Source: Pseudo-nitzschia pungens
Taxonomy: Eukaryota; Bacillariophyta; Bacillariophyceae; Bacillariales; Bacillariaceae
Reading direction: 5' to 3'
Assembly (NCBI GenBank): GCA_037355855.1
Contig: CM074766.1
Coordinates: forward strand, 3,596,001-3,660,000
DNA length: 64,000 nucleotides
Below are positions 1 through 64,000 of the stretch, piece after piece. The translations under genes were made by a program, and so were the position numbers. Within the stretch, counting starts at the first letter, position 1, and each line of letters opens with the position of its first letter. The notes beneath the pieces were generated by a model, which had not been told where the DNA came from, ran no database searches, and saw only the letters and a list, made by a program, of their open reading frames with translations.

Positions 1-613
1 CCCGTGGGATTAGTGGTGTTTAGGTATTTGTTATATACCTTTCCGGATATTTTATATATTTCGGTTTTGGTTGGCGCACTCTTTTCGGTCTGTCCATCCA
101 CTCAGCGTTGGTCCAATTAGTCCACTCACTGATTTATGTGTCACTTTTTCAGCGTGTATTTTCGAATTTTTCGATTCTTTCCTGTTGTCGACCATGGTCC
201 TGTTTAGGTACTTAGGCGTCTCTGTTGCTACTGTTGCTCCCTTATACTGGAGCCAACAGTCGCTGGGGTCGGTTTTCCTTGTGCTGCAGGCACCGGATAT
301 CCTTCTCCCTGTTTTGCTTCTCTGCGTCTCCATTTTTGGCAGTCTTTCGGTCTCGTCGGTCCTTTTCGATCGATCGTTCCCTTCCTGCTCATGGTCATCA
401 GCGCTCAGCTTGATTTTAAAATCATGCCATACCCCGGGTCTACTAGTGATTAGAATAGTAGTGATATGCAAATTGTGAGCCCTATTGGTTAGTCTATTTG
501 CTACAGTTCTAAGAGCTCTCCAGATCGGCGATTCTATCGGCTCGCCGATTGTTTTTATCCTTATCCTTAATCCCGTCCCGTGTGTACTCGTGACTGTATT
601 TTGGTGTACGGCA
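1..613 (-). mobile_element. Partial Ty3/gypsy element of family G1 (5' LTR and leader)
   Basis: On the minus strand this matches the start of the complete G1 element at 25424-31255: the LTR (425-613) followed by the first ~424 bases of its leader, ending at the window edge. Short ORFs in the leader are shared by both copies but diverge by substitutions and indels, so I do not call them genes. Gag and pol of this copy, if present, lie to the left of the window. It could also be a truncated remnant. I see no G1 coding sequence immediately to the right, which fits a 5' LTR lying at the right-hand end of a minus-strand element. Confidence 0.85.
425..613 (-). repeat. LTR of G1-family gypsy element
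   Basis: A 189 bp LTR running on the minus strand from TGCCGTACACC (613) to GGTATGGCA (425). I count about 3 differences from the 3' LTR at 31067-31255, but roughly 20 from the 5' LTR at 25424-25614. The palindrome GATTTTAAAATC follows one base inside the element (412-423). Confidence 0.9.
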
Positions 614-895
614 CACTTATTCGGTACGTACGTACTAATATCCCAACTGGTTTACGTGCGGGGGGCACCGTAATCTTACGTTACAGTGGCTGTCAGCGCC
701 CCTTTAAGTCGCGCTAGAAGTCACTCTGCCAGAGCTGAGTACCATACGTACGTACGATTACTGGTAAGATAAGCCCCTTTAAGTGGCGCAAAAAGTCACG
801 CTAGAAGTCACTCTGCGGCTGTCGTGATGAGCCAATCAAAAAATTCGATTTGCCAGTACAAATTGTACAGGGATTTATGTAGAAAAAAAAAAATA
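614..895. other. Spacer with short dispersed repeats
   Basis: No gene. A motif of the form GTGGCTGTCAGCG, then CCCTTTAAG, then GCGCTAGAAGTCACTCTG occurs here in pieces (about 683-818) and again in parts at 2181-2370. The stretch is rich in GTAC and TACG. Confidence 0.5.
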
Positions 896-1150
896 AATAC
901 AGGGGGGACAGCAAGCAGCAACGCGTCGATAAAGGGGGGACAGCAAGAAGCAGCAGCAAGCAGCAGCTCAATAATATAGGGGGGGGGACAGCAAGCAGCA
1001 AGAAGCAACGCGTCGATAATACAGGGGGGGGACAGCAAGCAGCAACGACGCGTCGATAATACAGGAGGGACAGCAAGCAGCAAGCAGCAACACGTCGATA
1101 ATACAGGGGGGGACAGCAAGCAGCAGCAACGCGTCGATAATACAGGGGAG
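896..1150. repeat. Minisatellite, block 1
   Basis: About five imperfect units of 35-45 bp, each containing AACGCGTCGATAATACAGG followed by a G run, GACAGCAAGCAG and a variable number of CAGCAAG-like triplets. The same unit returns at 1595-2114. The apparent long frames here are simple consequences of the repeat. Confidence 0.9.
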
Positions 1151-1158
1151 CAGCAACG

Positions 1159-1524
1159 TCCGAAAACTGGTTCGCGACCCCTCCCAAGAATTTATTTGGG
1201 GGGGTCGTGATTTATTCCTGGCTCATTTTGACGTAGCTCCATTCGTAGCCCTCTCGCGATTCGCAACCCCAATCGCGACCGAATAACTACCTCAATTACG
1301 AGAAAAAAAAATAAAATTCAAACAAGACCCAATTTTTTTTTAAGACTCAAATATTTTCTTCAGTCACTTAATCAAATTAATCAACATTTTCAAAAAAAAT
1401 ATTTGTTGTCTCAAAATAATCCCCCCCTTCCCCCAATTTTTTTATAATCTGACTCATTAATACCGACCCTACCATCATTATATATTATGAGACTGTTGCA
1501 GAAATTCACTCCCAAAAATTGATT
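1159..1524 (-). mobile_element. MITE-like repeat, copy 1
   Basis: This is the reverse complement of 37803-38206. Shared landmarks include the block reading CTGGCTCATTTTGACGTAG, the block CGCGATTCGCAACCCCAATC, and the end near GTTGCAGAAATTCACTCCC. No coding capacity. The end near 1524 has diverged from the other copy. It separates the two minisatellite blocks. Confidence 0.7.
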
Positions 1525-1594
1525 TCTCATCCCGACACAAAGTATTTCCCATCACACCCCTCAAGAAATTCATCACAAAAATCACAATTAAATT

Positions 1595-2114
1595 AATACA
1601 GGGGGGACGACAGCAATCAGCAACGCATCGATAATACAGGGGGGACAGCAAGCAGCAAGCAACAGCAACATGTCGATAATACAGGGGGGGGACAGCAAGC
1701 AGCAAGCAGCAGCAACGCGTCGATAATACAGGGGGGGACAGCAAGCAGCAGCAACGCGTCGATAATACAGGGGGGACAGCAAGCAGCAAGCAGCAACGCG
1801 TCGATAATACAGTACACCAGGGGGGACAGCAAGCAGCAGCGAGCAGCAGCAACGCGTTGATAATACAGGGAGGACAGCAAGCAGCAGCAAGCAGCAGCAA
1901 CGCGTTGATAATACAGGGGGGACAGCAAGCAGCAAGCAGCAACACGTCGATAATACAGGGGGGACAGCAAGCAGCAAGCAGCAACGCGTCGATAATACAG
2001 GGGGGGGACAGCAAGCAGCAGCAGCAGCGCGTCGATAATACAGGGGGGGACAGCAAGCAGCAACGCGTCGATAATACAGGGGTGGACAGCAAGCAGCAAC
2101 GCGTCGATAATACA
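1595..2114. repeat. Minisatellite, block 2
   Basis: About twelve units of the same GTCGATAATACAGG and GACAGCAAGCAG repeat as block 1, with variable lengths of the CAGCAAG tract and single-base variants in the GTCGATAA core (GTTGATAA, CATCGATAA, TGTCGATAA). Confidence 0.9.
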
Positions 2115-2395
2115 AACGGCGCCTTTACTGGTACCGGTAAGTTACCGTAAATCACTAGAGCTGAGTACCGTACGAATAAGTGGCTGTCAGCGGCACTTTA
2201 AACGGCGCCTTTACTGGTACCGGTACCGAAGATTTTTAAAGCAGGACTTGGCTGTCAGCGCCACGCTAGAAGTCACTCTGTCCTGAGTAAGGTTACTTTC
2301 ACTCTGTCCTGAGTAAGGTTACCGTACGTACGTGACGGTACGTATGACTAAGTGGCTGTCAGCACCATTTAAAGTGGCGCTAGTGCAAGTAAGAT

Positions 2396-2471
2396 TACTA
2401 CAAAATTCTTATCAGCTGTCAATTTCTGCTGAAACCCGGGGACAGCTGATACCGGTAGGAATTCTGTAGTA
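2396..2471. repeat. Imperfect inverted repeat
   Basis: The left arm contains TACAAAATTCTTATCAGCTG and the right arm reads back as the complement (CAGCTGAT, then GAATTCTGTAGTA) with a six-base interruption, ACCGGT-like. The two arms lie about 20 bases apart and could form a cruciform or hairpin. Confidence 0.6.
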
Positions 2472-2642
2472 GCGGCACTTTAAAAGGCGCGTATGTAATC
2501 AAATTAAAGGAATTTGGAGGTTTTAATAAAAGGCTTAAGTGCTAAATTGATACAAGGCTTATTTAAATTATTACTGTGTTGCTAAATTGGCTGCTTTACC
2601 TATTTAAGCCACATAGTTATGTAATTAAGCCACATATTTGTT

Positions 2643-2712
2643 CAATCGTACGTAATTAACTGTTCAATCGTACGTAATTAACTGCAATCGTACGTAATTA
2701 ACTGCAATCGCA
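2643..2712. repeat. 20 bp tandem repeat
   Basis: Three copies of CAATCGTACGTAATTAACTG plus a partial fourth. Two bases (TT) separate the first two copies. Confidence 0.85.
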
Positions 2713-3296
2713 AGAAGTTACGTACGTAATAAAAATTAATTACGCAACCCAAAAACAACTATTTTTAGTTTCCTGGATCCCCCTTTAAAATTTTGAATCG
2801 TGGAGTCCTACATATTAATACGTAGATCACACATTGATATAATATGTAGGATATGTACGGTAAGTTCATATCATTTTGAAAAACTTAACGTGCCGCGCAT
2901 TGCGCGCGTTTTTCTATTTCCGACCGCTCCAGGATATGACACTGTAGCATTATTTTAATTCTAGTGACTTGCAGTAGTGAGTGATTCCCGAAATGATTTA
3001 TTTTATTTTTTTATTTTAAATTATATGCCCACATACTTTTTGGCGCACATAACGACGTGTTTTTATTTCGAACGACAGACAGGCGCCTAATAGGCCTATT
3101 TTGGAATTTGGAATCTTGTTACGAAAAACAAAAATTCTCTCTTTATTCCCTACCCGCCCCTCCACCAACTCATTTTTGCCTGCCGGCAATCTTGTGTTCT
3201 TTGTAATTTGTCGAAGTTGCTATCCTCAACAACAGAGGGGAGTTTGCTCTCCAATAGAAATTTTCTCCATTTTTTTTCGATCGATAAAACAATACC

Positions 3297-4478
3297 ATGT
3301 CTCTTGAGCTACTGTGCTACTACTACTACACTGAATATGCTCCGTCGTACAACAATCCAAAGCTATCCCCAGAAGACTGGAGGCTTAGAGATCGTAGATT
3401 GCCCCAAATTGCAATTCGAAGATACAATCTCTCCCCTTTCCTTTACATGTTCAGATCCGGGGACGAGCAAGCCCTCCTAAACTGCTGTGGCGTAAACCAT
3501 GAAGTCTTTAACGAATTGCTTGAACTGTTCCAGCCGGAGTATGATACGTACACATACGACGTCAATACGGGAATCATCCAGAAGTTGAAAAGGAAGTCAG
3601 GGAGAAAAAGGGAACTTGATGCAATTGGTTGCCTTGGACTCCTCTTGTATTGGTACCAAACCCGAGGATCAGCTGCGAGAGGAATAGGCTGGGCCTTTGG
3701 TGTAACTTCTACTCCAATGTACAAATGGCTTCGATTCGCCCGTAGGATTATGCTTTCAGTGTTGCAAACACACCCCCTTGCAAGAGTCAGTTTGCCAACT
3801 GCCGAAGAGGTTGAACTCTATATCCAAGCTCTTGCTGCCAAGTACCCAGTCTTAGGAGAATATAGGGTATGGGGCGCCTGTGATGGACTTAAACTTCCAT
3901 TCGAAAAGTCAACAAACTGGTTGGTACAGAACCGGTTCTACAATGGTTGGACCACTGGAACATTCATCAACTCTGTGCTTCTCTTTGCTCCAGATGGGAA
4001 AGTTCGAGGAGCAATATTAAATGGTCCGGGATGTTGGCACGACAGTGCAATATCTGACTATGGCTTATACGACAAGATGGAGAAGGTGTTCGATGATTTC
4101 AATGCAAGGGTAGTGGTCGACTCAGCTTTTCACAGACAAAGCAAAGACTTCCTTATCAAGAGTGGACAGCAAGATCCTGACACCCCAAGGGATGTGCTTC
4201 TCAACAACGCCGCGACTAGCTGTCGACAACTCTCTGAGTGGGGGATGCGACAGATCCAAGGGGGATTTCCACGACTGAAGGACAACATGTCCTTAGAACA
4301 CTTTGGAGAGAGGAAAGTCATACTCTATCTTGCAATCCTTCTATACAACTACCAAACAACAAGGGTGCAGATCAATACAATCCTCAACACTTTTATGAGC
4401 AAAACAAAAGGGTTCTTCTCTTATGAGTTGATTCCCACTGACACTGCGAACGACTTCTTTCATAGCCTTAATAATTAG
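3297..4478 (+). CDS. PIF/Harbinger transposase (DDE_Tnp_4-like)
   Basis: A 393-residue protein resembling HARBI1-type nucleases, expected to cut and rejoin the element ends. The catalytic triad is visible: Asp196 in WGACDGLKLP, Asp275 in VVVDSAFH and Glu314 in LSEWGMRQIQ, followed by the typical GGFPRLK segment. The N-terminal third has a helical region (KRKSGRKRELDAIGCLGLLL) that in this family forms a helix-turn-helix. The length is normal for the family and there are no frameshifts or stops. The first ATG (3297) gives MSLELL. It is convergent with the Myb-like gene at 4607-5650, with a 128 bp gap. The frame is intact, so the copy may still be active. Confidence 0.9.
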   Translation: MSLELLCYYYYTEYAPSYNNPKLSPEDWRLRDRRLPQIAIRRYNLSPFLYMFRSGDEQALLNCCGVNHEVFNELLELFQPEYDTYTYDVNTGIIQKLKRKSGRKRELDAIGCLGLLLYWYQTRGSAARGIGWAFGVTSTPMYKWLRFARRIMLSVLQTHPLARVSLPTAEEVELYIQALAAKYPVLGEYRVWGACDGLKLPFEKSTNWLVQNRFYNGWTTGTFINSVLLFAPDGKVRGAILNGPGCWHDSAISDYGLYDKMEKVFDDFNARVVVDSAFHRQSKDFLIKSGQQDPDTPRDVLLNNAATSCRQLSEWGMRQIQGGFPRLKDNMSLEHFGERKVILYLAILLYNYQTTRVQINTILNTFMSKTKGFFSYELIPTDTANDFFHSLNN

Positions 4479-4606
4479 TAATAGTAGCGAGTTTCGATTG
4501 AGTTAATTATTTTCGGGTTTTATTTTCAGGTTTTTGTTTGATAACTACTAAAATTAGCCTGTAGCCTTAACAACAAGCATACTTATGTTCCTGGCAAAGA
4601 AAAATT

Positions 4607-5650
4607 CTACAAGAGAGAGTCGTCGCTGTCAGTCTCGATACTGTCATGGCGCTTTCTCTTCTTGTTATTGGAAGCAGTACCAAGGGTAGTCCCTGTCGAC
4701 GCGACAGCTGCGACGGAGCTGATACTATTATTGTTACCGACAGTACCGGCAAGAATATTCTTGGAAAACTCCACAGCACCTGAGATACAAGCTTGGATAG
4801 TTTCGAGGATCATCTGTCGTTGCTCTTTAGCATCCTCGAGAGCCATCTGTCGTTGCTCTTTAGCATCCTCGAGAGCCATCTGTCGTTGCTCTTTAGCATC
4901 CGCGAGAGCCTGTTTCTGTAAGTTCACAGAGTTCTGAAGGACACTAAGGACATCCTCTTGATTGGTTCCTTTCTTGTGATACTGTCTTTCCGAAGTAGCT
5001 GTACTTGCCAAACCAGAAATGGAAGTAGTCCCCGGAATGGTAGTCCCTGGAGTCAAAACAGCTCGTGACTCTTCCGCGGGTGTATTGTCGGCATCCTCGA
5101 CGCTGTCTTCATCATTCTGGGAAGGTTGACAAAGAGGAGGTGGTGGTGGTGTGGTCTGGTTAGTAGAGACAAACTCTCCCCTTTCAAGATCAAAGACCTC
5201 ATCTTCTGGAAATCCAAGTTCGGCCCTCTCTCCAATCATACGTTTGATTCGCTTGGCCTCCTTTACATGCCATGGGCACAGTGGATCTCCTGTGGGGACC
5301 TGCTTCCTGTGGGAAGTGGAATATTTCCTACGAATGGAGTCAAGGTCTCTCCCTGGAAATTTCTCAGCATGTTTATCAACAACTTTCTGCCACTCATCTG
5401 GTCCAATTGGTAAGACCTCCTTCAACACACCGTACAAGTGCCTGAGTTCGACGTCGGTATAATTACCACACCCGGGTCTCCGGCCTGATCCGGCTCCTCC
5501 TGCTGGCATGTTGACTGTTATCGATTTTGGTATTTTTGGATTATGAGGAGGCGCAACTTTGCAACCACAAGAGGCACAGAGCAATGGCGGTGGTGTCGTT
5601 TCGGAAAGCGTTATCATTGCCGTGGTTATACACGCTAGGTTGGCCGCCAT
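4607..5650 (-). CDS. Myb/SANT-like DNA-binding partner of Harbinger transposase
   Basis: A 347-residue protein. Residues about 61-112 (GNYTDVELRHLYGVLKEVL, then a Trp in DEWQKVV and the basic DSIRRKYSTSHRK) look like a Myb/SANT trihelix domain. PIF/Harbinger elements usually encode such a protein, which helps the transposase bind the element ends and enter the nucleus. That role is inferred here from family knowledge and from its neighbour. The middle is Pro/Ser/Thr-rich. A coiled coil near residues 240-285 carries three tandem copies of an 11-residue unit, AKEQRQMALED, matching a 33 bp DNA repeat at about 4808-4910. The C-terminus has a basic NNKKRKRHD run, a likely nuclear signal. The start is the ATG at 5650. 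Confidence 0.8.
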   Translation of the reverse strand: MAANLACITTAMITLSETTPPPLLCASCGCKVAPPHNPKIPKSITVNMPAGGAGSGRRPGCGNYTDVELRHLYGVLKEVLPIGPDEWQKVVDKHAEKFPGRDLDSIRRKYSTSHRKQVPTGDPLCPWHVKEAKRIKRMIGERAELGFPEDEVFDLERGEFVSTNQTTPPPPPLCQPSQNDEDSVEDADNTPAEESRAVLTPGTTIPGTTSISGLASTATSERQYHKKGTNQEDVLSVLQNSVNLQKQALADAKEQRQMALEDAKEQRQMALEDAKEQRQMILETIQACISGAVEFSKNILAGTVGNNNSISSVAAVASTGTTLGTASNNKKRKRHDSIETDSDDSLL

Positions 5651-6360
5651 TTACGTCAGTGTTCTTCCGATGGATGGTGGATAGATGGTCGATGGATGGA
5701 TGGTCCTTAATAAAAGAGGTGCAGAAAAACAGCAACAACAGCAACAACAGAGGCAACACGGACTGTGGCAAAACACAGACTGGATGGGGGGGGAGTGTAG
5801 TAGACAGCAACAGCAAACTGAAAAAATGATAGACAAAAAAAGATACTCCAACTTGCCAAAAGAAACACATGTTTTTGTCGACCGTTGGTCCATTGACATC
5901 CGTTGGTCGATTGACATCCGTTGAGTGACTGAAATTTTGAGTCGGTTCTTGTTTTCTAGATTCCTTATAAATTTAAACAGGCGTTTTAAATCTGTCCGGG
6001 CGTTCAGATGCTTGGAGAGATTTTAAATTTTTCATACACAGAAATTTATATTTGTGTGTTTGAGCACATATCGATATGTGTGCCACGTCACAATTAATGT
6101 AATAAACCATGTGTTTATTTATTTCGGGAATCACTCAATAATTTGGCACAACATGCATATCTAAAATTATTGTGTCAACAATTGATGATTTTAATTTCTT
6201 ACTCTACCCCCTATCCATTTTGAGTTGCAGTACACTACTACAGTAATACTATATCAACTCCAACATCTGAAACCCCTTTTTATTTACCCACAGCCCCCTT
6301 TACACACAGAAACATAGTGCACCAATTGCGTGTTTTTCTATTTCTGACCGCTCCAGGGCT

Positions 6361-7007
6361 GCATATCTTGGCCTCCAATAACAGTCTACAAGGTGCTAGA
6401 CTGTGTGCTAAGGAACAGGGTTAGCAACAGGCTTAGAACAAGGTGTTATAGGATACTACTGTCTACTGTGTTAGGTCCTTGAGTAGAATTTGTACTACTA
6501 GTTTGGCAAACCTAGTAGCAATAGCTCCCCTAGTATACTGTAGCATATGATCAACATGTATGATATGTACTGAAACCAGATAGTAGCCTGGCCCTGCAGT
6601 TAGTATGGGCAACTTCTTAGCAAGAAGTGCAATCAAGCAAGCACACAATTAAATAATACAGCCTGTATGCTACAGTGTACAATACAGTCCTGTAAGTCAT
6701 GCCACTGTATGATATGCTACTGTATGCTTTTATGAGACAGCAAGCACTGTCACAAATACAGAACTGAGCTTAGCTCAGCTCCCACTTCTTTCTGCTGTAT
6801 CTCCTTGAAATTAAGCACTCTATCATGACCTCCATATCAATCAATTCCTTTGTACCTCTAGGGGAGTATCTTGTAGTGGTATCTGAGGCTATGCAATAGC
6901 GCTTGAACAGTATCCTCTGTAGACTCACTCCTGTTCACCACTAGCACTCGTCAATGTGCTGTTGTTGTTGTTCTTGTTCTCTCTTGCTGACCAGCAATAT
7001 CAACGCA
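6361..7007 (+). repeat. Decayed LTR related to the C-family copia LTR
   Basis: This runs in the same order as the C-family LTRs but is strongly diverged: GTGTGCTAAG with GGGTTAGCAACAGGCTTAG, then GAGCTTAGCTCAGCTCCC, then CTATCATGACCTCC, then GTACCTCTAGGG, then TGCAATAGCGCTTGAACAGT, ending at AATATCAACGCA. No related coding sequence flanks it, so it is probably an old solo LTR of the same or a sister family. The left end is vague. Confidence 0.65.
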
Positions 7008-7441
7008 CGATCTTGTTGGATTTACAACCTTACTAAGGAATTAATAACCACAGACCTTGTATTCTGAATATCTCAATTATTGTAAAGAAGAGTGTTAGTG
7101 AAAAGATGATGTCTTTACTTCGAAGAGAGAGGGTGTATGTGCAGTACGAGTTTAGTGGTCATAGTCATTGAGACACCGTACAACCCAGTACATTTTGTAC
7201 ACGTGCGTCAGCAGCCTGCTTTAACACTCAACACCCAAAAACACCCCATCCTGTCTCAGCGTCCGTCCGTCTATCAATAGAGGTTCGAAATAGAGGTTCG
7301 AAATCTCCGAGACGAAATTTCGATCACTTTTTTTTGCTCCGGTCTTCTATTTGCAACAATAATAAAGGCATGTCTCTCTCTGTAACAAATAAACCACTTT
7401 AAACTTTAAACCACTAACAACATAAACTACAAGCGCTCGCG
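7008..7441. other. Intergenic, probable 3' flank of the transposase gene
   Basis: No gene. A 15 bp direct duplication, ATAGAGGTTCGAAAT, lies at about 7277-7306. An A-rich stretch follows just past the stop of the gene on the minus strand at 7442. Confidence 0.5.
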
Positions 7442-10171
7442 CTACTCCTCACAAGGATACTTCTGTTTCATATCCTGTAGCGTTTCGATTTGCTCTGTGG
7501 ACAGGTGTGCTTTGGCAATCTCCATCACCTCGTTCGTGATAGTTTTCGCTTGGTCTGCAAACTTTCCATAATTCTCTGCTATCTTCTTTCCCACCTCTGT
7601 ATCCTTAATTGTAATATCCTCTTGCTCTAAGTTCTTCAAGTCAGCGTCATCCCCTTCAGTCCAGCAAGGAACTGCATCAACTGGAGGGTCATCCTTCACT
7701 GCTACTACTGCACTCAGTATCTCCTCTTTCCTCTTTAGACCAGTAGGCTTTTTTCCAAGCTTCCACTCGTAGATTTTTTTAATGTCGTTCAGCCGTAGAT
7801 TTGCCAAAGCGCCGCCGCATGACTGAATTAGCGCTTTACACTCCGTTTCCCTCTTCGCATATACCTCCGCTCTTGCCTTTGCGGATTTCATTTCTTCGAT
7901 CACTTTTTCGCGACGCGCTCGTTCGTCGGCAATGTGTTGATCGTGGCAATTGTAGGGCCTCCCCCCTAGAACAATGTACTTCTTTCCCGCCGTATTCGCC
8001 TTTGCAATCGCGTCTTGGATCGCGCGCACCGTAGTTGCTTCCGATATCGTAACTCGTTGTCGCGGTGCTTGCTTACGAAACACGTCTCCGTCGAATCCAA
8101 AATTGTTCAGCGTTTCAACCGCTGCAGCGTTTCGACGTTCGAGCTCCAATAGCTCAACTGTCGCTGGATCCTTTGCTTCGTCGATATCTCCGTTGGGCAA
8201 AATCATCAGCTCGTGCACCACGTTACGATCTCTGAGACAGTTTCGTGTGAAGGGACTAATTCCAACCTTCTCCCAAAAAGACGTCGATGTCGCTGGAGCA
8301 AAGCCAGCATCAAACGCAGACTCTAATCTCGTATCCGTTCCAAACACCAATACTGGATAATCGCTTGCGCGCAGCGACGAGTGCTCTAAAGAGCGGATTG
8401 CATGAAGCTTCGTCCTGTTATTGCGGAAGACGGACTTGAATGGACCGTAGCTCATGTCCGTAACTTGTGTGACGTGAGTTGTGTTCGGTACTCCTGGAAA
8501 TAGTAGCACGCCCTCTACACTCAGTGCCTGTAGGAGCGCTTTATCGAGACGCCCAGGACCAGAATCCACGATTAGCAAGACCCATTTTCCGTTTGCTGGC
8601 TTTACGTCTCGGTACAACGGAAGCAGGCTTGTAAGAACATACTTACGAAACTCAATACCGTCCATTCCTGCGTTGGCGCTGCAGTTAGCTGTGTGTGGCC
8701 GTTCAGTGTCTTTTCCGAAGCCCCATGTTCCTTTGCATGTGCCTGCGCGACTGAGTTCAGTAGCAAAACTACGGGAGATCCGTTTGTTATCTTCCGTCGT
8801 TGCATTGCTCTTGAGTTGAAAGTGTACTGGAATGGGATCTCCAGCAGCGGTGCTCCCCCCTATCATGGTACAACGTGAGCTGCTTTTGTTAGCCTTTGTC
8901 GCTCCCTTCGGCAAAGTCGCGCTGCGTGGACTATACTCGATCACTGGACGACCGCCAGCGCAAGTGCAGGTACCGTCAAGCGTTAGTCCTGTCTCGTCGA
9001 CGTTGATTATACGGTGCAACTGACCGTCATTGAATACAAGCTCCCCTGTATGTCCGTTCAACCGATCTGTATCAGTTGACAAACGCGCAAATCCCTTTTC
9101 AATTAGCAGGGATTTCAAGTTGCTAAACCACTCATTAATCTTGTTATAGGTAGTCCACACTGCTCTCCTCTCCTCCAGCTGTGAGTTGCTCTTAGTGACT
9201 TCAATGCTATGAGCAAACCGGGGCTGCAAGCGCCTGTAAAGACTATTGAAATCTTTCAGAAAAGAAGGTCCCTTGGAGATGCATGCTCCCAAATCCTCCA
9301 CAGCCTTCTTCCTATTAGGCTTGCCTTTCATTCCAGCAGCACAGAGAAGAAAGGAAGTCTCCATTGCTGTAACCAGTGCTTCCTCCACATCCTCAGGAAT
9401 ACTAGATGGTCTACCCCGGCGTCCAGTGGATACACCCTTTTTAGCTTGGGTCAAACACCATCTCAAAGTGTTCTTCTTTATATCAGTACCATTCATTCTG
9501 TTCACTGTAGCGCATGCCTGCTCCAGCGAGATGCGCTTTGTTCCAGGCTGCTCTTTGTAGATCTTTTCTGCAGCAAGATAAGACTCTGCAGTTTTGTCCT
9601 TCTCCTGTTGTTTGATTGTCATGTCATACAACAGTTGGGAATGGCTCCTCCTTGGCTTCTTCAATGGTGGAGCATCCTGTACCTTCTTGCTCGCGTCCGC
9701 GTCCGCGTCGGCGTCGTCGTCGATTGCTCTCTTGTTGTTGCCATTGGTGCTGCTGGGGGTCGTGGTTGAACTTTTGTTTTGGCTGTTGCAGTGGTTGCAA
9801 AAATTACAGAAACTAGTATTTCCACTATCACTGTTACCCTTCATGGATGCAATAGGAGGAGAGATCGACGGCGCTTTCGTGGATAGGGCAATCGACGTCG
9901 GAACAGGAGTCTCCTTCATGTACTTGGACCGGAGTCTAAGCACCCTTTTTTGCAAAGACCTGTTGGCACATTCTTGTTCTGTATACCCAAAAGCTCTCAT
10001 CGCCTCAGCCGTAGTATACCTCTTATTATACTTCCAAGTCCTAACCGTGTGCCTTGCCACTTCCTCAGTCCTCTCGCATACGGGGAGAGCGTGTCCATTC
10101 CTCACAGATCCAACAGGCAGTACCACACCCAATGGGGGGGGGACAATGGTGTCTGGACAATATTCTGCCAT
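7442..10171 (-). CDS. DDE_1-type (pogo/Tc1-mariner superfamily-like) transposase, 909 residues
   Basis: A long transposase-like protein. A DDE-fold core is recognisable from NVDETG (Asp392), LLIVDSGPGR (Asp536) and HVTQVTDMSYGPFK (Asp572). The spacing between the last two Asp residues is 36, as in DDE_1 / pogo-like enzymes that end in Asp. Upstream, about residues 195-265 (KRISLEQACATVNRMNG, then GRRGRPSSIPEDV) resemble a helix-turn-helix. The N-terminal 180 residues include a low-complexity acidic tract (DDDADADADAS) and a Cys/His cluster (CNFCNHC). The C-terminal 250 residues are helical and charged, with no domain that I recognise. At 909 residues it is nearly twice the usual pogo length. 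The frame is intact. I could not find terminal inverted repeats, so this may be an element with unclear ends or a domesticated gene. Confidence 0.75.
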   Translation of the reverse strand: MAEYCPDTIVPPPLGVVLPVGSVRNGHALPVCERTEEVARHTVRTWKYNKRYTTAEAMRAFGYTEQECANRSLQKRVLRLRSKYMKETPVPTSIALSTKAPSISPPIASMKGNSDSGNTSFCNFCNHCNSQNKSSTTTPSSTNGNNKRAIDDDADADADASKKVQDAPPLKKPRRSHSQLLYDMTIKQQEKDKTAESYLAAEKIYKEQPGTKRISLEQACATVNRMNGTDIKKNTLRWCLTQAKKGVSTGRRGRPSSIPEDVEEALVTAMETSFLLCAAGMKGKPNRKKAVEDLGACISKGPSFLKDFNSLYRRLQPRFAHSIEVTKSNSQLEERRAVWTTYNKINEWFSNLKSLLIEKGFARLSTDTDRLNGHTGELVFNDGQLHRIINVDETGLTLDGTCTCAGGRPVIEYSPRSATLPKGATKANKSSSRCTMIGGSTAAGDPIPVHFQLKSNATTEDNKRISRSFATELSRAGTCKGTWGFGKDTERPHTANCSANAGMDGIEFRKYVLTSLLPLYRDVKPANGKWVLLIVDSGPGRLDKALLQALSVEGVLLFPGVPNTTHVTQVTDMSYGPFKSVFRNNRTKLHAIRSLEHSSLRASDYPVLVFGTDTRLESAFDAGFAPATSTSFWEKVGISPFTRNCLRDRNVVHELMILPNGDIDEAKDPATVELLELERRNAAAVETLNNFGFDGDVFRKQAPRQRVTISEATTVRAIQDAIAKANTAGKKYIVLGGRPYNCHDQHIADERARREKVIEEMKSAKARAEVYAKRETECKALIQSCGGALANLRLNDIKKIYEWKLGKKPTGLKRKEEILSAVVAVKDDPPVDAVPCWTEGDDADLKNLEQEDITIKDTEVGKKIAENYGKFADQAKTITNEVMEIAKAHLSTEQIETLQDMKQKYPCEE

Positions 10172-10189
10172 TTTTTTGCTTGGTCAGTC

Positions 10190-10640
10190 TACAGTCCGTT
10201 TCTCGAAAACGACTCGTCCAATCGATCCGCAAATTGGAGGCCTTGTCTATCTTGATATAATAGAGCTGTTCGAAGCGGTCCGGTCGGAATTCGTCAAGCG
10301 GGGGAGGAGTTATTAATTTTCGCCGTAGTTTGACCGGTTTTTCCTTTCGTATTTTCAAGGGTACTGTGGTCACTGTACAGTTCGATTCTCGAAAAGGACT
10401 CCTCCAATCGATCAGCAAATTGGAGGCCTTGTCTATCTTGATATAATAGAGGTGTACGAAGTGGTCTGGTCCGAATCCACCACCGGGGGGGGGAGATATT
10501 AATTTTCGCCGTAGTTTGGACCGGGGTAGTTTTTCGATCGAAAAAAAGACGTGATTTTGCTGCTGCTTCTCCAGTCCGTTTCTCCAAACCGAATCGTCGA
10601 ATCAGTCCGCAATTTGGAGATCTTATTGCTGTAGTAGTGA
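10190..10640. repeat. Direct repeats upstream of the DDE_1 gene
   Basis: Two long copies (about 10193-10345 and 10379-10535) and one partial copy (about 10571-10625), with a period of 186-193 bp. Shared blocks are GTTTCTCGAAAA-like, AAATTGGAGGCCTTGTCTAT, CTTGATATAATAGAG and AATTTTCGCCGTAGTTTG. They lie immediately 5' of the gene on the minus strand and could be promoter or sub-terminal repeats of the element. Confidence 0.8.
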
Positions 10641-11620
10641 AGATGGAGCCTCTGTAGTATCAGAATTAAGCTGGCGTTGGTTATGGAGCTAGGGGGTGTG
10701 GACAGGTCTAGTGTTGTGGTTGTTGCAATAGAGATGTTTTTCGAGTTTTTTGACCTTATTTTGTGGCCCGGTGTACGAAAAGGCCTGGCGCGCAATATAA
10801 GGCATGTTGGGTATCATTGGAAAGCTCGGGACCTTGCCATTTCAGTCATTGGGTATAAATTAGTGTCCAAGATGATGTGTTAGAGTGATTACAGTTATAC
10901 AAAACAGTCGAGCGTTTGCTGTTGCAATGGCTCATAACCTGTATCGAAAAACATGCCGGTTTTAACCACTAAACCCGTACGGTATTAATCTCTAAAAAGT
11001 TGTTTTTGACGGGTAAGTTACCGGTTCGTACCGTACTGTACTCGTACTGTATCATCTTTATAGAGAGGAAAAGTTCATGCAAGCTGCGGTACCAGTAGCA
11101 CCTTGTACGTAAATCATACTAACGACAAAAGTACCGGTACATATTATACTTTTAAGGCAATACGAACTACGAAGTAACAAGTAAGTTACGTACATTACGT
11201 ACCGTACAGCATACTCTTTCAATCAATCAATAATCAATACGGTACTCTGCCGCTCCAATCAGTTTCCTTTAACGGCTATGCGTGGCTTGCTTGCGCTAGG
11301 TTCCAAAGACGAGCTCATTACTACCAAGTACTCGTAAGTTACTCGTACTACCATTTACGGAAATACTTCGTACGAATTAATTTTTTTCTCTTTCCCATCG
11401 GATTTTCGTTTTCGATTTTCGAGACAGTCGCTGTTGTTGTGGCGGTGGCACCCAATAATCTTACTGTGTGGGCAACGCATTGATTCATACAAGTAAGATA
11501 CGATGTGATTGATGCAACTCAAGTTGATCAAAAGTGTTGAATGTTCTATGAGTTCGAGGGAATCGAATCGTACTTAATAAAGCTTCGATAAGCTTCAAAC
11601 GAAAAGCCAACACCGGCGAG
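10641..11620. other. Intergenic, upstream of the membrane-protein gene
   Basis: No gene that I can support. Rich in GTAC-containing words between about 10970 and 11360. It should contain the promoter of the gene at 11621, but I see no convincing core element. Confidence 0.4.
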
Positions 11621-12889
11621 ATGTCGCCCTATATGATGGACACGAAGCCTTCTTTCTGCCAATTCGCCGTCATCGCTTTGTTACTATCTTGCTCGGTGGT
11701 CGGTGGGGAAGCGAGCGCAGGAAACTATCATCTCCCGCTTCGAGATGAAGAAAGAACGAATGGCTTACAAGAAATTCCGTTCCATCTCGAAAAGGCATCA
11801 AACATTCATCCCACACCTAGAGAGCGAAGACTGAACCATCGACACAAAAGTAGCTATTATCAATTCCAGGATGGTGATACACGGTCAACGCCCACCACTT
11901 TATCAGATGTTTGGCTGTGTCTGGCCTGTGCACTGGGATGGTCTATTTGGTTGGTGAGCATACGACAAGCGCCACAGCAACTCATTTTCGAGCAGCAAGA
12001 TTCGTCGAAGGCCATGGGACACGTGTTGCAGGTCAGTCTTGGCGAGGATATTTTGGGAACGGGAATTCCTGTGTATTACGCACTTGTAGACTTTGTAGTG
12101 AAAGGCGACACCGACGAGGACCACATACAAGTCAGAAAGGTTTTTACAAGCAAGAAAATGCTGGAAGAAGGATTTGCCAACGTTGAAGTCTTGTACTTGA
12201 CAGACGATCCCACCATAGCAATACTCATGGATGACCTTCTAGATCACCAGAAAGAGCGAGAATCCCAAGCACCACCAAGTACTGGATACTTTATACTTAT
12301 TTATATTGTTTCGGTCCTTCTCATCGGAACATCTCTATACGGTGGTATTCGAATGGCGAACCGGTTGGAAAATCCAATGTACGGTTGGATTTCGCTTGTT
12401 GTCGGTGTGATCATTCTTTACCCCGCAGCAAAATTACTGTATCGAACGGTTACATATCTGTATAGTCTTGCAGGGCCCTTGACAGAACGCCCGGGCGTAA
12501 TAGTCCATGGAAGACGATTGTATTGGGCGAAACAGTGTCATGGTACATTAAATCCCTTTCAAATTCTAGGGACAAATGAAGCTGACGAAAAGGACTCGGA
12601 TTCAATATCAGTGGAATTGTCCGAAGTCCAAGGCAGACGAGGCAGGAATGTTGCTTCGAAAACGAAGAACTTGCTTTTCCCAAACGCTGGATGCGGGTTT
12701 GGAAATTTCAATGTTCATCTGCCGACTGGAAGACCAAGGGCGAGCTCTAGTGTCTCATCAATGAGCGCCTCGGCATCACAACACTCCATGGATAAAAGCC
12801 AAGGTTGTAATATTGTTCGCAACGATACATCTATTCTGGAAAAGTATGAGATGCACGTGTCAGCCAATGAAAAGAGTGCAAGGAAATAA
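11621..12889 (+). CDS. Secretory-pathway membrane protein of unknown function
   Basis: A 422-residue protein, not recognised. It opens with a signal peptide (hydrophobic run FAVIALLLSCSVVG, likely cleavage after GGEASA). Three hydrophobic segments follow: about residues 92-112 (WLCLACALGWSIWLV), 224-246 (FILIYIVSVLLIGTSLYGG) and 256-276 (WISLVVGVIILYPAAKLLY). Between the first and second is a soluble domain of roughly 110 residues with a mixed beta-like pattern. The C-terminal 130 residues are polar and Ser-rich and include SSSVSSMSASAS. The single uninterrupted exon starts at the first ATG; a second candidate lies 12 bases downstream. No features of a mobile element. It is convergent with the plastid-type protein at 13503-15353, with a 613 bp gap. 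It is probably a host gene. Confidence 0.75.
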   Translation: MSPYMMDTKPSFCQFAVIALLLSCSVVGGEASAGNYHLPLRDEERTNGLQEIPFHLEKASNIHPTPRERRLNHRHKSSYYQFQDGDTRSTPTTLSDVWLCLACALGWSIWLVSIRQAPQQLIFEQQDSSKAMGHVLQVSLGEDILGTGIPVYYALVDFVVKGDTDEDHIQVRKVFTSKKMLEEGFANVEVLYLTDDPTIAILMDDLLDHQKERESQAPPSTGYFILIYIVSVLLIGTSLYGGIRMANRLENPMYGWISLVVGVIILYPAAKLLYRTVTYLYSLAGPLTERPGVIVHGRRLYWAKQCHGTLNPFQILGTNEADEKDSDSISVELSEVQGRRGRNVASKTKNLLFPNAGCGFGNFNVHLPTGRPRASSSVSSMSASASQHSMDKSQGCNIVRNDTSILEKYEMHVSANEKSARK

Positions 12890-13502
12890 ATCCTGTCTTT
12901 CATATCATTTACTGCATTCAGTTCGTTACAAAATGATAATATAATTGCAATGGAAACGCACCCAAAATCATTTACAGAAAATGCTACCCTTTCTTATTGA
13001 AAAACTAAGTAGTTTAATCAACGATTGCTCAGAGAGGATAAAATGTTCCAAATAGAAGCGTAACATGAGGTCGGAATAGGCACCGGATACCAATATGATA
13101 CATTTTAAGAGGAAACTATAAGACCCTGAGCTCATCATTACACAACGTGAAATGCAAGCTTGAAGAGAGCAATCTTCTCCTTTTGAAAAGCAAATGGGTT
13201 GTATCCGAATTAGTTGCAGCAGGCACCACCCGAAAGTCATTCACATAGGATCAGTGTATGTCCGGATAAAATCCCATACGTGAACTCATTTGCGCTCACG
13301 ACGTCGATTTGCTGCAAATATGTTGCTGGAGTTGTTCCCCAAAGCCGAAGGATACAATTCGATCTGCAGTTTATTCTCTTTTCAATAGTCTCTCATTATC
13401 TTAGTTTGCGTCTTGAACATTCGTGCGGGCTTTATCCTTCAATGCAGAGCAATTAAGTCACTCCGCAACCACAACCTTGCGGTGCTTTTTATCACGATTA
13501 TG
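12890..13502. other. Intergenic between two convergent genes
   Basis: Expected to hold the 3' UTRs of both flanking genes. A short open frame on the minus strand (12968-13240) has no support beyond being open. I see no terminator or other signal. Confidence 0.5.
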
Positions 13503-15353
13503 TCATCTTAGCTTGAAATTGCCCCAAGTTCCGACTTCATTCGACACCCCACGGCGTTTTCTTTTTGATCCACTTTGGGAACGGAACGACGAGGATAGAC
13601 TTCGAACACTTTTCCTTTTGGACGCAAGCTTGGGTTTCCGATTCTTGGGACGGTTGCGTTTCAATTGTCTAGATTTGCTGCTGTTGCTACGTGATCGTTT
13701 GGACTTGCCACTGTTTTGCTCCTCGCAACGTCGGCGAACGAACTTCACTGGATCGAAAACTTTCACTGAACTTCCAGAAAGAGGTTTGCTATCATTGTAC
13801 CCTCTTGATTTGATTTCCATTCCGACCTCCCTTGTTCGTGAAGCAAGATCACCTGCCCATGATGGCCAAATTACAGCGAACACGACAGCCAGAAAGTTTG
13901 AGAATCCCGCAGAAATCGAAAAAATAGCTCCAAAGATATTCACAGCAACAATTGCGGCACCCACAGCCCCGAGTCGAGTCGCTATTGAATCTTTTTGACT
14001 CATATCAATTCGTAAGCCCTTCAAAAAAGTTTTCAGTTCTCCCTCCTGGAAAACAGATTTTATTGATGAAAATCTATTTTGAAGGAAGCGACTTATTGAA
14101 GTTTTGACATCGTATGCAGTCTGCACCACGCGATATTTAGAACGACCAGCTGCTCGCTGCCTGGATTGTTCATCCACCAGCCAAGCCGTCCGGAGTCCTG
14201 CCAGGACAGTCCGTCCAACCTCGTTTTCTTGTTCCCAAGCATCAAATTTTTGCTTCCCCTCCACGAAAATTCGATTCCATGCGTCAATTTTGTTTTGTAT
14301 GGCAAACTTTTTGTCCAAGTTTTCGTATGTTTTGTAATACTCATAAGAAAGCTGCCCAGTCTTATACAAGAACCAAAGCCCATTCAAATAATCTTTCAGT
14401 TGCAAGTAAGCTCTAGCGAGGTGCTTTCCACAAGATATCAATAAGTTGCCGAAGGTATTTGGAGCCCGGTGGTTCTCCTCTTCTGCGAGAGTTTTCGTGA
14501 TTTCGAAACCGTACAATGAACCAAGAATCATACCCACTAGCCATAGGTTTGGAAGAATTGTGATCCCAATTATCATACCCAGGAAGCAACCAGCGACACT
14601 CGTTCCGAGTTGAAGCTCACGTTGAGTCAAAATAGAAGGCTGAGGAAAAGCAACAAGGGATGATCCAGATCGCATTTTCGAATCTGCTGTATTCTCTGAA
14701 TATTTTGATTCCGAAGTGGCCGTAGAACGTGACGGCGCAACTACTTTTTGCTGATATGGTACACGATCGCTGTAAGAAGACGACTGCATCTCCGATAGAA
14801 AAATTTCAAGATCTGCCACGGTGATTGTCTCGTTTGCATTTTTGTTCAATATCTTCGACGTGGTGCTACGATTGCTGGTTCCTAACTCAATGGTCGAGGG
14901 ACTCTGATGTGATTTCCTGAAATTGGGTTGCGAATACTGTAGAAATGGAAAATACGAACCGAGTACACTCCCTCGGAAAGATTTGTCTTTTGAATCAATA
15001 TTTTGAGTGTTGGATTGGATATTGTAACGTTTTGAAGAATTTGTCTCTCGCCGGTACTTGGGTATCTGACTATCAGATAAAGATGAAAAATTCTTGTTTG
15101 TCGATGAATTTCCACTCATATCGATTTCATGCAACGTTCCCTTGTGACTATTTTTTTTCTGAACAAGCGGCCGGCTCCATGTCAAAAGCCTTGTGGAACG
15201 ATGGAGCCCTTCGATTGGTAGTGGTTCATGTCGAAATTTAGTGCTTCGCACTTCCAATGGCATTTTGAGAGAAATGAAAGGTTGCACAAATCCTCTCGAA
15301 AATCGAAGAACTACCGTTAGAGAAGCGAGCAGGTAGGGAAATTTCATCTTCAT
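13503..15353 (-). CDS. Probable plastid-targeted membrane protein, unknown function
   Basis: A 616-residue protein. The N-terminus MKMKFPYLLASLTVVLRFSR is a signal peptide followed at once by GFVQPF. In diatoms and related algae with complex plastids, such a cleavage site with Phe at +1 marks plastid import proteins (ASAFAP-type motif); plastid location is inferred from this. Residues up to about 240 are Ser/Asn-rich and probably disordered. A hydrophobic pair at about 250-285 (CFLGMIIGITILPNLWLV, then GMILGSLYGF) is followed by a helical, Tyr/Lys-rich region, and a second hydrophobic stretch at about 456-500 (GAAIVAVNIFGAIFS, then FLAVVFAVIWPSWAG). The last 80 residues are very basic, with Arg/Ser/Lys repeats. 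No family recognised. Intronless, starting at the first ATG. Confidence 0.75.
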   Translation of the reverse strand: MKMKFPYLLASLTVVLRFSRGFVQPFISLKMPLEVRSTKFRHEPLPIEGLHRSTRLLTWSRPLVQKKNSHKGTLHEIDMSGNSSTNKNFSSLSDSQIPKYRRETNSSKRYNIQSNTQNIDSKDKSFRGSVLGSYFPFLQYSQPNFRKSHQSPSTIELGTSNRSTTSKILNKNANETITVADLEIFLSEMQSSSYSDRVPYQQKVVAPSRSTATSESKYSENTADSKMRSGSSLVAFPQPSILTQRELQLGTSVAGCFLGMIIGITILPNLWLVGMILGSLYGFEITKTLAEEENHRAPNTFGNLLISCGKHLARAYLQLKDYLNGLWFLYKTGQLSYEYYKTYENLDKKFAIQNKIDAWNRIFVEGKQKFDAWEQENEVGRTVLAGLRTAWLVDEQSRQRAAGRSKYRVVQTAYDVKTSISRFLQNRFSSIKSVFQEGELKTFLKGLRIDMSQKDSIATRLGAVGAAIVAVNIFGAIFSISAGFSNFLAVVFAVIWPSWAGDLASRTREVGMEIKSRGYNDSKPLSGSSVKVFDPVKFVRRRCEEQNSGKSKRSRSNSSKSRQLKRNRPKNRKPKLASKRKSVRSLSSSFRSQSGSKRKRRGVSNEVGTWGNFKLR

Positions 15354-15783
15354 GTTTCAATTCAACGCAATTCTGCGAAAAAATAGAAACTTCGTCGTCA
15401 AATATAAGTTTGAAGATACTATTATAGAAGGAAGTTCCTTTCGAATGTTGCCGCCGATACTCTAATTGATGGTATTAGTATTGAAAGATTCAAATGCCGA
15501 TTTATATTCGACCCTCGGATTCAGAAGGCATAGAAGAGCTTCATCATCTTCCCTTTCCAATAAGTTTGCGGGACAAGCAAGAAAAGAGGAAGACATGGTT
15601 CATCGTTCATCGTTCATCGTTCATCGTTCATCGTTCCTGGCCCCTGTCGGATTGCTCATCCCTGCCGTTACTTGTACGTAAACCTTACCGTACAATTGGC
15701 ACTTGAAGCGTGAGTGGAGTTGTGTCTCTAGTATCAAGTTGGCTTCATACATGGTGGTTTTGATTAGTATGGGTCATATTTTG
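15354..15783. other. Intergenic with a 7 bp microsatellite
   Basis: Upstream region of the minus-strand gene. A GTTCATC microsatellite (five tandem copies plus a partial one) lies at about 15598-15637. No gene. Confidence 0.6.
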
Positions 15784-16500
15784 TATGTAGGCCCATCCAG
15801 TAGGATTTGTACCAGAGCTACATACCCCAGCTCTTAGCAACCCTATATTTTTATCAGAGATACAGGATGCTAAGATAGAGACGGAACTGTACAGGATTAA
15901 TGGGGACACTAAGCAGGATGCTACACAGTATGCTACACAGTATGCTACACAGTATGCTACACAGTATGCTAAACAGTATGCTAAACAGTATGCTAAACAG
16001 TATGCTAAAGATGATGCTGGGCCCTTCCAGTAGGATTTGTACCAGATCTACATACCCCAGCAGCTCTTAGCAGCCCTATTTTCTTAGAGATACAGGATGC
16101 TAAGATAGAGATGGAAGTGTAAAGTACAAAGGGGGACACTAAACAGGATGCTGGACAGGATGCTGGGCCCATCCAGTAGGATTTGTACCAGATCTAGTAA
16201 ATACCCCGGCCCTATCAGCCCTATATTATTAGAGATACAGGATGCTAAGATAGAGATGGAAGTGTAAAGTAGAAAGGGGGACACTAAACAGGATGCTAGA
16301 CAGGATGCTAGGCCTATCCAGTAGGATTTGTACCAGATCTACGTACCCCAGCTCTTAGCAGCCATATATTATTAGAGATACAGGATGCTAAGATAGAGAG
16401 GGAACTGTACAGGATTAATGAGGACACTAATCAGGATGCTAGTAAAGCTGGGCCCTTCTAGTAGGATTAGTACTACATATACATACCCCAGCTCTTAGCA
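15784..16500. repeat. Tandem repeat of about 146 bp
   Basis: Four to five imperfect units, each with CCAGTAGGATTTGTACCAG, then CTACATACCCCAGCTCTTAG, then AGAGATACAGGATGCTAAG. The first unit is enlarged by a short repeat of CAGTATGCTACA / CAGTATGCTAAA words at about 15905-16010. The block GATTTGTACCA...TACCCC also occurs in the C-family LTRs, so the array may derive from LTR sequence. Confidence 0.8.
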
Positions 16501-16690
16501 CTCCTATATGGTGCATTATGATGCATTTTACTATGCATTGTACGGTGCATTTTATGGTGCAATTTACTGTACTTTGTACGGTGCATTATGGTGCATTTTA
16601 CTATGCATTCTGTGATGCATTGTATGGTCCATTTTACTGTGCATTGTACGGTCCATTATATGGTGCATTTTACTGTTCATTGTACAATGC
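16500..16690. repeat. Short-word array (GGTGCATT family)
   Basis: Interspersed tandem words of the type TATGGTGCATTATGATGCAT, TTTACTGTGCATTGTACGGT and variants. A shorter version recurs at about 36038-36112, beyond the C1 insertion. Confidence 0.8.
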
Positions 16691-16719
16691 ATTTTAATAA
16701 TATATGTGCACGCTAGAAT

Positions 16720-18150
16720 CAAACAAGGATAGATGATGTACTACTAGAACCACTACTTAATACTACTACTACTACTACTCCAACTAGTAGTTGTGGTATT
16801 AGTGGTGGTATTAGTAGATTCGGGTATGGACTCGCCTAGAATCAACTGAGGACAAATCTACTACAACAACCACTCGTCACTACTTCTATTAAGAGAGGAT
16901 GGTATTAGTAGTTAAAATTGTCTGGAGATAAATCTATGACTACACCTACAAGTAACTAGTAGATTTGTCTGGGGACTAGCCTAGAATCAACTGAGGATAG
17001 ATCTACTTCTACAACCACCAGTCACTACTATTAATAGTAGAGGGTGCTTTTAATAGTTGATTTGTCTGAAGACTAGCATAGAATCAACTGAGGATAGATC
17101 TACCACTACAACCACAGTTACTAGTACTATTACCAGTAGATGGTTGTATTAGTAATAGTTGATTTGGCTGCAGACTTGCCTAGAATCAACTGAGGATAGA
17201 TCTACCACTACAACCACAGTTACTACTATTACCAGTAGATGGTTGTATTAGTAATAGTTGGTTTGGCTGCAGACTTGCCTAGAATCAACTGAGGATAGAT
17301 CTACTACTTCAACCACCAGTCACTACTACTACTACTACTACTACTAGAGAGGGTACTACTACTACTAATAATAATATATGTAATTAAATAACTTTACCAT
17401 TAGTAGATTCATCTGAGGACTAGACTAGAATCAACTGAGGATAGTAGATCTACTACTACAACCATCAGTCACTACTACTAGTACTGGTAGAGGGTGGTAT
17501 TAGTAGTTGATTTGTCTGAAGACTAGCCTAGAACCAATTGAGGATAGATCTACCACTATAACCACAGTTACTACTACTACTACTGGTAGTAGTAGACGGT
17601 GGTATTTGAAGTAGTTGATTCGGCTGGAGCCTAGCCTAGAATCAACTGAGGATAGATCTACTAGTACTTCAACCACCAGTCACTACTACTACTACTAGTA
17701 GAGGGTGGTATTAGTAGTAGACTTGTCTTAGGACTAGCCGAGAATCAACTGAGGATAGATCTACTACTACAACCACCAGTAACTACTAATACTGGTAGAG
17801 GGTGGTAATACTACGATACCTGATCCACTATAAAGTCATAAATAACATTAGTGTCCAGCTTCAGATAATATTTTTTGTCTAAGTTTGGAGAATTATTTTT
17901 GTGCTACCATGATTAACGATACTAGTAGATCTATCGGTTGGAGTAATCCTGTCAGTCATTGTACTAGTAATCATACTATATGCGCACGCTAGAATCAAAT
18001 GAGGAGAGATCTACTACTAGAGAACCACTCTAGTAGTTACTATTACTACTAGTAGTAGTGGTGGTATTAGTGGATTCGGGTAGGGACTAGCCTAGAATCA
18101 ACTGAGGATATATCTACTACTACAGCCACCAGTCACTACTACTAATATAG
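16720..18150. repeat. Satellite array with units of about 100-145 bp
   Basis: About ten units. Each has CCTAGAATCAACTGAGGATA, then GATCTACTACTACAACCACC, then a run of ACT triplets, then GTAGAGGGTGGTATTAGTAG. The array stops at the C1 insertion and resumes at 35780 on the far side. Units vary in length, mainly through the triplet run. A unit-poor stretch lies at 17820-17990. Confidence 0.85.
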
Positions 18151-19084
18151 TATGAAGATATCCAGGGTGCTATGATCTGTGCTAAGGCTCCTGTGTAGAA
18201 GGGCTACTGGGTCTACAGACAGCAACATCCAGTAGCTGACTAACAGGTGCTGAGCTGAGTACTGGGCTGTGTGCTAATTGGTAGCATACAGGCTTAGCAA
18301 CAGGCTTAGCAACAGGCTTAGCAACAGGCTTAGCAACAGGCTTAGCAACAGGCTTAGCAACAGGCTTAGCAGCAGACCTATATTCTGCTATCCTGCTTAG
18401 TATGGATGCTAGCAGAATTACTAGGGCCGTCGCGTACGATTTGTACCAATCGTACGTACCCCGAGTAAAGCACCTGTTATGGTGTAGCTAAATGCTACAG
18501 GGTTAGGGTTGCTAATGCTACGAGATACTGATGGTGCTAACCTACCATAATATCATGCTAAGATACTATGCTACCGCCGGGGTCGGGTCATTGGTGTATA
18601 ATATGTACCATGACCGGATACCCGGCCCAAACAGTTACCCAACGCGCTAGCATAAGCGAGCTAGCGCACGATTCGATCTAATTAATCGGAGCTGTGCTAC
18701 GCTACTCCGATTCGCTACCCGTAGAATACAGTACCAGAGCTACAGAGCTCTGTCATTATACGAGTTATCGGAACGCTGTCACGATACGATACAGAGCTGA
18801 GCGGAGCGCTCAGCTCCCTCTTATATTCACTCTTTTCTTTATGCTCTAAAATAAACACACCTATCATGCCCTCCTTTCGATCGATTCCGATGTACCTCTA
18901 GGGAAGTGCCTTGTATTGACTAAGTGTATGCAATAGACCTTGAACAGTCCACTGTAGACTCACGATTTGCCAGGACTTTATGTATTATTATTGTTAAGGC
19001 TTTCCCCTATTTCAGACCAGTACGAGACAATTTATATCTACGATTAAGTTCCCCGAAGATCGCTGACGAGCGAATATCAACGCA
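18151..19084 (+). repeat. 5' LTR of C1
   Basis: 934 bp from TATGAAGATATCC to AATATCAACGCA. Contains seven tandem copies of CAGGCTTAGCAA (last copies varied) at about 18289-18372. It also has several perfect or near-perfect stem-loops: CGTACGATT / AATCGTACG, GGTCATTGGT / ACCATGACC and GAGCTGAGC / GCTCAGCTC. A TATA-like TATAATATG lies in the second loop. Confidence 0.95.
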
Positions 19085-19952
19085 GTTTATCAGACCCACC
19101 GCTCGACCCACTACGAACCGGGACGCCGGCTAGAGCGTGTGAAGAAACCCAGCTGGCTGATCACCACTGGCATCCATGCCTACACTTGGATGTAAAACCT
19201 CAGCTGAAACTGGATCAGCAGCTGACATCGTGAGATCCCTGATGTTAATGGGGAGCCCTTCCCCAGCAAACAGACGCGCAAACGACCGGAGTCCGCACAT
19301 CCACCTCTGCGGACCTATTGATATTCAGTAGCTGAGCGTCATGGTGGCTCCATGGAGGCTCAGTCCGGTGGGGAAGGAGCAAGACAGACGTGGAGAAAGC
19401 AGCGTCCATGATTCCCTGCCAAGGATCGAGCCACACTGGAAAAAGGACTTTTGTGGAGACAGAACGCCACGTACTTTCCAGTGAAGACAGTGTTCAGCAG
19501 ACCAAGGACATGACGTCAGGCCCATCCAACAAATGAGGCGCAGACAACCTCAAACCTGCCATGCCATTGATTTTGATTTTAGCCAAGGGAATCTGGAATC
19601 AGACAAGCCAAGAACCCTGAGATCAGTCATATCTCAAAGTCAAATCGATTGGCCCAGAGCAGATAGACCGAAAGAATTCTTTCCTTTGGTCGACGTCGGC
19701 GCAGACCACCGACGCAACCCACTGTCGACACAGAACAATCGACAACCCACTGTCGACACGGAACAATCGACACGTACCCTCTTATTTCGACCATCGATTC
19801 GGATGTTCTTCTTTTGGATGACGACACGTGACCTCCGATCGACACGTAACCTTTTTCTTCTTTTGGTCGACAATCCTTTCTCCGATCGAGGTGGAGACAG
19901 TCCCCACCACAAAAGAATTTGGTTCAGATAGTCAGAGCAAGTCAAGTTAACC
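19085..19952 (+). other. C1 leader, no gene
   Basis: Starts GTTTATCAGACCCACCG directly after the LTR. There is no TGG-type site complementary to a tRNA 3' end. A roughly 27 bp repeat (core CACTGTCGACACGGAACAAT) occurs in tandem at about 19719-19775. The corresponding C2 leader has one more copy. Confidence 0.7.
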
Positions 19953-21949
19953 ATGGCCAAGCAAACTAGAAGTCAAGCCGCCGCAGCTGCTGGTGCTGCC
20001 GCAGACACTCCCCCAACTGGAGCCGGCGCTCCTGGAGTTGCCCCTGTAGGCGGCGCTGTCCCTGGAGGCGGCGCTGTCGCTGGAGCCGATGCTCCTCCAC
20101 TTGGAGCCGGCGCCACTGGAGTTGTCCCTGGAGTTGTCCCTGGAGCCGGCGCTCCCCCGCCTGGAGTTGCTGGCGCCGCCACTGTTGGAGCACCTGGAAT
20201 TCCTCCTGTTGCTCCTGCTGCATTTGGAGTCTCCAGGATCCAACAAGAACCCAACCTTGACATCCAACCTCGATCTGAGATGATCGTCCTACTTGCTGCT
20301 GTTCAAGAACTGAGAGCAATGCGCAGCGAGAATGCAGCCCGGATTGCTGCTGACGCTGCTGCTGCCGCCGCTCGTGCTGACGCTGCTGCTGCTGCCGCTC
20401 GTGCTCCTGCTCCTGCTGTCGCTCGTGCTCCTGCAGGGGCTAGTCCTGATGTCCTCCAAGCTCATGCCACAGCCCAGGCTAATGGAGGCATCTCCGGATA
20501 CAAGAATGGAGCGAAGCTCACCTCAAGGGACTTAGAACTTCACAAGATCCTTACTGGTTTCAGTAACAGTGATACGGCGGATGAGTTATTCCGGAACGGC
20601 CTGAGCAGCATCCAGGCGATCCAACAGCTCTCCGCAAAGGAGCTTCCCAAGTACCTCCGTGACTTCAATGGAGATCGTCATCCAATGTGTCCCTACCATG
20701 AACGAGTATTCATCGGACTTTCCTTCAGACAGTCCTTTAAGCTTTCTTTCGGAGTGGATCCGCTACCAACCACTCAGTGGTATCAAGCCTACGGCCCATA
20801 CTTGGCTCAGTGATCCCCTCGCGGCAGACCGAACGCGCCAGCGCCTACATGAAATGCAGACCGCCAACAAGGAGACAGTAGCATCCAATACTACGCTGAA
20901 GCTCTCCAACCTTGACAACTTCCGTCAGTGGGAAGAAAACTTCCGTCAATTCCTCCGCTTCCAGTACAATGAACAAGGATTCCCCCTATCATATGTTATT
21001 CATCCGAAGGAGCAAGAGACGGTGACTGCAGCTGAGAGGTCCGCCACTGTTGGGAAGGACGGGATTTTTTCCAACTGGATGGACTACAACGTTCGATGTG
21101 CAATGCTCGAAGGCCCACAGTTTGTCACTGACAACCACGACGTTTGGGTGCTGCTCTGTAACGCAGTTCGTGATGGACCTGGTTGGGCTTACGCCCGAAG
21201 ACACAAGGACGCGAAGAACCCAACTCCTAACCCTCTACGAGAACGCCTTCTCTGAAACCAACGTCGCCGCCATCCTTGACAAGGTCCGTACCAGCATGTA
21301 CACCTCCCGCTATACAGGCGACTCTCGAACCTACGACTTTGAGAAGCACTGCAGAACTTGGTTGAATTTCCAGACTACGCTCGTCAACCACGACAAGTTG
21401 CCCGACGAGCAAGACTTCACCATGAATTTCATCCACAGCATCCAAGACGACCGGTTCGAGAATCCCAAGTTCCAAATTCTGCAAAGTGACAATGACAAGT
21501 ACACCAAAGACTTCAACGAGTGCGTATCGTTCTTCAAGAAGTGTCTTGGCATACGAAAGATGGGTGCGGCTTCGACCAAGAGAGCGCAAAGCATCTCCTC
21601 TGTACACCAAGGTGGTGGCAATCAAGGAAACAGCAAGGGTGCGTATAGCAGCAGGGTTGAGGACAAGCAGTACCCCTACGAAGTTTACAAGACGTTCTCC
21701 AAGGAACAACGAAAGCAGTTGTATGACCTCCGCCAAAAGAAGAAGGCTCAAACTATTCAGTCCACAAGTTTGAACCATACCATGCCTGCTGCCTCCGCGA
21801 ACCAGACCCAAGGCGCAGGGAACAGTTTTGGGCCCAAGGGGCGCAAGAAGGGCAAAAAGAAGGGCAACGGCTCGAACCAAGGACAACGGCTCGAACCAAG
21901 GACAGACCCCCAAGAACTGAACCGACGGCCGGTGCCCGAAACTGAGTAG
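19953..21949 (+). pseudogene. C1 gag, two frameshifts
   Basis: Starts at an ATG with MAKQTRSQAAAAAG. An Ala/Gly/Pro-rich N-terminus is followed by a helical domain (SSIQAIQQLSAKELPKYLRD) that continues in the next frame near 20805 (DPLAADRTRQRLHEM) and in a third frame near 21190 (LLTLYENAFSETNV) to 21949. The last part has a basic Lys/Gly tail (GPKGRKKGKKKGNG) like a nucleocapsid, without a zinc knuckle that I can see. This is the structural protein of the element. With two shifts it cannot be made as one chain without frameshifting, so I call it broken. Confidence 0.8.
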
Positions 21950-21971
21950 GGTTGGCCGGCTGCTGTACCAG

Positions 21972-24220
21972 ATGGATTTGCCACGCGCGCACCCCCCACC
22001 TAGTCCTGAGGGGCAATGCGAGTTGGACAGCCACGCTGATACGACTGCCGCCGGTTCCAATATGATCTTGCTTGAAGACCAAGTCGTCAGTCACGTCGAT
22101 GTTCATCCTTTTTCGCCTGAGCTCGAGCCTATCAAGAACATTCCTATTGGGACTTGTGTTACCGCTTACACAGCGCCCGACGGGAAAGTTTGGTTGATTT
22201 ATTTCCACGAAGCACTGTATTTTGGCGACAAGTTGTCCCACAGCTTGATTTGCCCGAATCAGATACGGGACTGCCATCCCAATTGTGTCAATGAGGCGCC
22301 CCGTCAGTATGACGACAAGTCCAGTCACTCCATCCATATTGACAATACCGATCCTGAAGATCCAGGCGCGGGCCACACCCTTGACATCAAGCTCCTGCTT
22401 GATGGGGTCGTGTCCTATTTCCCTTCCCGCAAGCCAACCAAGCATGAGATGGCTACATGCGATCATGTCGTTGCAACCCGAGACTTCCCTTGGGACCCGA
22501 AGAGCAAGAAGTTTGAGCAAGCGGAAGAAGCTATCGACGGCTCTCATCCGTTGAATCCGACGTTGTCTGTCCTTTGCGCGGGGACGCCCCATGCGTCCGC
22601 GCCGACCACGAAGCAGTCCAAGAAGTCCAACAAGCGTAAGATGGAGCCCGTCGAAACACGGTCCAACTTCAGTCCCCATATGTACGACAAGCCTCTTCGG
22701 AGCGACGAGCTGATCCTACCACAGCATGATTGCTATGAGAAGTACAAGCTGCGGAGCCTTCAGCAACTCTGTATCCGCCGTGATCTGACCCCATGTGCGA
22801 TCGCATCCGACTCACGTCTGGATGCGCGGCTATCTTCTCTTTTTTCCGGGCGATTCCTTGAGAGCGCGCCTACACCGATGGACGCGAGCGCTTCGAATTG
22901 GATCCCCGTTGCAGGGATTCCCCTGTCTGCCTGTCATCCGTTTACAAGCATGTTCGATGGGACGATGCAGTCATACCAGTCGATCCAGAGCTCGACACTA
23001 TCGCCAGACGAGCCAAGTGGGGCCCGACGATTGACACCGAACGATACTGCAAGATCGACTCCGACCATCTGTCCAAGATTTGGGATGTATCACCGAGAAA
23101 GGCTGCGGATACCCTTTGAGTCACGACCCAGAAAGGGTTCCACAACCCTATGCATCCCCTCGTCCACCGATTGCCAACGCAGAGCTTCAGAAACAAGCGC
23201 ATCGCGGCTGGCAAATGGTACACCGACACCTGGATGGCAAAGGTCCCGAGCATCATGCAACAAGATTCAGCCGCCCAAGTTTTCAGTAATGGTAAGGGCT
23301 ACGATGAGTTCATACCTATACAGGGCAAGAAGCAAGCGTATGAGGGACTGAAGATTTTCATCCACGATGTTGGGATCCCCGAACATTTGATATCCGATGG
23401 CGCTCGAGAGCAAGGAGCCCCTGGAACTTACAAGACTCCATGGAATAAGGTTGTCAGCAAGAACCATATCCACCAGACCTTTATCCAGCCAAGATGTCCC
23501 TTCCAGAATCGCGCGGAGCTCAGCATCGGCCATATCAGCAGAAGTATACGCAAGAAGACGGCCCAGAAGCGATCCCCCAAGCGCCTGTGGGCTTTCTGTG
23601 GGGAGCTTGTTGCTGCAATCCGTCAACGCACAGCTAATCCTACGACGATGGGTCGAACGCCCTTTGAAATTGTACATGGGTACATGCCTGACATATCTCT
23701 GTACCAAGCCCACGAATGGTATGATTTCGTCTATTGGGTTGATCTCTCTGATGGGACCGAAAAGCTGGGACGGTGGCTTGGCCCGTGTGGTGATCGATTC
23801 GGAGGCGGGGACTGCCACTGGATCCTGAACGAGGCGGCCATGCCGGTAAGCACTAACACAGTCCGTGCTGTTACTGAAGAAGAATGGCGTTCCCATGACG
23901 TCAAGCGCTATATGGACTCATTTGACCAAGCAGTGGAATCCAAGATCGGGGACAAAGTGGAGGATAACGACGTGAAGTTCCAAGCTACGTACCCTGATCC
24001 CCCTGCGGAGTTATTTGAAGGACACCAAGAACGGTGGGAGCTCGCCGAGCCTGAAGCCTCCATCCCTGATATTGATGACCTCATACCTGATGGGGATGAC
24101 TATGATGAGTATATTGGTAATAATGTCATGATCCAGAGAGGCGACGAACGACTCAAGTGCACCATCAAAGCGAGAACCACTAATCCTCAAGGCTACCAAG
24201 CGAAACAAGTACTGGGATAG
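21972..24220 (+). pseudogene. C1 protease and integrase, broken
   Basis: Begins after gag with an aspartic-protease motif, LDSHADT, then a pre-integrase region with DHLSKIWDVSPRKAADTL, then an integrase core with the acidic residues in WYTDTWMAK, EHLISDGAREQ and FQNRAELSIGH. Breaks: a frame change near 22850-22900, an in-frame TGA at 23117-23119, and replacement of about 480 bp of the integrase-RT linker by a short unrelated filler near 24150-24180 (intact version at about 31918-32395). A stop then follows at 24218-24220. The lost linker includes the chromo-like module described for the second copy. Confidence 0.8.
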
Positions 24221-24236
24221 GACGCACAAGTTTGGA

Positions 24237-25423
24237 GTGGAGTTACCCCATTCTATTCCTGAAGCTCTCGCCATCGACCGAAAGACTGGAACGGACTATT
24301 GGGAGAAGGCGATCGCGAAGGAGATGAGGAACAACGAGATGGCGTTTGAGTTCGATCCAAGCTACACCGTCGAAGGCCTCAAGGCCAAAGGTTTCAGCAG
24401 GATCACTACCCATATGATATTCGACGTCAAGCTGGGATCCCTCACCAGAAAGGCTAGATTAGTCGCCAATGGCCATAAGGTACAAGCGACAGCCAAGGAA
24501 CATACCTTCAGCAGTGTACCAAGCAGAGATTCAGTCCGTATCTTCTTCCTGTTGGCAGCGCTGAACAATTTGGACGTACTGTCTGCAGACATCCAGAACG
24601 CCTATCTTACAGCGCCGATCAAGAAGAAGTATTATTTGGTTGCACGAGCTGAAGATGGTTTTCCCCCGCACTTGGTAGGTCAGGTATGTAAGATCGTTCG
24701 AGCACTGTATGGACTTCCTGTTGCAGGCGCTTCGTTCCGATCCTATTTGACCAAGCACCTACGAACGCTAGGATATCAACCCTGTAAAGCTGATCCTGAT
24801 GTTCATATGCGAGTGGAGACGCGAAAGGATGGTTCTAGGTACTGGGCCTACTTGATTGCATATGTCGACGATATCATCTGTTGCAGTGAAGACCCACGAC
24901 GGCAGCTGGAAAGTATCGAGCAGCGCTTCACGCTGAAGGACGGGACTATAGAAGTTCCGACCTTGTACTTGGGCGCTGACATCCATTCGCATGTGGTTGA
25001 AGACGACCCAATCCCCGTTGAAGACGACCCAATCCCCAAGTGGGCGATGTCCTCCGAGAAATATGCCAAGAAAGCCATCGACGCGGTAGAGAAGGAGCTT
25101 GGCACCGAGCAATATGGTTACAAGTACCTTCCGAACAAGGTGTTGACCCCGTTGACATCCGATTACTGTCCAGAAGTTGATGTAACCGCCGAACTGGATC
25201 CAAGCAAGCAGAACTACTACCAGGGCCTGATTGGTGTCTTGAGGTGGTTGTGCGAACTTGGAAGACTGGATTTGGTCATGCCTGTATCTCTTATGTCTAG
25301 GTACCTAGCCCAAACAAGAACAGGGCATTTGAATCAAGTATTGCACATGTTCGCTTATCTCAAGGCGCACGCCCGATCCAAATTGGTATTTGATGAGACC
25401 CAGCCTGAAGTGGATGAGACCAG
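24237..25423 (+). pseudogene. C1 reverse transcriptase, first copy, cut by G1
   Basis: Copia-type RT: the N-terminal block ELPHSIPEALAIDRKTGTDY, SADIQNAYLTAP, and the active-site AYVDDIICC. A 21 bp tandem duplication at about 24999-25040 doubles a DDPIPVE unit relative to the second copy. Reading stops where G1 entered: the codons before 25423 (VDET) resume at 31261 (RFPDCDW), with the ACCAG duplication between. Confidence 0.85.
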
Positions 25424-25614
25424 TGCCGTGCACCGGAAGACAATCACGAGTCTACTCGGGACTGGATTAAGGATAAGGATAAAAACAATCGGCGAGCCGA
25501 TAGAATCGCTGATTGCCAGAGAGCTCTTAGAACCATAGCATATAGCCTAACTGATAGAGCTCACAATTTGCATATCACTACTATTCTAATCACTAGTAGA
25601 CCCGGGGTATGGCA
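25424..25614 (+). repeat. 5' LTR of G1
   Basis: 191 bp, TGCCGTGCACC to GGTATGGCA. It differs from the 3' LTR at about 20 positions, concentrated in the first 40 and the 120-160 region, with a long identical middle (GGATTAAGGATAAGGATAAA and GCGAGCCGATAGAATCG). Confidence 0.95.
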
Positions 25615-25615
25615 T

Positions 25616-25627
25616 GATTTTAAAATC
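25616..25627. promoter_or_regulatory. 12 bp palindrome at primer-binding position of G1
   Basis: GATTTTAAAATC starts one base after the 5' LTR, where reverse-transcription priming normally starts. It is perfectly self-complementary. The same sequence is conserved in the second G1-family copy at 412-423. No tRNA-type TGG site is visible just past the LTR, unless it overlaps the LTR end (TGGCA). Confidence 0.6.
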
Positions 25628-26362
25628 AAGCTGAGTGCTGATGACCATGAGCAAAAAAAAGAGATCGATCGGCCAAGGGACCGACGAGATCGAAAGACTG
25701 CTGAGAAATGGAGGCACAGCGAAGCAAAACAGGGAGAAGGATATCCAGTGTCTGCAGCACAAGGAATACCAACCCCAGCAACTGTTAGCCCCAATACAGG
25801 GAGCAGCAGCAACAACAGAGACACCTAAGGACCTGAACAGGACCACGGTCGACAGCAGAAATAATCGAAAAATTCGAAAATACACGCTGAAAAAGTGACA
25901 CATAAATCAGTGAGTGGACTAATTGGACCAACGCTGAGTGGATGGACAGACCGAAAAGAGTGCGCCAACCAAAACCGAAATATATAAAATATCCGGAAAG
26001 GTATATAACAAATACCTAAACACCACTAATCCCACGGGACAACGAGAAGTGGGACCGGCCCGGTGATGGCTTAATAGAGAAGCAACGCCGGAGAACCACG
26101 GGAATCGACTCCCACGAAATAAAAACAGAAACAACTCCGGAGAACCACAGGATTCCCGGGAACTAAAGAGAGAAACAACTCCAACCACTGGACAAACCAG
26201 GGGGAAAATCAGTTATAACACGAGTTATCGCAAGAGCAGTGGAAATCCAGCAAGAAAAACTGGAGGAGCTGAGCAATCACTTTTTGCTCAGTTTCAACAC
26301 AAACAGCAAAGATAACAGAAATAGTGTAACTAGATTAAATATAATAACCGATTAACCCAACC
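25628..26362 (+). other. G1 leader, no gene
   Basis: 735 bp between the palindrome and gag. A short open frame is also present in the copy at 1-424, but the copies diverge with indels, so I do not treat it as a gene. GGAGAACCACGG-like words repeat at about 26089-26150. Confidence 0.6.
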
Positions 26363-27778
26363 ATGGCGTCTAAAGGAACCAAACAGAAACCCTTTACCTT
26401 TGCACGAGAGGACTGGCCGGAGGATGCCACTGCTGTAAAGATGAGCATAGACTCAGAAAAGGGAGGGGTAGCCTTCAGTGACTACCTGAAGGTACTCACC
26501 GGCACGGAAAGACCGGAACTCTTTATCATCTGGAAGAGAGACTTTGACCAGAAAATTGCTGGCAATGACAAACTGCAAGGAGACCAGAAACTGGATGTCC
26601 TCCAGAGAATCCTCTCCCACGAGGCACTCTCCATTGTCCAGATGGTCCTAGGCCGGACCTACTACGCCAAACCAGGACACAAGGTCCACAATAACCAACT
26701 AATCCAACAAAAACTCGAAATGATCGCAATGAGGGAACCTAAGGAGCCACCTAAGGAACCCCCCGCTGAGGAATCCAAAGAGGCGGTGGAGGGCTCCAGC
26801 GCCCCAACTGCCGGCGACGCGACTGCTCCGGCGGCGTCCGAAACCGAAACGGAGGCCGCCACACTCGACGGCCCGGTTCCAAAGAAAAGGGTCTCGACCG
26901 CCCTCATCCAGTACTACCGATCCCAGGGGTACAGAAAGGATGTCATTGAGGAGTGCATGCACACACTCAAACTCAAAATCTTTGGCAATGACATGAATGG
27001 CAAAAGATCATACATTCTGCTCCGGAGATTCATCCGGAACACAAAAATCGACATGAAACATGGTATCCGCTCTTGGGCGAACCGCATGGCCGAACTACAG
27101 AGCTATCTACCAGACTGCCTCTGGGAGAGTGGCGCCGCAAACGGCACTGCTCCGTCCAGTTACTCGGAAGAGGACATGAAGGAAATCCTAGACTCCAACA
27201 TGACCCACTCCCAACGAGAGAAACTAGACCATATCGGATGGGATGTCTACACCCAATCCTTTAACACCACTATCGACAAGCTCGAAAACCTGGAAATCAC
27301 CATCCAGAGCGAGGATGAACTCCGCAAACGAATCTCTGACCTCGAAAAACAAACCGGTGGTCCCAAGAAGAACCCCAAGGCCGCATCTGGGGGAGGAACC
27401 CACCACAGGAAATCCCCTGGCAAAAAGAAGCGCCCTGTGGACAACAGCAACAAACAGCTATGCAAGACATGTGGCAAGGTCCATGCCGGCAAATGCTGGA
27501 AACTAACCGGCGGACCCCCCAAGAAGGGAAAGTTCGACCGGGAGACCATCAACTTGCTCAAGGAGCACTTTGTGGCAAAAGACAACTCAGACTCTGAGGA
27601 GTACTCCAAACCCCACTGGGGAAGGAGCCTATCAAACCACGAGTACTCTTACGTACTGGCCACGGCCCAAGCTGACCACTCAGTCTCCGATGACGAGATC
27701 GATATCTCTGAACGCAAACTCAAAGAGTACAGAAGAAAGTACAGGAAAACCTTTAAAAAGAAAGGTTCCCACAACTGA
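26363..27778 (+). CDS. gag: G1 Gag
   Basis: 471 residues starting at the ATG in ACCATGGCGTCT. The capsid-like helical region covers roughly residues 40-320 and contains an Ala/Glu/Pro-rich linker (about 120-175). A single Cys-His box, CKTCGKVHAGKC, sits near residue 370 with spacing CX2CX3HX3C, tighter than the usual CX2CX4HX4C zinc knuckle. The surroundings are Lys-rich (SPGKKKRPVDN). The C-terminus is acidic, then basic. It forms the particle and binds the element RNA. The frame ends with TGA at 27776-27778. The pol ATG follows directly and in the same frame. Confidence 0.9.
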   Translation: MASKGTKQKPFTFAREDWPEDATAVKMSIDSEKGGVAFSDYLKVLTGTERPELFIIWKRDFDQKIAGNDKLQGDQKLDVLQRILSHEALSIVQMVLGRTYYAKPGHKVHNNQLIQQKLEMIAMREPKEPPKEPPAEESKEAVEGSSAPTAGDATAPAASETETEAATLDGPVPKKRVSTALIQYYRSQGYRKDVIEECMHTLKLKIFGNDMNGKRSYILLRRFIRNTKIDMKHGIRSWANRMAELQSYLPDCLWESGAANGTAPSSYSEEDMKEILDSNMTHSQREKLDHIGWDVYTQSFNTTIDKLENLEITIQSEDELRKRISDLEKQTGGPKKNPKAASGGGTHHRKSPGKKKRPVDNSNKQLCKTCGKVHAGKCWKLTGGPPKKGKFDRETINLLKEHFVAKDNSDSEEYSKPHWGRSLSNHEYSYVLATAQADHSVSDDEIDISERKLKEYRRKYRKTFKKKGSHN

Positions 27779-30700
27779 ATGGCTCCTGATACCATCCACA
27801 CTGGACCTCGCATCATCAACCGGTTTGCAGACGTCTGTGTGGAGGTATTGGACCACAAGGGAAGGGGGAGGATGCTCCGGGGCCTATTAGACTCTGGATG
27901 CTCCAAATCCATCGTATTAAGGCAATTTGTCAACCGAAGTCAACTAACGAACCGAGACCAAAGATCTGTCACCTACAACACATACGGAGGCAAGTTCAGA
28001 ACCAAGTCTGCGGCTTCAGTGGGACTAAGGCTGATAGAATTTTCAAACTCCAAGACCATCAAATGGACCTTCCAAGTGGATGAATACCATCACCATGAGG
28101 AAGTACCCTATGACATGATCATAGGATCCGACCTAATGGCACAACTGGGACTGGATATAAAATACAGCTCCCGGACAATTGAATGGCAGGGTGACTCCAT
28201 TCCCATGAAGGGAATGGGGGAGCTCTCGAACCCGGACAAATGTGAGGCAGTATTCTTTGCCAACACACAGAGTCCAATCCTCCAACAAGAGGAGGAGAGG
28301 CAATCCAAAATTTTGGACGCCGACTACTCCAAGGTCGATATAGACGCTATGGTCAATGACCTGGAGATTACGGACACGTCCAAGGAAGCCTTGAAGCAAA
28401 CGCTGAAGAAATTCCCAACACTCTTTGGAGGAGGGTTGGGTCTACTCAGAAATATAGAACCGGTGTCCATTGAACTCCAACCAGGGGTCAAACCGGTCCG
28501 GCAGCGGTACTATACGGTACCCCATGCCTTTGAACAAGCCCTCCGGAAGGAGATCACCAGGCTCTGCGATATTGGAGTCTTGGAGAAACTCCCCCATGAT
28601 GATGATTCACCATGGGCATCCCCCACGTTCTGTCAACCGAAGAAGACAGGCAATATCCAAGTCCTTACAGACTTTCGGAAGATGAATGCCGCAATCCAGA
28701 GGAAACCATTCCCACTACCACGAATAGGGGAAACAATCGAAAGGTTACAGAAGTTCAAATCAGCTACGGCGCTGGACTTGTCCCAAGGGTACTACACCAT
28801 CCCCATCTGCAAAGAGAGCCAGAAAATTTGCTCCACCATTCTGCCGTGGGGAAAGTATGCCTACAAGAGACTGGCAATGGGAATTGCTTGTGCTCCGGAT
28901 ATCTTCCAATCAGTCATGATGAACCTACTAGGGGATCTGGACTACGTTCTTGTCTATATCGATGATATCCTGATCATTCAACGAGAAGGCGAATCCGAAC
29001 AGGACCATCTCAACAAAATCGATACAGTCCTCCAGAGACTGGATGATGCTGGCTTCCGAGCCAACCTCAGAAAATCCTTCTTCCTCATGCAAAAAGAAGT
29101 GGAATACCTGGGATTTCTGTTAACAACAGAGGGCATTCAGCCCCAGCCAAAGAAACTGGAGGCGATGAAGCGCCCGGAAGCCCCCAAGAACACCAAGCAA
29201 CTCAAGATGTTCCTTGGTATGGTCAATTTCTACAGGGACATGTGGAAGCGGCGCTCCCACATCCTGGCCCCCCTCAATAAACTTGCAGGCACGAAGGGCA
29301 AAATGAATTGGTACTGGGGACCAGCAGAGCAGAAAGCTTTCATGGAGGCGAAGAGAATGCTCGCGGATGAAGCAAAGCTTGCATTCCCGGACTTTACGAA
29401 ACCATTTCATCTCTACTCAGACGCCAGTGACAGGCAACTGGGAGCAACCGTATGCCAAGATGGCAAACCCCTTGGATTCTACACAAGGAAACTGAATTCC
29501 GCGCAGCTCAACTACACTGTAGGAGAAAAGGAACTCCTGGGCATAGTAGAAGGGCTGAAGGCATTCGAAGGAATCCTCCGAGGCCAAGATGTGACTATCC
29601 ACACGGATCATCTTAACCTACTGTACCAGCAGATGCCCACCCAGCGGATGGTACGATGGAGACTCCTCATGGAGGAGTTCCACCCAGTAGTCAAGCACGT
29701 TGCCGGCAAAGACAACGATGCCGCGGACGCACTATCGCAATTGGATATCACTGACGATCCAGCGGACACAGTGGAATGGTTACCACCAAATAAGCCCCTC
29801 ACCTACACGGACGAGGAAGAGCACCTCCGGCAACTCCTATTCCCACTTGGAGAAGCACCGGAAGAATTCCAGGGCAATAGTGCATTCCCACTTGCCCTGG
29901 ACATGATCCAGTTCTACCAGCAAAAGGACACGGAAATCATGAGTGCTTTGGAAAAAGACAATTGGCTGACCACCAAAATGGTGGAAGGTTACAGTCTAAT
30001 CCACAAGGAAGGGAAGATTCTGATCCCGGACAAACTCAAGGATAGAGTTATGGAATGGTACCACAGCATGTTGGTCCATCCCGGAGAAAAGAGAATGGAA
30101 CAGAGCATACGCTCAGTGTTCACCTGGAAAGGCCTACGGAAGGACGTCCAGGACCTCTGTAAACACTGCCACACGTGTCAGATGTTCAAAAAGAGTGGCC
30201 GGAAGAAGTATGGATTACTACCGGAGAAAGCAGTTGAGGTTACAAAATGGCAAAGGGTCAACGTCGACCTCTGGGGACCTGCAACTGTCCACAACAAAAA
30301 TGGAAAGGATTACCATATTCATGTCCTCACCATGGTGGACCCAGTGACCGGATGGTTTGAACTGGCTCACCTGAAGGACCCCCCAAATGCAGCAGAAACT
30401 CAACGTTTGCTGGACAGTACCTGGCTAGCAAGATATCCGCGCCCAAAGGAAATTGGCTTTGATGGCGGGAGTGAGTTCAAAGCAGAGTTCCAAGAGCTCT
30501 GTGACAACATGGGGATGAAAAGAAAGCCAAGTGGCGCCTGGAACCCACAATCCAATTCAGTGTTGGAGAGAATCCACCAGGTTCTGAAGGACTGCCTATT
30601 GTCCTTTAACCTGGAACAAAGAGACCTCCACGAGAGGGGCCCTTTTGAGGAATTCACTACCAAGGCAGCATATGCCATCCGTAGTGCCATCCACACCACC

Positions 30701-31048
30701 CTGGGTTACTCCCCAGCGCAATTGGTGTTTGGAAGAGACATGTTCATGCCTGTAAATTTCCCAGCGGATTGGGAAGCAATCCAGGCAAGGAAACAAAAGA
30801 GTATCCACAAGAGCAACATCAGGGAGAACCGGAAGAGGATCCCCCATGTCTACAAGGAAGGAGACTATGTCACCCTGGAAAGGAAGGGCATTATTCCGAA
30901 ACTATCCTTCCCCCGGCAGGGACCTTACAAGGTGCTCAAGGCCCATGACAATGGAACTGTAACTATTGAAACTGCTCCCTTTGTAACCGACCGGGTTAAT
31001 ATTAGGAGAGTCCATCCCTATTATTGCAGGGATCCCATTAAACCATAA
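27779..31048 (+). CDS. pol: G1 Pol polyprotein (protease, RT, RNase H, integrase)
   Basis: 1089 residues in Ty3/gypsy order. The aspartic protease has LLDSGCSKS (Asp38). RT has LVYIDDILII (Asp395, Asp396). RNase H begins FHLYSDASDRQLGA. The integrase zinc-binding region has VHPGEKRMEQ and CKHCHTCQ. The integrase catalytic triad is Asp830 (VNVDLWGP), Asp895 (GFDGGSEF) and Glu930 (SVLERIHQ). A C-terminal GPY/F-type module (PRQGPYKVLKAHDNGTV) is present, and no chromodomain follows. The chain is uninterrupted and of normal length. Its ATG abuts the gag stop in the same frame, so it is made either by stop-codon read-through or by re-initiation. Confidence 0.95.
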   Translation: MAPDTIHTGPRIINRFADVCVEVLDHKGRGRMLRGLLDSGCSKSIVLRQFVNRSQLTNRDQRSVTYNTYGGKFRTKSAASVGLRLIEFSNSKTIKWTFQVDEYHHHEEVPYDMIIGSDLMAQLGLDIKYSSRTIEWQGDSIPMKGMGELSNPDKCEAVFFANTQSPILQQEEERQSKILDADYSKVDIDAMVNDLEITDTSKEALKQTLKKFPTLFGGGLGLLRNIEPVSIELQPGVKPVRQRYYTVPHAFEQALRKEITRLCDIGVLEKLPHDDDSPWASPTFCQPKKTGNIQVLTDFRKMNAAIQRKPFPLPRIGETIERLQKFKSATALDLSQGYYTIPICKESQKICSTILPWGKYAYKRLAMGIACAPDIFQSVMMNLLGDLDYVLVYIDDILIIQREGESEQDHLNKIDTVLQRLDDAGFRANLRKSFFLMQKEVEYLGFLLTTEGIQPQPKKLEAMKRPEAPKNTKQLKMFLGMVNFYRDMWKRRSHILAPLNKLAGTKGKMNWYWGPAEQKAFMEAKRMLADEAKLAFPDFTKPFHLYSDASDRQLGATVCQDGKPLGFYTRKLNSAQLNYTVGEKELLGIVEGLKAFEGILRGQDVTIHTDHLNLLYQQMPTQRMVRWRLLMEEFHPVVKHVAGKDNDAADALSQLDITDDPADTVEWLPPNKPLTYTDEEEHLRQLLFPLGEAPEEFQGNSAFPLALDMIQFYQQKDTEIMSALEKDNWLTTKMVEGYSLIHKEGKILIPDKLKDRVMEWYHSMLVHPGEKRMEQSIRSVFTWKGLRKDVQDLCKHCHTCQMFKKSGRKKYGLLPEKAVEVTKWQRVNVDLWGPATVHNKNGKDYHIHVLTMVDPVTGWFELAHLKDPPNAAETQRLLDSTWLARYPRPKEIGFDGGSEFKAEFQELCDNMGMKRKPSGAWNPQSNSVLERIHQVLKDCLLSFNLEQRDLHERGPFEEFTTKAAYAIRSAIHTTLGYSPAQLVFGRDMFMPVNFPADWEAIQARKQKSIHKSNIRENRKRIPHVYKEGDYVTLERKGIIPKLSFPRQGPYKVLKAHDNGTVTIETAPFVTDRVNIRRVHPYYCRDPIKP

Positions 31049-31066
31049 CAGTACCATGGAGGAGTA

Positions 31067-31255
31067 TGCCGTACACCAAAATACAGTCACGAGTACACAC
31101 GGGACTGGATTAAGGATAAGGATAAAAACAATCGGCGAGCCGATAGAATCGCTGATCTGGAGAGCTCTTAGAACTGTAGCAAATAGACTAACCAATAGGG
31201 CTCACAATTTGCATATCACTACTATTCTAATCATTAGTAGACCCGGGGTATGGCA
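31067..31255 (+). repeat. 3' LTR of G1
   Basis: 189 bp, TGCCGTACACC to GGTATGGCA, followed by the ACCAG duplication and the resumed C1 reading frame. It is closer to the LTR at 425-613 (about 3 differences) than to its partner 5' LTR. Confidence 0.95.
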
Positions 31256-31260
31256 ACCAG

Positions 31261-31417
31261 GTTCCCCGATTGCGACTGGAGTGAGTTCTACCCAGACGCC
31301 AAGGAGGTGTTGCCACCAGATGCTCCTGAAGCACTTGGAAAGGCTGTAATTATGAGTTGCTTTGTCGATGCAGACCATGCTGGATGCAAGGCGACGCGGA
31401 GATCTCATACTGGGATT
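31261..31417 (+). pseudogene. C1 RT/RNase H fragment, end of first copy
   Basis: Continues the first C1 pol copy after G1: RFPDCDWSEFYPDAKEV, then SCFVDADHAGCKATRRSHTG, the RNase H start. It breaks off at about 31417, where sequence from inside the integrase (TPFEIVHGYMPD) begins. The junction changes the frame. Confidence 0.85.
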
Positions 31418-34157
31418 AACGCCGTTCGAAATTGTACATGGGTACATGCCTGATATATCTCTGTACCAAGCCCATGAATGGTATGATTTCGTCTATTGGG
31501 TTGATCTCTCTGATGGGACCGAAAAGTTAGGACGGTGGCTTGGCCCGTGCGGTGATCGATTCGGAGGCGGGGACTGCCACTGGATCCTGAACGAGGCGGC
31601 CATGCCGGTAAGCACTAACACAGTCTGTGCTGCTACTGAAGAAGAATGGCGTTCCCATGACGTCAAGCGATATATGGACTCATTTGACCAAGCAGTTGAA
31701 TCCAAGATATGGGACAAAGTGGAGGATAACGACGCAAAGTTCCAAGCTACGTACCCTGATCCCCCTGCCGAGTTATTTGAAGGTCACCAAGAACGGTGGG
31801 AGCTCGCCAAGCCTGAAGCTTCCATTCCTGATATCGACGACCTCATACCTGATGGGGATGACTATGATGAGTATATTGGTAATAATGTCATGATCCAGAA
31901 GGGCGACGAACGACTACGGTGTGTTGTGAAGAATCGTTCTGCTGATCTTAATGGCAATCCGATTGGTAAGAGGAATGATAACCCTATCCTTGATACCAGA
32001 ATGTATGATCTGCAGTTTCCAGATGGTTCCTCCGTCAAGCAGTACACCGCAAATATTGTTGCTGAGAGTATGTACAGCGAGATCGACGACGACGGACGCA
32101 TGTTTTCTCTATTGGACGAGATTATCGATCACGAGAAGGACGGATCCGCTGTTAGGAAGCAAGATGCAACGATCACCAACAAATATGGTCGTAAAGTCCC
32201 CAAGCCTACAACGAAGGGATGGCGATTGCTCGTCAGTTGGAAAGACGGAACCGAATCCTGGTGTAAGTTGAGCGATCTGAAAGAGTCCTTTCCTGTGCAG
32301 ACCACAGAGTACGCCGTATCCTCCAAGATTTCAGAGCAGCCAGCATTCCGATGGTGGATTCACCATGTACTACGAAGGAAGAAGCGAATCCTCAAGGCTA
32401 CCAAGCGAAACAAGTACTGGGATCGGACCCACAAGTTCGGAGTGGAGTTACCACATTCTATCCCTGAAGCTCTTGCCATCGACCGAAAGACGGGAACGGA
32501 CTATTGGGAGAAGGCGATTGCGAAGGAGATGAGAAACAACGAGATGGCGTTCGAGTTTGACTCCAGCTACACCGTCGAAGGTCTGAAGGCCGAAGGATTC
32601 AGCAAGATCACGACGCATATGATCTTTGACGTGAAGTTGGGGTCCCTGACGCGGAAAGCACGGCTTGTCGCCGATGGCCACAAGGTACAAGCCACAGCCA
32701 AGGAACACACCTTCAGCAGTGTTCCAAGCAGAGATTCAGTCCGTATCTTCTTCCTGTTGGCAGCGCTGAACAATTTGGATGTGCTGTCTGCGGACATACA
32801 GAACGCATATCTTACAGCGCCGATCAAGAAGAAGTACTATTTAGTTGCACGGGCTGAAGATGGTTTCCCCCAGCATTTGGTAGGTCAGGTATGTAAGATC
32901 GTTCGAGCACTGTATGGACTCCCTGTTGCAGGCGCGTCGTTCCGATCCTATTTGACCAAGCACCTACGAACGCTAGGATATCAACCCTGTAAAGCTGATC
33001 CTGATGTTCATATGCGAGTTGAGACAAGGAAGGATGGTTCTAGGTACTGGGCCTACCTGATTGCATACGTCGACGATATTATCTGTTGCAGTGAAGATCC
33101 TCGACGGCAGTTGGAAAGTATCGAGCAGCGCTTCACGCTGAAGGACGGGACTATAGAAGTTCCAACCTTGTATTTGGGCGCTGATGTTCACTCGCATGTG
33201 GTTGAAGGCGATCCAATCCCCAAGTGGGCGATGTCCTCCGAGAAATATGCTAAGAAGGCCATCGACGCAGTGGAAAAGGAGCTTGGCACCGAGCAATATG
33301 GTTACAAGTATCTTCCGAACAAGGTTTCAACCCCGTTGACATCCGATTATCGACCTGAAGTTGATGTTACCACCGAACTGGATCCAAGCAAGCAGAACTA
33401 CTACCAGGGCCTGATTGGCGTATTGAGATGGTTATGTGAGCTCGGTCGACTGGATTTGGTCATGCCTGTATCTCTCATGTCTAGGTACCTAGCCCAAGCA
33501 AGAACAGGGCATCTGAACCAAGTATTGCACATGTTTGCCTATCTCAAGGCGCATGCCCAATCCAAGTTGGTGTTTGATGAGACCCGGCCTGAAGTGGATG
33601 AGTCCAGATTCCCCGACTGTGATTGGAGTGAGTTCTATCCGGATGCCAAGGAAGTGTTGCCACCGGATGCTCCTGAACCCCTTGGGAATGCAGTTATTAT
33701 GAGTTGCTTTGTTGACGCCGATCATGCCGGATGCAAAGCAACAAGAAGATCTCATACAGGAATTATTATATTCCTGAACAGGGCCCCCATCCTGTGGTTC
33801 AGCAAACGCCAGACCACTGTGGAGACCTCAACCTTTGGTTCTGAGATAGTGGCATTGCGGATTGCCATTGAACTGATTGAAGGGCTCAGATACAAGCTCC
33901 GGATGATGGGCGTTCCTATTGAAGGCCCTACCAATGTGTATTGTGACAACGAGTCTGTTGTTAAGAACACAACCAGACCAGAGAGTCCATGCAACAAGAA
34001 GCACAACAGTGTTGCCTACCACAAGGCACGCGAGTCTATTGCTGCTGGCACCATTCGGATTGCAAAGGAGCCTAGTGAGACCAACATTGCTGATTTATTC
34101 ACTAAGTTGTTGAACGGCCCAATGTTGAAGAGCCACTGTGAGCGATGCATGTGGTAG
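31418..34157 (+). CDS. C1 Pol, second partial copy (integrase C-terminus, RT, RNase H)
   Basis: An open frame of about 910 codons without breaks. It starts in the integrase C-terminal half (TPFEIVHGYMPDISLYQ), has no start of its own in that domain, and continues through the linker, RT and RNase H to a TAG after HCERCMW. The linker carries GWRLLVSWKDGTESWCKLSD (about 32220-32280), which resembles a chromodomain core. The RT active site is AYVDDIICC. RNase H has FVDADHAG and VYCDNESVV. An upstream ATG at 31362 would add 18 out-of-phase residues from the RNase H fragment. This is the 3' half of a copia pol polyprotein. It lacks protease and the integrase catalytic core. Confidence 0.85.
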
Positions 34158-34854
34158 AATTGCTTCAGCTGCATTATTTGGGGTACATGTGTCCCTGACA
34201 AGCAGCTCCGACGCAGCAGATTTGATTTCGGATTTTTGGAAGCAGTCGATTTCGATTCTATTCCGTTTTTTTCTGGAACGCGATCGTAGCGATTTCGATT
34301 TCGATTACGAATAGTTCGAGCGCAGCAGATTTCGATTTCGGACGCAACGGATTCTTCTGACGCAACTGATTCCGACTTCGATTTCGATCTTTATTGCAAC
34401 CTCTTTTCGAACACCTCGATTTCGATTTCGAGTGCGGATTTCTTGGTCGCAATGGACTTCGATTTCGACATTGATTCCAATTCGATTGTATGTTATATAT
34501 TTGGGAGTCTCCGGTACATCGGTTCCGGGGACTATAAACTTGAAAGACAATAGGCTGATTGACCTCCTTGTATGTGTCAAGGAATGGAACCAAGGGCAAA
34601 ATGTCCTTCGGTCCAACCCCCTCTTTTTTTCTACAATAAATCAGCCGGGCCTCTGATAGAAGAACTGCAATATTTGGTGCAGTTTGATCTCTGACAAGTT
34701 ATATGGAAGCATCCCTGAATTCTGTTATGATCCATCCAAGTGTCCTGGTGCAACAAGCAAGAGTATTGGTGTTTCCCTGGGAGTATCTGTTTCCGGGGAC
34801 TGGTATAGTTGCTCAGTTGCTCATTACAGGACTACTGGCATGAATCACGGGGAC
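34158..34854 (+). other. C1 3' untranslated region
   Basis: No gene. About 34200-34475 is a degenerate array of GATTTCGATTTCGA words, shared in style with C2 at 53170-53430. Further on, TCCGGGGACT occurs in several settings. The last, CACGGGGAC, abuts the 3' LTR and is the likely polypurine tract. Confidence 0.6.
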
Positions 34855-35779
34855 TATGAAGATATCCAGGGTGCTATGATCTGTGCTACTAAGGCTCCTG
34901 TGTAGAAGGGCTACTGGGTCTACAGACAGCAACATCCAGTAGCTGACTAACAGGTGCTGAGCTGAGTGCTGGGCTGTGTGCTAATTGGTAGCATACAGGC
35001 TTAGCAACAGGCTTAGCAACAGGCTTAGCAACAGGCTTAGCAACAGGCTTAGCAACAGGCTTAGCAGCAGACCTATATTCTGCTATCCTGCTTAGTATGG
35101 ATGCTAGCAGAATTACTAGGGCCGTCGCGTACGATTTGTACCAATCGTACGTACCCCGAGTAAAGCACCTGTTATGGTGTAGCTAAATGCTACAGGGTTA
35201 GGGTTGCTAATGCTACGAGATACTGATGGTGCTAACCTACCATAATATCATGCTAAGATACTATGCTACCGCCGGGGTCGGGTCATTGGTGTATAATATG
35301 TACCATGACCGGATACCCGGCCCAAACAGTTACCCAACGCGCTAGCATAAGCGAGCTAGCGCACGATTCGATCTAATTAATCGGAGCTGTGCTACGCTAC
35401 TCCGATTCGCTACCCGTAGAATACAGTACCAGAGCTACAGAGCTCTGTTATTATACGAGTTATCGGAACGCTGTCACGATACGATACAGAGCTGAGCGGA
35501 GCGCTCAGCTCCCTCTTATATTCACTCTTTTCTTTATGCTCTAAAATAAACACACCTATCATGCCCTCCTTTCGATCGATTCCGATGTACCTCTAGGGAA
35601 GTGCCTTGTATTGACTAAGTGTATGCAATAGACCTTGAACAGTCCACTGTAGACTCACGATTTGCCAGGACTTTATGTATTATTATTGTTAAGGCTTTCC
35701 CCTATTTCAGACCAGTACGAGACAATTTATATCTACGATTAAGTTCCCCGAAGATCGCTGACGAGCGAATATCAACGCA
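34855..35779 (+). repeat. 3' LTR of C1
   Basis: 925 bp, TATGAAGATATCC to AATATCAACGCA. Compared with the 5' LTR it has six rather than seven CAGGCTTAGCAA units and one extra triplet (GCTACTAAGG), with few other changes. Confidence 0.95.
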
Positions 35780-36115
35780 ATAGTTGAGGGTGGTATTAGT
35801 AGTTGATTCATTTGGGGACTAGCCTAGAATCTACTGAGGATAGATCTACTACTACAACCACCATAACTAGTACTACTAGGAGAGGGTGGTATTCTTAGAT
35901 TTGTCTGGAGACTAGCCTAGAATCAACTGAGGATAGATCTACAACCATAAGAAAGGCAAACACTAAACAGGATGCTAAAGCTGGGCCCTTCTAGTAGGAT
36001 TAGTACTGCATATACATACCCCAGCCTTTAGCACCCTCATATGGTGCATTATGATGCATTTTACTGTGCATTGTACGGTACCATGCATTCTACGGTGCTT
36101 TGTACGGTCAATTGT
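35780..36115. repeat. Satellite resuming beyond C1
   Basis: About two units of the GAATCAACTGAGGATA satellite, then a piece of the GGGCCCTTCTAGTAGGATT unit, then the GGTGCATTATGATGCAT words. All three types are found to the left of C1, so the element sits within one repeat-rich locus. Confidence 0.85.
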
Positions 36116-36602
36116 GTTTCCTCGCAAATCACTGTATCCTATGGGATACCCCGGCGCCGTCTCGGGTGTACGTCAACTTCGGAGTGCACGTAACCTTACT
36201 CTGTGCTCACATTTGTCTACACTAGGTCATACGCGGTATACACTATGGCTACTCTGTAGTGATGGCGGATTGACGAAGCTTTAGGCGAATGTGTGGTGTA
36301 GCGTACGCGCGTGTGTGCGCGGTAGCTATCTAGTCACTAACCCGAACCCTAATCGGGGTGGGACCCCTATGTAGTAGGGGTATGTAGGGTTAGTACAGTG
36401 CACAGAGAGTCCTTGCCACAACGGGTGGAGAGGAGAGTTCGTGAACCCGCTCGAAGAGGGGGTGAAGCGCGAATGGAAATCGAGCCACCGCCACTCTCGA
36501 AGTTGACGAGTACAGCCGGAAAAAGAAAGAAAAAAGAAAAAAATAGGGTGGGATGGTTGTCTAACAGGGCTTAAGAGCGCAGGGCGCGTACAGTTAGGCA
36601 AC
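36116..36602. other. Intergenic, rise in GC content
   Basis: No gene seen. A near-palindromic stretch, GGGACCCCTATGTAGTAGGG, lies at about 36360, next to TAACCCGAACCCTAA. Base composition becomes GC-rich towards 36600. A/G runs at 36515-36550 lie just past the stop of the minus-strand frame. Confidence 0.4.
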
Positions 36603-37800
36603 CTAGGCGGCGTCAGCGGGAGCCGGAGCAAGTGGGCCCACGACGGGGGCCGGGGGAAGGGCGGCAGAGAAAGCGCAATTGGGAGGGAAAACAAAGGCGT
36701 AGCTTGAGGTTGGGGTAAGCGTGCTGTGGGAAGCGCCGTAGGCGGTGGCAACGTTCGCCATGAAGCTATGTGGGGTGGTTCCCGCGGGGAATTGGCACAA
36801 GACCTTGCCCCGCATGGAGCAAGGGAAAAGGAGGCGGCCATTAGGGATGACGACACCAAAAACGTAGTGCCCGTGGTAGTCGATGAGGGTGGGGACGTGG
36901 AGGCACAGGAGGTAGGGGCGAGCGGAGGTGCCCAAACGTTTGACCACGTCGTCGCCGGAGGAAAACTCAAGCCCAAGAGCGTTGAGAGTGGCGACCAGGG
37001 TTGCATCAGGGACGGGGCTGGTCGAAAGGGGGACACGGAGAGAAGCACGGGCATCGGCAACGCGGGCTAGGAGACGGTCGAGGGCGGTGTTGGTGGGTGC
37101 CGGAACAGGTTCGGCGTAATGGACACCGTGGTAGACGGTATAGGCAAGGCGGAAGTTGGTGACAGCGGTTTGGTAATAGGGGCAGTAAGGGTGGGCCATG
37201 TCAAGGGGTGCCAAGGCAGAGGCAACGGCTGCACCCGCGGGGTTGGCGTACAGAGTTTGCAACTTGGCGAGCCACGGGCGGGGGCCGGTGGGAGTGTCAA
37301 GCGGGCTGTCTGAGTAGCAGGTGAGGTGTCGATGTGCAGAGGTGAGCGGAAGAGCGTTCAGGACCTTTTTGTTGGCAGGTGGGTTGGGGAGGGGGCCCTG
37401 GAGGAGGGTGATGGTCAACAGGATGGCAGCAGGTACGGGCGGGGCTAGGTCGCGGGGAGCAGGCAGGCCGTGGTTTGGGAGGACAGGAGCAGCGGCATTC
37501 GGGGCCGCCGCCCCCGGAGCTCCCGCGAGCACGGGCGGCGCTACCACCGCCCCAGGGGCGTGGGGAGCAAAAGGGAGAGAAGAGTCGGAATCGGAGGAAC
37601 GGGCGGAAAGCGAAGAGGTTCTGGAGTGGGTTCGGGCGGATGCGGACGTGGGCGAGCCGTCGATGACGGCAGCCTGGGGGTACGGGGGAGGGTCGGCCGG
37701 GATGCCCTGAAAGGGGAGGAGGATGACAAGGTCGTTGGCGTGGGTGGAAGCTTCGGCCCAGGCGGCGGTGGAGCAAGCGGCGAGGAAAGGGGTCGCGATT
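36603..37800 (-). CDS. GC-rich orphan reading frame
   Basis: Open for about 399 codons on the minus strand and much more GC-rich than its surroundings. No ATG is visible near the 5' end. The frame opens within the edge of the MITE-like repeat at 37789, so the gene may have lost its start. The first part is Ser/Pro/Ala-rich (HSRTSSLSARSSDSDSS; PVLAGAPGAAAPNAAAP). The second half is more ordered, with HPYCPYYQTAVTNFRLAYTV, LHVPTLIDYHGHYVFGVVIP and FPCSMRGKVLCQFPAG. It ends in an Ala/Pro tail. I recognise no family. A weak resemblance of HPYCPY to HPMCPY in the C1 gag is not enough to call it gag. Strong codon bias and length support real coding; function unknown. Confidence 0.5.
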
Positions 37801-38206
37801 TATTTTTGGGAGTGAATTTCTGCAACCGTGTCATAATATATAATAATGGTAGGGTCGGTAATAATGAGTCACAGTAAAAAAAAATTGAGGGAAGGGGGGA
37901 ATTATTTTGAGAAAAGAATTAAATTTTTTGAAAATGGAACGAGAAAATTAGAATATGGCTGATTAATTTGATTAACTGACTGGAGAAAAAATTTGAGTCG
38001 TACCAAAAAAATTGGAGTCGTAACAAAAATTTTGAGTCCTGTTCGATTTTTTTCTCTTTTTCTCAGAGTTGAGGTTGCATCCGGGTCGCGATTGGGGTTG
38101 CGAATCGCGAGAGGGCTACGAAAGGAGCTACGTCAAAATGAGCCAGGAATAAATCACGACCCCCCCCAAATACATTCTTGAGAGGGGTCGCGAAACAGTT
38201 TTCAGA
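37789..38206 (+). mobile_element. MITE-like repeat, copy 2
   Basis: A non-coding repeat matching 1159-1524 in reverse. Its two ends are inverted copies: GGGGTCGCGATTTATTTTTG at 37789 and the complement of GGGGTCGTGATTTATTCC ending at 38164, with a further GGGGTCGCG at 38184-38192. AT-rich interior with homopolymer runs. It meets the 5' end of the GC-rich frame on its left and the 181 bp satellite on its right. Confidence 0.65.
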
Positions 38207-38228
38207 CGCAGTATCATCCCAAAGTTCC

Positions 38229-38935
38229 GTGCATTAAATAGATGTGACATCCAAAGTATTGGGTCTTTCTGAATCAGACTTTTTTCATAGTCCCAAGCAT
38301 ACATAGGGTGAGGACTATTGGCACTGGAATGGTGGAAATACTCCATTTCTGAATTTAGATAGGTCATTTTGTCTATTTTTTAGTCATAATGGGCAGTACT
38401 GGAAGAAATGTGCATTAAATAGATGTGACGTCTAAAGTATCAGGTCTTTCTGACTCAGACTTTTTTCATAGTCCTAACCATACATAGGGGGAGGACTATT
38501 AACACTAGAACGGTGGAAATACTCCATTTCTGAATTTAGATAGGTCATTTTGTCTATTTTCTAGTGAAGTATGCCAGTACTGGAAGAAATGTGCATTAAA
38601 TAGATGTGACACCCTAAGTATCAGGTCTTTCTGACTCAGACTTTTTTCATAGTCCTAACCATACATAGGGGGAGGACTATTAACACTAGAACGGTGGAAA
38701 TACTCCATTTCTGAATTTAGATAGGTCATTTTGTCTATTTTCTAGTGAAGTATGCCAGTACTGGAAGAAATGTGCATTAAATAGATGTGACACCCTAAGT
38801 ATCAGGTCTTTCTGACTCAGACTTTTTTCATAGTCACAACCATACATAGGGGGAGGACTATTGGCACTGGAACGGTTGAAATACTCCATTTCTGAATTAA
38901 GATACGCCATTATGTATATTTACTGTTGTTGTCTT
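38229..38935. repeat. 181 bp tandem satellite
   Basis: Four units starting at about 38229, 38410, 38591 and 38772 with GTGCATTAAATAGATGTGA. Each contains CAGACTTTTTTCATAGTC, CATACATAGGG and CTCCATTTCTGAATT. Copies 2 and 3 are nearly identical; copies 1 and 4 differ more. Confidence 0.95.
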
Positions 38936-39510
38936 TATTAGTTTCTTTTTCGTGATTTTCACCGGTGTCTGTCCTTTTTCCGCAGTGTCTGTCCTTTTTC
39001 CGCTAAATTTGGAGCGCAGGCTGTCGATTTTCAACCAAAAACAGAGCAGGCAGAGCTTTTTTGGAGTCTTGAGTTTTCTATTTCCACCGTTATTTTAACT
39101 AAACAAAAAATACTTCGGTTCTCGTCCGTAGTTTTCAGAGAGAATTTTAAAAAGCCCTTGAAAATGTGTACATCAATTCTCGATAGCAAGAAGTTGTCTG
39201 ACTTAGCCAACCAATAGACAATCTAGTCCTTGGTTTTGTGCAGATTGCGTATATTTTAAAATTTTCAGGCGACGTCTGGTTGCCGAGAATTGATGTACAC
39301 ATTTTCGACCCCCTAAAAACAAACCAAAAATCCTTAAACATTTATGAAATTTCGGTATGTTCTCCGTCCCTGCGCGTTCCATTTTGGTTTGGGAATATTC
39401 AGTTCATTTTTGGCGCATACTCGACCAGTCTCAATTGTTATCAGACTCGTAGTATTGTTTGTATAGTATTCTCTCATTCCATAGATATTATTTATTAATT
39501 AGATTTTACG
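38936..39510. other. AT-rich intergenic sequence
   Basis: No gene. Contains a duplicated GTGTCTGTCCTTTTTCCGC (about 38966-39002) and the inverted repeat at 39161-39305. Confidence 0.5.
39161..39305. repeat. 22 bp perfect inverted repeat
   Basis: The arms 39161-39182 and 39284-39305 are exact complements (core GTGTACATCAATTCTCG), separated by 101 bases. It could be a small hairpin element or the ends of a very short MITE. Confidence 0.8.
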
Positions 39511-39840
39511 ATTTAAATAACACATTTAAAATTACAGAAAATAAGAATACGCATCAATAAAAATAATTATAGTAATAGATGTACTAAGGATTACGTAGTA
39601 CTATTTGTAATCACTTACAAGGTTGAATATCGATCAAAGAATTATGATAAAGTGATTAAAATTATTTAAATAAGTATATTATTATTATTATTTAAATAAC
39701 ACATTTAAAATTACAGAAAATAAGAATACGCATCAATAAAAATAATTATAGTAGTAGATGTACTAAGGATTACGTAGTACTATTTGTAATCACTTACTAC
39801 AACAAGGTTGACTATCGATCAAAGAATTATGATAAAGTTA
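39511..39840. repeat. Direct repeat of about 146 bp, two copies
   Basis: Copies at about 39511-39656 and 39690-39835 (period 179), with shared blocks ATTTAAATAACACATTTAAA, AAGAATACGCATCAATAAAA and GATGTACTAAGGATTACG. The G2 element inserted at the right edge of the second copy, at AGTTA. Confidence 0.9.
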
Positions 39841-40198
39841 TGTCGTATCTCTGGAAACCAGAAAGAACGACCGAAGATAAAGAAGATAAAAATAGTATGT
39901 TTGATAATTTGTAGAATTAAGAATTATGATTGAAATTAACTAAAAGATAAAATAGAATGTTTCTCGTACACGTGTTGTTTTATCTTGATAGAAATCTGAT
40001 TAAAACAAACAGACATAGAGAAGCTCGGAATGGTCTTGAAGAACATAAAGAACAGTTCTTCAAGAACCTAAAAGTCATAGAGAACCTGAGATAAGGACAT
40101 TGGTCATAGAGAACCTTGAAGTTGATAGAAACATTGTTTTGTTTCTTAAATTATAAATAGTTTGTTTCTTGTGTGTCGTAGTTTTGGGACATACGGCA
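39841..40198 (-). repeat. 3' LTR of G2
   Basis: 358 bp with inverted ends TGTCGTAT and ATACGGCA (ATACGACA in the other copy). Read on the minus strand, a TATA-like ACTATTTATAATTT lies about 30 bases in. The purine-rich GAGAAGAAAGATAA just upstream (about 40199-40212) is the likely polypurine tract. Confidence 0.9.
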
Positions 40199-40242
40199 TT
40201 ATCTTTCTTCTCGAGATAGATCTTGTTGAACTTGGAAAGATC

Positions 40243-43200
40243 TCATGGGGAATGATAAGGCTTGATACGTCTGAGATTAATCCGTTCAATGATGTGCTCA
40301 TTGCGAAGGAAAGATACAGTACCATTGGTGTGGACTTGAGTGATGGTAAATGGGCCAATTGCTCTGGAACCAAGCGCATCAGCAGTCTTGTAGTTGAAAA
40401 TCATGATCTGATCACCAATGTTGTAGTCATGGTGTTTACGACGCTTGTTTTCTCTGAGCGCATTCTGATCAATAACAGATTGGCGTTTGGATCTGAGGAG
40501 CTTGATATCAGTGATGATAGGAATTGGAAGGAACATATCACGATGGAAGGCAATAGCACCAGGTGAAACACCAAATGTTTTATGCACAGTGCATCTGACA
40601 GCAAATTGAGCAGAGGCAAAAACATTGTCAATGAGATCAATGGCTTGTTGCAAATCCTGAGGAGGATTAGCATAAAGTTCAGTTCGCATGGCGGATTTCA
40701 TAGTATCATGCACACGTTCCAAAACAGCATTGGCTTGAGGGTTTTTGACTGTGGTTGGAACAGGCTTGATGTCAAGGTTAATAAGGTGAGATTGGAAATC
40801 AACATTGAGGTATTCAGAACCTTGATCAAAAATGCATCTGCTGGGTTTTGGATAGCGAGAAAGCCATGCATCATTTAATGCATAGATGGACATTTTACCT
40901 GAGGGATTCATCTGTGGAGCACGTTTGATTTCAAGCAAGTTAGTGCACATATCCATAATGGTGAAACCATTAAATTCAACATTACCAATATTTGGGATAT
41001 TGACGTTCCAAGGGCCAATGGTGTCAATTGCAATAGTTTCCCAAGGGATGGAAAGTTCTTCACGGGTTGCAAGATGCCCATAAGAAATGTGGGTATTTTT
41101 GTGGCGTTGACAAGCATCACAAGTCTTGCAATATTCAGCAACAGCATCCTTGAGGCCTGGAGAATAGATGAGCATGGAGATGGTTCTAGTCAAACGTTCA
41201 GCGCCTGCATGACCAAGGACATGATGATACCAGTTGATGGTGTCTTGGACAAGCGCTTTTGGAAGGACAATTTTGGTTTGGTTATTTTTAGAATAAACCT
41301 TGAGGTCAGTACCAGCGAAATCTTTGGTAGAATAATGCTTGGTGTTCTGGATGGAGGAATCTGCTGCTTGAGCCTTGGCGAGAGCATCAAAACGCAGAGG
41401 GTATGCAGGAAGATCTGCAGGGTAATTGATAAAAAGATCAGCAATGGAAAGATCGGAAGTGTCAACCTTGGAGATTGGCTGAGTGTTTGGATCTTTGGAA
41501 TCTTTGGAAGGAGAAACAGAAGGCAAACCCTGCTCCTCCTCCAAGGGGAGGCGCGAGAGGGCATCAGCCAGAATGTTGTCTTTGCCTTGGATGAACTTGA
41601 AAACAGGACTGAAATCTTCAAGGAGCATGCGCCAGGTCATAATTCTGTTGGATTGGAGATTTTGACGAGTGAGGTTTTCATGGTCAGTGTACACAATAAT
41701 AATGGCACCCCAAAGAATAGTCCGATATTCTTTGAAGACTTCCACAATACAAAGCATTTCCTTGTCAATGGTTGGATACTTGAGCTGAGTGGAAGTGAGC
41801 TTCCGGGAGAAGCATGCAACAACAATTTTACCATTTTGGATGATGACAGCACCAATTTGATAATCGGAGGCATCAGTGTAGACATCATAAGGGAGATTAG
41901 GATCAGGATATGTGAGGAGAATTTCCTCAGCAATCATGGTTTTGGCAGCTTTGAAGGCAGCAAGCAATTCAGGAGTTGGCTTGACCGGTCCACGGGCCTT
42001 GCCAGAGAGAGCAGTGAGAGGAGCCAAAATCTCAGCACGCTTGCGCCAATGAGCCCGATAGAAATTAATCATGCCAATGAAGGAACGCAGATCAGTGGTG
42101 TTTTGTGGAAAAGCAAGTTTCAAAATGGGAGCAATCTTGTTGGGATTTGGAAGAATGCCAGTGGTGGTGATGATATGACCAAGCCATGGAGCGCGTTGTT
42201 GGAACCAGTGGCATTTTGCAGGCTTAACAGAAAAGTTGTTGGCTTGCAGGATGGACAAAACAGTGGATACAGTTTTGCAGTGAGATTGAAAGTCAGGCGA
42301 GAAGATACCAATGTCATCAATATAGACTTCAACACTGTTGAGGTTGATAAAAAGGGATTCCATACAGCCTTGCGCCCAGCTTGGCGAGTTGAGGAAGCCC
42401 ATTGGAAGTCTGAGCAATCTGAATTTGCCAAAGGGAGTTACAAGCACACAGAGCCAAGTGGAAGGCTCATCCAATTTGAAGGTATGGAATTGCATGCTGA
42501 CATCAATAAGGGTGACATATTTGAACCCACGGCGTCGATGGAAGATATCTTGGATCTTGGGCAACGGATAGTGGAGCTTTTTGGTGACTTTGTTAAGCTC
42601 ACGAAAATCAGAAATGATTCTGCAGGAGCCATCCGGCTTGGGGACAACAAAGGTTGGCATACCCCATTCAGTTGCATAGCAGCGTTCAAGAATGCCAAGT
42701 TTTACCTGCCGAAGGAGTTCAGTTTTAACAGCGTCCTGCTGGTGTATAGGAATGCTGTAGGGTTGTTTGATATGGTATGGTTTTGCACCAGGTTGGAGTT
42801 CAATGTGGAATTCCTTGTGGGGGAAAATTCCAAGTTCTCTGTGAGAGAGACCTTCAAACAAAGGATGGTGTTTGGAAAGAATCTGAAGCAACTGGGATTG
42901 TTGGTCACTGGAAAGATGGGTTTGGTTGGAAACCAGTTCTTGCAAGTCAGTTTTCTCATATTTGGTTGCACTACTATCAACGTAGGATTGAGAGGTTTGC
43001 GCGATGTAGGCTTCAGCAATGGAGTAGGGTTCATTGCTGATAATCTTCTGAACCAAGGTTTGATTTGTGAAGTAGGATCTTGGATGGAAAGGCATGTCCT
43101 TATCAAACCAAGAAACAAGGGAGGCTTCAAAATCCATTTTGATGGCAAGATTCTTCATGGTGGCACGTCCAATAATCAAATCATAGTACATGTTGTCAAC

Positions 43201-43680
43201 CACAAAACAAGTCAAGTTCTTAACGCGCCTGGAATAAGAGAGTTCTGGAAACATAATGTCAGTAAGATAAACATATTCAGCGCATTTAAACTTGCCATTT
43301 GGAGTGTCCAATCCAATTGGAGATTCAAGAACATGGATGGGAATGTTCTTGGGGATGTGTTTTTTGGAGATTAATTCAAACGTGGAGCCACTATCAAAGA
43401 GGGTCTTGAAATAAAACTTCCCGGATATATCGTTGATGGATTTGCATGTAGTCAATGTAGTGGGAGCTAAATCAGTGCAAGGTTTTGAAATGAGTGGTTC
43501 AAATGGTTCAGGATTCGGATTTGGTGGAGCCGGAGATAAAACAATGGAAGGATCATGTGGATCAGCTGGAACTGTGAACACTTCAGCAAGAGGTTCAATG
43601 GTAGGTGGTTCAATTGGAAAGCGTTGGAGGTCCTGATGATAATAGGCTTCATCAATTTCAGCGTTGAATGGAATAGTAGG
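40243..43680 (-). CDS. pol: G2 Pol polyprotein
   Basis: The open frame runs from just after a TGA (43681-43683 on the plus strand) to 40243, 1145 codons; a GTG at 43581 is not a convincing start. Order: aspartic protease (LFDSGSTFELI), RT (VEVYIDDIGIF), RNase H (YDVYTDASDYQIGAV), integrase zinc region (VLGHAGAERLTR; CKTCDACQ), integrase core (IAIDTIGPW, CIFDQGSEYLN, NAVLERVHD) and a GPF module (RAIGPFTITQVHTNGTV). No chromodomain. The frame is -1 relative to gag. The first residues, PTIPFNAEIDEAYY, look like natural protein whereas the overlapping end of gag does not, so the switch belongs near 43680. Confidence 0.9.
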   Translation of the reverse strand, partial: PTIPFNAEIDEAYYHQDLQRFPIEPPTIEPLAEVFTVPADPHDPSIVLSPAPPNPNPEPFEPLISKPCTDLAPTTLTTCKSINDISGKFYFKTLFDSGSTFELISKKHIPKNIPIHVLESPIGLDTPNGKFKCAEYVYLTDIMFPELSYSRRVKNLTCFVVDNMYYDLIIGRATMKNLAIKMDFEASLVSWFDKDMPFHPRSYFTNQTLVQKIISNEPYSIAEAYIAQTSQSYVDSSATKYEKTDLQELVSNQTHLSSDQQSQLLQILSKHHPLFEGLSHRELGIFPHKEFHIELQPGAKPYHIKQPYSIPIHQQDAVKTELLRQVKLGILERCYATEWGMPTFVVPKPDGSCRIISDFRELNKVTKKLHYPLPKIQDIFHRRRGFKYVTLIDVSMQFHTFKLDEPSTWLCVLVTPFGKFRLLRLPMGFLNSPSWAQGCMESLFINLNSVEVYIDDIGIFSPDFQSHCKTVSTVLSILQANNFSVKPAKCHWFQQRAPWLGHIITTTGILPNPNKIAPILKLAFPQNTTDLRSFIGMINFYRAHWRKRAEILAPLTALSGKARGPVKPTPELLAAFKAAKTMIAEEILLTYPDPNLPYDVYTDASDYQIGAVIIQNGKIVVACFSRKLTSTQLKYPTIDKEMLCIVEVFKEYRTILWGAIIIVYTDHENLTRQNLQSNRIMTWRMLLEDFSPVFKFIQGKDNILADALSRLPLEEEQGLPSVSPSKDSKDPNTQPISKVDTSDLSIADLFINYPADLPAYPLRFDALAKAQAADSSIQNTKHYSTKDFAGTDLKVYSKNNQTKIVLPKALVQDTINWYHHVLGHAGAERLTRTISMLIYSPGLKDAVAEYCKTCDACQRHKNTHISYGHLATREELSIPWETIAIDTIGPWNVNIPNIGNVEFNGFTIMDMCTNLLEIKRAPQMNPSGKMSIYALNDAWLSRYPKPSRCIFDQGSEYLNVDFQSHLINLDIKPVPTTVKNPQANAVLERVHDTMKSAMRTELYANPPQDLQQAIDLIDNVFASAQFAVRCTVHKTFGVSPGAIAFHRDMFLPIPIITDIKLLRSKRQSVIDQNALRENKRRKHHDYNIGDQIMIFNYKTADALGSRAIGPFTITQVHTNGTVSFLRNEHIIERINLRRIKPYHSP

Positions 43681-44765
43681 TCAACCCAAACGTCTTCAGG
43701 TGGAGAAATAAAGGTGCAAACATGGCCATCACCAGAAGAAGGTGGATTGCTGGGAGCAGTTGTCACTGACGAGGTGCGCAAGCTGTTTACAGAGCTTGTT
43801 GCTGCATTTGCATCAGCTGAAGACCGATTGTTGTTGTTGGAAGGACCACGACGCTTGCCATTAGGATTGTCAATATTTTTGAAACATTGACTCCAAGTAT
43901 GGTTTTTACCAGGATGGATAGGACATGGGTCTGTATCTTTGATTCTGTTGGTGGAACTGGCGACAGAATTCTGCGAGGAATTGTTGTTGTTTGAACGCCG
44001 AGCGTTGTTGTTGTTGCCAGAACAACGGTTGTTGTTCCGATTTTTGCCAGTTTGTATGTTGGAGGATTTGTTGGCATTGTTGTTGCTGCTGTTGTTGTTC
44101 TTACGATTGGCCTTGGTACAATAACGTTCCATTCTTGTGATAATATCAGCAAGAGTATCATCATAGGGTGAGTGATGATCTTCATAAGAGTCTTTCCAAT
44201 CAGAGGGCATGGAGTCATAGATGAGGCTTTTAAAATCATTGTCAGGAATGATAGCATCTGCAGCAGTAGCTGGAGCACCAGGTAACAAGGGAAGGACCAC
44301 GTTGTTATGGTAAGTGACCAAGGAAACAAAGCTGGAAACAGTGATGGAAGTAGTTTTTTTGATCTGAGACAGAAATCGCTTGTGGTTTCGATAGACGTCA
44401 TCGTTGTTGGAGAACTTGAACCGAATGAAGGCGCAAACGTCTTCGTCAAAATGAGGCACCGTTTCAGTGTGTCCAATGATGTTGGTCTTCCACCAAGTCT
44501 TATCAGAATAGTTTTGTAGGATGTCTGGGAACTTGGTGGCGTATAGTTTGGGACCTGTTGTCCAACCCATGGTAGTACGCGCTTCATTGAATTCATAAAT
44601 AGAATGGAGCAATTGTAAGAGCGTGGACGTTGTAGTGATAAAGGTAACCTTTATCTTAGTTGTTTCAGTCTCAGTTTCAGTGGTTATAACACGTTTGTAC
44701 TCAGCCTTTTCAAGTTCTTCTGAATCGAAATCGAACTTAAATGGAAGGGGTGTAACAGAAGTCAT
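43467..44765 (-). CDS. gag: G2 Gag
   Basis: 432 residues from the ATG at 44765 (MTSVTPLPFKFDFDSEEL). The first 240 residues form a helical capsid-like region. About residues 240-300 are extremely Asn-rich. A Cys/His box, CPIHPGKNHTWSQC (CX2HX5HX4C), follows near residue 305 and presumably binds the element RNA. About 70 residues at the C-terminus, after EDVWVD, are low in similarity to normal protein and overlap pol. They are either the termination product of a frameshifting site or evidence for a one-base deletion. Confidence 0.85.
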   Translation of the reverse strand: MTSVTPLPFKFDFDSEELEKAEYKRVITTETETETTKIKVTFITTTSTLLQLLHSIYEFNEARTTMGWTTGPKLYATKFPDILQNYSDKTWWKTNIIGHTETVPHFDEDVCAFIRFKFSNNDDVYRNHKRFLSQIKKTTSITVSSFVSLVTYHNNVVLPLLPGAPATAADAIIPDNDFKSLIYDSMPSDWKDSYEDHHSPYDDTLADIITRMERYCTKANRKNNNSSNNNANKSSNIQTGKNRNNNRCSGNNNNARRSNNNNSSQNSVASSTNRIKDTDPCPIHPGKNHTWSQCFKNIDNPNGKRRGPSNNNNRSSADANAATSSVNSLRTSSVTTAPSNPPSSGDGHVCTFISPPEDVWVDLLFHSTLKLMKPIIIRTSNAFQLNHLPLNLLLKCSQFQLIHMILPLFYLRLHQIRILNHLNHSFQNLALI

Positions 44766-45547
44766 GGTTGTTGCTGGGTACTTGGTGAGTATGTGTAGGT
44801 ATATATGTGTTGGTATATATGTGTTGGTATATATATATAAGCGAGAAGGTATTGGTGGATACCTAAGACAACTTGTAATTAAGGGAAGTAGTTGTCGAGT
44901 GTTGTCGGAGAACCTTAAGCTTGTTTGCTTAAGTATGAAAAATAAACTTAAAAATAAATGACCGAAGGTATGAATGACCGAAAGTAGGTATGATGGTAGG
45001 TAACCCTAACCTTTTTGAAGGTATGTATTAAATTGTAACCGTGACACGATCCACTCCATATGCGCACCATGCGCAAAATAGTTTTCTACAGGGTTTCCAG
45101 TACTGCTTGTAAACAAGCAGCAAACACAACAAGACAGCAACGTCGATTCCCCGACAAGATTGCTGTCATCACTTCTTTAGTTTAACTCTGATTTGAATAC
45201 CTTGATACCTACATCCTGCTCCCTGAGCAACTCCCTGTAGAACTACAAATCTAGGATCTAACTGACTGTGCCAAGTGGTAGTAGTTAGAATAGATCCGGC
45301 CAACTGTCTTCCCCTTTGGTCGTAGTGGTGAATCCGAGACTATCGATGGAACAGACCGGCACCTCAACCGGTTTGCATGCCTTTGCCATTACAACCAACA
45401 ATATCTCCAAGCTTGCTCCTTATTCCCTGAGCTAAGTTCAGCTACATTTTTACAGTATGATATGGTAGTGGGTAACCTTAACCTTTGGAGAATATGGGTA
45501 CGTGTTGAGGTACCGTTTAAATGGAATGAGTAGGTTAAGTGGTATGT
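44766..45547 (-). other. G2 leader, part between gag and the C2 insertion
   Basis: No gene. A (TA)n and GTGTTGGTATATAT repeat lies at 44803-44842 just upstream of gag. The remaining leader and the 5' LTR are at 54740-55204 beyond C2. The C2 target, ATGT, is at 45544-45547. Confidence 0.7.
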
Positions 45548-46462
45548 TATGAAGATATTCATGGTGGTGCTATGATCTGTGCTAGCAAGGCTCCTGTGTA
45601 GAAGGGCTACTGGGTCTACAGTCAGCAACACCCAGTAACTGACTAACAGGTGCTGAGCTGAATGCTAGAGCTGTGTGCTAATTGCTAGCATACAGGCTCA
45701 GCAACAGGCTTAGCAACAGGCTTAGCAACAGGCTTAGCAACAGGCTTAGCAGCAGGCTTAGCAGCAGACCTATCCTGTCTAGTATTGCTAGCAGAGTTTA
45801 CTAGGGTCGCCGCGTACGATTTGTACCAATCGTACGTACCCCGAGTAAAGCACCTTTATGGTGTAGCTAAATGCTACAGGGTTAGGGATGCTAAGGCTAC
45901 GAGATACTGGAAGATGCTAACCTACCATGATACCAATGCTAAGATATGATGCTACCGCCGGGGTCGGGTCATTGGTGTACAATATGTACCATGACCGCAT
46001 ACCCGGCCCAAACAGTTACCCAACGCGCTAGCATACGATCCGGTCTAATTAATCGGAGATACCTACGATACTCCGATACGGTACGCTACTCGTAGGATAC
46101 AGTACCAGAGCTACAGGAGTTCTGTTATTATACGAGTTAGCGAATCGATGTCACGATACACGATACAGAGCTGAGCGCTTTGGCTCAGCTCCCTTTTATT
46201 CACTCTTTCTTTTATGCTCTAAAATAAACACACCTATCATGCCCTCCTTTCGATCGATTCCGATGTACCTCTAGGGAAGTGCCTTGTATTGCTTGAGCGT
46301 ATGCAATAGACCTTGAACAGTCCACTGTAGACTCACGATTTGCCAGGACTTTATGTATTATTATTGTTAAGGCTTTTCCTTATTTACAGACCAGTACGAG
46401 TCGAACTTATCTACAAGCCGATTAAGTTCCCAGAAGATCGCTGACGAGCGAATATCAACACA
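45548..46462 (+). repeat. 5' LTR of C2
   Basis: 915 bp, TATGAAGATATTC to AATATCAACACA, six CAGGCTTAGCAA-type units. It belongs to a different subgroup from the C1 LTRs: for example, the AAGCGAGCTAGC part of the C1 LTR is missing here and the stem GAGCTGAGC has a different loop. Confidence 0.95.
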
Positions 46463-47529
46463 GTTTATCAGACCCACCGCTCGACCCACTACGAACCGGG
46501 ACGCCGGCTAGAGCGCGTGATGAAATCCAGCTGGCTGATCACCACTGGCATCCATGCCTACACTTGGATGTAAAACATCAGCTTATTGGACCAACGGCTG
46601 ACATCGCGAGACCCCTGATGTTAATGGGGGGCCCTTCCCCAGCAGACAGACGCGCAAACCGACCGGAGCCCACACATCCACCTCTGGGGTCTATTGGTAC
46701 AGAGTACAATAGCTGAGCATCATGGTGGCACCATGGAGGCTCGATCCGGTGGGGAAGGAGCAAGCAGGACGTGGAGAAAGCAGCGTCCATGATTCCCTGT
46801 TATTTTACAGGATTCAAGGGGACGTTTGCAACGGATGGAACCACACTGGAAAAAGAAAAGGCTTTCGTGGAGACAGACCACCACGTACTTTCCAGTGATG
46901 ACAGTGTCCAGCAGAACAAGGACATGACGTCAGGACCATCCAACAAATGAGGCGCAGACAACCTCAACGAGGCGCAGACAACCTCGAATCTGCTATACCA
47001 TCGATTTTGATTTTAGCCAAGGGAATTTGGAATCAGACAAGCCAAGAACCCTGAGATCTGTCATATCTCAGAATCAAATCGATTGGTCCAGAGCAGATCA
47101 GAAAGACCGAAAGAATTCTTCTCTTTTGGTAACCAACCATCCAACCATCGAATCGGAACCATCGATGTGGATACTTTTTCTAGACGTCGGCACGAAACTG
47201 TTGACACGAAACGCTGACGTGATACCTTTTCTTGATACCTTTTCTTTCGGAATTGTCGACACGGAACAATCGACAACCCACTGTCGATACGGAACAATTG
47301 ACAACCCACTGTCGATACGGAACAATCGACACGGACCATCGATTCCATCGATTTGAATGTTCTTCTTTTCGAATGACGGCAACACGGAATCGACAAGTAG
47401 CCTCCTTCTTTTTCTTTTGGTTGACATCGATACAGACCTTCGATCGACAACTTGGATGGAAACAGTCCCCACCACAAAAGAATTTGGTTTAGAAACTGAA
47501 GCAAATTAGGTAATCAAAGCAAGACAACC
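46463..47529 (+). other. C2 leader, no gene
   Basis: Begins GTTTATCAGACCC as in C1. Three tandem copies of the repeat with core CACTGTCGATACGGAACAAT lie at about 47254-47335 (two in C1). ACCTCAACGAGGCGCAGACA is locally duplicated near 46950-46985. Confidence 0.7.
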
Positions 47530-48438
47530 ATGGCCAAGCAAAATAGAAGCCAAGCCGCTGCAGCCGCCGCCGGAGCCGGCGCTGCTGGAGATGCCCCTGG
47601 AACTGGTGGAGGCGCCGTCCCTGGAGGCGATGTCCCTGGAGGCAACGCTCCCCCACTTGGAGCTGTACCCGGAGCCGGAGCCGGCGCTCCCCCGCCTGGA
47701 GCTGTTCCTGGAGTCGCTGGCGCCGCCCCCGCCGGAGCGCCTGGAGTCCCTCCTGTTGGAGCGCCTGCTACGTTTGGAGTCTCCAGAGTCCAACCAGAAC
47801 CGAACCTCGACATCCAACCTCGATCTGAGATGCTCCTGCTTGCTGCTACTGAGGAACTGAGAGCGATGCGCAACGAGAATGCAGCTCGGATTGCTGCTGA
47901 GGCTGCTGCTGATGCTGCCGCCGCTCGTGCTCCTGCTGCCGCTCCTGCAACTGCAGGAGCTATTCCTGATATCCTCCAAGCTGATAGTATATACAGCGAA
48001 ATCGACGACGACGGACGCATGTTTCCTCTACTGGACGAGATTATTGATCATGAGAAGGATGGATCCGCCGTCAGGAAGCCAGATGCCACAATCACCAACA
48101 AGTACGGTCGTAAAGTTCCCAAGCCTACTACGAGAGGATGGCGATTGCTCGTTAGTTGGAAAGACGGAACTAAATCCTGGTGTAAGTTGAGTGATCTGAA
48201 AGAGTCCTTCCCTGTACATACCGCCGAGTACGCTGTATCCGCCAAGATTTCAGAACAGCCAGCGTTCCGATGGTGGATCCACCACGTACTACGGAGGAAG
48301 AAGCGAATTCTCGAGGCCACCACACGAAACAAGTACTGGGATAGGACACACAAGAAGACGGCAGCAGCGAAGACGACGGCAATAACAGCAGGAACCAGGC
48401 TGCAAACAGAGAGTGATTTCATCATCCAGCCATTGTAA
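47530..48438 (+). CDS. C2 chimeric Gag-linker protein
   Basis: An open frame of 302 residues from ATG (MAKQNRSQAAAAAAG). Residues 1 to about 154 are the Ala/Gly/Pro-rich gag N-terminus. At about 47982 it joins, in frame, to the integrase-RT linker of pol (SIYSEIDDDGRMFPLLDEII), which includes the chromo-like stretch GWRLLVSWKDGTKSWCKLSD and WWIHHVLRRKKRIL. The end (KKTAAAKTTAITAG) is unrelated to C1. It may be the only sizeable product of C2. Whether it is translated is unknown. Confidence 0.6.
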   Translation: MAKQNRSQAAAAAAGAGAAGDAPGTGGGAVPGGDVPGGNAPPLGAVPGAGAGAPPPGAVPGVAGAAPAGAPGVPPVGAPATFGVSRVQPEPNLDIQPRSEMLLLAATEELRAMRNENAARIAAEAAADAAAARAPAAAPATAGAIPDILQADSIYSEIDDDGRMFPLLDEIIDHEKDGSAVRKPDATITNKYGRKVPKPTTRGWRLLVSWKDGTKSWCKLSDLKESFPVHTAEYAVSAKISEQPAFRWWIHHVLRRKKRILEATTRNKYWDRTHKKTAAAKTTAITAGTRLQTESDFIIQPL

Positions 48439-49378
48439 TTTTGCAGCCTGTATGTTTTCTAGACATCGAATCTGAGCGTTTATGACGTTCGACGGCTGAA
48501 GCGCCTTTATGTTTGCAAGTATTTGCAAAAAGTATCTCTGAAACCACCAGTATCCTCAACAAGAAGCCCATTTTTGCTCGTGACAGAAGAAAAGGTGTCA
48601 TCGGTAGTGCCCGACGACTGGTCTACGAGAAAGATTACTGCCGTCCCTGCCAGAGCGCCTGGAGTTCCTCCTGTTGCTCCTGCGCGCTCGATGGATTGAT
48701 GTATTCCGAGGAATCGATACCAACGAATTGACGTAGCAACCGAATCGATAGCGACGGATCGATAGCAGCAGACGCTAGACGCGAGGATTCGCAGCAGACG
48801 CTAGATACTAGACGCGATTTGCAGCGGACGCTAGATGCAGCGTTGACCGATTGATCCTCTCTCCCTGAAGAACAGCCGGGACAACGATGTCTATGCCTGT
48901 CCTTGCGGCGAAAGAGCAGTAGCAGCAACAAGAGGACAACATCGATGCCCTGGCAGGAGAGAAGCCTACAGTAGCTAAAAGGATTGGCGGGAGCAAAGGA
49001 ACAAACGCAGCATGGACGTGTAGCGTAAAGCGCAGCTTGGACCCGCAGCGCATTGGAATTAAACAGGGCGTTAAACTGAAGGCGATCTAACGTAAGGAGC
49101 AATGTGACGTCACAGCGCTCGTGACTTACAAGAATAGAGGATACAGATGGTAGATATGAGGATGATTGATACGAGACATGACCAAAGGCATGTGTGCCTA
49201 GTACACAGCGGACCTGTGTAAAGCACGGGCAGAATGCTATGAGCGAGAGCAACGACGCTCGTTGATAGACCTGCTCGATCCGTCTCAGCCCTAATGTATC
49301 AAATGAATGTACCAGCACGATCTGCAAGGCCTGCAGAAAGCAACTGTGAGTTGGGTAGCCACGCGAACATGACTTTTA
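48439..49378 (+). other. C2 interior, rearranged, no gene
   Basis: A patchwork of short pieces. Recurrent words are GCAGCAGACGCTAGA-like and GATCGATAGC-like at about 48760-48850. Reading frames present in the opposite direction have no recognisable content. Confidence 0.5.
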
Positions 49379-50591
49379 TTGGAAGTCCAAGTTACCTCCC
49401 ATGTGGGTGTTCATCCCTTCTCTCCCGGATATGAACCAGTGGAGGACATTCCGATCGGGACGTGTTTCACATTGGGCAAGGTATGGTTGATTGATTTCCA
49501 TGAGGCTTTATATTTCGGGGACAGGCTACAGCACAGCCTGATATGTCCCAACCACATTAGGGATGGTGACCACAACCGTGTGAACGAGACGTCGAGACAG
49601 CTTGATTCCAAGTTATCCCATACAATCCAGAGTACACTGCTGATGAAGAGGCCCCGACACTAGATATTAAGCTCCTGCTTAATGGTGTTGTTTCGGACGC
49701 CTCACGAGAAAGGAAATGCGGACCTGTGACCATGTAATTGCTACCAGGAATAAACCCCTATTCCCCCGACTCGACCAAGTTTGTTTCTGCCGTACAGTAA
49801 CAGCAGCAACAACAGACCAAGGTTAATACCCCGACAGGCAAAGTGCCTACAGCAGGAACCGAACCTACATCGATTGAGAACCAGCTCACGCTTGATGGGG
49901 TCGTATCCTATTTAAGCATGAGATGGCTACATGCGATCACGTCGTTGCAACCCGCGACTTTCCTTGGGATCTGAAGAACAAGAAGTTCGAGCAAGCCGAA
50001 GAAGAGACGCCCATCGCGTCCGCGCCGACCAAGAACTCCAACAAGCGCAAGCTGGAGCCCGTCGAAACACGGTCCAACTTCAGCCCCCATCTGTACGATA
50101 AGCCTCTTCGGAGCGACGAGCTGCTCCTACCACAGCATGATTGCTATGAGAAGTACAAGCTGCGGAGCCTTCAGCAACTCTGTACCCGCCGTGATCTGAC
50201 CCCATGTGCGATCGCATCCGACTCTCGTCTGGATGCGCGGCTCCCTTCTCTCTTTTCGGGCGATTCCTTGAAGACTTGCGGGGACGATGTAGACGAGGAT
50301 GCAGTACCAAGTCTTACAATCAACGCCCTGCATACTCCGTTGTACGAGCGCGCCTACACCTATGGACGCGAGCGATTTGAACTGGATCCCCGCTGTAGGG
50401 ATTCTGTCATCCGTTTACAACCATGTTCGATGGGACGATGCAGTCGAACCAGTCGATCCCGAGCTCTATACGATCTCCAGACGACGGCAGGAGCAATGAC
50501 GCTCTTTGATGGACCTGTATTCAGGACGCCCATCTGCCGTGAGTACATTGTACTAAGAACCACTGCTGAAGAGCCAGTAAGCAGCGGATAG
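49379..50591 (+). pseudogene. C2 protease/pre-integrase remnants
   Basis: Pieces corresponding to C1 at about 22080-22900: VHPFSPGYEPVEDIPIGTC and FHEALYFGDRLQHSLICPN (from about 49400), then after foreign sequence MATCDHVVATRDFPWDLKNK, EPVETRSNFSPHLYDKPLRS and DLTPCAIASDSRLDARLPSL (49923-50270). The protease LDSHADT motif and the integrase catalytic core are absent. Confidence 0.75.
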
Positions 50592-51655
50592 CGCAGGAGC
50601 GCAAGTACTAGTAGAAGACCAAGCAAGACACCGCATCAGATAGCGGGGACAGAATGGCGTGGTACTCCCGTCCTCATGGTGAATGCTGACGTTAGTGTTG
50701 CAGTACTACCAAGACCTGTGGGGACTTGGCCTCTTATGGCGTCCCCTGCTCGAGAGCAAGGAGCTCCTGGGACTTACAAGACTCCATGGAATAAGGTTGT
50801 CAGCAAAAAAAAAAAAAACCATATCCACCCGACCTTCATCCAGCCACGATGCCCCTTCCAGAATCGAGCGGAGCTCAGCATCGGCCATATCAGCAGAAGC
50901 ATCCGCAAGAAGACAGCCCGCAAGCGATTCCCCAAGCGCCTGTGGGCCTATTGCGGAGAGCCGCATGGCTTCCAGCGATCCTACGACGATGGGACGAACG
51001 CCGTTCGGGATGGTACATGGGTACATGCCAGACATATCTCTGTATCAAGCCAATGGTATGATTTCGTCTATTGGATTGACCTAGGACGCTGACTTGGACC
51101 ATGCGGAAGGATGTTTAGCGGAAATGATTGTCACTGAACCCTTACTGCCAGTAAGCACTAACACTGTTAGAGTTGTCACCGAAGCAGACTGGAGAGCCCA
51201 TGACATCGAGAGAGCAATGGGCCCGTTTGAGCAGTCGAATCCAAGAACGGGGACAAGCTTGAGAACACTGATGTTCAGTTTCAAGAGGCATATCCCCAAA
51301 CCCCAGAGGAACTATTTGAGAACCACCGGGATAGTTGGCCAGACGATTCAGCTACCATGGCAGAACCAGAAGCCCTTATTCCAGATGTGGATGAGCTCGT
51401 ACCCTATGGGGACACTTATGATGAGTATATTGGTAACAACGTGATGATCCAGAAGGGCGACGAACGACTACGGTGTGTTGTGAAGAATCGCTCTGCTGAT
51501 CTTAATGGCAATCCGATTGGCAAGAGGAATGATAACCCTATCCTCGATACCCGAATGTATGACTTGCAGCCTACTGATGGTACGGTGGAGCAGTACACTG
51601 CAAATATCATTGCTGAGAGCATGTTCAGTTCTACCAAGGAGCCCTCAGTATAAGG
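50592..51655 (+). pseudogene. C2 integrase and linker remnants
   Basis: Corresponds to C1 at about 23400-24120 and on into the linker. REQGAPGTYKTPWNKVVSK is followed by an A12 run that breaks the frame, then FQNRAELSIGHISRSIRKK, then frame-shifted TPFGMVHGYMPDISLYQ, and finally YDEYIGNNVMIQKGDERLR and NPIGKRNDNPILDTRMYDLQ to a stop near 51653. Several frame changes and deletions mean it makes no integrase. Confidence 0.75.
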
Positions 51656-52852
51656 ACGCGTCAAGGAATGTACAACAGAGTGCGATGCCAATGCTACGCA
51701 AACATACCAAGGAGCCGCTACTGGAGTGGCATGTTACAGTTGGCGTGTCACAGCTCTGTACGGCGATTCATTGAAGACTCGCGGGGACAAAGTTGATGTT
51801 ATCCAAGAAACAAGCCTGTATATGTGAAATGATACCGATACGGGGACATGCTGTCCCTGTTACAGGTTGAATACTAGTAGGCTGAACAATGGAAGCGCAA
51901 CGGAATTGCTTGCAACATGAAAGATAGCGGCGTTGCGCACAGAACAGACGATTACAAGCAGCATCGAAGTTGACACGAGACGGGCAGCTAGTCGAGCGCA
52001 TGGTAAATGCTCGTACGAAATGTAAGACATAGCAGCGCCTCAGGTACTTCGGATGATGTTGAATGGCTACGACGATCCAATCGCCACGAGTTACTCTACG
52101 GATGACGCTGACGCCAATCGCCACGAGTTACTCTACGGATGGGACTGACGCCGATTGCTACGAGTTACTCTACAATTGACGCTGGTTCCCACGAATTGTT
52201 ACTCTATGGACGGCGCCAACCTCTACGATAGATTGGATGTATCGATTGAATGTATCGATCGAAGAATATTCAATTCAGTCTAACGCGAGGACCGAACTAT
52301 TCAGTCCAGAGACCAGTATTGAAAATGTGGCATCGAAATTGTTATGTTCGATACCATGAACACAGAACTGCTGTTCCGGGGACAACCAAACGATTGAATC
52401 GGCCAACCCTATTACAGGAGCGGCATGGTCTTGAATATACGATCTACGAATCAGGAGCTGCTGTTTGAAAGCCAGTACTACAGGACAAGCGGCACGATGC
52501 ACGATTCGAGATTGACGACAACCAGTTAAACGATAGCCGACAAGAAGTGACAAGCGATCCCATGCAGAATATTGTAACAGTTGCACTGTTTTGGGGACGA
52601 CAGCTTGCTCACGATCGAACGAATGAACGAGTTGCAGAAGCAGCGCGTTTTGGATCTATGGTGACAGTTCGACAAGCATCCCTACGAAGACTGAGTGAAC
52701 AGTGGCAGTTATACTGTTCCGGGGACAGCTTGCTCACGATTGAACAAACTGAACAGGAAGCAGCGCGCTTCGAATCTCGAATTATGTCCAAGCAGGACAT
52801 GAGCTGGACGAACAGTCGGATGTGCAAGAACAGCTGAATCGACCTCTCAGCC
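51656..52852 (+). other. C2 interior, short duplicated segments
   Basis: No gene. GCCACGAGTTACTCTACGGAT-like units recur three times at 52079-52175 (unit core CACGAGTTACTCTACGGATG). A segment starting GGGGAC, then AGCTTGCTCACGATTGAAC, then GAAGCAGCGCG recurs at about 52590-52650 and 52720-52770. GGGGAC occurs unusually often. RT is missing where C1 would have it. Confidence 0.6.
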
Positions 52853-53035
52853 GAGTCATGGTAACCACGACGAGTCTGTTATCAAAAATATCACCAGGCC
52901 GGAGAGTCCATGCAACAAGAAACATAACAGCTTTCCTTACCACAAGGCGTGCGAGTCTATTGCTGCTGGCACAACCCGAATTGCAAGGGAGCTTGACGAG
53001 ACCAATATTGCTGACTTATTCATCAAACTGTTGAA
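52853..53035 (+). pseudogene. C2 RNase H tail remnant
   Basis: Matches the end of C1 pol (about 33955-34140): in one frame KNITRPESPCNKKHNS, then CESIAAGTTRIARELDETNI, then LFIKLLNGPALKAHCARCM and a stop. The catalytic part is absent. Confidence 0.8.
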
Positions 53036-53824
53036 TGGTCCAGCTTTGAAAGCCCACTGCGCTCGATGCATGTAATAATTGCCCCAGCTGCACTATTTGA
53101 GGTACTTTGATCTATGGCAAGCAGTGTGGATGCAATCTGTTATTTCGACGTCCCGGGTACAATGGTTCCGGGGACCGTAATGCGATTTCGATTTTCGAAA
53201 GCAGCAGATTTCGATTACGGATTTCGATTACGATTTTATCGACCGCTTCGATTTCGATTACAAGTTCTTCAATCGTTACGATTTCGATTACGAATGGTTC
53301 AAGCGCAACAGATTCGATTTCGATTGCAACCTTATTCCGATTGCAACTTTGTTTCGGACGCAATCCTTTCGGGCGCAATCTATTTCGAACGCAACCTCTT
53401 TTCGAGCGCTTCGATCTTTGACTATATTCCGTTTCGATCCGACCTGATCTTATGTTATATGTTATGTATTTGGGAGTCTCCGGTACACCGGTTCCGGGGA
53501 CTATAAACTTGAAAGACAATAGGCTGATTGATCTGTCCTTGTATGTGTCAAGGAATCGGACCAAGGGCAAAACGTCCTGTGGTCCAACCCCCTTTTTTTT
53601 TGAACTACGAATCAGCCGGGCCTCTGATAGAAGAACTGCAATATTTGGTGCAGTTTGATCTCTGACAAGTTATATGGAAGCATCCCTGAATTCTGTTATG
53701 ATCCATCCAAGTGTCCTGGTACAACAAGCAAGAGTATTGGTGTCCCCCTGGGAGTATCTGTTTCCGGGGACTGGTATAGTTGCTCAGTTGCTCATACAGG
53801 ACCACTGGCATGAATCACGGGGAC
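53036..53824 (+). other. C2 3' untranslated region
   Basis: The same organisation as C1 34158-34854: GATTTCGATTTCGATTACGA-type array at about 53170-53430, then CCGGGGACTATAAACTTGAA, ending with CACGGGGAC at the LTR. Confidence 0.7.
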
Positions 53825-54739
53825 TATGAAGATATTCATGGTGGTGCTATGATCTGTGCTAGCAAGGCTCCTGTGTAGAAGGGCTACTGGGTCTACAGTC
53901 AGCAACACCCAGTAACTGACTAACAGGTGCTGAGCTGAATGCTAGAGCTGTGTGCTAATTGCTAGCATACAGGCTCAGCAACAGGCTTAGCAACAGGCTT
54001 AGCAACAGGCTTAGCAACAGGCTTAGCAGCAGGCTTAGCAGCAGACCTATCCTGTCTAGTATTGCTAGCAGAGTTTACTAGGGTCGCCGCGTACGATTTG
54101 TACCAATCGTACGTACCCCGAGTAAAGCACCTTTATGGTGTAGCTAAATGCTACAGGGTTAGGGATGCTAAGGCTACGAGATACTGGAAGATGCTAACCT
54201 ACCATGATACCAATGCTAAGATATGATGCTACCGCCGGGGTCGGGTCATTGGTGTACAATATGTACCATGACCGCATACCCGGCCCAAACAGTTACCCAA
54301 CGCGCTAGCATACGATCCGGTCTAATTAATCGGAGATACCTACGATACTCCGATACGGTACGCTACTCGTAGGATACAGTACCAGAGCTACAGGAGTTCT
54401 GTTATTATACGAGTTAGCGAATCGATGTCACGATACACGATACAGAGCTGAGCGCTTTGGCTCAGCTCCCTTTTATTCACTCTTTCTTTTATGCTCTAAA
54501 ATAAACACACCTATCATGCCCTCCTTTCGATCGATTCCGATGTACCTCTAGGGAAGTGCCTTGTATTGCTTGAGCGTATGCAATAGACCTTGAACAGTCC
54601 ACTGTAGACTCACGATTTGCCAGGACTTTATGTATTATTATTGTTAAGGCTTTTCCTTATTTACAGACCAGTACGAGTCGAACTTATCTACAAGCCGATT
54701 AAGTTCCCAGAAGATCGCTGACGAGCGAATATCAACACA
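53825..54739 (+). repeat. 3' LTR of C2
   Basis: 915 bp. I found no difference from the 5' LTR in the blocks compared side by side. Followed by ATGT and then by the rest of the G2 leader. Confidence 0.95.
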
Positions 54740-54843
54740 ATGTACCACTGGATAATTAGTATCCGGATAAAGATACTAGGTTAAGAATTATAATCAATTC
54801 AAAGAATTGACAATGGTGGTCGTGTAATCGACTGTAATTACAG
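54740..54843 (-). other. G2 leader, LTR-proximal part, with 12 bp palindrome
   Basis: The palindrome CTGTAATTACAG at 54832-54843 abuts the 5' LTR with no spacer, in the position of a primer-binding site. No TGG tRNA site is visible. The rest of the leader lies at 44766-45547. Confidence 0.7.
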
Positions 54844-55204
54844 TGTCGTATCTCTGGAAACCAGAAAGAACGACCGAAGATAAACAAGAAGATAAAAATA
54901 GTATGTTTGATAATTTGTAGAATTAAGAATTATGATTGAAATTAACTAAAAGATAAAATAGAATGTTTCTCGTACACGTGTTGTTTTATCTTGATAGAAA
55001 TCTGATTAAAACAAACAGACATAGAGAAGCTCGGAATGGTCTTGAAGAACATAAAGAACAGTTCTTCAAGAACCTAAAAGTCATAGAGAACCTGAGATAA
55101 GGACATTGGTCATAGAGAACCTTGAAGTTGATAGAAACATTGTTTTGTTTCTTAAATTATAAATAGTTTGTTTCTTGTGTGTCGTAGTTTTGGGACATAC
55201 GACA
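54844..55204 (-). repeat. 5' LTR of G2
   Basis: 361 bp, TGTCGTAT to ATACGACA on the plus strand. It differs from 39841-40198 by a CAAGAAG/GAAG length change and one base near the end. Followed by the AGTTA duplication. Confidence 0.95.
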
Positions 55205-55209
55205 AGTTA

Positions 55210-55584
55210 TGATGTACCGGGAATAAATTATAATGGATCACGTTTACCATATTGGATCACGTCGAGTGACAGCATCTTTGCTTCTTTTTGCAATTTCTCC
55301 TTGCATACACCACCTCTGTTCAAAGTAAAGACATCCTCTGTTAGCTAACACTCTACTCTACAATGCTCTATATTCACTTTTAAACAACCTTGCTTCCTCT
55401 TCCCTTAGTAAGCTCCCGAATACAGAAATTGGGCTGAAAATTGTGTGTTTTCGAGTGACAGCATCGAGCCGGCATGGTTTTTTGGCTTGCGCACACATTG
55501 CACGCAGAGGACATATACCCCTTCCGTTACTAATAGTGACGTAAACCGTCCATAAAAAGAACATGATAATAATATTATTATGAT
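55210..55584. other. Intergenic, no gene seen
   Basis: GAGTGACAGCATC occurs twice (about 55264 and 55454). Otherwise nothing recognisable. Confidence 0.4.
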
Positions 55585-57085
55585 TTATACCGACACGATG
55601 ATCCCGGTCTTTCAGGAATGCAGGGAACCAAATACATCATGATGATCCTGGTCTTTCGTGCGTGAGCTGCAATTGATTGACGTTCTTGTTGTTGTTGCTG
55701 CTGCAATTGATCGACAAGGAGTGGAGAGAACCAAATGCATGATGATCTTGGTCTTTTGGGAATGCAGAGAATCAAATACATGATGATTGCTGTGATCTTT
55801 CTTCGGGAATGCAGGGAACCAAGTACACAATGATCCCGGTCTTTTGGGAATGCAGGTACACAAATACAGGATGATCCCCGTCTTTCGGGATACAACAACA
55901 CGATGATCCTGGTCTTTCGGGAATGCCAGTACACAAATAGTACATGATGATCCTGGTCTTTCAGGAATGCTGAGAAACAATGACACGATGATCCTGGTCT
56001 TTTGGGAATGCCGGTAAACAAATACATGACAATCCTGGTCTTTCGGGAATGCAGGGAACCAAATACATAATGATCCTGGTCTTTCGCGAGTGCCAGTACA
56101 CAAATAGTACACAATGATCCCGGTCTGTCAGGAATGCAGAGAAACAATGACACGATGATCCCGGTCTTTCGGGAAGAATGCCGAGGAACAACGACGCGCT
56201 GATCCCAGTCTTACAGGAATGCAGGGAACCAAATACATGATGAACCCGGTCTTTCGTGAGTGGAGAGAAACAATTACACGATGATTCCGGTCTTTCAGGA
56301 GTGTACGGAAAGAAATACAAGATGATCCCAGTCTTTTGTGAGTGCAGGGAACCAAATACATGATGATCCCAGTCTTTCTTGAGTGCCAGTACACAAATAC
56401 ATGATGATCCCGGTCTTTCGGGAATGTAGAGAGACAACAACATGATGATCCTAGTCTATCGGGAATGCAGAGAAACAACGACACGATGATTCTGGTATTT
56501 TGCAAGCGCCGCCAGGGAACCAAATAAATGATGATCCCAGTCTTTTGTGAGTGCAGGGAACCAAACACATGATGATCCCGGTCTTTTGTGAGCGCCGACA
56601 GGGAACCAAATACATGATGATCCTGGTGTTTCGGGAATGCAGAGAAACAACAGCACGATGATCCCGGTCTTTCGGGAATGCAGAGAACCAAATGCATGAT
56701 GATCCTGGTCTTTCGGGAATGATCCTGGTCTTTTGGGAATACGGAGAGACAACAACAGGATGATCCCGGTCTTTCAGGAATGCAGAGGAACAATGACGCG
56801 CTGATCCCAGTCTTACAGGAATGTAGGGAACCAAAAACATAATGATCCCGGTCTTTCGTGAGTGCAGGGAAACAATTACACGATGATCCCGGTGTTTTGT
56901 GAATGTAGGGAAACAATTACACGATGATGAAACCCCATCAAGCGACGGCAGAGAATCAAGTACACGATGATCCCGGTCTTTCGGGAATGCCGGTACACAA
57001 ATAGTACATGATGATCCCAATCTTTCGAGAATGCAGGGAACCAAATACATGATGATCCTAGTCTTTCGGGAATGCAGGGTAACAA
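55585..57085. repeat. 41 bp minisatellite, about 1.5 kb
   Basis: Some 35 imperfect units built on GATGATCCCGGTCTTTCGGG, then AATGCAGGGAACCAAATACA. Variants alternate (GAGAAACAATGACAC, GGTACACAAATAGTACA), giving a mosaic order. Long open frames on the minus strand, of the form HSRKTGIIMYLVPCIPERPG, arise from the repeat and are not called as genes. Confidence 0.95.
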
Positions 57086-57566
57086 GAAGTTGTATAACTG
57101 GAAATTATGAGCTCTTATCGTTCTATCGATCTAAACATGTGTTCTCTCTCTTTTACATGGTCGCTCGCGATAAGTGTGTATGTTGCTCAATTGTTTATCT
57201 TCTTCAGTTAATACTTCAACTGTGTTCTTTGGATGTGTTCTTTGGATACTTCAATATCTTGCGCACCTCTGGGCGCGCCGCGCGGTACTGTTGCACGGCT
57301 TCTTTCTGTTTCTATGCGCGGTACTGTTGCGCTGCGCGGTACTGTTGCGCTGTCTTTCTGTTTTCTATGCGCGATACTGTTGCGCAGTTTCTGTTTCTTA
57401 TTACTTAACAACCTTGTTCTGTGTTGTTCCCTCCTTAATATGTGCTGTAAGGGTTCTAGAATGGGAAACACAGAATGGCTGAGGCACATATTATTGTTTC
57501 ATGATTAAAATGTTTTTCTTATGTAATTCTTTTTGCACTTATCTTATTTGGTCATGAATTCTTTGA
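57086..57566. other. 3' flank of C3, possible 3' LTR region
   Basis: No gene. GCGCGGTACTGTTGCGCTG-type words repeat at 57278-57390. On the minus strand, TTAAGGAGGGAAC (about 57431-57443) could be the polypurine tract of C3, placing a 3' LTR between roughly 57085 and 57430. The partner LTR is outside the window, so this cannot be confirmed here. Confidence 0.4.
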
Positions 57567-60500
57567 CTAGGCTGTGGAAGGCTGTCTGTCCCAAAGGCTT
57601 GGTGCATAGTTATCTTGGGATCTGATGTGATTGACAGAGATGACCTTTCCTGCTTGGTTCTCGCGCACAAAGTGGTATGCCAAGGCAATTGATTTCTTAT
57701 TCAAGGAGCTTGCAGGGTTGGTTGAATTCAGCACAACACTTTTGTTATCCACATAAATATCTGCTGGCTTGGTGATGGAAACTCCCATGGATCTCAAGTG
57801 GTATCTCAATCTGATTGCCAATGCCACTGCATCCTTCAAAGCTGTAAACTCAGCGCCGAAGGTACTGGTGTGAACTGAGGTCTGGCGTTTGGATTTCCAG
57901 TACACCGGTGTGGATCCAACAAATGCAATAAGTCCTGTAATGCTTCTGCCTGTTACCAAATCATGGGCATGATCACTGTCACAAAAGATTGTAATCTGCA
58001 ATTCTTTTACCTTTGCAATCGGGAACATAGGATCAAGCTCCTCCTTGTAATACTTGTATTGGTGAGTGAAATCCTCCATCCTTGTTGGTTCTTCATTTGT
58101 TGTTGTTCGAGGGGGTCTTGGATCAACGACTAGTCCTTTGTTCTTGTACTTTTTGAGATATCCAAGTATGTATCTTGCCATTTCAAGGTGGTTCTTCCTG
58201 GGACTTGCTGAAAATCTGGATAAGGAAGATACTGCATATGTGATATCAATTCTCCCGGTCAACACCACCCATTGGCATAAACCTATAATATGTTGGAACT
58301 CCTTGTGCTCTGTTACATCCAGGAATTCCGATGTATCCAGTTCTGGTCTGCAATCTGGATGCATGGGGACATGATTTGGATGAAGAGTGATTCCATGCTT
58401 GATTTCATACTTCCTTAGGACTTCTGTAATGTAAGATCCAGAATTGAGAAGAATCCTGCCATCCTTGATTTGTCTCACACTTGTTCCAAGATAGTACTGT
58501 GGCTTTTCTTCAATATTTCTCAAGGCAAATTCTTGTTCAATGAGTGCGATCCAGTTCTCAGGTTTCTTTGCAACAACAATCAAATCATCCACATTAGTTG
58601 CAATGTAACAATACCCTTCCCCTTCAGGCTCTGGCTGCATCCATAGGTCGGGATCTGCGCGCGATGGTCTGAACCCTAAACCTGCAAGTGTATCTGCAAA
58701 GAAATCCATGTACGCTCTGCTGCTTCCAGCAAGACCATACAAAGCACGTTATACTTCGACTTTGCAACCCTTGTTTTTGCCAAAAACATCATCTGCCCAA
58801 CACCATACCTTCTCTTGGTTAGGGGCTGTAGGAAATGCATTTCCCACATCTGCTGTCATGAGATCAAGCTTCTGATGCTGCGCAATTAGGAATAACAAGA
58901 ATACAGAGAGACTGTCCACTTGGCTTGAATAAGTGTTGACGTGGCTGGAATCAACCAAATGCCCTCCTGCAACCAATCTAGATTTGTATCTTCGGTCTTC
59001 ACTCTTGACATCCCAGATCATTTTGAGCTTGACTTCTTGCCATCCTTCAGATTCTGGGAATTCTGTTGCCGGATCATGGAATTTGAAACACTCCAATCTC
59101 TCCAAGTTTTCCATCTCCTTGTCAATGCTCTCTTGCCATTTCTTATTTCCAGCTTCCAGGTCAAACTGCACACATTGCTGATAGGTGTTTGGAATCTTGA
59201 TGCCAAATTTCTCTCTTTGCTTCTTTGCTGCCAACCGTTGGTTTCTGGATAACAATCTTTTCTTTTTCTTGCTTGGATTTTGGATGGCTCTCCGGAGTTT
59301 CTTTGGAAGTTTAATATGACTGGTCTTGCTATGGACTTGAGACATTTGCTGAACCCTCCTCATCCTGCGCACAATGTCACTGTTTTCCTTCAGGATTGAG
59401 TCAGCCCATGTACCCAATGGTCCACTTGAACGCCTGCTGCTGTTTTCGACGATGTACATCTTGATGTATTTGGCACAAGCAACTGGTTGGTCTTTTTGCA
59501 AAACTGTGAGTGGGATGTCCATTACGACAGTTCCCACATCAGTGACAAACTGAGCCTTGAAAATCAACATCCCTTCTTGCCAATGGTGGTTCAGAATCTT
59601 TCTAAATTCACTGTTCAAGTTCTTGTCAGTGCTTTCAAGGATATCCAGGTGAGACTCTGCATTGTTGGTGCAATCCAAATCTTTTGGTAGGGCTTCTTCT
59701 TCGTCAGGTTCAGCATCTTCTTCTTCAGTTGCATCATCCAAATCATCTTGGTCTTCCAGATCATCTGTTTTGTCATCCTTGGTTTCCAAATTTTGTTCCA
59801 GAAAAGTCTCCAAATTGCTCATGGAATGTTCCATGCCTTTTGGATCATCTGCAAATTCCTCCCCCGAAACCAGGATGGGCACTTCATCGGTGCTTTCAAT
59901 GATAGTCCTTTCCTTCTCAGCAACAGTCAGTTCAAATCTGGCAGCATTGGAGTCATCATTGAGGACTTCCTTTTCAGTTCCAATATTCTCCCTCCTGGTG
60001 GTTCTGACAACTGAGCGCATGAGGATCTGGCGCTTTGTTTTCTTGGTATCTGGTTCGGTCAAAATGTAGTAGGTCATGGCGTCACCACAGGAATCAGCGA
60101 AAGCTAAAAATCTCCCCTTCAACATGCTATCCTTGGGCGTCTTGTTCTGGGGTTGATAATACCAAATAGGCTCATAGAAATGGAAGTGCAGGTGTGAGAT
60201 ATCAGGGGTCCATCCATTCGAGACTTCGGATGGGGTTTTCCAATTCAAAGATGCACGCGAGCAAACATTGTTGACTTGACAAACCCATTTTGCACACCAA
60301 TGCGCCAAAGATTTAGGGGCTTTGAACATCGCCAAGCAATTAGAAATCATCTTGCTGAGTCTTCCCCATTCAGGTTCAGCTGGATTTTGGTGGTGATAGT
60401 GTGGTTGGCTTGTCCTGGACCTTGTGCTCACTCTAGCTTCTCTCAATACTTCACTCCATTTGACGCCAGTTTCTGCTTGAGCGTTGTCACTAATCATTGT

Positions 60501-60583
60501 ATCTGGCGCACCATGCTCCCTGAGATAATCCTTCAAAGCAGTGGTACCTTGTGACACTGTCTTTAATGGGTGAAAAGACCACT
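57567..60583 (-). pseudogene. C3 Pol, 3' part (integrase end, RT, RNase H)
   Basis: Continues the integrase with TMISDNAQ and EPEWGRLSKM (second and third catalytic acids), then a long acidic linker, then RT (KLMIWDVKSEDRRYKSRLVA; LMTADVGNAFPTAP). An in-frame TAA at 58749-58751 stops it just before RALYGLAGSS. Beyond the stop the same frame continues through the RT active-site region, where the usual YVDD reads NVDD (58584-58595), and RNase H (IFCDSDHAHDLVTGRSITG; IYVDNKSVV) to 57567. The linker segment FKAQFVTDVGTVVMDIPLTV may be the counterpart of the chromo-like module in C1. Confidence 0.85.
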
Positions 60584-60587
60584 TCTT

Positions 60588-61511
60588 TGCGTTGATATTC
60601 GCTCGTCAGCGATCTTCGGGGAACTTGATCGTAGAACTTAATCGACTTGTACTGCGAACTAAAAAATAGGGGAAAGCCTTAACAATAACAACATGTATAT
60701 CCCTGGCAAAGGGTGAGTCTACAGTGGACTGTTCAAGGTCTATTGCATACACTTAGGCAATACAAGGCACTTCCCTAGAGGTACATCGGAATCGGTCGTA
60801 AGGGGAGGGCATGATAGGCATTTAATTTAGAGTGAAACATAAAGAGTGAATGAAAGGGAGCTGAGCCAAAGCGCTCAGCTCTGTATCGTATCGTGACAGC
60901 GCTCCGATAACTCGTATAATAACAGGGCTCTGTAGCTCTGGTACTGTATTCTACGGGTAGCGAATCGGAGTAGCGTAGCGTAGCTTTGCTTAATTATATC
61001 CAATCGTGTGCTAGCTCGCTTATGCTAGCACGTTTGGTAACTGTTTGGGCCGGGTATCCGGTCATGGTACATATTATACACCAATGACCCGACCCCGGCG
61101 GTAGCATAGTATCTTAGCATGGTATCATGGTAGGCTAGCACCTTCCAGTATCTCGCAGCTTTAGCAACCTTAACCCTGTAGCATTTAGCTACACCATAAC
61201 AGTGCTATACTCGGGGTACGTACGATTGGTACAAATCGTACGCGGCGACCCTAGTAAATTCTGCTAGCATCCATACTAGACAGGATAGGTCTGTTGCTAA
61301 GCCTGCTGCTAAGCCTGCTGCTAAGCCTGCTGCTAAGCCTGTTGCTAAGCCTGTTGCTAAGCCTGTTGCTAACCATTTAGCACACAGCTCTAGCACTCAG
61401 CCCAGCACCTGTTAGTCAGTTACTGGAGGCTGCTGCCTGTAGCCTCAGTACACTCTCCTACACAGGAGCCTTAGCACAGATCATACTAGCACCACCTTGA
61501 ATATCTTCATA
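60588..61511 (-). repeat. Solo C-family LTR in C3
   Basis: 924 bp, minus orientation, TATGAAGATATTC (61511) to AATATCAACGCA (60588), with seven or so CAGGCTTAGCA-type units. Flanked by TCTT at 60584-60587 and 61512-61515, an exact 4 bp target duplication, and with C3 coding sequence on both sides. It is diverged from the C1 and C2 LTRs. A full element probably inserted here and was lost by LTR-LTR recombination. Confidence 0.95.
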
Positions 61512-62985
61512 TCTTGGACTTCACACCAGAGAAAAACTGACCACCGTTATGGCCTTGGCTTGTCTTCTCAGAGAAGAAGGAGGTATAATCTGTGGCAACT
61601 GATTCATTTTGTCGTGGGTAATGAAAGGCTCTGAAACGCTTCTGATAGTGCTTCCTGGGGATGTCTCTGTTCTCTTCTTCAATCTCTGTATAGAATTGGG
61701 TTGTATTTTCCAAGGTCTTCTTTACCACCCTCTCGGGGAGCATTGCCATTCTCTTCCTTAGTTCCAGCATGGGTAGTTGGCCGAAACTGAACTTCTGAAA
61801 ATTTCTCTTGCGTCTGATCATAGGGTATTCCCTGAGATCTGGTGGTGCTGGGGAATTCAACTCAAACAGCTCCAGAGACTCCATGTCACCCTCTGTTGGT
61901 TTTGACAGCTTGAAAAACACCTTCTCTTCATCATGCCAAAAGGGTAGGAACGTAGTGCCAATTTTGATTCCACAGTCTGGATATTGAGGTTGAACTCCAA
62001 CTCTCACACCATGATCTCCCATGTCCATGGATGTTAACAAAGACTCTCCTTCAGTGCTGTCCCGATCTTCGGTGATATAGGTTGCATAGTGGACCAATAA
62101 AAGAACTGGATCTTCTCTTCCGGGGATTGTTGCTTTGGTCACTGCACTCACAACTGGATGTCCATCCATAACATCACTGGACATGAATGGTTTTACTGCT
62201 GAGGTCAATCCTGTTTCTTCTCCAACCCGAATCCATGCCTTCTCAGTCACAGTAGGTCTATTTCCACCACCACTATCCATCAGTGCAATGTTCTCGCCCT
62301 TGGAGATTTTCATGGGGAATCTTCTGGTTGTCTTTATTGCCTTCAGTCTTTGGCTGCGTCGGGGCGTTGGTATATTGGTTGAAACCTGCTGCTGCTGGGC
62401 TTGCTGCTGCTCTCGCTGCTTCTCTTGTTGCTGAAGCGTCTGGTGCTGGGCTTGCTGCTGCTCTCGCTGCTTCTCTTGTTGCTGAAGTGTCTGCTGCTGG
62501 GCTTGCTGCTGCTCTCGCTGCTTCTCTTGTTGCTGAAGCGTCTGCATCTCTTCTTGCTCCTTCCCCTTTTCAACCATATAGAAACGCACTGCTTTGAGAG
62601 GGACACTGCCAACAGGAAATAATTCAGATTCATCGATTGAGCCCATACTGTTGGCATCATCAAGGACTGCTGGGTCAGGAACTGCTGCGGGAGCTTCAGG
62701 GACTGCTGATTCAGGTATTGCTGGGGGGCCTGGAAGTGGAGGAAGCTTGACATCTGTCTCGTGGGGCGTTTCGGCAACTGACAGTGTAGAATCCAACATG
62801 ACACGACGGACACGACGTTGACGGGCCCCACCACCACCTCTGTTGCCATACATCGGGCGTCTGGGGATATCAGTGTTGCCCATTCCATCATCTTTCGGCT
62901 CTCCAATCTTGATACCATTTACAGGACTGGGAAATTCATCTGGTGGAGACTTGTGGCGAACAGCATTGTTATATTTAAGAACATA
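61512..62985 (-). pseudogene. C3 Pol, 5' part (protease and integrase start)
   Basis: In the same frame as gag, after the TAG at its end. Without the stop the reading continues YVLKYNNAVRHKSPPDEF; the first ATG is at 62883. A basic N-terminal region is followed by three copies of a Gln-rich 15-residue unit (LQQQEKQREQQQAQ core) and NIALMDSGGG, an aspartic-protease motif. A long region without a recognised domain follows, then SQGHNGGQFFSGVKSK, the start of the integrase core, cut by the solo LTR, where a stop appears three bases into the LTR side. Confidence 0.8.
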
Positions 62986-63963
62986 CTAGACGCGTTCAGA
63001 CTCTTGTAAGTTTTTCCATGTCTCTGGAGGAATCCTGAGAATACCAAGCATGTTAGGATGGAGGGTAGTTCCACCCAAGGAGAGGATCCCTTGACCCATT
63101 TGTCCATCAACGCGTCGGCGCTTGCCCTCATACTGAATTTGAAATGCCAATTCTTGTCGACGTTTGGCTTCAGCACGACGGGCAATCCCCTTTCTGATAT
63201 TCGCTTGTTCTTGCTTGCGGAGTTTTAGGACTAGGTCTTTGAGGGTAAGAGTGGACTGATGTTCCACCATGCTGTTTGTTGTATAGTCCAAAGAGGAGTC
63301 ATGGATATTCTGGATGAAGAGGCTCTTGGCTTCACATTCTCGGATGCCAAAATTTGGAATACAGTGGAGCTCGTAGTAAATCAGTTCAAACCGGTTAATA
63401 TAATCCGCAATATCTCTGCCTTCGTATAATTTGATGTTCGAGAGCTTCAGACGGAGCGTCTCTGCATGGGATTCTTGCTGAGATTTGGAGTCATACCAGT
63501 TAAGGAGTTCGTTCCATGCACCATGGCCGTCGGTCTCATCTCGATAGCGATTGACCTGAGAATATGCACGCCCGTTGCATGTGGCCACTGCGATGGTGGA
63601 GTACAAAACGTTGTTTCGATTGGGGTCCTTGTTGGCTTCCTCTCGACTGGTCATGACTTTTTTGAAACCAGTACCGTGTAACACGCTCTCCGCTTCAGCT
63701 TTCCATCTGATCCAGTTGGATTGACACCCGTCGAATGTTTTCACGTCTCCTACACGAAGTGTCTGAAACCCTTCGCGTTCTTCTTTCTTTTCAAGTTCCT
63801 TCTCGAGTTTCTTGATCTTGTCTCGTAGGCTCTCTTCTGTACCCGTGGGCTGTGTAGGTGTAGGTGTAAACAACCATTTGATTGCTCCTGTAATCGCTTG
63901 GGTGAACGAGAAATGGTATGGGGTTTCGTTGGTGTCGACGGATAGGTCGGCGTCAAAGGACAT
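62986..63963 (-). CDS. C3 Gag-like protein
   Basis: 325 residues from ATG at 63963 (MSFDADLSVDTNETPYHF). A coiled coil (DKIKKLEKELEKKEERE, about 48-65) precedes a copia-type capsid region (WIRWKAEAESVLHGTGFKKV; NELLNWYDSKSQQESHAETL; DYINRFELIYYEL). A basic segment (RRAEAKRRQELAFQ) follows. There is no zinc knuckle. It ends at TAG after ESERV. The frame stays open beyond this stop into the protease part, so the stop is either a read-through site or a recent nonsense mutation. Confidence 0.8.
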   Translation of the reverse strand: MSFDADLSVDTNETPYHFSFTQAITGAIKWLFTPTPTQPTGTEESLRDKIKKLEKELEKKEEREGFQTLRVGDVKTFDGCQSNWIRWKAEAESVLHGTGFKKVMTSREEANKDPNRNNVLYSTIAVATCNGRAYSQVNRYRDETDGHGAWNELLNWYDSKSQQESHAETLRLKLSNIKLYEGRDIADYINRFELIYYELHCIPNFGIRECEAKSLFIQNIHDSSLDYTTNSMVEHQSTLTLKDLVLKLRKQEQANIRKGIARRAEAKRRQELAFQIQYEGKRRRVDGQMGQGILSLGGTTLHPNMLGILRIPPETWKNLQESERV

Positions 63964-63964
63964 G

Positions 63965-63969
63965 TTGGA

Positions 63970-64000
<31 letters not shown>
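63965..64000. repeat. (TA)n microsatellite
   Basis: TATATA run immediately upstream of the C3 gag start, to the window end. Confidence 0.9.

Follow-up and report, generated by a model that had tools for sequence, protein, structure and literature searches.

A recent copia insertion in Pseudo-nitzschia pungens as a probable member of a mobile, recombining non-autonomous group with a Gag–Pol fusion frame

Here we report that C2, an LTR element in the window (the whole stretch of 64,000 nucleotides of Pseudo-nitzschia pungens DNA that was analysed), is a recently inserted copy of a rearranged form that predates this insertion and is itself replicated. We think it likely that C2 belongs to a group of CoDi-like Ty1/copia elements that is non-autonomous and mobile, is mobilised in trans, recombines and keeps open a frame fusing the start of Gag to a displaced piece of Pol.

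Results and Discussion

An earlier note, made by a model from the letters alone, had described two LTRs that look identical, an exact target duplication and a scrambled interior. Indeed, base-by-base alignment of the LTRs gave 0 differences at 915 positions and the ATGT duplications match exactly, which marks C2 as a recent insertion. The presumed primer-binding site (PBS) and the presumed polypurine tract (PPT) are retained together with the LTRs (Table 1). The PBS region reads identically across all ten complete non-autonomous elements, as it does in 11 of 12 others set beside them, C1_473 being one base off; the PPT stretch is common to the autonomous siblings, with C1_473 again differing by one base. 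This agreement with pol-bearing siblings supports movement in trans.

For the interior we used the 1517 aa pol of one autonomous sibling, C6_548, as reference. Four remnants stand in native order, while aa 820–944 is displaced to the Gag start and aa 1–85, 390–519 and 945–1449 are absent. The last of these gaps includes the RVT_2 reverse transcriptase (RT) domain (aa 1004–1196); the other two we take, from motifs judged by eye, to be the protease and most of the integrase core. The remnant of aa 520–825 carries eight frameshifting indels and two in-frame stops, and it ends at the point where the displaced piece would start. The lack of an RT, the out-of-order and frame-broken pol pieces and a junction at 47982 (the displaced piece begins at 47980), all claimed previously, are thus borne out, and the claimed loss of the integrase core holds for aa 390–519, although the end of the core persists. 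Pfam profiles gave no matches on three C2 ORFs. Two further blocks belong to the non-autonomous copies: that at 48447 occurs at at least 39 places in the genome (40 of 149 candidates scored), and that at 52200 is common to other such copies, the best at 98% over 505 bp.

Table 1. Features of C2 in window coordinates.
Feature	Position	Strand	Remark
Left target-site duplication (TSD)	45544..45547	.	ATGT
5' LTR	45548..46462	+	915 bp, 0 differences from 3' LTR
Presumed PBS region	46463..46489	+	by position and sibling agreement
ORF1, Gag start and displaced Pol piece	47530..48438	+	302 aa, ORF reading
ORF1 part 1, Gag start	47530..47979	+	about 150 aa
Displaced Pol piece, pol aa 820–944	47980..48354	+	natively located between integrase and RT
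Block of the non-autonomous group	48447..49280	+	sampled autonomous copies hardly match
Pol remnant aa 86–124	49475..49591	+	
Pol remnant aa 155–389	49883..50484	+	2 frameshifting indels
Pol remnant aa 520–825	50748..51628	+	integrase core end and C-terminal part
Block of non-autonomous copies	52200..52860	+	little or no sampled autonomous match
Pol remnant aa 1450–1517	52872..53073	+	C-terminal end of pol
Presumed PPT stretch	53810..53824	+	just 5' of 3' LTR; by position and sibling agreement
3' LTR	53825..54739	+	
Right TSD	54740..54743	.	ATGT

The earlier note had also proposed a search for the same junction at other loci, and several were found. With the window included, the Gag–Pol junction of C2, which we call type A, occurs at at least 10 places in the genome (130 of 357 candidates scored), and in all ten places listed ORF1 is open, with no stop in the match. 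In type B copies the second half of ORF1 is another Pol piece, from behind the RT core, and the rest of Pol is decayed; 20 of the 23 listed junction-spanning places (125 of 514 candidates scored) are free of stops, or 21 of 24 when one partial match is added. The interior of C2 is common, in mosaic form, to many other copies. All ten complete non-autonomous elements have exact 4-bp TSDs, nine different ones among the ten, and nine of the ten LTR pairs measured show no substitutions, two of these nine differing by a 12-column gap. From the substitution-free LTR pairs and the exact TSDs we conclude that the rearranged form is mobile, as had been suggested in describing C2 as a pre-scrambled element copied in. 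The accompanying claim, that an intact relative did the copying in trans, would fit the missing RT and integrase parts and the PBS and PPT shared with autonomous siblings. Most likely, C2 RNA would be packaged, reverse transcribed and integrated by the proteins of those siblings, whose LTR, PBS and PPT match its own.

In the partner Pol, an RVT_2-type RT was recognised in both proteins scanned (PF07727, E 3e-15). By eye the integrase precedes the RT, an order for which no integrase profile appeared in the two partner Pol proteins; PF00665 was found in 9 of the 41 members of set A1, the partner not among them. When the Pol of a partner was searched by sequence against solved structures, there was no match.

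ORF1 itself, which the first reading of the window had overlooked, is intact across the Gag–Pol junction. Its Gag part aligns to aa 1–139 of a 646-aa Gag, hence to the first part only, and is predicted by structure modelling to be disordered except for a helix at residues 99–131. Residues 171–260 were modelled with a pLDDT of about 96–98, and the displaced piece appears to adopt a chromo- or chromoshadow-like fold: the four top-ranking Foldseek hits were chromoshadow or HP1 chains, and a second look returned chromo or chromoshadow domains or complexes bearing them, with middling fold scores. The likeness is one of fold; no Pfam chromodomain profile matched ORF1 or any of the 41 members of set A1. 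With ORF1 as query against a protein database (7987 candidates scored), a single protein was matched, which carries RVT_2, at 41% query coverage; no chimeric relative was among the matches listed.

Constraint on the ORF1 frame is clear, and that on its residues is moderate to weak. In the captured Pol piece, no indels occur across 27 pairs drawn from 8 copies; within the same group, four LTR or non-coding segments show 12–26 and three Pol remnants 3–8 indels of a length not divisible by three per 100 substitutions. For the type A piece, maximum likelihood gave an omega of 0.33 (p 0.0003, 10 copies), while for the Gag block no constraint was detected (omega 0.77, p 0.31, not different from 1). 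When only alleles that 12 autonomous copies lack are counted, type A has 13 synonymous and 1 nonsynonymous in at least two lineages, and 21 and 43, respectively, confined to one lineage (Fisher p 4e-5). Strong protein-level selection on type B is unsupported, as the one-lineage changes over all 113 codons are 8 synonymous and 21 nonsynonymous; a type B count against one autonomous copy (p 5e-9) was dropped because many of the alleles are shared between copies or may come from unsampled donors.

A frame guarded more strictly than its residues, whose second half can be filled by two unrelated Pol pieces, could be kept for translation and not for its protein, with the 5' open frame protecting or routing the RNA, or the Gag-start RNA acting as a packaging signal. 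We consider this rather unlikely: the type A omega and the synonymous excess among the more widely shared alleles speak against it, and beyond the 302-aa ORF some 6 kb of 3' sequence still follow. More doubtful is a purely parasitic mosaic that moves in trans with no selection, its ORF1 a by-product of recombination and open through youth. The near-neutral one-lineage changes and the Gag block omega would suit such an element, as would the 11 of 39 places of the marker block at 48447 that have neither a type A nor a type B ORF1 beside them among the matches listed. However, frameshifts are many per substitution in the non-coding and remnant parts and lacking in the captured piece, and nearly every change present in two lineages is synonymous. 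The ORF1 protein might, we tentatively suggest, benefit the RNA of its element, for instance through incorporation into Gag assemblies or, in type A, through contact with chromatin.

The interior of C2 is not the one fixed scrambled unit that had been envisaged; it is a patchwork that varies between copies and was built by repeated recombination. Many stretches are 96–100% identical to changing donors. Within the 5' LTR, autonomous siblings are the nearest of the fetched elements (98–99%) up to about element position (el) 700, and the non-autonomous C7_341 beyond. Four maximum chi-square breakpoints were located at el 703–707, 2264–2292, 2990–2998 and 3818–3824; for each, 0 of 1000 permutations reached as high a value, the donor pairs having been picked after similarity comparison. 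In the LTR tree, autonomous and non-autonomous elements are interleaved, the C2 node having a support of only 0.56.

The most likely route would be template switching during reverse transcription. An exchange before or during this step is indicated because the LTR pairs lack substitutions and the donor switch near el 705 is present in both identical C2 LTRs. The same two observations make it improbable that gene conversion or ectopic recombination of integrated DNA copies made the patchwork, the more so as nine of the ten elements have substitution-free pairs although, compared with C2, the LTRs of the other complete elements are about 6–17% divergent. In favour of conversion, C5_430 combines LTRs only 92.3% identical with an exact TSD, the pattern expected if a single LTR had been converted. 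That an intact element inserted first and was then rearranged in place, for which nothing speaks, is ruled out for practical purposes by the identical C2 LTRs and by a junction shared among at least 10 places, with complete copies that have exact TSDs of their own. With template switching, recombination among members of the swarm would let lineages trade LTR, Gag start and ORF1 cassette, and through this shuffling one frame, Gag start plus displaced Pol piece, mostly stays open, the type A cassette being chromodomain-like in its model and the type B cassette derived from behind the RT core.

Since an ORF is retained, C2 is not simply a diatom counterpart of LARD-type elements, as had been proposed: the 302-aa fusion, open in all listed type A places, sets aside a non-coding interior. 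In line with a LARD, C2 does retain LTRs, PBS and PPT, and its 9192 bp exceed a lower size limit for LARDs, written as 2–4 kb in the text available from two sources (PMC6022998, PMC5963040). TR-GAG and LARD elements are, like C2, bounded by LTRs and devoid of an RT, and an intact integrase is also lacking in C2 as in TR-GAG; in the same text, however, TR-GAGs have a GAG domain and LARDs no coding domain, whereas C2 has only the first part of Gag together with a Pol piece.

Closer parallels are found in plants. The pol-less Athila lineages of Arabidopsis are, in the portion of the source at hand (PMC2410132), non-autonomous LTR elements with intact ORFs under reported purifying selection that recombine with distant relatives, and hybrid proteins are mentioned; Athila retains gag and env, while the C2 group has only the Gag start, joined to a displaced Pol piece. 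Wheat RLG_Quinta and its autonomous partner RLG_Cereba share PBS and LTR ends, according to the accessible part of PMC11302176, and Quinta encodes Gag with a further domain, in two gag variants exchanged by recombination. Such a partner pair resembles the C2 group, but the added domain in Quinta is one of unknown function, whereas in C2, a copia element, a truncated Gag start is joined to a chromodomain-like piece of the helper's Pol. In diatoms, CoDi-A Ty1/copia elements have a putative chromodomain at the C-terminus of the integrase (PMC2774666). This fits the native site of the displaced piece (aa 820–944, with the RT from aa 1004), whose chromo identity comes from the model; the part of that paper available mentions no displacement to Gag. 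Copia-N1_Ec32 and Copia-11_Ec32 of the brown alga Ectocarpus encode, like the C2 group, just one ORF, with at least partial homology to gag, and no Pol fusion is mentioned in the available text (PMC12477816). The literature covered on diatom copia and CoDi elements, LARD, TR-GAG, copia chromodomains and gag-bearing non-autonomous elements, in part and with few subscription sources, yielded no Gag–chromodomain fusion.

Conclusion

In summary, the principle is known and what is new is the particular variant. In a diatom-type copia group, an LTR element without enzymes can be mobile while retaining a Gag–Pol fusion frame, for which two cassettes exist as alternatives; in a single new copy such as C2 successive stretches may derive from different donors. 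One may speculate, as a less probable extension, that these short proteins are modular, the Gag start being an address into the helper particle and what follows it an interchangeable effector derived from Pol of the helper. If so, the type A chromodomain would anchor the particle, or the pre-integration complex, on chromatin and the type B piece would bind the helper's RT, making the group a parasite's parasite with swappable cassettes. The C2 group lends itself to a natural test of the coding needs of non-autonomous elements; it could equally be used to ask whether a Gag-borne chromodomain-like piece alters the site or efficiency of integration.

Results and Discussion

C2, the copia element of the window that lacks the enzymes, shows no differences between its LTRs across 915 bp and carries ATGT as the TSD at both ends. 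Because it is nested inside a Ty3/gypsy-like element, its insertion is the younger of the two; the surrounding element has a probable 5-bp TSD, AGTTA, as read by eye. The earlier note does not mention ORF1, an intact reading frame that spans the junction it had marked. Residues 1 to about 150 of ORF1 are the Gag start, and the remainder is mostly Pol aa 820–944, a chromodomain-like piece that is displaced in C2. The Pol homologues include proteins named "Psemu1" (Pseudo-nitzschia) and proteins of Fragilaria crotonensis, and it is on these, together with the earlier note, that the assignment to a diatom is based.

Table. C2 and neighbouring features in window coordinates ("el" coordinates in the text are window positions minus 45547).
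Feature	Position	Remarks
C2 element	45548–54739	9192 bp
ORF1	47530–48438	302 aa, intact; contains the junction
Remnant in C2	50748–51628	its end would be the native site of the displaced Pol piece
Ty3/gypsy-like element	39841–55204	minus strand; host of the C2 insertion
Repeats of this element	39841–40195 and 54844–55201	99.2% identity
RVT_1, RNase H and integrase zinc-binding profiles	within 40243–43578	Ty3/gypsy-like element; above cut-offs
Tandem repeats	55717–57086	directly downstream of C2; dense, degenerate, unit likeness about 71–83%

When the 66.9-Mb genome, in which the window belongs to contig C9, was searched with 47700–50100, a series of places matched through the junction. We then fetched 10 more elements with their flanks, and these repeat the block order of C2 with differing gaps. 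LTRs and TSDs were measured in 10 complete non-autonomous elements, C2 among them; C2_623 was excluded because the stretch fetched for it yielded a 5' LTR but no 3' LTR, apparently as a result of a nested insertion. Nine of the ten LTR pairs have no substitutions (two of these have a 12-column gap), and all ten elements have an exact 4-bp TSD, in nine different sequences. The interiors of C1_641 and C10_290 are nearly identical while their TSDs differ, showing that they are separate insertions. C2_867, fetched without flanks, also has identical LTRs. The rearranged form is common to several copies, was recently inserted and is mobile. The LTRs of the ten complete elements start with TATG, not TG, and end with CACA or CGCA. 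In C5_430 (L042 from 1305 on and L043) the pair is only 92.3% identical despite an exact 4-bp TSD, for which conversion of one LTR and an unusual template switch are candidate readings.

Each of the 12 non-autonomous elements that were fetched, namely C2, the 10 with flanks and C2_867, has an ORF of the same build. Its second half is the chromodomain-like piece in eight of them (type A) and another Pol piece, from behind the RT core, in four (type B), of which C3_282 has a stop inside the region that other type B copies match. Genome-wide, among the matches listed, 10 of 10 type A places are open and 20 of 23 junction-spanning type B places are without a stop (21 of 24 if one partial match is added), counts that are biased towards open ORFs because a broken ORF1 matches less well and so more easily falls outside the matches listed. 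The group's own block marks at least 39 places (best 40 of 149 candidates scored; rows joined, one inverted pair taken as one place). Paired by hand with the type A and type B matches listed, 27 of the 39 adjoin an open ORF1 (10 A, 17 B), one has a stop in it and 11 are without ORF1 among these matches. At C1:5006720–5008298 the block forms a head-to-head inverted pair with a gap of about 0.2–0.3 kb. Type B has two junction forms, and at C1:6773289 the type A Pol piece follows a longer Gag start through a different junction, the joined frame being open. By eye, 2–3 bases are shared at the junctions, the pattern that template switching would leave.

The frame of the captured piece is preserved: the 8 type A copies show no indels in 27 pairs, which differ by 3.5 substitutions per 100 bp. 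In the comparison segments, which are more diverged (4.2–18.4 per 100 bp), non-multiple-of-3 indels per 100 substitutions number 12 in the non-coding el 3300–3660, 22 in the 5' untranslated part, 17 and 26 in two LTR segments, and 3, 6 and 8 in three Pol remnants. Single Pol remnants contain as many as 12 frameshifting indels.

At the residue level, pairwise dN/dS of the type A piece is 0 to 0.56 among 8 copies and 0.07–0.09 against one autonomous copy. Maximum likelihood over 10 copies gave omega 0.33 (2dlnL 13.1, p 0.0003), and simple counts gave 24 synonymous and 22 nonsynonymous changes for type A (p 0.0015) and 25 and 21 for type B (5 copies, p 5e-5). Type A segregating alleles that are not in 13 autonomous copies number 18 synonymous and 23 nonsynonymous (p 0.03). 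In the conserved Gag block, constraint was not significant (omega 0.77, p 0.31). Sorted by spread among lineages, against 12 autonomous copies, one-lineage alleles are 13/22 (synonymous/nonsynonymous) in A and 8/21 in B, those in at least two lineages 6/1 and 7/0, and fixed ones 11/5 and 3/0; Fisher tests of the first two classes gave 0.034 for A, 0.0008 for B and 4e-5 for both. We read this as loose constraint over a large number of cycles together with unselected errors in the recent copies, as trans-mobilised elements should show. Donors outside the sample could be a partial cause, most of all for type B, where the differences between copies (13–32 of 339) are about as many as those from an autonomous copy (21–38). 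The type B segment is under far stronger constraint in autonomous copies (44 synonymous, 2 nonsynonymous; 10 copies) than in type B copies.

Comparison of C2 in 250-bp windows with the fetched elements only gave changing closest relatives: autonomous siblings for most of the first 700 bp of the LTR (98–99%), C7_341 and C10_290 for el 626–1500 (96–100%), the type B element C2_270 for the Gag start at el 2001–2250 (98%), C7_341 for the captured piece (97–99%), C3_282 for el 3001–3250 (99%), C10_290 for el 3376–3750 (99%), C7_341 for el 3876–4750 (99–100%), C2_867 for el 4876–5125 (98%) and C2_862 for el 5876–6125 (96%). In the remaining windows the best match changes, down to 30%. For four breakpoints, with donor pairs picked after viewing these results, the observed value was reached in 0 of 1000 permutations each. 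The LTR tree mixes autonomous and non-autonomous kinds, some nodes being weak (C2's node 0.56). Together, these data indicate that the interior was recombined in many rounds, a better description than the "scrambled" of the earlier note, whose rearrangement as such stands.

Possible partners were sampled as 15 stretches around LTR relatives, handled as 13 elements, plus element C1 of the window. Among the 13, C2_867 (L013) is the single non-autonomous element. The remaining 12 measure 9.9–10.1 kb; in nine of them the Gag and Pol frames are long and open, and three (C1_473, C7_442, C2_331) have at least one frame break. RVT_2 is present in both partner Pol proteins scanned. Gag and Pol share a frame with a single TGA between them in 11 of 12 autonomous copies (stretches L009–L012, L014–L023), which makes this stop codon a readthrough candidate. 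In the stretches presumed to be PBS and PPT, the non-autonomous elements match the autonomous copies, apart from C1_473, which differs by one base in each. We infer that helper proteins act on the non-autonomous elements.

Conclusion

The proposal that a pre-rearranged element is replicated in trans is well supported at its core, with the action of the helper inferred. The LARD-type label does not fit, because C2 has ORF1. C2 also differs from TR-GAG in keeping only the Gag start and, as far as the parts of the sources seen describe them, from Athila and Quinta in joining this start to a displaced Pol piece. The non-autonomous LTR element is a kind already known, and we rate the fusion of a Gag start with a displaced Pol piece as a new variation of it.
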